A DNA stretch of 64,000 bases from Erythroxylum novogranatense (Eukaryota; Streptophyta; Magnoliopsida; Malpighiales; Erythroxylaceae): NCBI GenBank assembly GCA_029891385.1, contig CM057224.1:35345005-35409004 (forward strand). The letters are read 5' to 3'. The notes under the pieces are model-generated. The model worked only from the letters and a program-made list of their open reading frames with translations, made no database searches and was not told the DNA's origin. Positions 1-64,000 of this stretch are shown piece by piece. The position numbers and the translations under genes were made by a program. The stretch's first letter is position 1, and each line of letters begins with the position of its first letter.

Positions 1-1843
1 CATGATTAAACCCTAAGGTTTCTTTAAACACCATTCGAAGCAACAGCCACACTCTTAATCATCTATCATATCCAAACTATAATATTGATGCAATTGGCTT
101 AAACATGCATGGATTTCTTAAAATACATTTGAACTTAGCATTCTTGCATTTCATTTACGTTCAAAGTGAGTAGCTTACAATGCTTTAGTGGGCATTTCAA
201 GCCCTTTTTACAACATAGTTCGACATACACTTCCAAAATACTACACTTTTCTTAAAATGCATCTAAAGCATTGTTTACAACAATTTGCTTGAAATACATC
301 AAAAACATAATTCTTGGAGTATGCCTTGAGCTCATTCTTCATGATCCCGATCTTTACCTGGAGATGGGACGGGAAGGTGGGGGTGAGCTTTCGCTCCGTG
401 GGTGACACATTTATATTTAGGCTAATAAGCTACATTGCTTCATTAATCATACTTTTAGCAACTTGCATAGAAATCATGCAATCATGCAATTCATGAAATT
501 TATCAATCTCAAAACATAACGTTCATACTTCATATCATTCTCATTCTTGCAAGATATACGCTAACATGTAAACACATAGTTGATGGTTCGAAAAGTCCAC
601 GGGTTACTGATGAGCTACACAAGTGTAGTCATATGTCGAGGAGTCCTAAAGGAACATCCTACGCCACAATCAGGCAAACGGCGAAGGCTATACTTGTCGA
701 CGTGCACGTGACTCTGCTGGTGGACTTAACTAACCCACATAACACTTAATTTCATGCATAAAAGCTGGACTTGTCTTGTCCGCTGACTAATTTTCTGAAA
801 ATGGATTTTCAAGCATCCATAAAGCTGATTATGCTTAAAGCACATTTTATGCTTAGCTCACATTTCATGATCTCATTCATGCTCATCCAATTTATGACAA
901 TTTCAAGCAATGTCATGCACTAATCAATTTCTCACATAATGGCAATCATCCATCAATTTATACACAATCAAAAGTCAATCATTGCTCATTCCAAGATAGT
1001 TGGAAAAACATTAATTTTCCTTTGTTAAGATAATATTCAAAGCATTACTAACATAAAGATAAAAGTGAAACCCACCTTATATCATTGCTTAAGCTTGCCT
1101 AAGGAAGTTCCTCTTCTTGTTCTCCTCTTCTTTCTTGTCCTCCTTCATTCATGGCAAGGAAAGAACCTCACATCATTTAGGGTTTCTAAAATTGAAAACC
1201 TAATGAACCTTAATCATGAAATCAACCCTAGAATCACTAAACCCATCTTCTTTCTAAGCTTTCTAAACCATAAAATCAAGCCAAACTCAAACTACATTTC
1301 ATAACTTACCTTAAATCTTTACTCAACCCAAGGGTTTCTTGATCAAAATAAAGCTTAGACTCTCCTCTTCACTTTTCTTCTTGCTCTTTCTTCAAAAACT
1401 CACTCACTTTCATAGAAATGCCAAAACCCTAGCAAGCTCCTTTCTTCTTCTCCTTTCTTTCCTCTTCACGTAAACTTCTCCTCTTCTCCTTTAAATTTCA
1501 GAATCTCACTTCTTCCTACACTAACTCACTTAAACTCCTCCTTTTATACTTCTTCTCTAATCCACTTAAGCCCAAAAGGCCCAAGCCTTCATTTTTCCTA
1601 CATCCTCCTTACTTCCTCTTTATCCTACAACTTACTTAGGCCCAATTATCTTTAAGCCCATTTTATCTTTCTTTTCTTTCCTACCTCATTAAAACCCAAC
1701 TAATTCATTTAATTCCATTAACTCATTACCTAACATCTTTAATGCTAACTCATATTACTCAATGTCAAGTTAATTAATGTTAACATAATTTACTTAATTA
1801 CTCTAATCATGCTTAATTACAAAAAAAAATTTTGGGGCTAACA
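1..1843 (-). mobile_element. Partial large LTR (minus orientation), cut by window start
   Basis: The right edge reads ggggctaaca, the reverse complement of an LTR start TGTTAGCCCC. On the minus strand it is preceded by a purine-rich stretch (about 1,844-1,860) that could be the polypurine tract. Two parts resemble, in reverse, the LARD LTR at 8,171-12,562: about 340-420 (compare 11,860-11,930) and about 590-720 (compare 11,430-11,510). The LTR edge differs from that of the 2,635-6,711 LTR, so the two may not belong to one element. Short ORFs here (314-496, 1,065-1,304) look like chance. No gene is seen. Confidence 0.6.
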
Positions 1844-2634
1844 TTTTTCATTTCTTCACAAGGAACTCTTAAGATCATATTAACGCACAATCACCACAAA
1901 TCAGTATTTCTCAATCTCTTCATAATTTTTCAATTCAAATACTTCATCCAAAATCATATCAAACTCACTATTTCTACAACTTAATATTCTTAAACATTTT
2001 TCCTTCCTTAACATTTGAAGATTCAAGGGTCCACTTCGTAATGACTCTTACTATGGACCAAAATCATCATTTCACTTATTCTTTTGAATTTCTATACATA
2101 TTTCTCTATCAATTAATCTCATTCTTCAAAATTTTCATCTCAAAAGCATAGTCAAATCAAGTCATCCTAATTCATCAAAAGTTCTAATCTCAATTTCAAG
2201 AACACATTTCTAAAATCCTTCATAATTTTCATCACTTTGCTCCACAATCAATTTAATACTTCAAATATTTCATAACATACCTTCATATCGCTTAATCCTA
2301 TCCTGCAAGTATTTCTTAATTCGACTCTCACATGTATAACTAAAATCAATTCTTCCCATTTCATCATGAAATTCTCCTCTCAATTTCTCTTAACACTTTC
2401 TTCTAATTAATTTATCACTCATCACCTTAATCAAACAATCCACTAGTTCTTCACATCATGCATGAAATACCATTTCCATCTTTATCACTCTCTCACTAAT
2501 GCGATCCTATTCATTAAAACTCTTAACAAACACTTCCGCCAAGTATGATCATAATATCGGCTCGACACTTATCCAAGATTGCCCATGAAACAAACATATC
2601 GCCCAAGTTCATAATCTGGGCTCGATACCATAAA
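1844..2634 (-). mobile_element. Non-coding internal region of a minus-strand LTR element
   Basis: This 791-bp stretch lies between two LTR-like blocks of the same orientation. It has no gag or pol reading frame. It ends at a tRNA primer site next to the LTR at 2,635. Around 2,025-2,070 it resembles (in reverse) the internal region of the LARD near 13,080-13,130. A short, non-coding interior between long LTRs is the LARD pattern. Confidence 0.55.
2618..2630 (-). other. Primer binding site (initiator Met tRNA-like)
   Basis: The minus strand reads TGGTATCGAGCCC, four bases inside the LTR end at 2,635. It is one base off the usual plant initiator-Met primer site TGGTATCAGAGC and matches the site at 61,190. 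Confidence 0.7.
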
Positions 2635-5600
2635 TGTTGGGACCCGATCCGAATCGGATCCCAACCGAAAAACGAAACGGAAAGACAAAAAATCGAAAAG
2701 CGAGAAATCGCTAATCGAAAAGCAAAAACGGATTCAAAAGCAAATCGGATATTAAAACGAATACACATCAGAATTGAATGCGAAAACGAATTGAATAATA
2801 TACGAAAGCGAATCGAACTGAATTAAACGCCGACATCCGTGGGAAATACAACGTATGGACAACTTATCGCGTTGGAAACCTTACGACATTCCAAAACCGG
2901 TATAAACTTTTTTTTTCTTATTCTTTCCTTTTCTCTTTAATCAAACTCAATCAACATATAAACAATCCCTACATTTCTATTCTTTCTTACTTCATTCATC
3001 TTAATCATTTCTTATACATTCATATAAATCCTCAAACTCATTTCTTTAAGCCCATTTGACCGAAATTTTACCGAAATTTCGGCAGCATAACAGAATGGCT
3101 TGATGTTGGACCCCACACCCCACCCGTAGGTGTTTGCAGGTTATACTGCGGCGTGTGTTTGCGGGTTATACCGCGGCATCCAACACAAAACACATAACAC
3201 ATTAAATGGTTTGGGTAGGTCCTAACAAAACAATCGCACGTTCAAGATAATGATTCATGCGATCAGAACGGAGGAGAGTCCGAAATTGAACTCCTAAGCC
3301 ACTCATGGGCAAACCGGAGAAGGCTATCGAGGGAGACAGTGCCGACTCTACGGAGGGACCTGACCAAACCCATACAATTCACATATTCATGCTCAAAACA
3401 AACAGACGTTCAAGGCACTTTTCAAGACTTGACTTTCAAATTGTTTTCAAATCATATCATCATCAAAACTAATTCAAAAGTTACAAAGCATCGAATTCAT
3501 GTTACAAACCATTTAACAATCCATTCCAACATAAACTCATACTCAAGAATATCACATACAAGTGAAAGACATCACATATAAGTCATTGGTGGAAATCATT
3601 AGTTTGCATTTATCAGAAAAACTTTAATGCATATTATCTCAAGTAGTAAGAAATAACCCACATAACATATAACAAACTCGAAAATCATATTGCCCGGAGG
3701 CACATTTCAAAAACTTGATTTTCATATCGTATCACATTATCATTCATGATTTCACATAATTTACATAACAAATCAAATACCATCACAATTTATCAATCAC
3801 TATTATATCGCTTCACAATCATATTCAGTTTGTAACAATGCATAATTAAAGTATGCAGCACGTTGGATAAATGTAATAAATGAACAAATGTATCCAGTTG
3901 CATAAATAACAAACCCTTCGAGTATAAATAATTCGTAAAGATTTACCAATTTATCAAAATCACTTGAAACAATAAATCCAATCTTTGAAACAATTTTTTT
4001 TTCATTCCTCCTCTTGATTTCTTAAATAAGAAAACATGATTTCTTTACATAACTCAAAAATAAATACCCTTTTTAAATCCATCAAACATACTGAAATCAA
4101 GCACTTTTGCCATTTCTTAAATCATTTCAAAATAATGAAGTTAATTCTTTTCTCAATTCTATCAAATCGTTCAAAATCAAAGAGTGTAACCAATTTAAAA
4201 CATTTTATTTTAATTGTCCGGAATATTCGTAGCAATTTCTTAAACCCATTTTCCAAATCATGTCAAAAGAAATTGGAAATAAATTTCAAGAGTACTAGGA
4301 GATCAAAACTTTTTCAACCTTTACATACACAATTTCATTTTCAAGCTTTTACGTAAACAACTTCGAAAATCATAATGTTTCAAACACTTTTATAAATCTT
4401 TTACGGATATGATAAACTTTCCAAACATTTTTTATAACCAATTTCGCACACTATAAAAATTTCAACAACTTTTATAAACAATTGCGAAAAGCATAAACTT
4501 TTCTCCTTGTTTTTCCCGAAAATCAACAATAAATATTCAAAACATTTCTCTTTTGAATTTTTTTTTCAAAATCAAATAGACAATCATTCAATTGCATCTA
4601 CATATTTACAACAATACCTTTAAAATATCCGAAACAATACTTTTCAAACACTTTCACTTTCAGAAATATTCAAGAACACTTACAGAACTTATACATTTGA
4701 AAATAAATATGGTACCCACCTTAAATCCTTAAGCTTTGCAATAGGTTAACATGTTCGTTCCTCAATCTCCAACTTGCCTTAAATGACCTAATCAAAACAT
4801 ATCAATTCTAATTACCATTCCTTTTCACTTCACTCATGAAGAAACCTCTCAAACCTACCTCAACTTCCAAAGACCTGATGTAATCAAAGCATAACACAAT
4901 GCTGGAAATTTTGTTTCATAAATGTAAAACTTGAACAAAACCCATATAACCTTACTTATAACTTTTCCTACACTGGAACAACCATACTTCACTCCAACCT
5001 CGTCAAACTTGTTGAAAATTCCTCCTACACAAATCTGATTTTTTTCTGTTACTTTCATAACCCATCTTCTCTCCTTTTCCATCCTTCCTAATCACTCTTC
5101 AAACCATCTTCAGTAAACACATTAAAGACATCAATGCTGGAATTTCAACAAAACAAGGAAATTATGAGATTTCTTTCATACAACCTTAGCCATACTTTAT
5201 CTAAGCTATTAGCATCACTACTTATCTAATTAGCCAACAATTTTCGAAAATCTCTAACCTATATGAAACCCAAACAAAATCATATTTTTACTTAACTTCC
5301 ATCACTCTTCTTTTCTCTTCATTTTCTTTCTTATTCCTTTCCTCTCTACGTGAATTCCAGAAGCTTCAAAAATGACAGCTAGTGTTTCATGCCAGCTCAT
5401 TAAAAAGGGAGGAAAAGACTATAATGCCCCTCATTTAAGCAATCTTCCACCATTGCCCCTACACAGGATTTGAAAAACTGATACATTGCGACCTGAATTC
5501 GAGTAACTAAACGAAATAATTTGGACAAACTTTCTTCTTAAAAATTGTTCCTCTCAAACTTACAAATCCAACGCCACTGAAGGGGCTCAATTCGGATCTA

Positions 5601-6711
5601 AAACGAAGAAGTTATGGCCGAATTACTAACTGACCTGCATAAAATCCGAAACTGAACTTTAACATAACTTCAGTCCAGAATTTGATAATCTTAGGGATGA
5701 AATTAAATTTCGATCCCTTCATAAGAGTTGTAGCCCTATGTCTTAACTTTATTTTCCCTCAAGAATCAACTCAATCGGAGTTGTATAACTCCCGAAAATC
5801 ACAAAGTACTGAACCATGTTCAGAAAATTATCCAACTTATAACCTATAACCCATCTCTTACTTTGGTTCAATTAATCTCTTTCCATTTAATCTCCTAAAA
5901 ATCATAATTCTTCATAAAAATGAACGCAATTGTCTTAGGAATCCAACGCTTCAAGAATTAAATCAATCGGATGTCGGACGAAAGATTTATAACAAAAGAT
6001 TGCAACAGGGTCGGAGTTCAAGCAAAAGTTACAAAACCTTAAATACCCCCTTATAACTGAATTTTTTCAAAAATCATATCTCTTAATTCCGAACTCGAAA
6101 TTTGACGAATTTGGTGTCAATAAAAAGATCAAAGGAAGCTCTACAACTTCTCTGAAGAACAAAAAAATCCAATTGGCTTCCAAGGAAGTCAAATTTCTAC
6201 TCGAAGATTCTGTCTTCATCAGCTTTTCCTAAACAACTTTCCAATTTCGGACGATCATAACTCCTAGCCCTGATATCGAAAAATTGCAAACTTTATATCA
6301 ATGGAAAGATAAAAACATCATCTAAAATTTTCATGCAGATCACTTACTCCAATTCAAACTAAATCTATACGACGAGTGGCCTCGAAGCATAAAACACATA
6401 AATCTATACTTAATAGCATTTTCAAAACAAAGCATATCTTCCGAAATTCATATCTCTCAATCCCCACATCGAAAAATAGTAAACTTTATGTCCACAAAAA
6501 GCTCTCGACATAATCTACAAGTTTCATGTAGATCATTTTATCAAATTTTGCCTAAATCAAAAGTCAACCCTTAAAGGCCAAAAGTCAAACTTTTTACAAT
6601 TGTTCATATTTTCACACTTTCTCTCTTTATTTCTTGATTTTCAACTTAATTTCAATTAACTCATCCACTTGTGAATATTTCTTATTTGCACTCAGAAATC
6701 GGGGTCCAACA
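2635..6711 (-). mobile_element. Large LTR (about 4.1 kb), minus orientation
   Basis: Ends are TGTTGGGACC on the left and GGGGTCCAACA on the right, an inverted-terminal TG...CA arrangement. A primer site lies just outside the left end. The segment 3,240-3,365 (cggaggagagtccg through ggagggacctgacc) is a reverse near-copy of 11,440-11,510 in the LARD LTR. The part at 2,820-2,885 matches the 3' end of that LTR. The right end abuts viral sequence directly, so this element either inserted into the viral array or trimmed its left edge. The many ORFs here are low-complexity and unsupported. Confidence 0.75.
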
Positions 6712-6740
6712 TTCCCGACTTACAAGATTTTAATTTCAGT

Positions 6741-7052
6741 ATGACTTATTTTCATCTCAAACGAACTTTGAAGCAACGCATCAAAGCATTGGACGTGCAA
6801 AAAGCCGAATATGAAGAAATTAAAATCAAAACTATTGCCAGAAACAAGAAAGCAAATGATATTTATCATGATCCACGTTTTCAGCATTCTCCCAATCATC
6901 CTCTTTATACTGAAGCACAAGAAATTCTCTCTACTGCAAAACAAATGATAGATGAATCAGCAGAATTAATTCGCTATTTAGATTATTGTATTCTTGACTA
7001 TATCGCAGCACACAAATATTTTGTATCCAAATTATCTCTTCTTATTATCTAA
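6741..7052 (+). CDS. Viral ORF A, copy 1 (103 aa, helical, unknown function)
   Basis: First gene after the viral leader in this copy, intact from ATG to stop. It is rich in Lys, Glu and Ile and predicted mostly helical. The N-terminus TYFHLKRTLKQRIKAL matches the start of ORF B (AYFxHRRSLxQRI), so A and B look like duplicated genes. A motif ARNKKA sits near residue 34. The sequence just upstream ends in tttcag, which resembles a 3' splice site. The stop is 3 bases before the ORF B ATG. I know of no family assignment; small caulimovirid proteins include aphid-transmission and virion-associated factors, but nothing here proves either. It differs from copies 2 and 3 at about five residues. Confidence 0.75.
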   Translation: MTYFHLKRTLKQRIKALDVQKAEYEEIKIKTIARNKKANDIYHDPRFQHSPNHPLYTEAQEILSTAKQMIDESAELIRYLDYCILDYIAAHKYFVSKLSLLII

Positions 7053-7055
7053 TAA

Positions 7056-7298
7056 ATGGCTTATTTTGAACATAGAAGATCTCTTAACCAAAGAATTCAT
7101 TTTTATAAAGAAATAGAAACCGAACAACGAAAGTTTATCGAATTATATCATGAACATATAAGGATGGCTAAAGAACATCAATGTTTTCAACTCTTAATCA
7201 ATGCACGAATTTTATTAGATCAAACGTTATATATCTATAATTCCGTAAAACACGATAGATATGAACTTGAACAAGAAATAGATTTACTCATTGATTAA
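7056..7298 (+). CDS. Viral ORF B, copy 1 (80 aa, paralogue of ORF A)
   Basis: An intact frame that starts three bases after ORF A stops, consistent with termination-reinitiation on one RNA. It is a single helical domain with an N-terminal AYFEHRRSLNQRI motif shared with ORF A, and it ends in DLLID. Copy 1 is the divergent one: residues HFYKEIETEQRK, AKEHQ and KHDRYELEQ differ from the near-identical copies 2 and 3. Function unknown. Confidence 0.72.
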   Translation: MAYFEHRRSLNQRIHFYKEIETEQRKFIELYHEHIRMAKEHQCFQLLINARILLDQTLYIYNSVKHDRYELEQEIDLLID

Positions 7299-7313
7299 TC
7301 ATTGCATATCAGC

Positions 7314-7883
7314 ATGACATTTCATTCCTCTTATTTTATTAATTATTGTTTACCTATTATTATCGATCAATTCTATCTTTATGCCTTTACTCTATTTCAA
7401 GCACAATCTTTACTTGTCTTTATTATTGCCAGTCGATTATTTATCTCTCCTGAAATTATTTGTCAGTATTTTGAAATTAGTTGTCAATATATTGATATTA
7501 CGCTTAATTATTTATATAGACATATATTCCAACTCAATACTCGTGTCGGTTATATAATACGACTCGATGATAGAGATATTATTTTTGATTTCTCACCTCC
7601 TTCAGAGGAAGAATCAGAAACATTCGAATTATTAGAAGATGAAGAAGAAATAGAAAGATTAACACAAATACAACAAGATATTTTTTTAGAACAAATACAA
7701 CGAGATTTAGACAATGCACTACAACAACAATTATACTGTTCAGAATCAATATCACAATTATTTCCTTCTGATACAGAAATAGAAGATATAGATATCACAA
7801 GTACGGATTATGATAATATAGATGAAGATATTAATTACGACTTAGATAATTTCGATTGTAATATTTTTCCTGAAGATTATTAG
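7314..7883 (+). CDS. Viral ORF C, copy 1 (189 aa, hydrophobic N-half, acidic tail)
   Basis: The start chosen is the ATG of MTFHSSYF at 7,314, because it is conserved in all copies; a TTG-initiated extension to 7,302 is not needed. Residues 1-75 are hydrophobic and aromatic, with possible membrane-associating helices around 15-45. Residues 95-189 are strongly acidic (EEESETFELLEDEEEIE, then a D-rich tail ending FPEDY) with Gln-rich helices between. This is the only uninterrupted copy of C. It lies 15 bases after B and 2 bases before D. I do not recognise a family. Confidence 0.7.
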   Translation: MTFHSSYFINYCLPIIIDQFYLYAFTLFQAQSLLVFIIASRLFISPEIICQYFEISCQYIDITLNYLYRHIFQLNTRVGYIIRLDDRDIIFDFSPPSEEESETFELLEDEEEIERLTQIQQDIFLEQIQRDLDNALQQQLYCSESISQLFPSDTEIEDIDITSTDYDNIDEDINYDLDNFDCNIFPEDY

Positions 7884-7885
7884 AA

Positions 7886-8153
7886 ATGAATTGTCCGATT
7901 TGTCTAGATTTACAAGAAAGAATTCAATACACACAACAAGCTCTTAATCATTACCAAGATCATATTCAATACAATGAAAATCGATTAATTATCTTATATT
8001 TGTAGGCATTAATCGTCCAAGCGATTTACCATATATTGAACACTTATCAGTAGTACAAAGATTACATCAACAATATACAGAACATTTAGCACAATTAGAA
8101 CAAATTCAAACTGATCATCATTGCTATCATCCTTATCACCCAAATACATTATG
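7886..8153 (+). pseudogene. Viral ORF D, copy 1 (frameshifted)
   Basis: Matches the intact 89-aa ORF D of copies 2 and 3, but has lost one base near 7,981 (cgatta against cgtatta). The segment at about 8,018-8,030 is also altered. The N-terminal CPICLDLQERIQYTQQA is intact. The end overlaps the movement-protein ATG at ATGA. Confidence 0.75.
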
Positions 8154-8165
8154 ACTTCCCAAACT

Positions 8166-8170
8166 TCAAC
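8166..8170. repeat. Target-site duplication TCAAC, left
   Basis: The bases tcaac precede the LARD and recur at 17,770-17,774. The uninterrupted viral copy at 33,034 onward has a single one, which fixes the insertion point. Confidence 0.9.
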
Positions 8171-11100
8171 TATTGGACCTCGATCTTTCAGTGGAAATTA
8201 GAAATATGAAAATGAAAATTTGATAAGAGTTTTTGTATATGAATGGAGTTATAGATATTTTGCCTTAAGGAAATTGATGAGAAAAGATTTGTTTGATTTG
8301 ATAACTTTGGGTTTCAAATAGATTCGTATGGGTTCTGAAAGTTCAAGTGGATGAGTGGATTGAAATGGAAGTTGAAATCAAGAAATAGAAAGTAAAAGTG
8401 TAAAATTTTGAAGAAATTAGAAAGCAAAGACAATTTGTTTGGTTATGCATGTGGTGTTTTAAGTTAGATTATTGCAAGAATAAGATTTCAGTCATATGTG
8501 GAGAATGATGGAGTTTTGTATCTTTTGTACTTGGACTTGAATACTGATGTTGTAATATGGCTTGGAATGCCATTTAATTTTATAAACATTTATCTTATGA
8601 TGTTAATGAGATATAGATTTATATATGGATATGAAAGATCAATTGTGTATGAATATCAATTGTGTATAGATTTGTGTGTATTGTGTTTGAGAGGAATTAG
8701 TTGAAGAGTTTGCAGTGATGTGTTGATATGTGAAGTTGATGTGTTAGAATGGTGTTAGAAACTTCAATGGCAAATCTGTACTGATCTAGATATATTTGGC
8801 CAAAGTGGTCTTAATGAAAGTTGTAGTTCATGTTTCCAGCTTTCTAACGCCATAAAGTATGCAATTTTTTGATATCGGGGCAAGAAGTTATGATAAATTG
8901 AAGTTTGGATATTGCTTAGGTGATTGCTAACAGGGCAAAAACCTTGATTGGAAAATTAACGTAGCTAGAGGTCGAAGTTTCTTTGGAGTTCTTAATGAAC
9001 ATTATAGAGGTTGTTTTATCTTTCCATTGATATAAAGCATGAAAATATTGGACAAGAGAGTAGAAAGAGTGATCTTGGTATGAGTTGTGATAAGGAAAGA
9101 CTTGGAGACAAGATTGGTAGTGATCTGAAAAATGTTCACTGAATATGTTTCAATATTTTAGCCATAACGTTTTCTCTAGTAATCCAAACGAGATGATTCT
9201 TGATTTGGATTAAACTAGAGATATATGGCTATATTTTGTAAGAAGATATCGAATCTCAATTATGTGCCTAAGAGTCTCAAATATTGTCATGAAGTTAAGA
9301 ATTGGGTGCAGTATTGGTGCAGGTACGAAAGTCTGATCCTCTGACTTTAGGGGCAATTTTTGGATTGTTAAAGATAGATTTTGGAAAACTTTCCTTCTGG
9401 AAAGTTGTAGATTTTTCTCTTATCTTTCTAACAAATCAAACCGTGTCTAATTTGGAGTTCTGAGTAGAAAGTTATGATCTTTCTAAGTGGGGATGTTCTG
9501 GAGAAAAGGGTCAGACGAATTTTTGCGTCTGTGCTGACGTCATCACAGACGAATTTTTGCGTCTGTGCTGACGTCATCACAGACGAATTTTTGCGTCTGT
9601 GCTGACGTCACCACAGACGAATTTTTGCGTCTGTGCTGACGTCATCACAGACGAATTTGCGTCTGTGCTGACATCATCGTCTGCTTTTGTGTTTTTGACC
9701 CCTCTTCCTTCTTTTGGCCATAACTTTTTGTGTAGACCTCCGAATGAGTCGATTTTCGAAGCGTTGGATTGCTAAGACATTTTTCTATCTTTTCATATTA
9801 TATAGATCAGTTTTGGAATTAAATGGAGAAAGATAGCTCAGATTTTCGTGAACTGATCGGTTATAAAAGTTTGAATAAAGTTCAGATTTTAGAGATATCT
9901 TGATCGGTAGAGCTCCGATCGATTTGATTCTTTTTAAAAATGAAAATAGAGACATGGGGCTACAAATGTTATGAAGGAACCGATCAGCAATGTAGCCTCT
10001 AAGATTTCCAAATTCAGGTCGGAAGTTAGGTGTAGTGTTAAGCCTCGAGTCCAAGAATGACTTCAGATTTTGGAGATATCTTGAGCTATAGAGCTCCGAT
10101 TGATCCGATTCTTGAAGGGTTGGATTCGTAAGACATAGAGGAACATTTCTCTAGAAGAAAGTTTTGTCAAATGGCTTTATTTACCTGATCAAAATAATCA
10201 GACAAGATGTCAGTTTTAAAGACCAATGGAGGGGTAATTTTGGAAGTTTACTTAAAGGGTTAAGTTTATAGGCTTAAATGGAGGGACTTATGGGTCATTC
10301 CTCATTCATTAAAGGTCATGGCATTATAAAAGCAAGTGGGCTGTCATTTTAAGAGGCAACCCACGACACTTAAGAGAAAAAAGGAATAAGAGAAGAAGAG
10401 AGAGAGAGAAGGAGAGCAAGTTTGGTGGAGAAAAGGGAGAAAGCTAGGGCTCGATTTTTCTACCACTTGAAGAGAGATTTTAATGTCATTCCAAGAGAGA
10501 AAAGGTGGAGGATGAAGAGAGCTTCCCTTGAACCAAAAAATCCAAAATGGAGGAGAAATGAGGTAAGAGCAATTTTTAAGATTTGAGTTTCTCTTGAAGT
10601 TTTGGTTTAGAATCAAGGAAAATGGAATGAGTTTGTGGAGTATGAAGTTAATTTTGTTGATTGCTAAGTATTATGGGTTTAATTTTGGATGGAAATTAAT
10701 TAGGGTTTATGCCCAAATTTGGAATTTGGGGATTTTGGAAATTTGTGATTTAGAAAGCTTGAATATATGAGGGATTAGTGTTTCTAAGTTCAATTTGAGT
10801 AATTAAGTGAATTATGATATTTATTTTGGATAATTATGGCTTAGGGAATTTTAAAGTTGAGGAAAGAAGAAGGATTTTGGAGATTCGATGCTTTGGACAA
10901 AGTATTAGCGTCAATTCGAGGTGGGTGATGTATTTATATTTTGAATTATGAGTAAATTATGTGATTTTGAAAAATAAAAAAGAATAATATTTTGGAAATT
11001 ATGTTTTCAAAGGATTTGAAAATAATTATTCAAATATTTACGTTAAAATGTTTGAAAATGATTTGGGAAAATTGTAGAAAAAATTGAGAATGCGAGATTT

Positions 11101-12562
11101 ATGAAAATTGTGTTTTCGCATTTTTTGAAAATGTGAACCATGCTTGTTTATGCATTAATATATGTTGATTGTGGGTTGAAAAAATACTTGCACTCTTTTT
11201 ATGCATTTGAATGATATACGACTAATTGAGTTATTGAATATGATTGTTATATAAAATGATTGTGAATTTGTAAGAAATTGATTGGTGAATTTGTATTTTT
11301 GCAGATGACATATGAAATTATGTGCTTAGTGAATGTAACTATGTCTAGTAAGACACGACATGAAAATGTGAAATTTGAAAAGTGCCTTCAGCAATCTGCT
11401 TGTTTTAAGCATGAATATGTGAATTGTATGGGTTTGGTCAGTCCCTCCGTAGAGTCGATTACTGCGTCTCCTCTCGATAGCCTTCTCCCTACGCTCAAGA
11501 GTGGCTTAGGAGTTCGATTTGGACTCCTCTCATTCCACTTGCACATGACCGTGATCTTGATGAATGTGCAAGACGTCTGTTAGGACTGAAACCAAACCAT
11601 TTTGTTATGTTATGTGATTTTTGATTTTGTTTATGTGCGTGAAATTTCTCCGATGTGATTGCATTCATGTTTATGAGAAATTTTGAAATATTAGAAAAAG
11701 GGTTTTCAACCATGAAATTATAGAAATTTGATATGAAAAGTTTGGAAAATTGAAAGGGGTTTGAGAAAAATATTTAAAAGTTGAAAAGTTTGAAAACTAA
11801 GCCTTTTTGCAAAAAGTTTATGAAAATTGATTTCTGCTTATTATTCAGTTTATAAATATGTTACCCACGAGCTATAAGCTCACCCCCTTCATTCCCATCC
11901 ACAGGTGATGAGAAGAAGATCGGGTAAAGAAAAGTGAAGGTTTCCATTTGTTTGTGTTCATATGGTATAATTTGTTTAGCTAAGCGATCGCTAAGAAATT
12001 TAGAATTGTTGTGTATTCATTTTGAGAATGTATTCTGAATTCTGGACATATGTATTGGATTAAGTTATGGATTTGTATATGGAATAGTAAAATGAATTAT
12101 GATTCGAGTTATGGATTTTGTGTATGGAAATTGGGTATATGACTGTGATGGTTGGTCTGAATATTTAAAGTGCTAATCGTTTAAGAATTGATGTTATTTA
12201 AATTGGAATGTGCGCGATTTTATGGAAATGAAAAGTGAGAGTTTAAATCGATGAGATATGATTGTATATGAAGAAGCAAATAAATTGAGTTTGAGTGCGA
12301 ATGATTTCAATTGGATATTGAAGTCACTTTGTAAGAGATGGAATGAAAATGAAAGAAAAAAAAAAGTACACGGATTGGATTAGTTTTGACTGATAGTCTT
12401 AAGGTTTCCAACGCAAACGCTTTCTTTGATACTTGTTCACGGATGTCGGCTCCGTTTTGTTATGTATCAGAAATTGGTGTCTATTCGATTTGCTTTCGAT
12501 TCGTTAATGATTCGTTTCGCTTTGTTTCGATTGGGATCCGGTTCCCAGATCGGGTCCCAACA
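8171..12562 (+). mobile_element. LARD 5' LTR
   Basis: Runs from TATTGGACCTCG (mutated from TGTTGGACCCCG) to GATCGGGTCCCAACA. It contains a 34-bp tandem repeat block at 9,512-9,680. A likely TATA box (cattataaaagc, about 10,322) is followed by a purine-rich GAGA leader at about 10,390-10,440, which suggests where transcription begins. No gene. Confidence 0.9.
9512..9680. repeat. 34-bp tandem repeat, about 5 copies, hairpin plus TGACGTCA
   Basis: Each unit begins with a hairpin CAGACG...CGTCTG around an AT loop and ends with TGACGTCA, a palindromic bZIP (CRE/as-1-like) site. Units start at 9,512, 9,546, 9,580, 9,614 and 9,648, the last degenerate. It lies upstream of the proposed LTR TATA box, where an enhancer array would be expected. 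Confidence 0.9.
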
Positions 12563-13338
12563 TGTATGGTATCAGAGCCCAGTAATATGATCTTACTTGG
12601 GCGTATGAGTATGAATAACGAATTGATACGAGTTTGTAAAGATAAGAGTGAATTTGTGAGAATATGCTAAGTGATCGTTTGCTTTTGATGACAAGAAGTA
12701 TGATTGAATTAGTGAGAGTGTGATATCGATGTGGATAAGTTTGCTTTGAAGAACAAAGGTGATTATTTGATTGATTTTAGGAATATGTGAATAAAGGAGA
12801 GTGAAATTTCATGATGATTAGGCTTCGACAATTTTGTGAATTGATTTTGGGCATTGATGACTTGAATAATGAGATGGTAATGGAGATATATGTCTAGAAA
12901 GTCAAAAGATTAACGTGAAGGATGATTTGATTTTGAATATTTGCGAGAGGAAATGAGAAATGCTAGAAAGATGAGATTAATGATAGAAATATATGTATGG
13001 AAGATCAATAGGTTGATTTAGAATGATAAAGATATAGATATATATATGGAAGTTCAAAAGGATTAAATTGAATGGTATGGGTCCATATTACGGTTATTAA
13101 GAATTGGACCATTGACTTCTGTAAATCTGTTAAGAAATATTGATATGATATGATATTGGTGGTATTTGATTCAAGAAGTGATAAATTGTGAGTAAGTTGA
13201 GAAATATGTATGATGAGAAATTAGTTCAAAAGTGATTGAATATGATTATTTGAAGAGATTATTTGAGAGAATAAGTTACTTGGTGATTCTTTCGATAGGA
13301 ATTTCGAGGGCGAAATTCTTTTAAGAGGGGGAGAATTG
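12563..13338 (+). mobile_element. LARD non-coding interior with primer site and polypurine tract
   Basis: Starts with tgta and then TGGTATCAGAGCCC at 12,567-12,580, complementary to the 3' end of plant initiator Met tRNA. It ends with a purine tract around 13,325-13,337 (aagagggggagaa) directly before the 3' LTR. No coding potential between. Confidence 0.9.
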
Positions 13339-16300
13339 TTGGACCCCGATCTTTCAATGAAAATTAGAAATATGAAAATAAAAATTTGATAAGAGTTTTT
13401 GTATATGAATGGAGTTATAGATATTTTGCCTTAAGGAAATTGATGAGAAAAGATTTGTTTGATTTGATAACTTTGGGTTTCAAATAGATTCGTATGGGTT
13501 CTGAAAGTTCAAGTGGATGAGTGGATTGAAATGGAAGTTGAAATCAAGAAATAGAAAGTAAAAGTGTAAAATTTTGAAGAAATTAGAAAGCAAAGACAAT
13601 TTGTTTGGTTATGCATGTGGTGTTTTAAGTTAGATTATTGCAAGAATAAGATTTCAGTCATATGTGGAGAATGATGGAGTTTTGTATCTTTTGTACTTGG
13701 ACTTGAATACTGATGTTGTAATATGGCTTGGAATGCCATTTAATTTTATAAACATTTATCTTATGATGTTAATGAGATATAGATTTATATATGGATATGA
13801 AAGATCAATTGTGTATGAATATCAATTGTGTATAGATTTGTGTGTATTGTGTTTGAGAGGAATTAGTTGAAGAGTTTGTAGTGATGTGTTGATATGTGAA
13901 GTTGATGTGTTAGAATGGTGTTAGAAACTTCAATGGCAAATCTGTACTGATCTAGATATATTTGGCCAAATTGGTCTTAATGAAAGTTTTAGTTCATGTT
14001 TCCAGCTTTCTAACGCCATAAAGTATGTAATTTTTCGATATCGGGGCAAGAAGTTATGATAAATTGAAGTTTGGATATTGCTTAGGTGATTGCTAACAGG
14101 GCAAAAACCTTGATTGGAAAATTAACGTAGCTAGAGGTCGAAGTTTCTTTGGAGTTCTTAATGAACATTGTAGAGGTTGTTTTATCTTTCCATTGATATA
14201 AAGCATGAAAATATTGGACAAGAGAGTAGAAAGAGTGATCTTGGTATGAGTTGTGATAAGGAAAGACTTGGAGACAAGATTGGTAGTGATCTGAAAAATG
14301 TTCACTGAATATGTTTCAGTATTTTAGCCATAATGTTTTCTCTAGTAATCCAAACGAGATGATTCTTGATTTGGATTAAACTAGAGATATATGGCTACAT
14401 TTTGTAAGAAGATATCGAATCTCAATTATGTGCCTAAGAGTCTCAAATATTGTCATGAAGTTAAGAATTGGGTGCAGTATTGGTGCAGGTACGAAAGTCT
14501 GATCCTCTGACTTTAGGGGCAATTTTGGGATTGTTAAAGATAGATTTTGGAAAACTTTCCTTCTGAAAAGTTGTAGATTTTTCTCTTAGCTTTCCAACAA
14601 ATCAAACTGTGTCTAATTTGGAGTTCTGAGTAGAAAGTTATGATCTTTCTAAGTGGGGATGTTCTGGAGAAAAGGGTCAGACGAATTTTTGCGTCTGTGC
14701 TGACGTCATCACAGACGAATTTTTGCGTCTGTGTTGACGTCATCACAGACGAATTTTTGCGTCTGTGCTGACGTCACCACAGACGAATTTTTGCGTCTGT
14801 GCTGACGTCACCACAGACAATTTTTATGTCTGTCTTGGCGTCATCACGCATTTAATTTGTGTCTGTGCTGACATCATCGTCTGCTTTCGTATTTTTGACT
14901 CCTCTTCCTTCTTTTGGCCATAACTTTTTGTGTAGACCTCCGATTGAGTCAATTTTTGAAGCGTTGGATTCCTAAGACATTTTTCTATCTTTTCATATTA
15001 TATAGATCAGTTTTGGAATTAAATGGAGAAAGATAGCTCGGATTTTTGTGAACTGATCGGTTATAAAAGTTTGAACAGTGTTCAGTATTTTAGAGATATC
15101 TTGATCGGTAGAGCTCCGATCGATTTGATTCTTTTTAAAAATGAAAATAGAGACATGTGGCTACAAATGTTATGAAGGAACCGATTAGCAATGTAGCCTC
15201 TAAGATTTCCAAATTCAGGTCGGAATTTAGGTGTAGTGTTCAGCCTCGAGTCTGAAGAATAGACTTCAGTATTTTGGAGATATCTTGAGCTATAGAGCTC
15301 CGATTGATCCGATTCTTAAAGGGTTGGATTCTTAAGACATAGAGGAAAATTTCTCTAGAAGAAAGTTTTGTCAAATGGCTTTATTTACCTGATCGAAATA
15401 ATCAGACAAGATGTCAGTTTTAAAGACCAATGGAGGGGTAATTTTGGAAGTTTACTTAAAGGGTTAAGTTTATAGGCTTAAATGGAGAGACTTATGGGTC
15501 ATTCCTCATTCATTAAAGGTCATGGCACTATAAAAGCAAATGGGCTGTCATTTTAAGAGGCAACCCACGACACTTAAGAGAAAAAAAGGAATAAGAGAAG
15601 AAGAGAGAAGAGAGAAGGGAGAGCAAGTTTCGGTGGAGAAAAAGGGGAGAAAGCTAGGGCTCGATTTTTCTACCACTTGAAGAGAGATTTTAATGTCATT
15701 CCAAGAGAGAAAAAGGTGGAGGATGAAGAGAGCTTCCCCTTGAACCAAGAAAATCCGAAAATGGAGGAGAAATGAGGTAAGAGCAATTTTTAAGATTTGA
15801 GTTTCTCTTGAAGTTTTGGTTTAGAATCAAGGAAAATGGAATGAGTTTGTGGAGTATGAAGTTAATTTTGTTGATTGCTAAGTATTATGGGTTTAATTTT
15901 GGATGGAAATTAATTAGGGTTTATGCCCAAATTTGGAATTTGGGGATTTTGGAAATTTGTGATTTAGAAAGCTTGAATATATGAGGGATTAGTGTTTCTA
16001 AGTTCAATTTGAGTAATTAAGTGAATTATGATATTTATTTTGGATAATTATGGCTTAGGGAATTTTAAAGTTGAGGAAAGAAGAAGGATTTTGGAGATTC
16101 GATGCTTTGGACAAAGTATTAGCGTCAATTCGAGGTGGGTGATGTATTTATATTTTGAATTATGAGTAAATTATGTGATTTTGAAAAATAAAAAAAAGAA
16201 TAATATTTTGGAAATTATGTTTTCAAAGGATTTGAAAATAATTATTCAAATATTTACGTTAAAATGTTTGAAAATGATTTGGGAAAATTGTAGAAAAATT

Positions 16301-17769
16301 GAGAATGCGAGATTTATGAAAATTGTGTTTTCGCATTTTTTGAAAATGTGAACCATCTTGTTTATGCATTAATATATGTTGATTGTGGGTTGAAAAAATA
16401 CTTGCACTCTTTTTATGCATTTGAATGATATACGACTAATTGAGTTATTGAATATGATTGTTATATAAAATGATTGTGAATTTGTAAGAAATTGATTGGT
16501 GAATTTGTATTTTTGCAGATGACATATGAAATTATGTGCTTAGTGAATGTAATCGTGTCTAGTAAGACACGACATGAAAATGTGAAATTTTGAAAAGTGC
16601 CTTCGGGCAATCTGCTTGTTTTAAGCATGAATATGTGAATTGTATGGGTTTGGTCAGTCCCTCCGTAGAGTCAGGCATTGTCTCCTCTCGATAGCCTTCT
16701 CCCACGCCCATAAGTGGCTTAGGAGTTTCAATTTGGACTCCCCTGCTCACTTGGCCGCACTTGACCGCTTGCGGAATGTGCGACGTCTGTTAGACCGAAA
16801 CCAAACCATTTTGTTATGTTATGTGATTTTTGATTTTGTTTATGTGCGTGAAATTTCTCCGATATGATTGCATTCATGTTTATGAGAAATTTTGAAAAAT
16901 TAGAAAAAGTGTTTTCAACCATGAAATTATAGAAATTTGATATGAAAAGTTTGGAAAATTGAAAGGGGTTTGAGAAAAATATTTAAAAGTTGAAAAGTTT
17001 GAAAACTAAGCCTTTTTGCAAAAAGTTTATGAAAATTGATTTCTGCTTATTATTCAATTTATAAATATGTTACCCACGAGCTATAAGCTCACCCCCTTCA
17101 TTCCCATCTACAGGTGATGAGAAGAAGATCGGGTAAAGAAAAGTGAAGGTTTCCATTTGTATGTGTTCATATGGTATAATTTGTTTAGCTAAGCGATCGC
17201 TAAGAAATTTAGAATTGTTGTGTATTCATTTTGAGAATGTATTCTAATTACGGACATATGTATTGGATTAAGTTATGGATTTGTATATGGAATAGTAAAA
17301 TGAATTATGATTCGAGTTATGGATTTTGTGTATGGAAATTGGGTATATGACTGTGATGGTTGGTCTGAATATTTAAAGTGCTAATCGTTTGAGAATTGAT
17401 GTTATTTAAATTGGAATGTGCGCGATTTTATGGAAATAAAAAGTGAGAGTTTAAATCGATGAGATATTATTGTATATGAAGAAGCAAGTAAATTGAGTTT
17501 GAGTGCGAATGATTTCAATTGGATATTGAAGTCACTTTGTAAGAGATGGAATGAAAATGAAAGAAAAAAAAAGTACACGGATTGGATTAGTTTTGACTAA
17601 TAGTCTTAAGGTTTCCAACGCAAACGCTTTCTTTGATACTTGTTCACGGATGTCGGCTCCGTTTTGTTATGTATCAGAAATTGGTGTCTATTCGATTTGC
17701 TTTCGATTCGTTAATGATTCGTTTCGCTTTGTTTCGATTGGGATCCAGTTCCCGGATCGGGTCCCAACA
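13339..17769 (+). mobile_element. LARD 3' LTR
   Basis: Runs from TGTTGGACCCCG to GGGTCCCAACA and aligns with the 5' LTR along its whole length. Differences include an extra tandem repeat unit at 14,678-14,884, a rewritten patch at 16,665-16,795, and several short indels. Downstream is the second TCAAC. Confidence 0.9.
14678..14884. repeat. 34-bp tandem repeat in the 3' LTR, about 6 copies
   Basis: Same hairpin plus TGACGTCA unit as at 9,512, with four good copies and two decayed ones. The copy number differs between the two LTRs of one element. Confidence 0.88.
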
Positions 17770-18737
17770 TCAACAATCCTCGATGTAGATAATTTAGAAC
17801 TAACAGAATCATTAGGAACTTTTCAAGTTTCAACATTGATTACTCAAGATAAGAAAAATCAAATTGCAAAGGCTCAATTAGATTTAAAGAAAGGACAAGA
17901 CATTCATAAATCAACTTTAAAACAAATTTTTAATAGACAAAATCTTATTTATTATGGAAAGATTATTCAAGAAACACCTATCAGAATTGACCAATGTCAT
18001 GGAAATTTAAGAATTAGTTTAATTGATCCCGAACAAATCAATAGACAATTACAATTATTGCCCGAATCTAAACGTAAGAAAATTGGTTATATTCACTTAT
18101 CCACTATACAAATATTATTAAAATCAACTTTTCAGGAAGGAATTGATACTCCCATTAGAATGGCAATATTAGATGAGCGAATGAATAACCTAAATGATCA
18201 AGTTTTAGGAATGATGAACGGTAATTTACAATATGGAAAAATTAAATTTAATACTCGATTAAAATTAGGTATTCCTTTAATCTCTTCTGAGTTAGATAAA
18301 GCAATTACAATTGCATATAAATTTTATAGAAGCAATTTAATGACTCAAGGACAATACCCTTTTTCTTTAACTTATCAAATTAGTTATGCTTTAACTAATT
18401 CACATCATAGTATTGATTTCAAAAATACAGAACAAATCTATCTCGATCAATTATTTCAAGAAGTTGCTAAAGTAGGAATCAAAATTCAACCAAAATTACA
18501 ACCACTTCCAACAATACAACAACCTTTTAATCAAACACCATTAATTGAAAGAAGACATTCTTTTTCTGAATCATCATCCAATATAACTCCTCTCCTTAGA
18601 TCCATTTCATTAAGGCATCAACGACCTCTCAATATAGAAAGACCTTTAAGAATAACAGAACCTAGTAATCAAACAAAACAATTAGATGAAATTCAGAATC
18701 AGATTTCAACATTATCTACATATTTAATTCAGAAATT

Positions 18738-18968
18738 ATGACATCATTAACAAATCTCACTCAACATCTAGAGTCTATAGTACAAACACAAGAAATATTA
18801 GAACAAAAAATTGAAGCTTTAATGCAGACCCAAATAGAAATAGTATCATTAATTCAACAAATAAATCAGAAAATACAAGAAACAAATGACCAAATAATAG
18901 TACGAGAATCGCCCACGAAAATGGTATCAGAGCAAGTAATTACAAAAATACCCAGTGAACGAGGATAA
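18738..18968 (+). CDS. Viral 76-aa coiled-coil ORF after the movement gene, copy 1
   Basis: The ATG overlaps the movement-protein stop as ATGA, and the stop TAA directly abuts the coat-protein ATG at 18,969. It is a Gln/Ile/Leu heptad-rich protein (TQEILEQKIEALMQTQ, IVSLIQQINQKIQE), so a coiled coil is likely. By size and coil it could be a virion-associated protein. By position and its embedded tRNA site it resembles gene Ib of soymoviruses. It is intact here and truncated in copy 2. Confidence 0.72.
   Translation: MTSLTNLTQHLESIVQTQEILEQKIEALMQTQIEIVSLIQQINQKIQETNDQIIVRESPTKMVSEQVITKIPSERG
18922..18933 (+). other. Viral minus-strand primer site (initiator Met tRNA)
   Basis: TGGTATCAGAGC, the 12-base complement of the plant initiator-Met tRNA end used by caulimovirids, lies inside the 76-aa ORF and encodes part of MVSEQ. 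In unit 2 a 15-base deletion removes its right half (34,201-34,212). I did not notice another such site in a viral unit. Confidence 0.85.
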
Positions 18969-20073
18969 ATGCAAGATCAATCTATAAAACAAATTGAAAA
19001 GAATATTCAATTACAATTACATGAAGTAACTGACTTAATACAAAAATTACATCTTACTCCTTTATAAAAAGAAGAGACAATTTGTCCAGTATTTTCAAAT
19101 GAACATAAAGATGAAATAATTTTAGGTTATGAATCTGACCAAGATCAAGAACTTTTTATGGATAATGATGAAAAACCTGAAAGTAGTAACACTCAAGAAT
19201 TAAAATTAAAAGAAAAATTAGGTGATAAAAGAAAAACTACATTTCAACCTCCAAGTTATACTTGGAAAAATGATAAAGATGATTTTCTTCATCAACAAGG
19301 ATATTATTACAAAGGCACAAAAATACGCAAATACCTAGATGAATATAAACCAAAAATCTCAAAATTAAGTAATGATAATATATTAAATCTAGATTGTACA
19401 ACAAATGTCGAAGAAATATTTCAAGAATGGTTTTCTAAAATCTTATTATTATTACAAGTAGAAAAACCTTTTGGTAATAAATCTACAACTAAAGACTCCT
19501 ATATTATTTTGTCATTTATAAAACATCCGGAATAGTACAAGACTTTTAAGAGACAATGCTCAAGCATTACAAAATACACCACACTATCTTAGTCAACTTC
19601 TTGATTTAAGATAAATTTGAAATTATTAGCGAAGAAATATATAAAGAATTTTTGGAAAGGATATTATATTTCATCAAGCAGATATATTAAAAGAAAAACG
19701 ATTAAAAGCATTAAGACATTTAAACAATTTAATGATTTGTGATATAAATTATTTAGAGGCTTTTATTTGTGAATTTAAAAACATTATTATAAATTACCTC
19801 GGGTTGAACAAGAAATGTATATTAATATTTTATTCAAAATTACCATATCCCTTTAATATAAAGGTTCAACAACAATTTTATGAACGTATAGAAAATCATA
19901 CAATAGCTCATAATTTAGGAGGCGCAATACTAGTATCCCGTGACTTATTAGTTGATTATTGTTTAGAAGCTCAATTAAAAAGAACATTAAAACATAAAAA
20001 TTTAACGTTATGTTGCGACCAAAATGCTGATGTACCTCAACAATATGGATGTAATAAAACTTATTCTAACTAT

Positions 20074-20078
20074 AGAAA
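20074..20078. repeat. Target-site duplication AGAAA, left
   Basis: agaaa precedes the Athila-like element and repeats at 27,284-27,288. Unit 2 (35,337 onward) has it once. Confidence 0.88.
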
Positions 20079-21591
20079 TGATAAGTGCATATTTGTCTAA
20101 TATTCATGCTTTAATTATTCCTTTTTACTCCTCCTATTGATTCAATTATTGGGGCTTAATTTGATTTAATATTTCTTTGTAGGGAATTATAATTTTTGCA
20201 TGATTTGAGAAATAAAGAGAAAAATAGCAAATATGAGAGAGCAAATTAAAAGAGGAAAACGACGCAGTACAAGGCAAGCAAGGAGGCTGGCACGCAGACC
20301 CACAAGGAGAAAAGAAGGAAGAGGGGGGCCCACAGAATTAATTGAAGAGGACAAAACCAAGGAGAAAAGAAGTGAGCAACTTGATGGACTGGGAAGGAGG
20401 ATTGACGCACGTGAGCCAGAGGAAGGTAGCTGGCTGATGTGGCATTAAGGAGACAAGGACTAGCGTGGGAATAATAAGAAAAACAAGTAGGGCTTTAAAT
20501 TAAGAGGAATAAGTCTGACGCAGGCCCACAGGGAGGCAGGTCACGCACTCACGCAAGAAACAAGAGGAATAAAAGGAAAAGCAACGCAACACAGGCAGAG
20601 GTCCGGCGGCTACGCTACCGGAGAAAATTCGTGGGGACTGACACAGGACGCTGGGCAACATCCAGGATTAATTTCCAGATTTCGCTTTATTAGTTTTTAT
20701 TTTCTTTCCTTTGTTATGGAGACTATGTTAATTAAGAATTTTGTTAGATTTAATTTTCGTATGAGTAGCTAACTGTTTTAGTGGGAATTCCAATTATTAT
20801 GCTTTGACTCGTGAGACCTTGTTTGTTACGATTATTTGGTTTATAATATTCGCATCGCTTTACGATTTATGTCATTGTTTATTAATTGATTCTGCGATTG
20901 AGGCCTGATTTTAGAATTAGTTAATTTACATATCGCCAACTGATTTACTTGGTGGAGTCTAGCTGGGTGATCGGTGTTTGTGGCAATTGGCACTAGGGCA
21001 TAGTATTTGTCGATTTTGTGTGGAGAAACTTGCGATCTAACTAGATGAAGCATGAGTCGGTCGTAGTCGATTAGGTTAGTGTTTCTTTAGAATTTAATGT
21101 TGTTAATTAATTGAATCTGGAGAGAGTCTCGAAGGGTTATTAGTTAATTAGGGAATAGTCAAAGGAGTTTCTGCGACTATTCTAAAATTAAGAAGAAACG
21201 AGGGAGCAGTGAGGTAGTTGGTAACTATAGCTAACCTATTACTAAACCAAAGAAAATATTCGAGTCGATGATCGTGGTCTAAGCATAATTAGGAATTTCT
21301 GGCTAAGTTGTCGTTATTTGAGTTTATCAATTTTATTTATGTTCTTTGTTATTTGAATCTTAGTTGTTATTTTATTTAATTTTATTTGAGTTGATAATTT
21401 ATTAGTTGTTATTTCAATTAGTAGTTCCAGAGAAAACTCTAAACCCCCATTTTAATTATTTTCATTCGTTCTTTGGCATTTAAATAGAATCAATTATTCC
21501 ATTCTCTGTGGATCGACCCCATTTACCACTGTGCGCAATTTATTTTCGTTTGGTGTTTGGGATTTATTTTTGGTGGATTCGACACCCATCA
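20079..21591 (+). mobile_element. Athila-like 5' LTR
   Basis: Begins TGATAAGTGCATATTTG and ends TTCGACACCCATCA. It pairs with 25,763-27,283. Differences between the two cluster in short patches such as 20,400-20,440 and 20,600-20,650. Confidence 0.9.
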
Positions 21592-21596
21592 AATTT

Positions 21597-21614
21597 TGGC
21601 GCCGTTGCCGGGGA
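21597..21614 (+). other. Primer binding site, Asp-tRNA type
   Basis: TGGCGCCGTTGCCGGGGA lies five bases after the LTR. This is the site usual in Athila elements. Confidence 0.85.
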
Positions 21615-21660
21615 GTGGTAACGAATTGATTTTGTTTTGTTTTATGCCTAGGAACATTCA

Positions 21661-23289
21661 ATGGGAGATTCCATCTTATACGACCCCGAGATCGAAAAGA
21701 CTGCTAAGAGGCTAAGGAAGTTGAGCAAGCTAAGGAAGAAGCAAGGAGAAGCTCGTGGATTACAAACCCCGGTTGAGTCGGACACTGAAACGGAGTACGA
21801 AGAGGAGATTGAAGTTGAACAGCAGCCTGACGGGAAGCTTAACCGTGACCACGCGCAGGATATGGCTCTTAATGTAACCCTCCAGACTTGGGTAGACCCA
21901 TCAAGCGCAAAGATCCGCTGTGCATAGATTTTCCAGAACTTCAAGAAGGATTCGAATTGAAATCCGGACTCATCCACTTGCTGCCCACCTTCCGTGGTCT
22001 GGAAAACGAGGATCCGAATAAGCATCTGAAGGAATTTCACCTCGTCTGCACTTCCATGAAGCCCCGCAATGTCACGGAGGACCAAATCAAACTGAGAGCT
22101 TTTCCATTCTCGCTGCAAGATGCAGCCAAGGATTGGCTCTACTACCTACCTCCGGGGACAATCAACACTTGGGAAGGGATGTCCCGACGCTTAGAGAAAT
22201 ATTTCCAAGATCCCGAGCCGCCAACATCAGGCGAGAGATTTGTGGCATTAAGCAGAAGGATTCAGAGAACCTCTACGAGTACTGGGAGAGGTACAAGAGA
22301 ATTTTAGCAAGCTGCCCGCAACATGGCATATCCGAACAATTGATCATCCAGTATTTCTACGAGGTCTTATTCCAATGGAGCGCAGAATGATGGATGCCGC
22401 AAGAGTGGTGGGGCCATTGTCAAGAAAACCCAACCAAGCCCGGAGTTGATATCAACCATGGCAGAAACTCCCAAGAATTCGGTGCTCGGCAAGATATACC
22501 GCAAAGAGTGAATGAGGTAAATGTTACTTCTCTCGATGAGGTCAAATCTTTGCTAACAACTTTGGTCCGAAATTGAATGTAGGTACTCCTCCACCATGAG
22601 GCGTGTGGCATCTGCACCACCTAGCTCACCCAACCGATGCATGCCCAACACCCACGATGAAATACCGGCTAATGTGAATGCTATTGGGTTCCAACAGAGG
22701 CGCTTTGATCCTATTCAAACACCTACAACCTCGGTTGGAGAAGCCACCAAACTTTAGTTATGCTAATGACCAACCGACCCAATGAAATTACTATCAAAGA
22801 CCACCACCACAAGAATGACCTTCGGCTCGGTAAGCCTCTTGAAGAAATTGTCCATATGTTAGCCGCTAACACCGCAAAATTTCAACAGACACCGCAACCA
22901 GATTCCAAAAGCTAGAAGAGAGCATGAAGACCCTAGAGACTCAAATGAGTCAGATAGCATCCTCCGTTAGCAGAATGGAGACTCAAGGCAAGCTGCCTTC
23001 TCAGACACTCGACCCGAGGCATAATGTGAGCGCGATTTTCTTAAGAAATGGTAAGGAATTGCAATTCCCAGTCGACAAGAACCCTACACGTGACCACGTC
23101 CAGGGTTCCCGCGCAGAGACAAAACAGGAGGCTGAAAGGGAGCTCACACGTGACCACATACAGGATTCGGGTCCAACTGGAAATTATCAGAAACCCAAAC
23201 CTTTAGTGGTTCCACCACCATTCCAGAGGCCGCTCGTAACAAGAAGGAAAAGGAGGATAAGAGCATCATGGAGTTGTTCCAAAAGTTGA
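21661..23289 (+). pseudogene. Athila-like gag, frameshifted
   Basis: Starts MGDSILYDPEIEKTAKRL. It then moves through at least three frames: 21,661-21,927; 21,888-22,250 (DFPELQEGFELKSGLIHLLP..., the retrotransposon gag core, with FPFSLQDAAKDWLYYLP); and 22,225-22,390 (NLYEYWERYKRI). A later segment, 22,924-23,289, carries LETQMSQIASSVSRMETQGKLPSQT, the usual C-terminal gag coil of this family. The zinc-knuckle region around 22,580-22,920 is degraded. Confidence 0.8.
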
Positions 23290-23603
23290 AGTAAACATCC
23301 CACCCTCGAGGCCATTAAACGTGTTCCATACACGCCAAATTCCTTAAGGAATTATGCACAAACAAGCGTAAGTTAACAGGTAATGAAAGGGTGAGTGTGG
23401 GGGAGAATGTTTCAACTGTCTTACAGAGGAAACTACCTCCTAAGTGTCGCGACCAAGGTATGTTTTCCATTCCTTGCAAAATTGGGAACATTGGTATCAG
23501 TAAAGCTATGTGTGACCTAGGGCTTCTATTAATGTGATGCCTTTATCTGCTTATACCTCCACGGTTCTTGGTCCATTAACTAATCTTTGGAGTTATAATT
23601 CAA

Positions 23604-24227
23604 TTGGCGGATCGATCGATTGTCTATCCTGAAGGTGTTTTAGAGGATGTGCTAGTTCAAGTTAATGGATTAATTTTTCCTGCTGATTTCTTTGTTATTG
23701 ATATGGGAAATGATAGTTCATCTGAGTCTTCTGATATCTTGTTGGGTAGGCCTTTCCTTAGCACGGCTAAAGCAAAGATAGATGTGCATAGTGGTTCATT
23801 GACTTTAGAGTTTGATGGTGAAGTGGTGAAATTCAATGTTTATGATGCCATGAAACGTGCTGAAGATGTGTCTTGTGTTTATAAGGTTGATATCATTGAA
23901 GATTTGACTCATGAGGTTTCTACTTTAAATCATGATGATGAGTTGAATTATGCTTTGTGTCATAGCATGTCTGTTGATAGAGTTAAGAGATTAACTGATC
24001 GTTCTGAAGTTTCTGATGATATACTTGATGAGGCCCCAAAGCTGGAGTTCAAAATGCTTCCCGAGCATTTGAAATACGCATATTTAGGTGACGGTGAGAC
24101 TCTGCCCGTGATCATATCCAGCATGCTCGACGGCTTGGAAGAGGAGAAACTAATTAGAGTGCTTCGAGAGTACAGGGAGGCAATTGGTGGGACCATTGCT
24201 GATTTCCAACATCGAGACAAGGGTTAA
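23604..24227 (+). pseudogene. Athila-like protease/pol N-terminal fragment
   Basis: The frame contains ADFFVIDMGNDSSSESSDILLGRPFLSTAKAKID, the conserved end of the retropepsin region in Athila pol. The linker to RT follows (PEHLKYAYLGDGETLPVIIS). Pol is cut off at about 24,227, and the sequence jumps to the region normally found after integrase. RT and all later domains are missing. The upstream protease part (23,290-23,603) is frameshifted; MPLSAY and LGPL remnants can be seen. Confidence 0.8.
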
Positions 24228-25762
24228 CATCGAGACGAGGAGCGTCGAGCCTAGGACGTTAAACAAGGGCGCTAATGGGAGGCAGCCCATATTTTTATTT
24301 TATTTTATTTTTCTTTCTTTTCTTTTGCTTTATTTTGTGTTCTTTTTGTCTCGTTTGTTTCCTTCTTTTTCTTTGTTTTGATCTTTTCCCCTCGTTCCTT
24401 GTGTTTTTCAGGTGATTTGACGTTGGATCAATTAGGAGTTCTTGGATTACAGTTAGCGGGAGTCCTTTATATGATCATATGTTGGCTCTCATCCTCATCG
24501 TACTAGCTATACCCTCATCGGCGGGAGGCCTAAACGAGCTCACGATAAGCCCTCATCTTCTCTCCGATTCGTGGAAGTCCTCGCCACCTTTTCATTTACT
24601 TTTACGTTGAGGACAACGCATGCTTTAAGTGTGGGGAGGTGATTTATGCTTTTGAGATGCATCTGTTTTTGTTTGATGCATTACTTTGGGATGTGCCTCC
24701 GTTGCCTTTTGGTATTTTGGACTTTTAACTGTTGATGCCGTGGTAGACTAAAAAAATCCTCTTTGCTCCATTTTGCTTGATGAATTGTTGTGCCTTAGGT
24801 AATGGTGGATTGTTTTAAAGGAGTCGAGAGTATGGTTGAGTCCCTTGTTGCTTAATGTTAATTAAATGTTAATGATTTTGTCCTATATGTTGAAGTTGCG
24901 GGCCTGAGTTAATTGGTTAGAATTTAAAAAAAATTTGTGTGATTAATCGGTGCCTTTCTTGTCTAGAGTCATGTTAAGCTTAGAAGTTGAGTTGGTATAT
25001 GTGTTGAACTTTGGATTGATGTGGGAAATTATGGTGAGAAAGGGAATGGAGAATAAAAATAAAAAGGTGTTAGATTCGTTCCGCCAATCACCAAAGGTGG
25101 TTGTGAGCGAAGCCAAAAATCCGTCTAAAGGTTGGACAAGACTGAGTAACCGGGCGACATTCATCACAAATGTTTGCGTTCGCGTCAAAAGGTCTCGGAC
25201 AACTGACGTGTGAAGCAATTAACTACTCCTCTGATTACTCGGAAAAAAAAAAACAAAAGAAAAAAAATTGCAAGCATCTGAGTAATTACGAGTAAGGCTA
25301 AAGCCATTTGGCGTTGTGATTGACTGAGTAACCGGGTGACATTCATCACAAATGTTTGCATTCGCGTAAAAAGGCCAATGACAATTCCAAGTAATTTACA
25401 GGTAAAAGCACCTAATCAATTAATTAAGATTAACCTGATCTTCCCATAACTACCACTTAGATTCGGAGTTCCTCGTATATATTAACCACCTGATAAGTGA
25501 AGTGTGATTCCTAGACCTGATTGGTTTTTAATTAAAATTCGGTAATTCATGCATGCGCTTCAATTTGAGTTCAGGCTTGTGTCTTCTCGTGTGGGAAATT
25601 TGTTGCATTTATTTGACATTTCATTGACATTGGGACAAGATTGCGCTCTCATTCCTAGTTTACATTACCTCTGTGCATGTTTCATTTATTGGAGCGGTTT
25701 TTCATTGTGTCTTGGTTTTCTTTTATGCTTGAGGACAAGCATCGTCTAAGTGTGGGGAGATT
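24228..25762 (+). mobile_element. Athila-like 3' non-coding interior with two PPT-like motifs
   Basis: A non-coding region after the pol deletion. It holds a T-rich tract (24,290-24,390), a first GTTGAGGACAACG...AAGTGTGGGGAGG motif at 24,605-24,641, and the terminal GAGGACAAGC...AAGTGTGGGGAGA tract at 25,731-25,760 next to the 3' LTR. A 50-bp segment, actgagtaaccggg..., occurs twice (25,142 and 25,323). Confidence 0.75.
25142..25375. repeat. Local direct repeat (about 52 bp, 2 copies, 181 bp apart)
   Basis: Both copies read actgagtaaccggg, then gacattcatcacaaatg, then tttgc and cgcgt, with four to five mismatches. They sit inside the Athila-like interior. Confidence 0.8.
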
Positions 25763-27283
25763 TGATAAGTGCATATTTGTCTAATATTCATGCTTTAATT
25801 ATTCCTTTTTACTCCTCCTATTGATTCAATTATTGGGGCTTAATTTGATTTAATATTTCTTTGTAGGGAATTATAATTTTTGCATGATTTGAGAAATAAA
25901 GAGAAAAATAGCAAATATGAGAGAGCAAATTAAAAGAGGAAAACGACGCAGTACAAGGCAAGCAAGGAGGCTGGCACGCAGACCCACAAGGAGAAAAGAA
26001 GGAAGAGGGGGGCCCACAGAATTAATTGAAGAGGACAAAACCAAGGAGAAAAGAAGTGAGCAACTTGATGGACTGGGAAGGAGGATTGACGACGTGAGCC
26101 GAGAGGAAGGTAGTGGTGATGTGGCATTAAGGAGACAAGGACTAGCGTGGGAATAATAAGAAAAACAAGTAGGGCTTTAAATTAAGAGGAATAAGTCCTG
26201 ACGCAGCCCATTGGGAGGCGGAGTCACGACTCACGCAAGAAACAAGAGGAATAAAAGGAAAAGCAACGCAACACACAGCGGGAGGTCCAGCGGCTACGCT
26301 GGTGGAGAAAATTCGTGGGACCGACACAGACGTCGGGCAACATCCAGGATTAATTTCCAGATTTCTGCTTTATTAGTTTTTATTTTTCTTTCCTTTGTTA
26401 TGGAGACTATGTTAATTAAGAATTTTGTTAGATTTAATTTTCGTATGAGTAGCTAATCTGTTTTAGTCGGGGAATTCCAATTATTATGCTTTGACTCGTG
26501 AGACCTTGTTTGTTCTGATTATTTGGTTTATAATATTCGTACTGTTTCTGATTTACTGTCATTGTTTATTAATTGATTCTGCGATTGAGGCCTGATTTTA
26601 GAATTAGTTAATTTACATATCGCCAACTGATTTACTTGGTGGAGTCTAGCTGGGTGATCGGTGTTTGTGGCAATTGGCACTAGGGCATAGTATTTGTCTG
26701 ATTTTGTGTGGAGAAACTTGCGATCTAACTAGATGAAGCATGAGTCGCGTAGTCAGTTAGGGTTAGTGTTTCTTTAGAATTTAATGCTGTTAATTAATTG
26801 AATCTCGGAGAGAGTCTCGAAGGGGTTATTAGTTAATTAGGGAATAGTCAAAGGAGTTTCTGCGACTATTCTAAAATTAAGAAGAAACGAGGGAGCCAGA
26901 GGTAGTTGGTAACTATAGCTAACCTATTACTAAACCAAAGAAAATATTCGAGTTGATGGTCGTGGTCTAAGCATAATTAGGAATTTCCTGGCTAAGTTGT
27001 CGTTATTTGAGTTTATCAATTTTATTTGCGTTCTTTGTTATTTGAATCTTAGTTGTTATTTTTATTTAATTTTATTTGAGTTGATAATTTATTAGTTGTT
27101 ATTTCAATTAGTAGTTCCAGTAGAAAACTCTAAACCCCCCATTTTAATTATTTTCATTCGTTCTTTGGCATTTAAATAGAATCAATTATTCCATTCTCTG
27201 TGGATCGACCCCATTTACCACTGTGTGCAATTTATTTTCGTTTGGTGTTTGGGATTTATTTTTGGTGGATTCGACACCCATCA
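25763..27283 (+). mobile_element. Athila-like 3' LTR
   Basis: TGATAAGTGC to CACCCATCA, aligned end to end with 20,079-21,591. It is followed by the second AGAAA. Confidence 0.9.
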
Positions 27284-27622
27284 AGAAAGAAAAAGAAATT
27301 ATTTAATCCTAGATATAAGAAACATTATTCACGTAAATATAAATGGAAGAGATATAAACCACAACGTTATCAACCCAAAACATATCCAAAATATTTTCAG
27401 AGATATAAATACAATCCAAAATATAAGAATGTAAAACAATTTTGTCCTAAAAGAAAAAAATTGTAAATGTTGGATCTGAAGAAGAAGGTCATTATGCAAA
27501 TGAATGTCCTAAAAAGAAAGATAAACAATATAATAATAAAGTACAAATATTATACTCAGCATTAGAACATCAATTAGAACCAATTGAATCGGATTATAAT
27601 ACTGAAACTTCCCTCTATATCT

Positions 27623-29567
27623 ATGAATCTCAATCTGATGAATCAGATATCCAAAACTCTGAATCAAACTCCGAATTCCAATTCAACTTTTATTCAAGTA
27701 ATAGTTCAGAAAACGAAAACTAAAGTACATGCATATATAGACACAGGAGCTACTATTTGTATAGCATCAAAACAATTAGCATTAAAATGGAAAAAGTTAA
27801 ATCAACCTTTACAAGTAAAAATTGCCGATGGAAGTTTTAATTCCATATGGTATGTTAGTTACTATAACACTATCATAATCGAAAATTACACTTTTATAGT
27901 ACCTTCAATCTATCAGAAATAATCTGGATTACCTTTAATTCTTGGAAATAATTTTCTTAAATTATATAACCCTTTTTGTCAGTATTTACATTATATTACT
28001 TTACGAACCCCTTATATTAAGGAAATAAATCAGAGATCTATTATTTTACGAATCCCTATTTATCATACTTCTTATTATCAACAATTAAAATAGTTAACGA
28101 AAAACTTAATCTCTTACATTTTATTTATTGAATAATACAACCATACAAAGTGAAGTCGATAATTTATTAGATCAAGTATGTAGTGAAAACCCATTAGATC
28201 CTACAAAGAATCATAATACGAAATTGTTGAAATTAAATTAAAAGATCCTCTTCAAGAAGTCAATATTAAAAATAATATACCATATACTCTCTTAGATGTA
28301 AAAGAATTTACACAAGAATGTAGTGAATTACTTGACAAAGGATTAATTACCCCCAGTACTAGTAAACATTCAGCACCAGCTTTTTATGTCAATAATTCAG
28401 CTGAAAAGAAACGAGGAAAACGAAGAATGGTTATAAATTATCGAAAACTCAACGAAGCAACTATAGGAGATGCTTATAAATTACCACGAAAAGACTATAT
28501 TATTAACAAATTAAAAGGTCATATTTGGTTTACAACATTAGATGCAAAATCTGGATATTGGCAATTAAGATTACATGATAATACAAAAGCATTAACAGCT
28601 TTTACTTGTCCACCTCAGAAGCATTATCAATGGAATGTATTACCATTTGGATTAAAACAAGCACCAAGTATTTACCAACGGTTTATGGACAATAATCTCT
28701 TGGGATTAGAAGAATTTACTTTTGTATATATTGATGACATTATTATTTATTCAATCAGATAAATTAGATCATTTAAAGAAAGTCAAAATTGTCTTACAAA
28801 GATGTAAAGACAAAGGTTTAATATTAAGTAAACGAAAAGCAAAAATAACACAACAAACAATTGAATATTTAGGTATTCAATTCAATCATCATGGTTATTT
28901 ACAATTACAACCTAATATTTTGCAAAAATTGCAAGAATTTCCTAATCAATTAGCACATAGAAGACAAGTTCAACAATTTTTAGGTTTATTAAACTATATA
29001 TCAGATCAAGGTTTTCTGAAGGATTTAGCAAAAGAAAGAAAACTTTTACAGAAAAAATGTAGCAATAATCTATAATGGCAATGGAATAATCAAGATACTG
29101 AAGCAGTTCAAAGATTAAAACTTCTTTGTAAAAATCTTCCTAAACTTTATAATTATCAACAAGATGATGAATTATTAGTTCAATTAGATGCAAGCAATGA
29201 TACATGGGCAAGTTGTCTTTTGGCAAAACCTCCTAATCATAAAAAACACCATCTTTGCAAATACATAAATGGAACATTTAATTCTGCGGAATTAAATTAT
29301 CCCATTCATGAAAAAGAAGCATTAACCTGTCTCAAAACTTTAAGAAAATGGCGCATAGATCTACTACCAGTAAAATTCACTATTCATACAGATTCTCAAT
29401 ATTTATGTGGATTCACAAGATATCAAATTTCCTCAAGTACTAATTATAATCAAGGACGACTCATCCGATGGCAATTAGAATTAGGTCAGTATCAATTTGT
29501 TATTCATTATATTAAATCTGCTAACAATTTTCTTGCAGATATCTTAACCAGAGAATGGAGGCATTAG
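27623..29567 (+). pseudogene. Viral pol (protease-RT-RNase H), copy 1, frameshifted
   Basis: Starts at the ATG of MNLNLMNQIS, which overlaps the coat-protein tail. The aspartic protease has AYIDTGATICIAS at about 27,733. Breaks occur near 27,920 (TAA), 28,140, 28,213, 28,754 (after YIDDIIIYS, lost bases) and 29,073. The RT part carries VINYRKLNEAT, LDAKSGYWQ, LPFGLKQAPSIYQ and FVYIDDIIIYS. RNase H carries QLDASND, EKEALTCLKTLRKW, IHTDSQYL and NNFLADILTREW, with all expected acidic residues. It converts viral RNA to DNA, primed from the tRNA site. The stop overlaps the transactivator ATG by 13 bases. Confidence 0.88.
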
Positions 29568-31007
29568 TTCTCCAGCTTGAAAATACAATTGCATTAAAGG
29601 AAGCAGAATTAAGAGAATTACATCTTCAAAGCATAAACATTTCAGTTCAGCAAGAAAAAATCAATAGTGAACTTGAACAATTGAAGCAAACACTCCTTAT
29701 CTTAAAACCAAAGGAGCAATCAAGCACTAAAGCATCAGCATCCAGGATAAATCCTGTTGCCTCTATTATTAGTAAAGCACAAGAATCAGTTCAGGTAACA
29801 CAAGCATCAATTCAGGTAATACCTTCCAAGGTCCCTGAAACTCAAGTATCAATATCTAAAGCATCAGTTTCACTTCCTGTGAAACCTTCTATTACAACAT
29901 CAGTACCTCAAAAGGTTGCTGATAATCAAGAATCAAAGCATTATGTTATATATAATGGTCCTTTTGCTGGTATCTATGATCAATGGCATAAGGCGCCTAT
30001 TCATATTATCGAAAAGCAAAGGTCATTCATAAAAGCTTTTCAACTAAAGCGGTCGAGAAATCCTTTCAAGAATTTCAGCATCCAACACTTCGTCCTCAAT
30101 ACAAGACAAGATTTCAAACACCAAGAAGACCCGGTCTCAAAGTTAGTCACTTTGGGAAAATCAATTGATATGGAACGTATTCATGCCGTTCCAGCTAAAG
30201 CATTACATGAAGAAGCAAAAGTATTAACATCGAAATGTTCATGGATTGTTTTCAAGCATTGAATCATTAGATGATTTAAATGAAGCAATTTCAGATTATC
30301 CTCGTAATCGTGGACGCTATGGTCCCAAAGCAGTAATCTTTCCAGGAGCAGAACCTTTCACAACATATATATTATTTCAGAGTGGATTAGCAGATACAAT
30401 CTATCTCCAAGACTTGAAATTATTGGCTGACTTCCCATCCGGGTTAGTTAATGCTATTAAGCAATATAAGGATCGTTTTGCAAGAGAACGAGAAATTTAT
30501 ATTAAGGTTTACAGTAGCTTATCCCATTTTGAAGCATCGAAGCGAAAATGACTATTCAAGACCATAAAGACTTCACGAATTGCGTTTCTCCAAATTGGAG
30601 TAAGTAATCTTCAATATCCACCTATTGATGAAGCACCTCATTATGAATTCACTTGGGATTTGGTCAACAAATTCAATTTGCATTGTCTTGAAGGAATTTA
30701 TAATCAATGTATCAAGATTCAGCCAGATTCTACAATCAAGATCAATTACCGAGGACATAACATCTTATTAACCTCGACATGGAAGAATCCAATCTTGGCT
30801 CATGAATTACCAGTGTTACAAAGATTTCAAGCACCATTCAATGATCTATCTGAATGTTTTCATGATCTCAGCCTTGCTTGGCGAGAAGCAATTTGTAAAC
30901 AATTACAAGAATACCCTACGCACATGTGTAGGCATTGTCCATTATCTCAATCACCAGCCGAAGCTACTAGCAATACTGACGATGAACTCATAATTATTGA
31001 AGAATAA
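29555..31007 (+). pseudogene. Viral transactivator/inclusion protein (TAV), copy 1, frameshifted
   Basis: The ATG lies within the end of pol. It begins with a coiled coil (LENTIALKEAELRELHLQ), then a Ser/Pro/Val linker carrying a 21-base in-frame insertion relative to copy 2 (about 29,800-29,820). Then comes HYVIYNGPFAGIY, the RNase-H-like fold motif of caulimovirus P6 proteins. The C-terminus has a CRHC cluster and an acidic end DDELIIIEE. Frame changes lie near 30,025-30,130, 30,235, 30,270 and 30,540-30,560. In caulimoviruses this protein allows reinitiation on polycistronic RNA and forms inclusion bodies. Confidence 0.85.
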
Positions 31008-31225
31008 TCCGTCAGATCAAGTTCAAAGCATTAAAGTAGCAATCATGTAGGTCTTTTATTACAGACCGTCCATTTGTACATAGTTATGTCTTTTTCTTAA
31101 GCATCTTTTCTTTATGTCATTTAAGTTGTCAACTTTGGCATCTTACTTTTTCTTCATGTCACTTTTTCTTTAGCTCTTTTTCTTTATGTCCTGTCTTGTC
31201 TGTACTCTTTATTCTGTTTCGTTAT

Positions 31226-31233
31226 TATAAATA
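31226..31233 (+). promoter_or_regulatory. TATA box of viral promoter (unit 2)
   Basis: TATAAATA, followed about 45 bases later by the CT-rich leader. The same site is at 39,259-39,266. Confidence 0.8.
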
Positions 31234-31363
31234 GAAGACCTGGGTGTCTGTAAGAGACACAACAAAACTTCCATAAATTACTCTCTCTCTCTCTTCTCTT
31301 ATCGCATATAGTCTCAGAGTGACGTTCAAGCGAGCTTTGACGAAGAACAGGTTAGAGTTTTTT

Positions 31364-31465
31364 ATGAGTTTTGTTTGTCACATTATTATTCCAAGTATTA
31401 TCATTAGCATTATCATTAGTATCATCATCCTCTACATCATTTTTCAGTTATGGTTAGTTTTATGA
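31364..31465 (+). CDS. Viral leader ORF L1 (33 aa, hydrophobic)
   Basis: A 33-codon frame, MSFVCHIIIPS then Ile/Ser repeats, composed almost wholly of membrane-compatible residues. Its TGA overlaps the next ATG as ATGA at 31,462-31,465, as other gene pairs in this virus do. In unit 3 the ATG is changed to ATA, so it is not conserved there. It may be a regulatory upstream ORF rather than a functional protein. Confidence 0.4.
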   Translation: MSFVCHIIIPSIIISIIISIIILYIIFQLWLVL

Positions 31466-31614
31466 ATATCTTCAATCAAATTATTATTGTCTTATTCCTT
31501 TTTATTATTGCAATCATTCATGCATTAATATGTTATACTATTATTGGCATTCTAAAACTTATTCAATTTATTATTTTCATCTTTAAAATATTTTCCCGAC
31601 TTACAAGATTTTAA
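31450..31614 (+). CDS. Viral leader ORF L2 (54 aa, or 50 aa from 31,462; membrane peptide)
   Basis: Open from ATG 31,450 (or the coupled ATG 31,462) to TAA 31,612-31,614, seven bases before ORF A. The peptide is nearly all Ile, Leu, Phe and Val (IIIVLFLFIIAIIHALICY..., then IQFIIFIFKIF) and ends with basic KIFSRLTRF. That makes two possible transmembrane helices with a basic tail. The frame is identical at 39,486-39,650; its 3' end survives at 6,712-6,733. ATT-rich DNA can give such peptides by chance, but the conserved frame and spacing favour a gene. Confidence 0.5.
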   Translation: MVSFMNIFNQIIIVLFLFIIAIIHALICYTIIGILKLIQFIIFIFKIFSRLTRF

Positions 31615-31621
31615 TTTCAGT

Positions 31622-31933
31622 ATGACTTATTTTCATCCCAAACGAACTTTGAAGCAACGCATCAAAGCATTGGACGTGCAAAAAGCCGAATATGAAGAAC
31701 TTAAAATCAAAACTATTGCCAGAAACAAGAAAGCAAATGATATTTATCATGATCCACGTTTTCAGCATTCTCCCAATCATCCTCTTTATACTGAAGCACA
31801 AGAAATTCTCTCTACTGCAAAACAAATGATAGATGAATCAGCAGAATTAATTCGCTATTTAGATTATTATATTCTTGACTGTATCGCAGCACACAAATAT
31901 TTTGTATCCAAATTATCTCTTCTTATTATCTAA
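31622..31933 (+). CDS. Viral ORF A, copy 2 (103 aa)
   Basis: Intact. Same helical protein as copy 1, with TYFHPKRTLKQRIKAL at the start and ARNKKA in the middle. A related 88-aa frame is found outside the array at 52,961-53,227. It lies seven bases after L2 and three before ORF B. Function unknown. Confidence 0.78.
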   Translation: MTYFHPKRTLKQRIKALDVQKAEYEELKIKTIARNKKANDIYHDPRFQHSPNHPLYTEAQEILSTAKQMIDESAELIRYLDYYILDCIAAHKYFVSKLSLLII

Positions 31934-31936
31934 TAA

Positions 31937-32179
31937 ATGGCTTATTTTGATCATCGAAGATCTCTTAAACAAAGAATTCGTTTTTATCAAGAATTGGAAA
32001 CAGAACAACAAAAGTTTATCGAATTATATCATGAACATATACGGATGGCTAAAGCAAATCAATGTTTTCAACTTTTAATAAATGCACGAATTTTATTAGA
32101 TCAAACATTATATATCTATAATTCAGTAAAAGCTGATAGACAAGAATTACAACAAGAAATGGATTTACTCATTGATTAA
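31937..32179 (+). CDS. Viral ORF B, copy 2 (80 aa)
   Basis: Intact. AYFDHRRSLKQRIRFYQELE at the start parallels ORF A, and it ends QQEMDLLID. Nearly identical to copy 3 and clearly different from copy 1. A single helical domain of unknown function. Confidence 0.75.
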   Translation: MAYFDHRRSLKQRIRFYQELETEQQKFIELYHEHIRMAKANQCFQLLINARILLDQTLYIYNSVKADRQELQQEMDLLID

Positions 32180-32194
32180 TCATTAAACATCAGC

Positions 32195-32765
32195 ATGACA
32201 TTTCATTCCTCTTATTTTATTAATTATTGTTTACCTATTATTATCAATCAATTATCTCTTTTTGCTTTTACTCTATTTCAAGCACAATCTTTACTTTTCT
32301 TTATTATTGCCAGTCGATTATTTATATCTCCTGAAATTATTTGTCAATATTTTGAAATTAGTTGTCAATATATTGATATTACTCTGAATTTTTTGTATAG
32401 ATATATATTCCAACTCAATACTCGTTATGGGTTATATAATACGACTCGATGATAGAGATATTATTTTTAATTTCTCACCTCCTTCAGAGGAAGAATCAGA
32501 AACATTCGAATTATTAGAAGATGAAGAAGAAATAGAAAGATTAACACAAATACAACAAGATATTTTTTTAGAACAAATACAACGAGATTTAGACAATGCA
32601 CTACAACAACAATTATAATTGCTCGTAATCAATATCACAATTATTTCCTTCGATACGTAAATAGAAGATATAGATATCACAAGTACGGATTATGATAATA
32701 TAGATGCAGATATTAATTACGACTTAGATAATTTCGATTGTAATACTTTCCCTGAATATTATTAA
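32195..32765 (+). pseudogene. Viral ORF C, copy 2 (frameshifted)
   Basis: The N-terminal half reads open to about 32,424, where tcgttatggg replaces tcgtgtcgg and shifts the frame. The acidic half continues in another frame (32,427-32,618) to a TAA created at 32,616 in a patch rewritten relative to copy 1 (about 32,617-32,660). The original stop is at 32,763-32,765. Confidence 0.75.
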
Positions 32766-32767
32766 AA

Positions 32768-33037
32768 ATGAATTGTCCAATTTGTTTAGATTTAAAAGAA
32801 AGAATTCAATACACACAACAAGCTATTAATCATTATCAAGATCATATTCAATACAATGAAAATCGTATTAATTATCTTATATTTGTAGGCATTAATCGTC
32901 TAAGCAGACGACCATATATTGAACACTTATCAGTAGTACAAAGATTACATCAACAATATACAGAACATTTAGCACAATTAGAACAAATTCAAACTGATCA
33001 TCATTGCTATCATCCTTATCACCCAAATACATTATGA
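32768..33037 (+). CDS. Viral ORF D, copy 2 (89 aa, Cys/His protein)
   Basis: Intact. MNCPICLDLKERI gives a CxxC pair at the start; DHHCYHPYHP gives a His/Cys cluster at the end, with long helices between. Together these could bind one zinc ion. The helical middle (LKERIQYTQQAINHYQDHI) weakly resembles the LKQRI region of ORFs A and B. The stop overlaps the movement-protein ATG at ATGA. Function unknown. Confidence 0.75.
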   Translation: MNCPICLDLKERIQYTQQAINHYQDHIQYNENRINYLIFVGINRLSRRPYIEHLSVVQRLHQQYTEHLAQLEQIQTDHHCYHPYHPNTL

Positions 33038-34020
33038 CTTCCCAAACTTCAACAATCCTCGATGTAGATAATTTAGAACTAACAGAATCATTAGGAACTT
33101 TTCAAGTTTCAACATTGATTACTCAAGATAAGAAAAATCAAATTGCAAAGGCTCAATTAGATTTAAAGAAAGGACAAGACATTCATAAATCAACTTTAAA
33201 ACAAATTTTTAATAGTAAAAATCTTATTTATTATGGAAAACTTATTCAAGAAACACCTATCAGAATTTATCAATGTCATGGAAATTTAAGAATTAGTTTA
33301 ATTGATCCCGAACAAATCAATCGACAATTACAATTATTGCCCAAATCTAAACGTAAGAAAATTGGTTATATTCACTTATCCACTATACAAATATTAATAA
33401 AATCAACTTTTCAAGAAGGAATTGATACTCCCATTAGAATGGCAATATTAGATGAACGAATGAATAACCTCAATGATCAAGTTTTAGGAATGATGAACGG
33501 TAATTTACAATATGGAAAAATTAAATTCAATACTCGATTAAAATTAGGTATTCCTTTAATCTCTTCTGAGTTAGATAAAGCAATTACAATTGCATATAAA
33601 TTTTATAGAAGCAATTTAATGACTCAAGGACAATACCCTTTTTCTTTAACTTATCAAATTAGTTATGCTTTAACCAATTCACATCATAGTATTGATTTCA
33701 AACATACAGAACAAATCTATTTAGATCAATTATTTCAAGAAGTTGCTAAAGTAGGAATTAAAATTCAACCAACATTACAACCGCTTCCAGCAATACAACA
33801 ACCTTTTAATTTAGCACCATTAATTGAAAGAAGACATTGTTTTTCTGAATCAACATCAAATATCACTCCTCTCCTTAGATCTATTTCATTAAGACATCAA
33901 CGAACTCTTCATATAGAACGACCCTTAAGAATAACAGAACCAAATAATCAGATCAGACAGTTAGATGAAATTCAACATCAACTTTCTACATTATCCACAT
34001 ACCTAGTTCAGAAATTATGA
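33034..34020 (+). CDS. Viral movement protein, copy 2 (328 aa, intact)
   Basis: The start is the ATG of MTSQTSTILDVDN, which overlaps the ORF D stop; an upstream extension is not conserved. It is the only uninterrupted movement gene in the array. The central region (GYIHLSTIQILIKSTFQEGIDTPI, with nearby DERMNNL) fits caulimovirid members of the 30K family, which open plasmodesmata and form tubules. The C-terminus has a Ser/Arg-rich stretch (ERRHCFSESTSN) and a coil. It belongs to a second lineage relative to copies 1 and 3 (NSKNLIYYGKLIQ, LAPLIE). The stop overlaps the next ATG. Confidence 0.85.
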   Translation: MTSQTSTILDVDNLELTESLGTFQVSTLITQDKKNQIAKAQLDLKKGQDIHKSTLKQIFNSKNLIYYGKLIQETPIRIYQCHGNLRISLIDPEQINRQLQLLPKSKRKKIGYIHLSTIQILIKSTFQEGIDTPIRMAILDERMNNLNDQVLGMMNGNLQYGKIKFNTRLKLGIPLISSELDKAITIAYKFYRSNLMTQGQYPFSLTYQISYALTNSHHSIDFKHTEQIYLDQLFQEVAKVGIKIQPTLQPLPAIQQPFNLAPLIERRHCFSESTSNITPLLRSISLRHQRTLHIERPLRITEPNNQIRQLDEIQHQLSTLSTYLVQKL

Positions 34021-34232
34021 CATCATTAACAAATCTCACTCAACATCTAGAGTCTATAGTACAAACACAAGAAATATTACAACAAAAAATTGAAGCTTTA
34101 TTGCAGACCCAAATAGAAATAGTATCATTAATTCAACAAATAAATTAGAAAATACAAGAAACAAATGACCAAATAATAGTACGAGAACCATCCCCGAAAA
34201 TGGTATCAAAAATACCCCGTGAACGAGGATAA
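34017..34232 (+). pseudogene. Viral 76-aa coiled-coil ORF, copy 2 (nonsense, primer site deleted)
   Basis: Same start overlap as copy 1. CAG has become TAG at 34,146-34,148, which truncates it to 43 codons. A 15-base in-frame deletion after tggtatc (34,201-34,207) removes the right half of the tRNA primer site. The TAA at 34,230 abuts the coat ATG. Confidence 0.8.
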
Positions 34233-35774
34233 ATGCAAGATCAATCTATAGAACAAATTGAAAAGAATATTCAATTACAATTACATGAAGTAACTGACTT
34301 AATACGAAAATTACATCTTACCCCTTTAGAAAAAGAAGAGACAATTTGTCCAGTATTTTCAAATGAACATAAAGATGAAATAATTTTAGGTTATGAATCT
34401 GACCAAGATCAAGAACTTTTTATGGATAATGATGAAAAACCTGAAAGTAGTAACACTCAAGAATTAAAATTAAAAGAAAAATTAGGTGATAAAAGAAAAA
34501 CTACATTTCAACCTCCATGTTATACTTGGAAAAATGATAAAGATGATTTTCTTCATCAACAAGGATATTATTACAAAGGCACAAAAATACGCAAATACCC
34601 AGATGAATATAAACCACAAATCTCAAAATTAAGTACTAATAATATATTAAATCTAGATTGTACAACAAATGCCGAAGAAATATTTCAAGAATGGTTTTCT
34701 AAAATCTTATTATTATTACAAGTAGAAAAACCTTTTGGTAATAAATCTACAACTAAAGACTCCTATATTATTTTGTCATTTATAAAACATCCTAATAGTA
34801 CAAGACTTTTAAGAGACAATGCTCAAGCATTACAAAATACACCACACTATCTTAGTCAACTTATCGATTTAAGATAAATTTGAAATTATTAGCGAAGAAA
34901 TATATAAAGAATTTTTGGAAAGGATATTATATTTCATCAAGTAGATATATTAAAAGAAAACGATTAAAAGCATTAAGACATTTAAACAATTTAATGATTT
35001 GTGATATAAATTATTTAGAGGCTTTTATTTGTGAATTTAAAAACATTATTATAAATTACCTCGGGTTGAACAAGAAATGTATATTAATATTTTTATTCAA
35101 AAATTACCATATCCCTTTAATATAAAGGTTCAACAACAATTTTATGAACGTATAGAAAATCATACAATAGTTCATAATTTAGGAGGCGCAATACTAGTAT
35201 CCCGTGACTTATTAGTTGATTATTGTTTAGAAGCTCAATTAAAAAGAACATTAAAACATAAAAATTTAACGTTATGTTGCGACCAAAATGCTGACGTACC
35301 TCAACAATATGGATGTAATAAAACTTATTCTAACTATAGAAAGAAAAAGAAATTATTTAATCCTAGATATAAGAAACATTATTCACGTAAATATAAATGG
35401 AAGAGATATAAACCACAACGTTATCAACCCAAAACATATCCAAAATATTTTCGCAGATATAAATACAATCCAAAATATAAGAACAGAAAACAATTTTGTC
35501 CTAAAAAGAAAAAAAAATGTAAATGTTGGATCTGTAAAGAAGAAGGTCATTATGCAAATGAATGTCCTAAAAGAAAGATAAACAATATAATAATAAAGTA
35601 CAAATATTATACTCAAGATTAGAACATCAATTAGAACCAATTGAATCGGATTATAATCTCAAACTTCCTCTATATCTATGAATCTCAATCGATGAATCGA
35701 TATCCAAAACTCGAATCAAACTCCAATTCCAATTCAACTTTTATTCAAGTAATAGTTCAGAAAACGAAAACTAA
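34233..35774 (+). pseudogene. Viral coat protein, copy 2 (frameshifted)
   Basis: The first 214 codons are open (acidic N-terminus EKEETICPVFSNEHKDE; capsid core WFSKILLLLQVEKPFGNKST). Frame breaks follow near 34,877, 34,920 and 35,055, at the same places as in copy 1. The distal part (35,077-35,622) has the LVSRDLLVDYCLEAQL segment, a Lys/Tyr/Arg-rich basic region, and an intact zinc knuckle CWICKEEGHYANEC at about 35,525. Another frameshift leads into the acidic tail, which ends at 35,774. This is the nucleic-acid-binding capsid subunit. Confidence 0.85.
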
Positions 35775-37614
35775 AGTACATGCATATATAGACACAGGAG
35801 CTACTATTTGTATAGCATCAAAACAATTAGCATTAAAATGGAAAAGTTAAATCAACCTTTACAAGTAAAATTGCCGATGGAAGTTTTAATTCCATATGGT
35901 ATGTTAGTTACTATAACACTATCATAATCGAAAATTACACTTTTATAGTACCTTCAATCTATCGAAATAATCTGGATTACCTTTAATTCTTGGAAATAAT
36001 TTTCTTAAATTATATAACCCTTTTTGTCAAGATTTACATTATATTACTTTACTTAACCCCTTATATTAAGGAAATAAATCGAGATCTATTATTTTACTTA
36101 ATCCCTATTTATCATACTTCTTATTATCAACAATTAAAATAGTTAACGAAAACTTAATCTCTTACATTTTATTTATTGAATAATACAACCATACAAAGTG
36201 AAGTCGATAATTTATTAGATCAAGTATGTAGTGAAAACCCATTAGATCCTACAAAGAATCATAATACAGAAATTGTTGAAATTAAATTAAAAGATCCTCT
36301 TCAAGAAGTCAATATTAAAAATAATATACCATATACTCTCTTAGATGTAAAAGAATTTACACAAGAATGTAGTGAATTACTTGACAAAGGATTAATTACC
36401 CCCAGTACTAGTAAACATTCAGCACCAGCTTTTTATGTCAATAATTCAGCTGAAAAGAAACGAGGAAAACGAAGATTGGTTATAAATTATCGAAAACTCA
36501 ACGAAGCAACTATAGGAGATGCTTATAAATTACCACGAAAAGACTATATTATTAACAAATTAAAAGGTCATATTTGGTTTACAACATTAGATGTAAAATC
36601 TGGATATTGGCAATTAAGATTACATGATAATACAAAAGCATTAACAGCTTTTACTTGTCCACCTCAGAAGCATTATCAATGGAATGTATTACCATTTGGA
36701 TTAAAACAAGCACCAAGTATTTACCAACGGTTTATGGACAATAATCTCTTGGGATTAGAAGAATTTACTTTTGTATATATTGATGACATTATTATTTATT
36801 CGAATCAGGATAAATTAGATCATTTAAAGAAAGTCAAAATTGTCTTACAAAGATGTAAAGACAAAGGTTTAATATTAAGTAAACGAAAAGCAAAAATAGC
36901 ACAACAAACAATTGAATATTTAGGTATTCAATTCAATCATCATGGTTATTTACAATTACAACCTAATATTTTGCAAAAATTGCAAGAATTTCCTAATCAA
37001 TTAGCACATGAAGACAAGTTCAACAATTTTAGGTTTATTAAACTATATATCGATCAAGGTTTTCTGAAGGATTTAGCAAAAGAAAGAAAACTTTTACAGA
37101 AAAAATGTAGCAGTAATCTACAATGGCAATGGAATAATCAAGATACTGAAGCAGTTCAAAGATTAAAACTTCTTTGTAAAAATCTTCCTAAACTTATAAT
37201 GATCAACAAGATGATGAATTATTAGTTCAATTAGATGCAAGCAATGATACATGGGCAGGTTGTCTTTTGGCAAAACCTCCTAATCATAAAAAACACCATC
37301 TTTGCAAATACATAAATGGAACATTTAATTCTGCGGAATTAAATTATCCCATTCATGAAAAAGAAGCATTAGCCTGTCTCAAAACTTTAAGAAAATGGCG
37401 CATAGATCTACTACCAGTAAAATTCACTATTCATACAGATTCTCAATATTTATGTGGATTCACAAGATATCAAATTTCCTCAAGTACTAATTATAATCAA
37501 GGACGACTCATCCGATGGCAATTAGAATTAGGTCAGTATCAATTTGTTATTCATTATATTAAATCTGCTAACAATTTTCTTGCAGATATCTTAACCAGAG
37601 AATGGAGGCATTAG
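35678..37614 (+). pseudogene. Viral pol (protease-RT-RNase H), copy 2, frameshifted
   Basis: The ATG at 35,678 lies within the coat tail. The protease AYIDTGATICIAS is present; a base loss at about 35,848 and further losses to 36,175 break the frame. The RT then reads open from 36,176 to 37,225: GLITPSTSKHSAPAFYV, VINYRKLNEAT, LDVKSGYWQ, LPFGLKQAPSIYQ, FVYIDDIIIYSNQD. Three single-base losses near 37,010-37,055 cancel to keep frame but garble a segment. RNase H continues at 37,194-37,614 with EKEALACLKTLRKW, IHTDSQYLCGF and NNFLADILTREW. It overlaps the TAV start by 13 bases. Confidence 0.88.
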
Positions 37615-39039
37615 TTCTCCAGCTTGAAAATACAATTGCATTAAAGGAAGCAGAATTAACAGAATTACATCTTCAAAGCATAAACATTTCATTTCAGCAA
37701 GAAAAAATCAATAGTGAACTTGAACAATTGAAGCAAACACTCCTTGTCTTAAAACCAAAGGAGCAATCAAGCACTAAAGCTTCAGCATCCAGGATAAATC
37801 CTGTTGCCTCTATTATTAGTAAAGCACAAGAATCAGTTCAGGTAACACCTTCCAAGGTCCCTGAAACTCAAGTATCAATATCTAAAGCATCAGTTTCACT
37901 TCCTGTGAAACCTTCTATTACAACATCAGTACCTCAAAAGGTTGCTGATAATCAAGAATCAAAGCATTATGTTATATATAATGGTCCTTTTGCTGGTATC
38001 TATGATCAATGGCATAAGGCAGCTATTCATATTCTCGAAAAGCAAAGTCATTCATAAAAGCTTTTCAACTAAAGCAGAAGCTGAGAAATCCTTTCAAGAA
38101 TTTCAGCATCCAACACTTCGTCCTCAATACAAGACAGTACTTCAAACACCAGCAACACCAGTCTCAAAGTTAGTCACTTTGAGAAAATCAATTGATATGG
38201 AACGTATTCATGCCGTTCCAGCTAAAGCATTACATGAAGAAGCAAAAGTATTAACATCAGAAATGTTCATGGATTGTTTTCAAGCATTGAATCATTGGAC
38301 AGACGAAATGAAGCAATTTCAGTATTATCCTCAGAATCGTGGACGCTATGGTCCCAAAGCAGTAATCTTTCCAGGAGCAGAACCTTTGACAACATATCTA
38401 TTATTTCAGAGTGGATTAGCAGATACAATCTATCTCCAAGACTTGAAATTATTGGCTGACTTCCCATCCGGGTTAGTTAATGCTATTAAGCAATATAAGG
38501 ATCGTTTTGCAAGAGAACGAGAAATTTATATTAAGGTTTACAGCAGTTATCCCATTTTTGAAGCATCAGAAGCAGAAACAGCTATTCAAGCAGCCATAAA
38601 GACTTCACGAATTGCTTTTCTCCAAATTGGAGTAAGTAATCTTCAATATCCATCCATTGATGAAGCACCTCATTATGAATTCACTTGGGATTTGGTTAAC
38701 AAATTCAATTTGCATTGTCTTGAAGGAATTTATAATCAATGTATCAAGATTCAGCCAGATTCTACAATCAAGATCAATTACCGAGGCAATAACATCTTAT
38801 TAACCTCGACATGGAAGAATCCAATCTTGGCTCATGAATTACCAGTGTTACAAAGATTTCAAGCACCGTTCAACGATCTACCTGAATGTTTTCATGATCT
38901 CAGCGTTGCTTGGCGAGAAGCAATTTGTAAACAATTACAAGAATACCCTACGCACAGGTGTAGGCATTGTCCATTATCTCAAGCACCAGCCGAAGCTACT
39001 AGCAATACTGACGATGAACTCATAATTATTGAAGAATAA
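37602..39039 (+). pseudogene. Viral transactivator (TAV), copy 2, one frameshift
   Basis: Nearly complete. It is open from the ATG to 38,057, and the rest is open in another frame to 39,039, so a small indel near 38,040 is the only break seen. Order: N-terminal coil, Ser/Thr/Pro linker, HYVIYNGPFAGIYDQWHKA at about residue 115, then HKSFSTKAEAEKSF (RNase-H-like fold). The central part has GPKAVIFPGAEPLTTYLLF, and the C-terminus has CRHCPLS and DDELIIIEE. Caulimovirus relatives use it for reinitiation across polycistronic RNA. Confidence 0.87.
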
Positions 39040-39657
39040 TCCGTCAGATCAAGTTCAAAGCATTAAAGTAGCAATCATGTAGGTCTTTTATTACAGACCG
39101 TCCACTTGTACATAGTTATGTCTTTTTCTTTAAGCATCTTTTCTTTATGTCGTGTAAGTTGTCAACTTTGACATCTTACTTTTTCTTTATGTCACTTTTA
39201 CTTTAGCTCTTTTTCTTTATGTCCCGTCTTCTCTGTACTCTTTATTCCGTTTCGTTATTATAAATAGAAGACTTGGGTGTCTATCATGGACACAGCAAAA
39301 CTTCCATAAATTACTCTCTCTCTCTCTCTTCTCTTATCGCATATAGTCTCAGAGTGACGTTCAAGCGAGCTTTGACGAAGAACAGGTTAGAGTTTTTTTA
39401 TAAGTTTTGTTTGTCACATTATTATTCCAAGTATTATCATTAGCATTATCATTAGTATCATCATCCTCTACATCATTTTTCAGTTATGGTTAGTTTTATG
39501 AATATCTTCAATCAAATTATTATTGTCTTATTCCTTTTTATTATTGCAATCATTCATGCATTAATATGTTATACTATTATTGGCATTCTAAAACTTATTC
39601 AATTTATTATTTTCATCTTTAAAATATTTTCCCGACTTACAAGATTTTAATTTCAGC
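39040..39657 (+). promoter_or_regulatory. Viral intergenic region and promoter, between units 2 and 3
   Basis: A near-copy of 31,008-31,621. TATAAATA is at 39,259-39,266, a CT tract at about 39,315-39,333, and TGACG motifs at about 39,356 and 39,374. Small differences include gtctatcatggacacag for gtctgtaagagacacaa. The L1 start ATG is lost, while L2 is preserved. Confidence 0.8.
39486..39650 (+). CDS. Viral leader ORF L2, unit 3 (54 aa, membrane peptide)
   Basis: Identical reading frame to 31,450-31,614, ending TAA seven bases before ORF A. Hydrophobic throughout with a basic C-terminus. Confidence 0.5.
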   Translation: MVSFMNIFNQIIIVLFLFIIAIIHALICYTIIGILKLIQFIIFIFKIFSRLTRF

Positions 39658-39969
39658 ATGACTTATTTTCATCCCAAACGAACTTTGAAGCAACGCATCA
39701 AAGCATTGGACGTGCAAAAAGCCGAATATGAAGAACTTAAAATAAAAACTATTGCCAGAAACAAGAAAGCAAATGATATTTATCATGATTCACGTTTTCA
39801 ACATTCTCCCAATCATCCTCTTTATACTGAAGCACAAGAAATTCTCTCTACTGCAAAACAAATGATAGATGAATCAGCAGAATTAATTCGCTATTTAGAT
39901 TATTGTATTCTTGACTGTATCGCAGCACACAAATATTTTGTATCCAAATTATCTCTTCTTATTATCTAA
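39658..39969 (+). CDS. Viral ORF A, copy 3 (103 aa)
   Basis: Intact and close to copy 2 (PKRTL, EELKIK, ILDC); HDSRF is its own change. Function unknown, see copies 1 and 2. Confidence 0.77.
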   Translation: MTYFHPKRTLKQRIKALDVQKAEYEELKIKTIARNKKANDIYHDSRFQHSPNHPLYTEAQEILSTAKQMIDESAELIRYLDYCILDCIAAHKYFVSKLSLLII

Positions 39970-39972
39970 TAA

Positions 39973-40215
39973 ATGGCTTATTTTGATCATCGAAGATCTC
40001 TTAAACAAAGAATTCGTTTTTATCAAGAATTGGAAACAGAACAACAAAAGTTTATCGAATTATATCATGAACATATAAGGATGGCTAAAGCAAATCAATG
40101 TTTTCAACTTTTAATAAATGCACGAATTTTATTAGATCAAACATTATATATCTATAATTCAGTAAAAGCTGATAGACAAGAATTACAACAAGAAATTAAT
40201 TTACTCATTGATTAA
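39973..40215 (+). CDS. Viral ORF B, copy 3 (80 aa)
   Basis: Intact and almost identical to copy 2 (only INLLID for MDLLID at the end). Immediately after it the sequence switches to copy-1-like. Confidence 0.75.
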   Translation: MAYFDHRRSLKQRIRFYQELETEQQKFIELYHEHIRMAKANQCFQLLINARILLDQTLYIYNSVKADRQELQQEINLLID

Positions 40216-40230
40216 TCATTGCATATCAGC

Positions 40231-40795
40231 ATGACATTTCATTCCTCATATTTTATTAATTATTGTTTACCTATTATTATCGATCAATTATATCTTTATG
40301 CCTTTACTCTATTTCAAGCACAATCTTTACTTTTCTTTATTATTGCCGATCAATTATTTATCTCTCCTGAAATTATTTGTCAAGATTTTGAAATTAGTTG
40401 TCAATATATTGATATTACGCTTAATTATTTATATAGACATATATTCCAACTCAATACTGTGTCGGTTATATAATACGACTCGATGATAGAGATATTATTT
40501 TGATTTCTCACCTCCTTGGAGGAAGAATCGAAACATTCAATTATTAGAAGATGAAGAAGAAATAGAAAGATTAACACAAATACAACAAGATATTTTTTTA
40601 GAACAAATACAACGAGATTTAGACAATGCACTACAACAACAATTATACTGTTCAGAATCAATATCACAATTATTTCCTTCTGATACAGAAATAGAAGATA
40701 TAGATATCACAAGTACGGATTATGATAATATAGATGAAGATATTAATTACGACTTAGATAATTTCGATTGTAATATTTTTCCTGAAGATTATTAG
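40231..40795 (+). pseudogene. Viral ORF C, copy 3 (frameshifted)
   Basis: Starts MTFHSSYF. Bases are lost at about 40,459 (actgtgtc for actcgtgtc), at about 40,498, and in the patch 40,515-40,540 (ttggaggaagaatcgaaac for ttcagaggaagaatcagaaac). The acidic C-terminal part is otherwise like copy 1, ending FPEDY at 40,793-40,795. Confidence 0.75.
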
Positions 40796-40797
40796 AA

Positions 40798-41067
40798 ATG
40801 AATTGTCCGATTTGTCTAGATTTACAAGAAAGAATTCAATACACACAACAAGCTCTTAATCATTACCAAGATCATATTCAATACAATGAAAATCGTATTA
40901 ATTATCTTATATTTGTAGGCATTAATCGTCTAAGCAGACGACCATATATTGAACACTTATCAGTAGTACAAAGATTACATCAACAATATACAGAACATTT
41001 AGCACAATTAGAACAAATTCAAACTGATCATCATTGCTATCATCCTTATCACCCATATACATTATGA
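40798..41067 (+). CDS. Viral ORF D, copy 3 (89 aa)
   Basis: Intact. CPICLDLQERIQYTQQALNH is like copy 1 and differs from copy 2 (LKERI, QQAINH). CxxC at the start, HHCYHPYHP at the end. It overlaps the movement ATG. Confidence 0.75.
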   Translation: MNCPICLDLQERIQYTQQALNHYQDHIQYNENRINYLIFVGINRLSRRPYIEHLSVVQRLHQQYTEHLAQLEQIQTDHHCYHPYHPYTL

Positions 41068-42049
41068 CTTCCCAAACTTCAACAATCCTCGATGTAGATA
41101 ATTTAGAGCTAAAAGAATCATTAGGAACTTTTCAAGTTTCAACATTGATTACTCAAGATAAGAAAAATCAAATTGCAAAGGCTCAATTAGATTTAAAGAA
41201 AGGACAAGACATTCATAAATCAACTTTAAAACAAATTTTTAATAGACAAAATCTTATTTATTATGGAAAGATTATTCAAGAAACACCTATCAGAATTGAC
41301 CAATGTCATGGAAATTTAAGAATTAGTTTAATTGATCCCGAACAAATCAATAGACAATTACAATTATTGCCTCAATCTAAACGTAAGAAAATTGGTTATA
41401 TTCACTTATCCACTATACAAATATTATTAAAATCAACTTTTAGGAAGGTATTGATACTCCCATTAGAATGGCAATATTAGATGAGCGAATGAATAACCTA
41501 AATGATCAAGTTTTAGGAATGATGAACGGTAATTTACAATATGGAAAAATTAAATTTAATACTCGATTAAAATTAGGTATTCCTTTAATCTCTTCTGAGT
41601 TAGATAAAGCAATTACAATTGCATATAAATTTTATAGAAGCAATTTAATGACTCAAGGACAATACCCTTTTTCTTTAACTTATCAAATTAGTTATGCTTT
41701 AACTAATTCACATCATAGTATTGATTTCAAAAATACAGAACAAATCTATCTCGATCAATTATTTCAAGAAGTTGCTAAAGTAGGAATCAAAATTCAACCA
41801 AAATTACAACCACTTCCAGCAATACAACAACCTTTTAATCAAACACCATTAATTGAAAGAAGACATTCTTTTTCTGAATCATCATCCAATATAACTCCTC
41901 TCCTTAGATCCATTTCATTAAGGCATCAACGACCTCTCAATATAGAAAGACCTTTAAGAATAACAGAACCTAGTAATCAAACAAGACAATTAGATGAAAT
42001 TCAGAATCAGATTTCAACATTATCTACATATTTAATTCAAAAATTATGA
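41064..42049 (+). pseudogene. Viral movement protein, copy 3 (one frameshift)
   Basis: Open from ATG 41,064 to about 41,440, where a base is lost (ttttaggaagg for ttttcaggaagg in copy 1). The remainder, 41,468-42,049, is open in the shifted frame. It matches copy 1 (NRQNLIYYGKIIQ, QTPLIERRHSFSESSSN). Confidence 0.83.
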
Positions 42050-42063
42050 CATCATTAACAAAT
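42046..42063 (+). pseudogene. First codons of the 76-aa viral ORF; right end of array
   Basis: atgacatcattaacaaat matches units 1 and 2 and then diverges into ttgattttagcacggg. This marks the junction between viral and flanking DNA. Confidence 0.8.
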
Positions 42064-42357
42064 TTGATTTTAGCACGGGTATAGTATTTATAACATTGTT
42101 GAGTACCATTGCTTTTGATAAAAAGTTAATGCATACTCACGAAGAATTATTGGGGAATTATTATTTACTAAAACATTGTTTCTTTCTTGAAGATACCTAA
42201 CACTTTCCTGACTTCCCATTCAATATCCAATTCTATGTTAGAAGCTTAAACAAAATTAGGAATTTGAGGAATGGCAATGTCCCATAGTTATACCACTGAT
42301 TTAAAGCCAAAATTCACTCATATATCTAATCAAACAATACATTCATGAAAAAAAAAG
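42064..42357. other. Flanking non-viral DNA
   Basis: AT-rich sequence between the viral array end and the copia element. No ORF or repeat signature is visible. It probably includes the original host side of the viral junction. Confidence 0.5.
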
Positions 42358-42541
42358 TGTTAGAGTATGGGTTTTAGGAAGAATATATTGAATTGTATTC
42401 ATCTTAAAAGTATTTTCTATATATTCCAGCGTTAATCCCTCTAGACTAGAATATATAGGCCAAACACAATCTTAGAGAATCAGACAAAATTACAAGGATT
42501 TCGGAACTAAATCCGGTAAGTCAACTCTTTCCATTCCAACA
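42358..42541 (-). mobile_element. Copia 3' LTR (184 bp)
   Basis: TGTTAGAGTATGGG to CCATTCCAACA. It differs from the right LTR at only a handful of bases. The adjoining 42,542-42,556 reads ctccccctcaagc, a polypurine tract on the minus strand. Confidence 0.92.
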
Positions 42542-42553
42542 CTCCCCCTCAAG

Positions 42554-44305
42554 CTAAGTGATGGAGTTCCCAATGCTTAGCTTGCTCAGCACGGTCTGGA
42601 AGATCTGACTTGTAACGGCTTTTATGAGTATATCTGCTAGCTGATCTTCAGACTTGACAAAGGGAATGGAAATCGTGCCATCCTTCAGCTTTTCTTTAAT
42701 GAAATGCCGATCAACCTCCACGTGCTTCGTTCTGTCATGCTGTACTGGATTCTCTGAGATGCTGATCGCAGCTTTGTTGTCACATCTTAACAGACTTGGT
42801 CCCTTCTGTTCTATGTCAATTTCTTTCATCAATTTCCTAAGCCAAATAAGCTCAGTGACCCCTTTTGTTATTCCTCTGAATTCAACTTCAGCACTGGATA
42901 GTGCCACAACCTTTTGTTTCTTGCTCCTCCAAGTTACAACATTTCCTCCAACAAGTGTAATGAACCCAGATGTGGACCTTCGATCATTTGGATTCCCTGC
43001 CCAGTCGGCGTCTGTGTATGCCTCAACACTGAGATGGTCGTGTCTCCCAAACATGATTCCTGTTCCTACAGTACCTTTGAGATACCGAATAATACGAATG
43101 ACTGCCTCCATGTGTTTTTTCTGTGGCTGGTGCATGAATTGACTTACAATACCTACTAAGTAGGCGATGTCAGGTCGTGTGTGAGCCAAATAGATGAGTT
43201 TCTCGACCAAGCGTTGATATCGTTCCTTATCAGTTCGTTCCCCATTCTCTTATATCCTGAGTTTATGGTTCACCTGCATCGGAGTGTCCACGGGTTTGCA
43301 ATCAACTAGCCCAGTTTCTGCCAAGAGATCCAGAATGTATTTCTTCTGTGATATGAAAATCCCTTTCTTTGACCGAAGGACTTCAATGCCTAAGAAATAT
43401 TTCAATCCTCCAAGGTCTTTCATTTCGAACTCTTTGAACAAGTTCTCTCTGAGACTTTCCATCTCCTATTTATCACTGCTTGTTATAATCATATCATCAA
43501 CATAGATTATCAAGCATGTGATCAAATCCTCCCTTTTTTTCAGGAACAATGTGTGATCAGAGTTACTCTGCACATATCCATGACGTCGCATGGCCACTGT
43601 AAACCTGCCAAACCATGCCCTTGGTGATTGTTTGAGCCCATACAGTGCCTTTCGGAGTCTGCACACCACATTCTGCCCAAAACCTTCTGTGAACCCTGGT
43701 GGGGGTTCCATATAGACCTCTTCGTTCAAGTCCCCATGCAAGAAGGCATTTTTCACATCAAATTGGTGGAGTGGCCAATCTTTGTTTGCTGCTACTGATA
43801 ACAGAACCCGAACCGTATCAAGCTTCGCTATGGGTGAGAAAGTCTCAGAGTAGTCAATCCTAAGTGTCTGTGTGTACCCCTTCGCGACCAGTCGGGCCTT
43901 ATATCTTTCTACTGAGCCATTAGCTTTGTGTTTGATTGTGAAGTCCCATCTGCAGCCAACTGGTCTTTTTCCCTCAGGTAACTTGCACTTCTCTCATGTA
44001 TCATTTTGGGCCAAAGCTTCCATTTCAACTTCCATAGCTTTCTGCCATTCCTCACTCTGTTTGGCTTCCTGCACAGTTCTGGGAACCTCTTCTTTATATA
44101 GATTACTCAAGAAGGCCTGTGTTGTATGGGATAGACTCCCCCTGACCATATTTGCCACAAGGTACTTGGAGGTCTGGGGTGTACGGTCAGGTGAGTATCT
44201 GTGTGGAGGAACCCCTCTAGTACTCCTCGGTGGCAGATTGTACCTAGAGTTCGTTCGCTCTCGTGTGCAAGATGTCGGGAGCATTTGGCATATCAACAGT
44301 ATCAT
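42554..44305 (-). pseudogene. Copia reverse transcriptase-RNase H, broken
   Basis: Read right to left: ESEEWQKAMEVEMEALAQND (44,100-44,000), a frame change, then the region around 43,990-43,757 in a different frame. Next come KNAFLHGDLNEEVYMEPPPGF and IIYVDDMIITSS (43,756-43,466), a stop, then EFEMKDLGGLKYFLGIEV (43,462-43,250), a stop, and the RNase H part LIYLAHTRPDIAYLVG...EAYTDADWAGNPNDRRSTSG (43,210-42,554). YVDD and TDADWAG are the copia RT and RNase H signatures. Confidence 0.9.
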
Positions 44306-46010
44306 AAACGATAACAGGGAGATCAGAAGAAGTAGTTACCTCATTTTGGACATCATTCAGAGGAGAATCACTGGGCATGAGTGTGGTAAGTGTGGTACTG
44401 AGTTCTTGAGAATCTTGCTCAACCGGATCCATATAGCTCAACCAGCTCAGAGAATCACTGTTCTGAATCTCCCCCTGATCACTGAGTTGGTTGGGATAGT
44501 AATATTCGGTCTCGACAAAATTGCAATCCATAGTGATAAGAAAACGTCTAGTATTGGGATTATAGCAGCAGTACCCCTTCTGGTTAGGGGCGTATCCCAT
44601 AAAGACACACTTCTCTACACATGCATCCAACTTGGTCCGATCAGATTTCGGTACATGAACGAAGACAGTACACCCAAAGATGCGAGGTGGTAAAGTGAGA
44701 TGAGGTGGTACTTCAGTTTGAGTTTGGAGGACTGAAAGTGGTGTCTGATGGGCCAAGATTTTTGTGGGCAGTCTGTTGGTCAAGTAAGTTGCAGTGGCAA
44801 CGGCCTCGGGCCAAAAATGTTTTGGGACACTGGTTTCAGTGAGTAAAGCCCAAGTTATTTCGAGAATAGTTCTGTTTTTCCGTTCAGCTACCCCATTTTG
44901 TTGAGGGGTATTAGGACAGGAAGTTTGGTGGAGCATTCCGTGTTTCTGAAAGAAGCTGTGCATTTCCTGGTTAACATATTCTCATCCGTTATCTGACCGG
45001 AGTACCCTGATTTTGTGACCAAACTGTGTTTGCACCATATTAAAGAAAGCCACAAAAGTACCATAAACTTCATATTTATGATGCAGGAAATATACCCATG
45101 TCACGCGAGAATAGTCATCAATAAACGATACGAAATATCGAAACTGATTTTGATTTGCCACAGGGGCTGGTCCCCAAACATCTGAATGTATCAGTGAGAA
45201 AACAGACTCAACCCCAGTATTATTAGGTTTAAAAGAGGCCCTATGACTCTTGGCCATAAGGCAAGTCTGACATGACCAATTCAAAGACTGATTATGCGAG
45301 AAGAGTGTAGGAAATAGCATTCTTAGATACCCGAGTGAGGGATGACCAAGACGCCTGTGCCAGAGCCAGAGTTGGGTATTTTCTGTCCCTGCTGAAAGAA
45401 GAGCTTTGGAGGGGTTTTCCACTTCATCAACATAATACAATCCGTCACGCTCAGTACCACGCCCGATGATCTCCTTCGTATGAATGTCCTGTATCAAGCA
45501 AAAACGAGGGTATATCAGTACTGTACAGTTCAGTTCTTTCGTGATATGGCTCAAAGACAATAATTTACACGAAAAAGACGGAACATAAAGGCAATTTCTC
45601 AATTTTAGTTTTGGTGATATTGATATCGACCCTTCATTTTCAACTACCGCCAAGTCCCCGTTTGCAGTGTAGATATGAGATTGTTTTGGTGTGACTGGGT
45701 CAAGTATATCGGCGGGGTCAAAGGTCATTGTATCAGTAGCCCCAGAATTCAAAATCCGCTGATACGACCTTTCTGATTTGGTTTGGGTGAAAAGGACACA
45801 ACCTTCGGCGGACTCCCATCGCATCCCGTTCTCTGTTTTTTCAGCGTTCGCGTGATGTTTCCCCCCTTTCGTCGCTTCGCCGGTGCTGGTTTTCCGGTGG
45901 TCTCTCCACCTGTTTTCACGCAGTGATGACCTGCCGCCGACGCTGTCAAGGCGTATGGAGCGATCTGAGCGTGCTCTCTTTTGCCCCCCTTTCTCCTCTT
46001 CTGTTATCAT
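44244..46010 (-). pseudogene. Copia protease-integrase, with stop and protease mutation
   Basis: The protease motif reads RILNSGATDTMT, with Asn in place of the catalytic Asp of DSGA. Next are LWHRRLGHPS (pre-integrase domain), CQTCLMAKSH (zinc-binding), HSDVWGP and LRSDNG. A TGA at 44,979-44,981 stops the frame directly after SDNG. It continues at 44,963-44,244 with TPQQNGVAERKNRTILE, which supplies the Glu of the DDE triad. Frame starts upstream are not reliable because gag is missing. Confidence 0.9.
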
Positions 46011-46083
46011 TCCAGATCCAGAGGTTTGGGAGTCGGGATTGGTATGGGACGATGATGTTACAGCTGAGTCCCTAAGATCTCAA

Positions 46084-46099
46084 CACCGCTCTGATACCA
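46084..46099 (-). other. Copia primer binding site (initiator Met tRNA)
   Basis: The minus strand reads TGGTATCAGAGCGG right inside the 5' LTR. Confidence 0.85.
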
Positions 46100-46283
46100 T
46101 GTTAGAGTATAGGTTTTAGGAAGAACATATTGAATTGTATTCATCGTAAGAGTATTTTCTATATATTCCAGCGTTAATCCCTCTAGACTAGAATATATAG
46201 GCCAAACACAATCTTAGAGAATTAGACAAAATTACAAGGATTTCGGAACTAAATCCGGTAAGTCAACTCTTTCCATTCCAACA
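46100..46283 (-). mobile_element. Copia 5' LTR (184 bp)
   Basis: Same ends and length as the left LTR. It is followed by the primer site on the minus strand. Confidence 0.92.
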
Positions 46284-48089
46284 AAAGGAAAGAAAGAAAG
46301 CTTTGTTATGCAAGCCAATGCAAATAACCAACCCAATTAACATTTCTTTCATTAGAGCAATTCTTTCTCAAGGAACAAACTATCTATTAGAAACACCAAA
46401 ATTACAAAAATTAGCGATGCATAAAAGACCATAATGAGCAGTAAAAAACTCAAAATCCTAAAAAGTCAACAATTACATTTCCATGCGTACACATTGTACG
46501 TGTATATATAAAGAGAGATACTAGCAAATATGAAATGAATGGAAAGAGTTCGACAACGTCGATGAAGTGTTGCCGGCAACTTTTGCTACGACTTCAGAGA
46601 GTTGAAAATATAGTGAGGTAAAAGACTATTTGCGTTGTTGCCCACTGAAAACATATGTAGGAAGGGAGGCAAGGCCTCACAATTGCCAGTGGAATTAGGG
46701 TTTATGCCTTAGGAAAGCGGGTTCTTTTGAGAAGAAAGAGGGTCATATTTCTTGAGTTATAGATATATGGATAAATGGAGTTTGGATCCTCAATCTCATC
46801 CAACCTGGCCAGCTTTGTTCAGTCAAAAAACATCTCCGTCTCATGTGATGTTAGGAAGAATTCACTTAAACAATAAGTAAATGAAGCCACTCACCCCTCT
46901 TTAAACAGGACAATGACGTTTTATTGATTAGATAGGGCCAGAAAGGGTTGGACGAGAGAGAGGATCCTCAGTCAAATAAATGATTCATTGATAAATTTTT
47001 GTTTCCGTTACTACAATATTATCACATGGATGTCAATGTCAGGTAGGAAGTATTTTTATTAATTGCAATAATATAAAAATGTAATCAATATTTTAATTTA
47101 AATTATATTAATTAAATGTTTTTGACTTAATTAAACTTAAGCTAAATCAATAATTTATTGTACTTATTTTAAATTATTGATTTGAGTCATACTTAGATTG
47201 TTCAAATTTATTTTAAGAGATAAATTAGGTTGTTATTTCAACAAATTTTTATTGGATTTAAAAATTAAAATTTGTAAATCATAAAAGATTCAAAAGTTAT
47301 AATATTTTTAAATTACTTAAAATATGTAGAAGCTTCGAATCTTTAGCGTATTTTATATCTATTACAGCTTTGAGAAGTTTGCTAACACGTACAATGAGAA
47401 GTTGGGAACGCTTCCAATGTTTAACAGTTGTTTTGTTTTTCTCTTCGTGTTGGCCAAATAGCCATTGAGTATGAATCTTCTTTTCTACAATAAATTTTCA
47501 AGGTTTCTAGCTTTTCTTGATGCTTTCTGGTGACTGGACTACTTTGTTCAAACTCAGATATTTTGGAATGCAAGGTTCCAAAAGGTGCGTCGCAAGAATA
47601 GTTTAATTTTATTTCTTTCATAATTTCTTCTCTAAGTGCATTTGACTAATATTTTATGACACACTTTGTCTAATCTACTTCCACGAATGATCTACCTTGA
47701 TTTTTACATTTGATACGACAACTTCAATACTGGATCCAACTCCAATTTCGTGGTCTGGTACTATGAATGTTCCCCTAAGGAGCTACGAGCAAAACATCAG
47801 AATGTTTTCCTTTCCAGTATATGATCAGCTGTTCCAAAACCGTTGTTCCTGTGCTGTTCCACAATTAAAACATTGATGTTTTAATTAAAACAAACCTCTC
47901 GGCTTTACTCTCGTCTAAGATAAACCGATCCCCCTCTTTCTTTTCTTTCTTTTGATTTTGCTTCCGGCCTCAAAGAACCAGCGCAGTCCTTGAAGAGAAC
48001 TTAATAAAACAAGTATTGAGCAATCAGTTGGTAGTATGTGTAACACTTGTGGCAAATTTTAGGAATTGCTATTGACTACAATAATTCAG
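46284..48089. other. Low-copy DNA without a recognised gene
   Basis: I see no repeat ends. A minus-strand frame at 47,421-47,621 (DAPFGTLHSKISEFEQSSPVT) has a protein-like composition but no family I recognise. The 46,540-46,770 stretch has moderate GC and might be an old exon or UTR, but no frame holds. An inverted repeat arm starts at about 47,821. Confidence 0.4.
47821..47975 (+). repeat. Inverted repeat arm 1
   Basis: The segment around atgatcagctgttcc, attaaaac and caaacctctcggctt recurs in reverse at 51,426-51,562. It lies upstream of the bHLH pseudogene and ends in a pyrimidine-rich stretch like a 5' UTR. Confidence 0.7.
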
Positions 48090-48640
48090 CTCAAGTTGTG
48101 TTAGTTCAAAGGGAAAAGGTGTTTGTGTGGAGAATGATGTTGGTGACTTCAGTTGCGATAGTGTAGTATCGGATTTTTTTTCTTTCCTTTTTTGGGTTTA
48201 GTTTGAGAATTTGTTCATTTTTTTATTGGTTGAATTGTAAGGGTACGAAGAGGTCGGAGTTGCCATTTAATACGGTGAGGCTTAGGAGTTCTTCTAAGAG
48301 AAGCAGGACCGCAAAGGTTTATAATTTTTATGAGAAGGTTAGGAATTGAAAGACTCCATTTTTTCCTTTTATTCTTGTTTATGTGTGTGGAGTGACATTC
48401 ATTGAAGCAGAGGCAGCGAAGTAGGATTAATGAGAAAATGAATTGCAGAACCTAATTCTGAATGCAAACAAGGTGTGATGACTAAATATTTTATGGATTT
48501 TATGTTTGATTTGAGCTGTATATTGAGTGAATGATTTGATGTTATTTCCTTTCTCTTTGGGGGAATAGACGGATAAGGCTTCGATGTTGGATGAGGCTAT
48601 TGAGTATTTGAAACAGCTTCAGCTTCAAGTGTAGGTGGAT
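48090..48640 (+). pseudogene. bHLH transcription factor pseudogene (SPATULA/ALCATRAZ type)
   Basis: Pieces in order: an acidic segment VCVENDVGDFSCDS (about 48,117-48,167); SELPFNTVRLRSSSKRSR with a degraded basic region (VYNFYEK) up to a splice donor at about 48,340; an exon after an AG at about 48,408 with RQRSRINEKM; then LQNLILNANK after a 4-base loss (about 48,440) that breaks frame; and a third exon at about 48,569-48,630 with TDKASMLDEAIEYLKQLQLQ before gtaggt. The basic helix-loop-helix and exon limits match the SPT/ALC/PIF group of plant regulators. Loss of frame and a worn basic region mark it as a pseudogene. No later exons were found. Confidence 0.75.
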
Positions 48641-51425
48641 GCTCTTCTACCCTTTAAAGCTTGTCTTTCATATTGCAGTTTCGATCAATTGCTATTAAGA
48701 TTTTGGTGGTTTGGTTTTCATTTAGAGCCTTTTGCCATTGAAATGTTCCTCAACCAAAAGCCTAAAGTTGAACTTTTATCTATTGTTTCCATTTTGTCTT
48801 CTTCTGGCAATTAGCATACAGGAAAACAATATTTTCTTTTCTAAACTAGGGTATCTTGAACTTTGATGGATTGTGATGCTGATTATAACATACAAGTTAA
48901 ACTAGATTAAAGATGGTTAGCGAAGATTTTATGTAAGTGATTATATAAAATGTTGACGAGTAATGTTGTACAAGGAAATGGATGAAATGTAAATTCAAAA
49001 GAAAGGAATTCAGTATTTGGTGAGCATATGGAGTTCAATGAATCATTATCCAATAGTGACATCTGAAGTGCATCATGTAGAAGCTTCATTTTCTTTTTAC
49101 TGTGATGCTGTTGTAGTCATGAATTAGCAAAGCTTTCATTTTCTTTATGAGGACATGTTGACAAGGTCCTTTCTTTCCTCATTTCCTCATTTTTAATCTT
49201 TCTTTTCTCGAAAATTCTTTATATTTCTTGAGTTTCATGCAATCCATGTTTAGAAGAGAGTGTGAAAGAGTTCACTCTCTTTGCTGTTATATTTCTTACA
49301 TTTCTCATATACACTTCGTCTTTTATCAACTTAAGACATAATGTGAAGTCTTTGCATTTGAGGTTTGAGTGTTTTCCTAAAGACAAAGCCTAAGGATGAA
49401 GGGATCAGTTGTTAGTTCATGTTGACTCATGAGTAGTTTTGGAGCTAGTTTAGGTTGCAGAACAATTTTTCTTGGTTTCCAACAACACTCTTACTAGAAG
49501 GGCTAATCTATGATAACTTTGATCCATTAGACTTCCTAACTTAAAGGATTCCATTGCTATCGAAAAAACAAAGCTTTTTGCCCATATTAAATGACTATGC
49601 ATATCATTGAATGAACTTGTTTAACAACCATTTGAAGGACTCAAAAGAGTTAAAAGAGTATTAGTTGAAACTAACCAAGTGAATTGTTGGAAAAAAAACA
49701 ATTGCAGTTTCAACATGCAATAAAGCAAAATGATGCAACCTTTCTAATACGAGAAACCATAACAAGGCCAAGAAGACAAATGAGACCTTCCTAGTTAGCA
49801 ACTATGAATGCATCGATTGAAGTACTGAGCACATTCTCAAGATGTAATGCACCTCAAGAGAGAGGCCCAGTTACCTGATGTTAATGTAATAACACTTAAG
49901 AATGTGAAAGATATTTCCCAGCAAGCAACACAGAGTTTAATTTGCATTTATATCAATCTAAGTTTCTAGAACTAAAACTCTATAAACAGATAACTTCCCT
50001 AAAATAAACTGGAAGTTCATAGTACAAAAACACTCACATAGAGAAAAAAAGCCTAATTTTCAACAACCCAGATGCAGAAAATTCAGATTATCAAACAACA
50101 AGGCCAAAGGATCTTACAACCTAAAACAATCAAAAAACAAATAAACCAGATGGGAAAAGTGAAAAAGGAAATCAAAAGAAGTACCTAATCTAACTGTGCG
50201 CAGCGAAAAGACCCCAGAGTAATCACCCTTGCTTCCAAAGAACAAGGCCCTTCAAGACACCACAAAACATAGCTTCCAAAAACACTAAATGAGTGCAGGA
50301 ACCAGTTCCAAGAGACAAGAGACAAGACAGACAGATTCCAGAAGACTCCACTAGAGTAAAGGCATTACTTCCAATGTTCTACACACAAAAGCAACATAGT
50401 ACAGGACCAAGAATAAACTTCAAGAGCTAAGATAAACATCCCAACAAGTGTACTGATATTCATATTGTAACCGGCATCCATTAGATGTGAAACTTCACTT
50501 GTTCAAAATTAAGATTACACATATATGTATAATCCATCAAAGAATCTGATCCTGATATTCATGCCAAAAGAATCATGATCAGCTAGACTGCTAATGCATC
50601 TGCATAGAGACTCCTTCGAAATTTAAATCAACGTTGGGGACATTCTATAATTCAGCACATTAATTTCATGTTTAAAAAGGGAAGAACGACACTCTTCTAG
50701 AACATATAAAGTAGCTAGAGACATTTTTACCAATCAAAATCCAGTCAACAACTTGCTTTAATTTTTTTTTACTTAAAACGAAGTAATTAGCAAAAATACA
50801 AAAAGAAAGTAGATCTATAGTTGTTTAAAGCCAAACCCACACCTGATCTTAACATAGATTTGTGTTGCTAATAAGCATTAAGGCAGGATAAGTGCACTCT
50901 ACATACACTCAAGCACATGACTTCAAGTCTTAATAAGATGCATTCAACTCTTACAAAAATCTTCGGTAACAAGCCATTACCACTCAAAACCTGACCTACG
51001 CCCAAATCATTGGGCAAATCAAACCTGCCTCACTCGCTATAAACAGAAAATGATTCAAATCAAGCTTTGCCTTCATAATATTAGTCCAAAAGAAGATTGG
51101 AAAATAACCATTTCCACTTATAGTTACCAATTACCAACAAATCTACAATCTGGGTAAGTTCAACATCTGTGACCTGATGTTCTAACAGAGACATCATAGC
51201 ACCTACCCAAGCCAATCAAGGCCGAGCATGGCGGTGACAAAGCGGACAGAGAGAGCCTCAAAGAGGAGACAAGCGAGCATGAATAACTTGGAAGCAACAA
51301 ATGGTATCGTTGTGCAAAACTCTGAGGACCAGCTGTGGTATTGCCATAAAGAGCATACCTCAAAGAAGAATTAACGCAAAAGGAGGATAGAAAGAGTTAA
51401 GAAGAATAGGCGCAAGATCGAAGAA
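48641..51425. other. Low-copy intergenic DNA
   Basis: No supported gene. The ORFs at 48,907-49,089 and 51,160-51,363 (both minus) lack recognisable motifs. A moderately GC segment at 50,190-50,400 may be an old transcribed region read on the minus strand. No LTR ends seen. Confidence 0.4.
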
Positions 51426-51562
51426 GTGAAGCGGGAAGCAAAATCAGAAGAAGGATCATCGACTTGGGTTAGAAAAGCCGAGAGGTTTGATTTAATTAAA
51501 ACGTCGACATTTTAACTATGGAGCAGCGTACGAACAACATTCATGGAACAGCTGATTTGATG
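51426..51562 (-). repeat. Inverted repeat arm 2
   Basis: The reverse complement of this stretch matches 47,821-47,975 (cagctgttcc, then ttttaattaaa, then caaacctctcggctt, then gattttgcttcc), with many substitutions. The two arms are about 3.5 kb apart and enclose the bHLH pseudogene. Confidence 0.7.
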
Positions 51563-52960
51563 CCAAATATGAGGGGTCTCATGCATGATAGATAAGGGAA
51601 TACTCCTATAGTCACAAATTTACAAATTTAAAAATAAAGATAACACACATGACATTAATGCTAAAAAATGGTGCATACCAAAAATTGATGCAATCATTAT
51701 GCAGTTTAAGAAAATAACTAAGTTAAAATAGTGCAAGGGAATTAAGAGTCTTAACGAAGCATCAATATAATTAAGAGGAATTTACCTTGACGTATAAAGA
51801 GGAGTTGCCTAATTAATTTTGATTGAAAATTTTGATTTGATTGAAATTTGCCTAATCAATGTATAGATAGAAGTGATTGAAAATTTTGATTTGAATATAA
51901 ATAAGAAAATTTAGGCAATTCACGGTAAAAGAAGTGTATTTAATTCATCATTGAATGAAGAAATCTTTAATTGTGAGAGATCATGCATAATAAGAAAATC
52001 CCAAAATTGATTTAGGAAAAAATGCAAAAAAGTACAAATTAGACAAAGTTACGTAAAATTAAAAGCAAGTGAGAGACAATAAAGCTTAAAGGTGTCATAG
52101 ATTGAATCAAGATTCTTTAATTTCAAAAAATTCAATAAAATTCATATGAATTTAGGGGACTCCTAATGTTACAACCCCAACTCACCCTAAATTAGAAATT
52201 GATGCAATTGGAAGTGTAATCCTTGATATTGAATGCAAAAACATACACAATCATAATAGAAATTGAGATTAGATGCTAATAGGTTCATCAATTAGCAAAG
52301 GAAAACAAACTGGGAAATCGTAAATCGGTGAGGTGGAGGGTTTACCGTCTGCAATGGAGAAGGAGTGTAGAAATGAAGCTCAATTGGTAGGGGTTTTGTT
52401 GTGGTGCAATTGGTTGTAGTCCTAGGAGACTCCTGGAACTTCACTGGAGAAACAATGGCACTATAAAGGGCATTTGGCATAGAAGACACCTGAAAATAGT
52501 ATGGATGTGTTACGGAGGTATGGTGGATAAATAGGTGTCCACCGGTGAGAGGTGGTGGGAATGACGGAGAATCTAGAGGGAAAATCGCAGCTGGATGTCT
52601 GACGGAGGAGGGAGGAAGAAACACTGAAGGTACATCAAGAAGATAGAGAGTGTCTGATTTTTAAGAATCCAATGTATTGGTTGACTATTATGGCTTATTG
52701 ATCAACCAGCGTATGTTTCTGGGTACTAATAAGTGTTTTGGATCGACTGTCAAGTGTTTTAGTCGACTAGTATAAGACCATTCACTGAGATTTTATAACC
52801 AGCAGGTTAACACTGCACAAATGCGCAGTGAAAGTGCCCAGTGAATTTATATACAGGGCAAAATTTAACATGAAGAAAAACTAAGATGAAATGACTTTCT
52901 TTCAGATAAGATAAAAATAGTTTACATGTGTACTACTGACATCTACAGTATAAAGATACC
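51563..52960. other. AT-rich intergenic DNA
   Basis: Nothing recognisable. A minus-strand 110-codon frame (52,292-52,624), Pro/Ser/Thr-rich, has no known motif, and I do not call it a gene. Simple A/T-rich sequence otherwise. Confidence 0.4.
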
Positions 52961-53227
52961 TTAATCTATAAGTTTTTTAATGTGTGCTTCATAAAATTTC
53001 CTAGTCTCGAAGTTTACTTCTTTGAGATCGTTGGCCATCTTTATCATTCGACTAGTTTCATACATCTCAACGTAGTGAAGTCCATCTGAACTACTATGTG
53101 CCTTTTTATTCCGCGCATGGTATTGGATAAGTAACTCATCTAGCTGATTTTGACGATCATATGTCTCCTTTATAGCATTTTTCAAATATCTTTTACGCTC
53201 GAAATAGCTGGAATTCATATCTGGCAT
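52961..53227 (-). CDS. Isolated 88-aa ORF related to viral ORF A
   Basis: Open from ATG 53,227 to a stop. The segment SYFERKRYLKNAIKETYDR, then ELLIQYHARNKKAH, lines up with ORF A (TYFHPKRTLKQRIKAL, then ELKIKTIARNKKAN), including YF, KR, LK, I and the ARNKKA block at nearly the same spacing. It ends KKLID like ORF B. It is far more diverged than the three array copies, and I see no other viral genes beside it. It could be an old fragment of a related virus or a captured gene. The frame being intact despite divergence is notable. Confidence 0.6.
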   Translation of the reverse strand: MPDMNSSYFERKRYLKNAIKETYDRQNQLDELLIQYHARNKKAHSSSDGLHYVEMYETSRMIKMANDLKEVNFETRKFYEAHIKKLID

Positions 53228-53490
53228 TAAAATAACGAAATTAATGTATAAATGTGATAATTATTTCACAACTTTATTGAGAAGGAAGAATAAGACAAAG
53301 GTTGAAGTGGCAAAATGCAGCACAGAATAAGGAGGGAAACTATAAAAAATGTTGCGTAAAGATAAAGAAAGGGTTTTGTTGACATTATAAATTGAAAAAA
53401 TTAGGATGAAAAAAGTAATCGAGAAAAGAATCGGTTATTGACCTGAACGGTCGTTCTTTGTTTGTTGAAATATAAGAAGTAACCTTGACT
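53228..53490. other. AT-rich sequence upstream of the isolated ORF
   Basis: No motif that I recognise. On the minus strand it is the 5' side of the 88-aa ORF. Confidence 0.4.
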
Positions 53491-53495
53491 ATTGC
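53491..53495. repeat. Target-site duplication ATTGC, left
   Basis: attgc precedes the solo LTR and recurs at 57,637-57,641. Confidence 0.85.
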
Positions 53496-56400
53496 TGTAA
53501 CATCCCACCCCCTATTCGAAGGGTAAAATAGGAATTTTGTCATAGGATGGGATTGATAGGGAATAATTAGTACTGTTCATGCATAATAGGATTGCTACAC
53601 AGTATCAATTGTGCACATGGAATTACTGTACATGCATTCATGACAATTCCCGGTAATTGGGCCTAATGCAATTTTATTGGGATTAACATGGTTATAGGGT
53701 TTGAAAAATTATTTTGACTGATCCAGAGTGTGTTTTATATTTTAAGGAATTTTTAAGAATTTTTCTAGAATTTTTCGGAGAAAATTCCCGGACCGGCAAA
53801 ATCACCGGTAAATGGCCTAAATGTGTTTTTGTTATGGAAAATGTGGTTTTCGTGTTTGAAAAATTATTGGGAGTGGACTGTTATATGTTTTACAATTTTG
53901 GGCAATTTCGGTAATTTTTAAAAAAATGATTCGGGAAAATTCCTGGAAATTCCCGGACCGGAAAAAAATTGCCAATTGACGAACCGGTCGATTTTTGGTA
54001 GCGAAAATTTCTACCCAATGGCACTGTATTATTGGGTATATTATTGTGGGAGTGCAATTAGGGTCATTGGAGTTGATTGGGTTAAATGTTTGATTCGGAT
54101 TAAAGTATGATACTTTGACTTTTCCTAACCATTGTTGACCAACCATATAAGGCCACCTCTCCACTTCATTTTTTTTCATTCCACGGTTTTGCCTAAGGAA
54201 ACATTGTTTCCTTTCTATGGTAACCGAAAATGTGAGATAAGGTATAAAAAAATGATGAAAGCTTATTGGTTTATACTTTTGACTTGTCTTTGAAAACTTG
54301 GACCAACCATATCTTGCCAACACCTCCCTGCTTTGAGACCTCTCCATCGTTTTCTTTCCCTTTTCTTTCCCTACTTGTTCTTCTTCTTCCCTTGCTTATA
54401 AGTTGAAGTTTCTTATCTTGATGATGGTCATGCATGGTGTGGTAGATTAGAGGAGTTAGTGCAATAAATTGGAAAAGTGAAGGACTAATTGTTGGAAGCT
54501 TGAAATAGGTAAGAATTCATGAAGCTTTAATTACGTATGCTTTGATTATGTAGTTGATGAATTATGGTTGTTAGATGCATTCAATGGGACTTTTAGTGCA
54601 TTGATTATGATTCTTGATGCTTTAATTTGATGAAATTTATAGGTGGAATTGTTGGGTATAAATGTATGATGTGTTTGGATAATGAATGGTTAGGATTGAA
54701 GTGTGTTTTAGCTTGAATTGGATTGGATCTTGATGACAAATCTTGCATAGAAATTAAGAGTGTAATGCTACAAAATTGTGCCTATAGGTCTAAGTTAATG
54801 TATGAGTGACCTAGGTACTGAATTTTTGTCTAATTGAGATACCTATGGTAGTAGAAATTGAATTGGAATGATAGGAAGTGAATTGGTGAAGTAAGGCTGA
54901 AAATTGAATTTTGACCTAGTATACTGATTTGATCATAACTAATTGTGTAATGAGGTAAGGTTTGTGCTCAATGAAACTTTGGGATGTTGGCTTCAACTTT
55001 GTGTGAAATAGGTGATGTTAAATTGTAATGTTAGAAGGGTGAATTTTTGCATGGAAAGTTTCTGTTTGTAGGGTCTATGAACAGTACCTGCATATATGAC
55101 CTGATTACTTTGTTGATTTTTATAAATTAATTAAGATGGAATTAGGGAAAATGGTCTTCATGAGAGTTGAAGCCTACATTATTAGCTTTCCATTGCCACT
55201 GATCTTGCTTATTTTCGAGTTGTATATTGGGAGATATGAACTGATTTCTATTGATTGGTTTTATGCTTTTTGGAGAAACCTAGTCAAAGTGTTGATTTTG
55301 TGAGCTTTCTGTTTGGGAGCAATTTTAATAATTTATGTAAACTAAATTACAGTGAGTGATCTTCTGCAAAGTTGTATAGGAAGAGATTACCTTGAAAATG
55401 ATATATGGTGTGTAATTGTTAGAGGTCAGAGTTGGGAGTTATGATTTTGTAAAAACTGACCCTGCATTAGGTTGTGAATTGCTGATAATGGCAGTAAATT
55501 CCATAACATTTTTGACATTGTTAGAAATCGAATTGGAGTTTGAGTTCTTCATAAAAATTGAAGTTTGAGATCTTAGATTTTCAGGGATATAAGGTAGTGA
55601 ATTTTGTGACTTTTGTGCTAAGAGATATGCTGTTTGGAAAATTACTGTCCAGATTGGTTGATTTCAGAGGGCTGATGCTTTGGTGAATTTTTAAACCTAG
55701 TTAGTAAGTGAATTTGATTTTGGGTTATTCATAAAAGTTGTAGATAACATTGTGAACTTACTGATAATATTTATTGTATTATTTTGGACTGAGGAAATGA
55801 GTAGTTATTGAATTTGCAATGTACTTCCCTGTGTTGATAGGTTTTGAGTAGGCAGTAGGTTTGATAGGATTTTTGACACCCTTAGGGGTGAGATTGATTT
55901 TTATGGTCTTCTTGAGAATTGTAGAGGGTTTCATGATCTTTCCAATGAGATATAGTTGGTAATTTTCTGAATTGTGTGCAATGAGTTATGGGTGTTGAAA
56001 GTTGGCTTGAAATCAAGAAAATAAAGAAGGAAATAAGGGTTATATATTTATATAGATATTAATTATTTAATTTGAATTTTGGTTTCTTTTGTCAATTTCT
56101 TTTCCGTCCGACGTCCGATTGACCTGATTTTTGAGGCATCGGATTTGTGACATATTGAATTTTATTTTGTGAGAAATTAGGAATTTTAAGACGGAAAATT
56201 GACGTGGCCCCGGGTAACGGAACCTTTAATCACTGTTTTGTTTAATTGAGGACCTATAGAGGTCCGAATTGCGCACTGTCAGCGCCAATAGGTTTCTATT
56301 TTTTTTTTGGAGAGATTTTCTGATGAAAAAAAAAAGAGTAGGATTTGGACCGGGAATATCATGAACATGCATTGTGCACCTGCAAATTGTTTCATATGCA

Positions 56401-57636
56401 TTATTAAATAGTTCTGAGTGGACAAGTGGTAATGGTTATAATTTTCTGATTATTATAGAGGCACATTTGGAGCGTCGATCTACCGACGTTACTGAGACTT
56501 CCAGATATTAGCTCGGAAGTACAGGTGAGTAACCTAGTTGGTTTCTCAGCCTTTATGTGTTTAATTTTACGCATAAATGCCATGCGGAGATAACGGATGG
56601 ATATGTGATTGATTTGAATTTTGATTGATTTCGGACTATGGGTGTCCGAAATATTGGAAATGTGATATTGAAGTGCTATTATGTGTAAATGATTATGATG
56701 CATCAATGCAATAAATTGAAAATGATATGATTGACATACTAGACCAAAGGTCCGAAGGAATAGGAAATGGCATGAAATGTAAATGGAAATTGGAACATAT
56801 GCATTCATGCATATTGGTATGATCAAGATAAAGGCGTTTATGATCGGAGCACCCACCGTATCGGGGATATCACGCCCAACGTATATGAGAGCTTTAAGCT
56901 CAACGACAGACCTCGTGTCCAATATATTCGAGCCTCGGGCTCGATGTATTAGGCTTTAAGCCCAATGTTTGAAGTCACCGGCTCAACGCAATGTGCCCGC
57001 CATCGGGGGCAGCCAAAGCACAGTCACAACAACGAAATGAAAATGAAAAGTGTCACATATGCATTGTATATACAAACAATTGAACATGAATTGTGTTAAA
57101 GGCGAAACGCCTTATAAATGTGAAATTGAATGCATGTGATTATATGAATGTGTTAATATATATGATATGATGTGTATTGTGTATATGCATGAGTTGGGTG
57201 AACCATCGATGATGGTTTCTCACTGAGTTCGCAAAACTCACCCAAAATTTGCAATTATTTTTTAGGACTCAGAAGAATACCCCGTTAGGCAACGGGTGTA
57301 TGACATCTGTTGGTTATTGAAGTAGAGAAGAGGTCGGGATCAGTTCGCGTCTACATTATTGTATTTTTATTTTCTGAATTTTTGTATTACTGATGAGGTC
57401 AGTTTGTAAAGTTAACCGACTAAAATAAATTGTGTTTATGAAAAGGGCCTCGAGGCTAGTGAATTGTTTATATAAATTGTTTTCCGCATAACATGTGATG
57501 TGTATGTATGTGTGTTAAAAAAAAGAAATTTATACTGAGTTTTGACTGAGGGATGTAGCACATCACCCTCGCGGGGCACAGACTCGGATATCACCATCGA
57601 TGTCGGGTTCGGGTCTTATGGGAGTGGGGTGTTACA
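53496..57636 (+). mobile_element. Solo LTR of a large Ty3-type/LARD element (4.1 kb)
   Basis: Begins TGTAACATCCCACC and ends GGAGTGGGGTGTTACA, with matching ATTGC on both sides and no interior. That is the product of LTR-LTR recombination. Its 3' third is like the LTR at 58,112-61,184: ctcggaagtacaggtgagtaacc, gaccaaaggtccgaag, and a hairpin aaccatcgatgatggtt near 57,202. The 56,840-57,010 segment has short GC-rich repeats (gagctttaagctc, ggctttaagccc). The minus-strand ORF at 56,404-56,922 is chance. Confidence 0.9.
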
Positions 57637-57641
57637 ATTGC

Positions 57642-58111
57642 TATCTTTGTGGAATGGAGAATGTGATGTATTTAGGTTAAACAAGAAGAAGGCAAAAGAA
57701 GAGGGTAGGAATTGTTTGACTGAAGTTAGAGGAGAAAGGATATAAAGTTTACATATAGAGTTGTTAGGGGACCATATGGAAGGTGAGACTTGAAGAGTTG
57801 CGTGGTATTAAGTGGCCTTCATATGATTGTGGTGTGAATAGACTTGTAAGGCAGGTTAAGAACCAAAAAGATGATTCGGATTCATTAATTATTTTATGAA
57901 CAGAGTTCGGAAATATCATTATGATTTGATTTGATATGTATGTGTTATTGGTATCGAAAGTAAAGAATTTGCAATTGATTGTATTGGCAGAATTTAGTTC
58001 TGTAATGATATAGTGGAAAAAGGTATTTTAGTGATCGGACTAATTCCCCTGTCTTCTTAATCAATTGTATATGAAATTTCGAGCACGAAATTTTTATTAG
58101 GAGGGGAGAAT
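57642..58111 (+). mobile_element. 3' interior fragment of an LTR element with polypurine tract
   Basis: Continues the sequence interrupted by the solo LTR. It ends with the Ty3-like series atttcgagcacgaaattt...ttaggaggggagaat before the LTR at 58,112. No coding frame. Confidence 0.6.
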
Positions 58112-59205
58112 TGTAACATCCCGTTACCGATGTGATGGGTATATCAGTAATTTGGATCGGGTCCGGATTGAGTACATGCAAATGTTGCATTGTACATGCA
58201 TTATAGTTTATATAGACATCGGTAAATAATTGTTGATTTCATAAGCATATGAATGTACATACATGTATGACAATTTCCCGATTAAATCGTGTAAAGTGGA
58301 AATTTGGTTATAATTGTACAGATCAGGTTTTGAATATAGAATTGGAGTGAAATTGAAATTTGAGTATGGGAATGGGTATTTATTAATTTTGTGAAATTAT
58401 AGGAATTTTTTCAGAATTTTTAGAGTATTGGTTCCGGACCGAAAAATTGGCTTAGAGATTGATTAATTGGATTCCGGGTCCGTGATTGATTGACAATTGG
58501 TATGAAACAATTGGAGGTGTGATTTCTAGAATTATGGTTGCAAACCATTGCGAAATTGGGAGAAAAATAGAATAAGAATTGGATTGTTAGACCTTAAGAT
58601 TTGGGCATGTGGCATAAGAGTTGCCAAACATGCCCTTAGCTTTAAAATCTTTTTTATATATATACCCTTACCTTTGAGTTTGCCTCCTTCGACCGATTCC
58701 CTTTTGGTTTTGAAAAAAAAATCTCATTTTCTTCTTCTCTTCTCCTTCGCGATTCATCGTTCTTGATTGTTGTTTCAATTTTCTTCCTTTGAATTGCTCC
58801 AATCATCGTTGTTAACCTAGCTAAATCGGATTTGAGAAAGATGATGAATATTGGAGGAGAAATGAAGGATTGTCGTCGATGTGTTTAGGCTTGATCATTG
58901 AAGTGTTTTAGTGATTTTTAAGAGGTTGAAAGCTTGAATCAAGTAAGTTTTTGCTCCTTTATGCCTTAAGTCGTTTAATTTGATCATGGAATTGAGTATG
59001 AAATTGTGTAGAAATTGATAAGTTTCGGATGTTAGGGTTTTTGAGAATTTCATTGATTTTGATTTGGGTATTTGATGAATAACGATTAAATGATGGATTT
59101 GAGGTTAGAAATAAGTTGGGTTTAATGTTTAAAATTGATTGAGAGTGTTTGGAATGGATTTGGGTAAATTTATATCAGAAGATCAGAAGAATTTCTGGGT
59201 TTCGG

Positions 59206-59480
59206 ATGCATTTCTGGGATCGCACCGTGGCAAGCCACCCCATCGTGCACGTCGCGACGAAGAAATGGATTATAAGCCGCGACGAGCTGAAATCTATCGC
59301 ACGCCGTGACGAGTGAAGATGTGCGCCGCGGCGAGAGGATTCGTCTACGTTGCGATTTAGACCAAGGCGCGTCGTCGCGGAAAGCGCGTGGATTCGCCAT
59401 GGGAGAAACGGTTGCAAGCGTCGTCATGGCGAAGGAAGAGGTCTCGCCGCGGCGAGCGACCATACGCCACGGCGAGGGAC
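59206..59480. repeat. CpG-rich degenerate repeat block in LTR
   Basis: Variants of cgccgcggcgag recur about every 25-45 bases (cgtcgcgacgaa, agccgcgacgag, cgccgtgacgag, cgccgcggcgag, cgccacggcgag) within an otherwise AT-rich LTR. ORFs across it on both strands reflect base composition only. Confidence 0.75.
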
Positions 59481-60317
59481 CTTATTTTCCGAAAATGAAA
59501 TTTAAGTGTTTATGAGATGATTGTTACAAGTAATGAGTTTGAGGTTTTGATTTCAAATGAATTGGTTCCTTAGTGATTAATTGGAAATTAGAGACTAAGA
59601 AATTTGAATTGATAAGATGGAAATTTGGAATTGAATTCGATGATTATCGGATATCAAATGGCAATGAATAGTGAACGTGATTTTAATTGGAATGTGACTT
59701 TAGAGTATGAAAATTAGTAAATTGAATTATGGTATTTGGAATTGTTATGAATTAGAGTGAGAGTGGTCAAATTGAGAAATTTCGGGAATGTCATAACATG
59801 TATAGTACGTAATCTATTCGATACATATGCATGATTGATTATTTGAATTGGTATAATTGGTAATGTGAGAATATTTGACTGTTTTTAAAGGCACCGTTGG
59901 AGCAATTCCACGGGTATGCTGGGACTTCCAGGCTGTAGCTCGGAAGTGCAGGTGAGTAACCTAGTTGGTTTCTCAGCCTATATGTGTTTAATTGTATGTA
60001 CTTATGTCATGCGGAGTTAAGGATGGATATATGTGATTGCTATTGATTGATTTCGGACCATGGGTGTTCGAAATATTGAAAATGTGATATTGAAGTGTTA
60101 ATTTGAGTAAATGTTATGGATGCATCAGTGAAATTGAATTGAATCTGTATATGATTGAAATACCGGACCAAAGGTCCGAAGAAATGAAAAATGGTACCAA
60201 AATGGAAACTAACGGAAAATGGAAAGTGACATATGCATTCATGCATAATTGAACGATCAGATAAAGATAGTTGTTGACCTGAGACACCACTGTACTGAAT
60301 CGAGCTTTGAGCTCGAG

Positions 60318-60465
60318 GAGACTAGTGCATACCCAGAGGGCTCTCCTATCCCTAATGTGAGTGGGCAGTAGTGCATACCCAGAGGGCTCTCCTACTTGCC
60401 AAAAATGTGAATATCATTCTCGAACCGAGGGAGTTAGTGCATACCCGGAGGCTCTCCTACTCCCT
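60318..60465. repeat. Three copies of a 29-bp motif
   Basis: agtgcatacccagagggctctccta occurs at about 60,324, 60,371 and 60,436 (the last slightly changed), with different spacers. Confidence 0.8.
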
Positions 60466-61184
60466 AGACGTGTCCGATTTACGATAAGTGATAGGCTCGA
60501 TCCAACAACGAAAAGAAAATGAAAGTGTCACATGCACATTACATATATGAATGATCAAATGTGAATTGTGTGAGAGGCGAAACGCCTCATAGTCGTGAAA
60601 TTGAATGCATGGGATTTGATGAATGTGCTAATATGTGATATAATGTGAATTGTATGTATATGCATGAGTTGGGTGGACCATCGATGATGGTTTCTCACTG
60701 AGTTCACAAACTCACCCAACATTGCAATTATTTTTCGAAAATGAAGAGTACCCGCTTAGACAAGCGGGAGTATGACTACCGCTAGCAAGGCGAGTAAAGG
60801 GTCGGGATCGGTGTTGTTCACATCTGCATTAGTGTAGTGATTTTATTAAGTGGGCCCCAATTGATTATGTGTAATTGTATTGTATTACTGAAAATGTTCA
60901 GAAATGGCATTGGGCCCAGTTGGGTCATTGATTTCTATTTATGAAATGATTGAGCACTATTGAGTGCTAGTTAATGACTGTAATTGTTTTATATAAAAAA
61001 TGTTTTTGTTATAAATCGGCCCAAATTATTTATTGTTCTTAAGACTCAACCGTTTTGAAAGAAAAATTTCATAACGAGTTTTAAAGTGTATTTGATTTGC
61101 TCTAGCATACAACCCTCATGGTCACGGGCTCGGATATCACTTTGTAGATGTCGGGTTCGGGTCTCATGGGAGTTAAGTGCTACA

Positions 61185-64000
61185 TTTAATGGTATCGAGC
61201 CCGTAAGTACAATCTTGCATGGGCATTCGAAAAAATGTGTCAAAGTGCATGCATTTAAGTCATGTCCCGGCAGACAGTGACAGCTGATCCCTAGTTTAGT
61301 ATTTGAGTCTCATGCATGAGCCTGTACCAATGGTTTAAGTGGTTAGAAATAGTGAAGAAAAAGATGATATGAATAGTGTGATAAATGGAAGTTGTGATAT
61401 CAAGGAATAAGAACAGGTATATGGTACGATCTGATAAATGGAGATTTAGTGTATTGGTACTGATAGACTTATTATGAAATACGACATTAGAGTTATATTG
61501 GAATATATCCTTGAATGTGGAATAGATGTGAATATATATGTAAATGTAGTTGCGGATTGATAGAGGAAATATGGAGATATGTTAAAGATGGCAAGTTTGA
61601 AAGTGTATAAGTAAAGTGAATGGAAATAAAATGTTCTGTGATCTAGAAGGATTATCATTGTATTGGATTATCGTGATGGGAGTTATGATTGGAGGTCTAT
61701 GACTTAGAGTCAGAATATGTTAAGTGAGAAAGCAAGAATGAATGTACATCTGTGATATGGATTTGAGTGTGATTAATCTTGCGTAAAATGAGAAAATGAA
61801 AAGATTGAAATGTAAGAAAATGATATTGGTAGATAAAAAAGTTGAAAGGTTGTTAAGGTTCAGTTGAATTGTCGTTGTGAAATGCACACCTGATAATGGG
61901 AATACACCATAGTAAGTAAAAATATGAAGCCTATAGGTATTTTATGGATGGGAATGATATCGGAATCAATTGGTGAGTTAGTGGGTAACTACCAGTCATA
62001 GTTCTTATAGTTAAAATTCATGTGAGTTGGAGTAAGAAATGAAAGTGCATATAGTGATTAATTAGGAATGAATTGAGATGGTAAACAGGATATTATTATG
62101 GTAAAATCCTCATGATTGAAGACAGGTGCAACAAGGAAGAGTGTGGTCAAGAATCAAATGAGATTGAAGTATCCTTAGCGTAAGTGACTAAATTGTGAGT
62201 TGCTCTACGTCTATTTCTTGAAAAGATGAAGTGATTCTGATGGTATTTTCTTCAAAAGGATGTCCTATATTAACTGAGGCATAATTGATTTTCACGTGAT
62301 ATTATGAGTTATAGTAAAATGGATTTCCTAAGGCATTGAGAATGCCTGATAAGAAATGTGATGACTATTGATGATTAGGAATTCCATGAGTGGTATTGAT
62401 AGAAAATAGAAATTTTCTTATACAGAAGAGTTTCCCCTGAATTGGGTTAAGTCGATCAGATGATTTAATTGGAAGAATTATGGATTAAAGGGGTAAATCT
62501 GAGATAAAGCTAAAATGAATTAAAAGTCATTATTGGGAGTCCTGATCTTAGTAGAGACTCAAGTGTAAGAGATGGAATGTGTTGCTAAAAAGGTATGTGT
62601 GATGATAATGTAAAGAATCCGACTGTGCAATAGGATTATTGAACGGTAAAGAGATATTAGTCGTGATTTGAGGAGAATATCGATTCATGAATATTTCGTG
62701 TAAATATGATCGTAAGGCATAAAGTGGATTTGATAAATATGTTATTAACCCAGTTTGTAATGATTGCGAATAAATTGAAATGTGTGGAGAATCTAGTGTA
62801 TGAGAATATGTGTTTGAATAGGTTATAATGAAACTGAGAAAAGATTGTGAGAAAAATTGATCCTCATTGGAGACGTTCAATATTTAAAGAGTTATATGAC
62901 AATCCATCATGAGTATGGTATAAGGAATTTTAGGTGGAAATTATCAAAGTTCTTAACGCTCCTGAATGTATTGTGCTATTGAAGAGTAAAGTGTCTTAAT
63001 TATATTTAGATTGAAGAGTGACTATGATTATTAATGATATATGTAATGTATTTAAAAAGTAGAGAAAAATATTTCTTCGAATATGGCTTTGGGAGATTTA
63101 ATGGCGCTAGAGGAATTGATAAAATGCAAAATTTGCAAAGGACCGATATATATAAGGAATTTGGAGTTATTTTAGGACTGATTGTATGTTGGATACGTCC
63201 AGGAAATTGTTGAAGGTTTTCTGATCTTAGCCCTTGATGATAATGTTGGAGGAAAACGTAAATTGTATGACTAATGATTGTAAAAGAGACATTTGGAGAA
63301 ATTTATAATTGAGTATTGATCGTATCATTTTAAAATTGGAGATGTTATAGTGTTTAATGAAGTGTCCCCAGTTAAGGCTATAACGCGATCTATTGAAAGA
63401 GTGCAAAGTGATTCTATGTTCGTGGAGATTAGTATAATCTTATGGGCTGCATTGTAATTTGATGACTTGAAATTTATTGTACCAGAAAGTGTTTTGAAAG
63501 TTTGAAGGTTCTATTCGTACATAAATGTTTTGAATGTATTTATAAGTAATAAAGCAATAATGATTATGCTAGTAGTGAATTTGGAAAAAGGACTATGCGG
63601 TTGAGTGTTTCAGAATTTCGTTAATGAAGCAAATAATTAAGTAATAAGGTTATGAAACCTGATGTAAGGTTGAATGCAAGTTGTCGAGTTAGCAAAAAAA
63701 AAAAAGAAAGTATTAGCGATCGGAATCCTAAACCAGGTGTGCAAGTGTGTATAGAAAGAATGGCAAAGTCCGAATTGAGAATTTTGAATTTGTGGATCTC
63801 ATCGAGGAATTGTGAATAGCTTTAGCTATAGAGAAAATGAAAAATTGTGACTGGATTAAGAAGTATGGGTAAAACTCATTAAAGGAACTGTTAGTGAAAT
63901 GGTAAGGAACAATTAAAGCTACATTCCAGTAAGAGCGCATTGAAAGAGTAATTGAATGTTAGATGTAGAAAAGAAGGTTTATATGAATGTCAGACCTACA
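61185..64000 (+). mobile_element. Non-coding interior of large-LTR element, runs off the window
   Basis: Primer site TGGTATCGAGCCC lies at 61,190-61,202, then 2.8 kb of AT-rich sequence with no sustained frame and no gag or pol motif that I can read. It could be a LARD interior or a heavily decayed Ty3 interior. The 3' LTR would lie beyond the window. Confidence 0.65.
61190..61202 (+). other. Primer binding site (Met-tRNA-like)
   Basis: TGGTATCGAGCCC, five bases after the LTR end. Same variant as at 2,618. Confidence 0.7.

What the first reader, a model, noticed from the sequence alone, without database searches (positions are those of the whole stretch)
31226..39657. Caulimovirid genome with an unusual gene order, possibly an undescribed genus
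One full 8,036-bp unit reads promoter, two leader ORFs, A, B, C, D, movement protein, 76-aa coil ORF with primer site, coat, pol, transactivator. In caulimoviruses and soymoviruses as I know them, the movement gene lies near the start and the small genes lie between it and the coat gene. Here four small ORFs precede the movement gene and only one small ORF, the primer-site one, separates it from coat.
Basis: partly seen in the sequence, partly recalled or inferred. Interest (0 to 1): 0.88.

Follow-up and report, generated by a model that had tools for sequence, protein, structure and literature searches.

The report
Endogenous plant virus, unusual gene order
A plant chromosome carries a decayed, head-to-tail array of an old caulimovirus-type virus whose small genes sit before, not after, the movement gene; the same order is found in a second, clearly different viral lineage elsewhere in the same genome, so it is real, but whether it is a new genus could not be tested here.

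Summary
The window (unnamed 1.3 Gb genome) holds 2.3 head-to-tail units of about 8.03 kb of an endogenous caulimovirid, cut by two LTR-type insertions. The cited unit itself is decayed: coil ORF cut to 43 aa, primer site with 3 mismatches, C, coat, pol and TAV broken.
The order is no accident of this array: it recurs in copy L054 and, with other small ORFs, in a second lineage of the same genome (RT-RNase H 75.6-77.6% nt, coat 44% aa). A, B, C, D, MP and coil show purifying selection between copies (dN/dS 0.07-0.36). Six of 8 coil stretches carry the primer site, in one reading frame.
Soymoviruses also put the primer site just after MP but have at most one ORF before MP and three or four between MP and coat; cotton eCPRVE has two before MP and one after. 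So the combination looks new, its parts have precedents. RT groups with unclassified copies from Trifolium and Asteraceae; without named-genus references, 'new genus' is plausible, not shown.

The parts
31226..31235 (+). TATA box TATAAATAGA; repeated at 39259-39268
31364..31465 (+). leader ORF 1, 33 aa; its ATG is lost in the next unit
31447..31614 (+). leader ORF 2, 55 aa, hydrophobic, kept in the next unit; coding status unsure (T-rich DNA)
31622..31933 (+). ORF A, 103 aa; open in 3 of 3 window copies; paralogue of B; dN/dS 0.22 against L054
31937..32179 (+). ORF B, 80 aa; open in 3 of 3 window copies; dN/dS 0.19 against L054
32195..32618 (+). ORF C, frame broken here (32195-32452 and 32427-32618); one 189-aa ORF in the copy at 7314-7880: hydrophobic first part, acidic second part
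32768..33037 (+). ORF D, 89 aa, CPIC at its start; ATGA overlap with MP
33034..34020 (+). movement protein, 328 aa, PF01107; ATGA overlap with the coil ORF
34017..34148 (+). coil ORF, cut to 43 aa here; 76 aa in the copy at 18738-18968
34201..34212 (+). tRNA-Met primer site, 3 mismatches here; exact at 18922-18933
34233..35622 (+). coat protein, broken into 34233-34877 and 35041-35622; zinc knuckle CWICKEEGHYANEC at 35524
35635..37614 (+). pol, broken: protease 35635-35850, RT 36158-37225, RNase H 37192-37614
37602..39039 (+). transactivator, frameshifted: 37572-38057 (ATG at 37602) and 37909-39039; GLADTIY at 38413
39658..42063 (+). start of the next unit (A to coil start); right end of the array
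27284..31225 (+). previous unit, coat to TAV
17762..20078 (+). earlier stretch of the array: MP, 76-aa coil ORF with exact primer site, broken coat
6712..8170 (+). left end of the array: A, B, unsplit C, D
20079..27283 (+). LTR element inserted in the array: TG...CA ends, LTRs 20079-21592 and 25763-27283 (K2P 0.042), AGAAA on both sides
8173..17761 (+). LTR-type repeat element(s) inserted in the array; 8173-9658 against 13339-14823 K2P 0.015

Best explanation
This is a decayed head-to-tail array of an extinct or unseen TAV-encoding caulimovirid of a lineage in which the accessory genes lie between the promoter and MP and only a short coil gene lies between MP and coat. Shown by sequence: the order, its recurrence in a second lineage, selection on the accessory genes between copies, and the primer site inside the coil gene. 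Inferred: one Pol II pregenomic RNA starts below the TATA box at 31226; ribosomes pass along the tightly packed ORFs A-B-C-D-MP-coil-coat-pol by TAV-driven reinitiation; tRNA-Met primes minus-strand DNA about 2.9 kb from the RNA 5' end, so the first DNA copy spans the accessory genes and MP; the coil protein, next to coat, does the job of a virion-associated protein. Functions of A-D are not known; A and B are a duplicated gene, D is a small protein with a Cys-x2-Cys pair at its start.
For: Array and insertions. Domains. Order repeated: L054 A>B>C>D>MP>coil+site>coat>protease; L040, L044 and L048 in lineage 2; L052 and L039 show TAV followed by the small ORFs. Lineage 2 RT-RNase H 75.6-77.6% nt in 4 of 4 stretches fetched (chosen as less similar places), against 82.1-94.5% in 29 of 29 lineage-1 copies; the two are separate subclades (96/91 and 98/98). 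Window against L054 dN/dS: A 0.22, B 0.19, C 0.36 (part), D 0.07 (part), MP 0.09 (part), coil 0.23. Spacing: gaps of 3, 15 and 2 nt at A/B, B/C and C/D, ATGA overlaps at D/MP and MP/coil, TAAATG at coil/coat, a 13-nt overlap at pol/TAV (coat/pol not examined), as reported for reinitiating caulimovirids (passages, PMC5902531). Primer site inside the coil ORF, same reading phase, in 6 of the 6 coil stretches that carry it. TAV motif GLADTIY exact.
Against: A profile of A and B found no homologue in the protein database (29 candidates, none at E<=10), so their role is open; C and D were not searched there. Likeness of the small ORFs between lineages is weak: D E 1e-4 at best, B to L040 ORF 1 E 0.028, A and coil no hit at E<=0.1, coil 26-28% identical. 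The leader does not fold better than shuffles (z -1.12 and -0.01) and no AATAAA lies at 30900-31700 or 38900-39700, so shunt stem and poly(A) signal, usual in the family, are not supported. The Pfam scans of A, B, the C pieces, D and coil show no caulimovirid accessory family. Coil scoring is crude: coil ORF 9 of 500 shuffles as high, TAV start 310 of 500. Two lineage-2 pairs show no clear selection (D 0.97, ORF 1 0.68). Of 17 fetched upstream stretches several are rearranged or nearly empty.
Confidence: 0.8

Rival explanations
1. It is a divergent member of genus Soymovirus (or of the endogenous 'Soymovirus' clusters in print) whose accessory genes were moved or replaced; the genus would simply be wider than thought.
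For: Primer site in an ORF after MP, TAV after pol, separate MP, coat, pol and TAV as in soymoviruses (PMC6482551; PMC7374169). TAV GLADTIY identical to the string given for blueberry red ringspot virus. Nearest named RT copies are from Trifolium and Asteraceae; printed endogenous Soymovirus clusters include Medicago and a multi-family cluster with Lactuca (table in PMC9794742).
Against: Four or more ORFs, not one, before MP; one, not three, between MP and coat. Host overlap is weak: Caulimovirus-01 in the same table has Helianthus. GLADTIY is described there as conserved among caulimoviruses, not as a genus mark. The WCSV-1 string GLVCQMY is not matched (best 3 of 7).
Confidence: 0.4
2. An undescribed genus, with its own gene order and accessory genes, of which this genome keeps at least two species.
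For: Order differs from all orders read in print; found in two lineages; the 10 own-genome RT rows in the tree form one clade (100/100) apart from all foreign rows used; RT core 58-62% to the nearest long foreign rows, near the 62% genus-level line of PMC13308828; no homologue of A/B found.
Against: Three partial foreign rows are 66.7-70.6% identical, and the larger clade with Trifolium and Asteraceae copies (100/99) may already be a named group; the gene order of those relatives is unknown.
Confidence: 0.5
3. The order is an artefact of rearrangement or of array joints in the chromosome.
For: Some fetched loci are rearranged (L042, L049), and such rearrangement is reported for endogenous caulimovirids (PMC1899175, passages).
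Against: Same order in three window copies of A-D, in L054 and in a second lineage, with kept stop-start junctions.
Confidence: 0.02
4. ORFs A-D are chance open frames in AT-rich DNA.
For: No homologue of A/B found; short; weak likeness between lineages.
Against: 0 of 1000 resamplings in each of 3 copies; dN/dS 0.07-0.36 against L054; synonymous excess in B, p 0.0023; A/B-like, D-like and coil ORFs in the same places in lineage 2.
Confidence: 0.03

Closest known systems
Genus Soymovirus (blueberry red ringspot virus, water chestnut soymovirus-1, SbCMV, PCSV)
   Same: Separate MP, coat, pol, TAV; TAV after pol; primer site in an ORF after MP, far below the TATA box (2.06 kb from WCSV-1's printed coordinates); TAV motif GLADTIY as in BRRV; similar zinc-knuckle and protease strings.
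   Different: Soymoviruses: one ORF (VII; none in CmYLCV) before MP and three ORFs (four in WCSV-1) between MP and coat. Here four or more before MP, one between; TATA to primer site 2.97 kb.
Cotton eCPRVE / cotton virus A, eCPRVE being grouped in print with grapevine pararetrovirus and plant-associated caulimovirus 1
   Same: Two small ORFs before MP, one small ORF (13K) between MP and coat, then RT and TA (PMC10458927, sections 3.1 and 3.3).
   Different: Primer site at the start, before those ORFs; only two ORFs before MP; figwort mosaic virus RT named first among its top matches. Not compared by sequence here.
Genus Caulimovirus (CaMV)
   Same: Polycistronic RNA, MP, coat, protease, RT, TAV; short stop-start gaps.
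   Different: Two ORFs between MP and coat, primer site near the end of the leader; no caulimovirid accessory family found by Pfam here.
Solendovirus/Cavemovirus (TVCV-like endogenous copies)
   Same: TAV gene; AT-rich endogenous copies in plant genomes.
   Different: Four ORFs; here nine apart from the leader ORFs.
Wendovirus
   Same: Endogenous, clade A, said to be related to Soymovirus and Xendovirus.
   Different: Four ORFs, coat zinc finger before MP, two protease domains.

Membership tests
Caulimoviridae | 30K MP, zinc-knuckle coat, aspartic protease, RT, RNase H on one strand | tested here: met
Caulimoviridae | tRNA-Met primer site | tested here: met
   exact at 18922 in the array (3 matches in the window, two of them outside the viral stretches, 0.16 expected); 3 mismatches in the cited unit
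Caulimoviridae | circular genome of 7.1-9.8 kb | tested here: met
   head-to-tail units of 8.03 kb; circularity is inferred, from TAV followed by the small ORFs (window, L052, L039)
Soymovirus | primer site in an ORF downstream of MP | tested here: met
   genus trait from PMC6482551 passages
Soymovirus | three ORFs between MP and coat | tested here: not met
   one coil ORF; genus trait
Soymovirus | at most one ORF (VII) between promoter and MP | tested here: not met
   A, B, C, D; five in L040; trait
Soymovirus | TAV conserved heptapeptide | tested here: inconclusive
   GLADTIY of BRRV exact in both window TAV copies and in 19 of 29 lineage-1 loci, 4 more with one change, 6 without; GLVCQMY of WCSV-1 not matched
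Soymovirus | RT clusters with soymovirus RT | not testable with these tools
   no relative in viral contigs; no virus-named row among those listed, and full-length pols were outside the length limit
Caulimovirus | primer site in the leader, before the first large ORF | tested here: not met
   site lies after MP; trait
Solendovirus/Cavemovirus | four ORFs | tested here: not met
   genus trait
Petuvirus, Vaccinivirus | one ORF | tested here: not met
   separate MP, coat and pol frames; trait
Florendovirus | MP, coat and pol in one large ORF1 | tested here: not met
   trait
Wendovirus | coat zinc finger before MP, two protease domains | tested here: not met
   MP before coat, one protease found; trait
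Rosadnavirus | no TAV recognisable by BLAST | tested here: not met
   TAV homologue present; trait from PMC5902531 passage; the gene order of rose yellow vein virus could not be read
cotton eCPRVE group | primer site, two small ORFs, MP, one small ORF, coat, RT, TA | tested here: not met
   small ORFs before MP and a single ORF after it are shared; primer site position and ORF number differ
all | virion shape, vector | not testable with these tools
   no virus in hand

The most novel reading that the evidence does not exclude
An undescribed caulimovirid genus, kept in this genome as at least two species, with its accessory genes upstream of MP, including a duplicated gene (A/B), and the minus-strand primer site fixed in frame inside the coil gene next to coat, so that the first DNA copy is about 2.9 kb long.
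Probability: 0.5. Interest if true: 0.6.

Novelty: new variant of a known kind. Interest (0 to 1): 0.5.

Why it matters
Gene order is one of the criteria by which caulimovirid genera are told apart. A second, conserved order among TAV-bearing members shows that the accessory block can sit before MP while the primer site stays just after MP, and gives five selected genes (A-D and coil) of unknown function to study.

Tried and rejected
Artefact of array joints: rejected by L054 and lineage 2. Chance ORFs: rejected. RT against named genera: viral contigs gave no relative with RT, MP profile or RT profile. A/B homologues: none. Ribosome-shunt stem in the leader: not supported. Poly(A) signal AATAAA near the promoter: not found. 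TAV N-terminal coil like that reported for cavemo- and solendoviruses (PMC6135502, passage): my crude score did not separate it from shuffles. One dN/dS script misaligned rows with stops; it was rerun and only the rerun is cited. One search took the main-unit primer site one base off and so counted 10 mismatches; one search prints it, 3 mismatches. In one search the rows MP 1-2 and TAVc are disturbed by frameshifts and are not relied on. Literature searches behind 'not in print': (open-access PMC only; figures and supplements not readable). Papers: PMC7660458 whole text; PMC10377300 one section and passages; PMC13308828 abstract, two sections and passages; PMC5766536 first part and passages; PMC6482551 one section and passages; PMC10458927 two sections and passages; passages only of PMC5902531, PMC6135502, PMC9794742, PMC9781968, PMC11281623, PMC4241990, PMC4411674, PMC7374169, PMC1899175.
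Full report
What is there. Self-comparison shows viral stretches 6712-8170, 17762-20078 and 27284-42063, in one direction, with a period of 8026-8054 bp and 96.3% identity between neighbouring units over 6.8 kb. They are one array of about 18.6 kb (2.3 units) split by two LTR-type insertions. The insertion 20079-27283 starts TG, ends CA, has 1.5-kb LTRs (K2P 0.042) and AGAAA on both sides, a target-site duplication; the other has repeats with K2P 0.015. With a plant rate of 1.3e-8 per site and year (recalled, not looked up) the older insertion would be about 1.6 million years old, so the array is at least that old.

Gene order. On the + strand from the TATA box at 31226: two short leader ORFs, A, B, C, D, MP, coil ORF, coat, pol, TAV. 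MP, zinc knuckle, A3 protease, RT and RNase H pass the Pfam cut-offs. TAV does not pass its cut-off (E 0.1) but matches an Artemisia protein that carries RNase H and TAV domains (P0091; 32% over 199 aa, E 1e-20, and 59% over 27 aa) and has the exact string GLADTIY, printed for ORF VI of blueberry red ringspot virus (passage in PMC7374169). The cited unit is broken in C, coil, coat, pol and TAV; other copies in the array show C as one 189-aa ORF and the coil ORF as 76 aa with an exact primer site. The ORFs are packed: 3 nt between A and B, 15 between B and C, 2 between C and D, ATGA overlaps at D/MP and MP/coil, TAAATG at coil/coat, a 13-nt overlap at pol/TAV; coat/pol was not examined.

The order recurs. 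A whole-genome search with the RT scored 114 places (lower bound), 67-100% identical. I fetched upstream stretches of 17 of them (14 less similar ones, 3 more similar ones). L054 repeats A>B>C>D>MP>coil with exact primer site>coat>protease, with A only 53% identical. L040 (lineage 2) has ORFs 1>2>3>4>D>MP>coil with primer site (1 mismatch)>coat>protease; L044 has 1>2>3>4>D>MP>coil; L048 has 3>4>D>MP>coil with site (1 mismatch)>coat>protease; L052 has coat end, TAV, 1>2>3>4>D, and L039 coat end, TAV, 1>2, as a circle would give. L055 has coil with exact site>coat (and a stray coat piece upstream); L047 has the end of MP, the site, then coat. L042 keeps D>MP>coil+site but has a TAV piece before coat, and L049 has TAV before coat without MP: rearranged. 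L041, L046, L050, L051 and L053 hold only coat, protease or loose pieces, L043 nothing, and L045 a short MP piece (mostly withheld). So the small-ORFs-before-MP order is directly seen in L054, L040, L044, L048 and (D only) L042, and in none of the 17 did the queries show A-D-like ORFs between MP and coat.

Two species. Lineage 2 falls below the 80% species line in RT-RNase H (rule: passages in PMC13308828 and PMC4241990): 75.6-77.6% nt in 4 of 4 stretches (L056-L059, picked as less similar places), against 82.1-94.5% in 29 of 29 lineage-1 copies. In the tree they are separate subclades (96/91 and 98/98). Coat is 44% identical over 495 residues between L054 and L040; piecewise against the broken window coat it is 33-57%. 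MP against the window is 64-65% in L044 and L048, 46% and 34% in the decayed L042 and L040, and 68% on a 50-residue piece of L045.

The small genes are genes. Window against L054: dN/dS A 0.22, B 0.19, C 0.36 (131 codons), D 0.07 (54 codons), coil 0.23, MP 0.09 (273 codons). Lineage-2 pairs: ORF 2 0.23, ORF 3 0.25, coil 0.45, D 0.37 (31 codons); but D between L044 and L042 0.97 and ORF 1 between L040 and L039 0.68, that is, no clear selection there. Within the window the MP at 33034 differs from the two other copies by 53 and 56 base changes with a strong synonymous excess (p 3.7e-10 and 6.1e-8), and B at 7056 likewise (p 0.0023), while A, D, TAV and RT differ too little to tell (p 0.35, 0.084, 0.058, 0.54). 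So the array seems to join at least two viral variants that had diverged before integration. A and B are paralogues (E 4e-5 in a single comparison), and lineage 2 has two ORFs in the same place with a like start (M, one to three residues, YF) and a C-terminal LI(D/N) by eye; their identity to A is 23% and the best E, B to L040 ORF 1, is 0.028. D of lineage 2 keeps a Cys-x2-Cys pair (E 1e-4 for L042) and the D/MP overlap in L042 and L044. Coil is 26-28% identical between lineages. A profile of A and B found no homologue in the protein database; C and D were not searched there.

Primer site. Of 8 coil stretches looked at (two in the window, L040, L042, L044, L048, L054, L055), 6 hold the site with at most one mismatch, all in the same reading phase; the main unit (3 mismatches) and L044 do not. 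TATA to site is 2.97 kb here; from the printed coordinates of WCSV-1 it is 2.06 kb. A long stretch between RNA start and primer site is thus a soymovirus trait too.

Relatives. MP: 49 proteins, best 68% over the whole length on an unnamed 7421-base contig, then Rutidosis at 46%. RT: 311 proteins, 120 listed; the 355-aa query admits proteins up to about 620 aa, so full-length pols were not candidates. In a quick tree of 118 rows (the window and 117 of the 120 listed; P0066, P0091 and P0109 left out) the window RT falls in an 18-row clade (SH-aLRT 100) with Trifolium repens, Artemisia, Rutidosis and Tanacetum. In a careful tree of 39 chosen rows (the window, 9 other own-genome places of the 114, 29 of the 120 listed proteins) the ten own-genome rows are one clade (100/100) inside a 25-row clade (100/99), with a group holding Abeliophyllum copies next (94/96). 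RT-core identity to the longest neighbours is 58-62% over 208-237 aa, and 66.7-70.6% over 157-174 aa for three partial rows. Printed lines are 62% for genus-level OTUs (PMC13308828, sections 6 and 7) and 'Cluster60' (PMC9794742, passages). No named virus RT was in reach, so genus membership stays open.

What is in print. Soymoviruses: ORF VII before MP (none in CmYLCV), three ORFs between MP and coat (four in WCSV-1), primer site in an ORF after MP (PMC6482551, passages and section 7; BRRV order in PMC7374169, passages). Cotton eCPRVE: primer site, 14.4K, 24.4K, MP, 13K, coat, RT, TA, two small ORFs, proposed as a new taxon (PMC10458927, sections 3.1 and 3.3). Wendoviruses, florendoviruses, TVCV-like and single-ORF genera differ more. 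The gene order of rose yellow vein virus could not be read in what was held. I found no paper with this exact order in nine searches of open-access papers; figures and supplements could not be read, so an unlabelled drawing may exist.

How it most likely worked. One RNA from the TATA promoter, TAV-driven reinitiation along the packed ORFs, minus-strand priming in the coil gene (inferred from anatomy and from what is known of CaMV, PMC5902531 passages). A leader stem for ribosome shunting is not supported by folding (14 and 49 of 100 shuffles fold at least as well). The coil protein as a virion-associated protein rests on its place before coat and a weak coil signal only (9 of 500 shuffles as high).

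Verdict. A real, unusual gene order in an endogenous caulimovirid, shared by two lineages; a new variant of a known kind; new genus about even odds.

Noticed in passing
window 33034-34020 against 41064-42049 and 17756-18741: MP of the main unit is 5.6% (K2P) from two copies that are 1.1% apart, with a synonymous excess: two viral variants in one array.
   Followed up: partly
G000:C1:35293955-35316154: Three further RT copies (77-87% aa) lie about 29-51 kb left of the window: a local cluster of endogenous virus.
   Followed up: no
G000:C8:88080214-88081254: An RT copy lies in a listed open frame of 2189 aa with one TGA, far longer than pol; cause unknown.
   Followed up: no
L040 (reverse strand) 710-886: A 46% match to the first 46 residues of ORF 3 lies before ORF 1 in lineage 2: perhaps another duplicated accessory gene.
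   Followed up: no
L046 and L049 (coat pieces): Their coat is only about 39-57% identical to the window's and 42-57% to that of L040: perhaps a third lineage.
   Followed up: no
window 8173-17761: The first insertion looks like an LTR element with a partial second internal copy (9512-12563 against 14712-17770, 96%).
   Followed up: no
window 42358-46283: 184-bp direct repeats 3.7 kb apart, with a tRNA-Met primer site on the minus strand at 46088: a separate LTR element to the right of the array.
   Followed up: no
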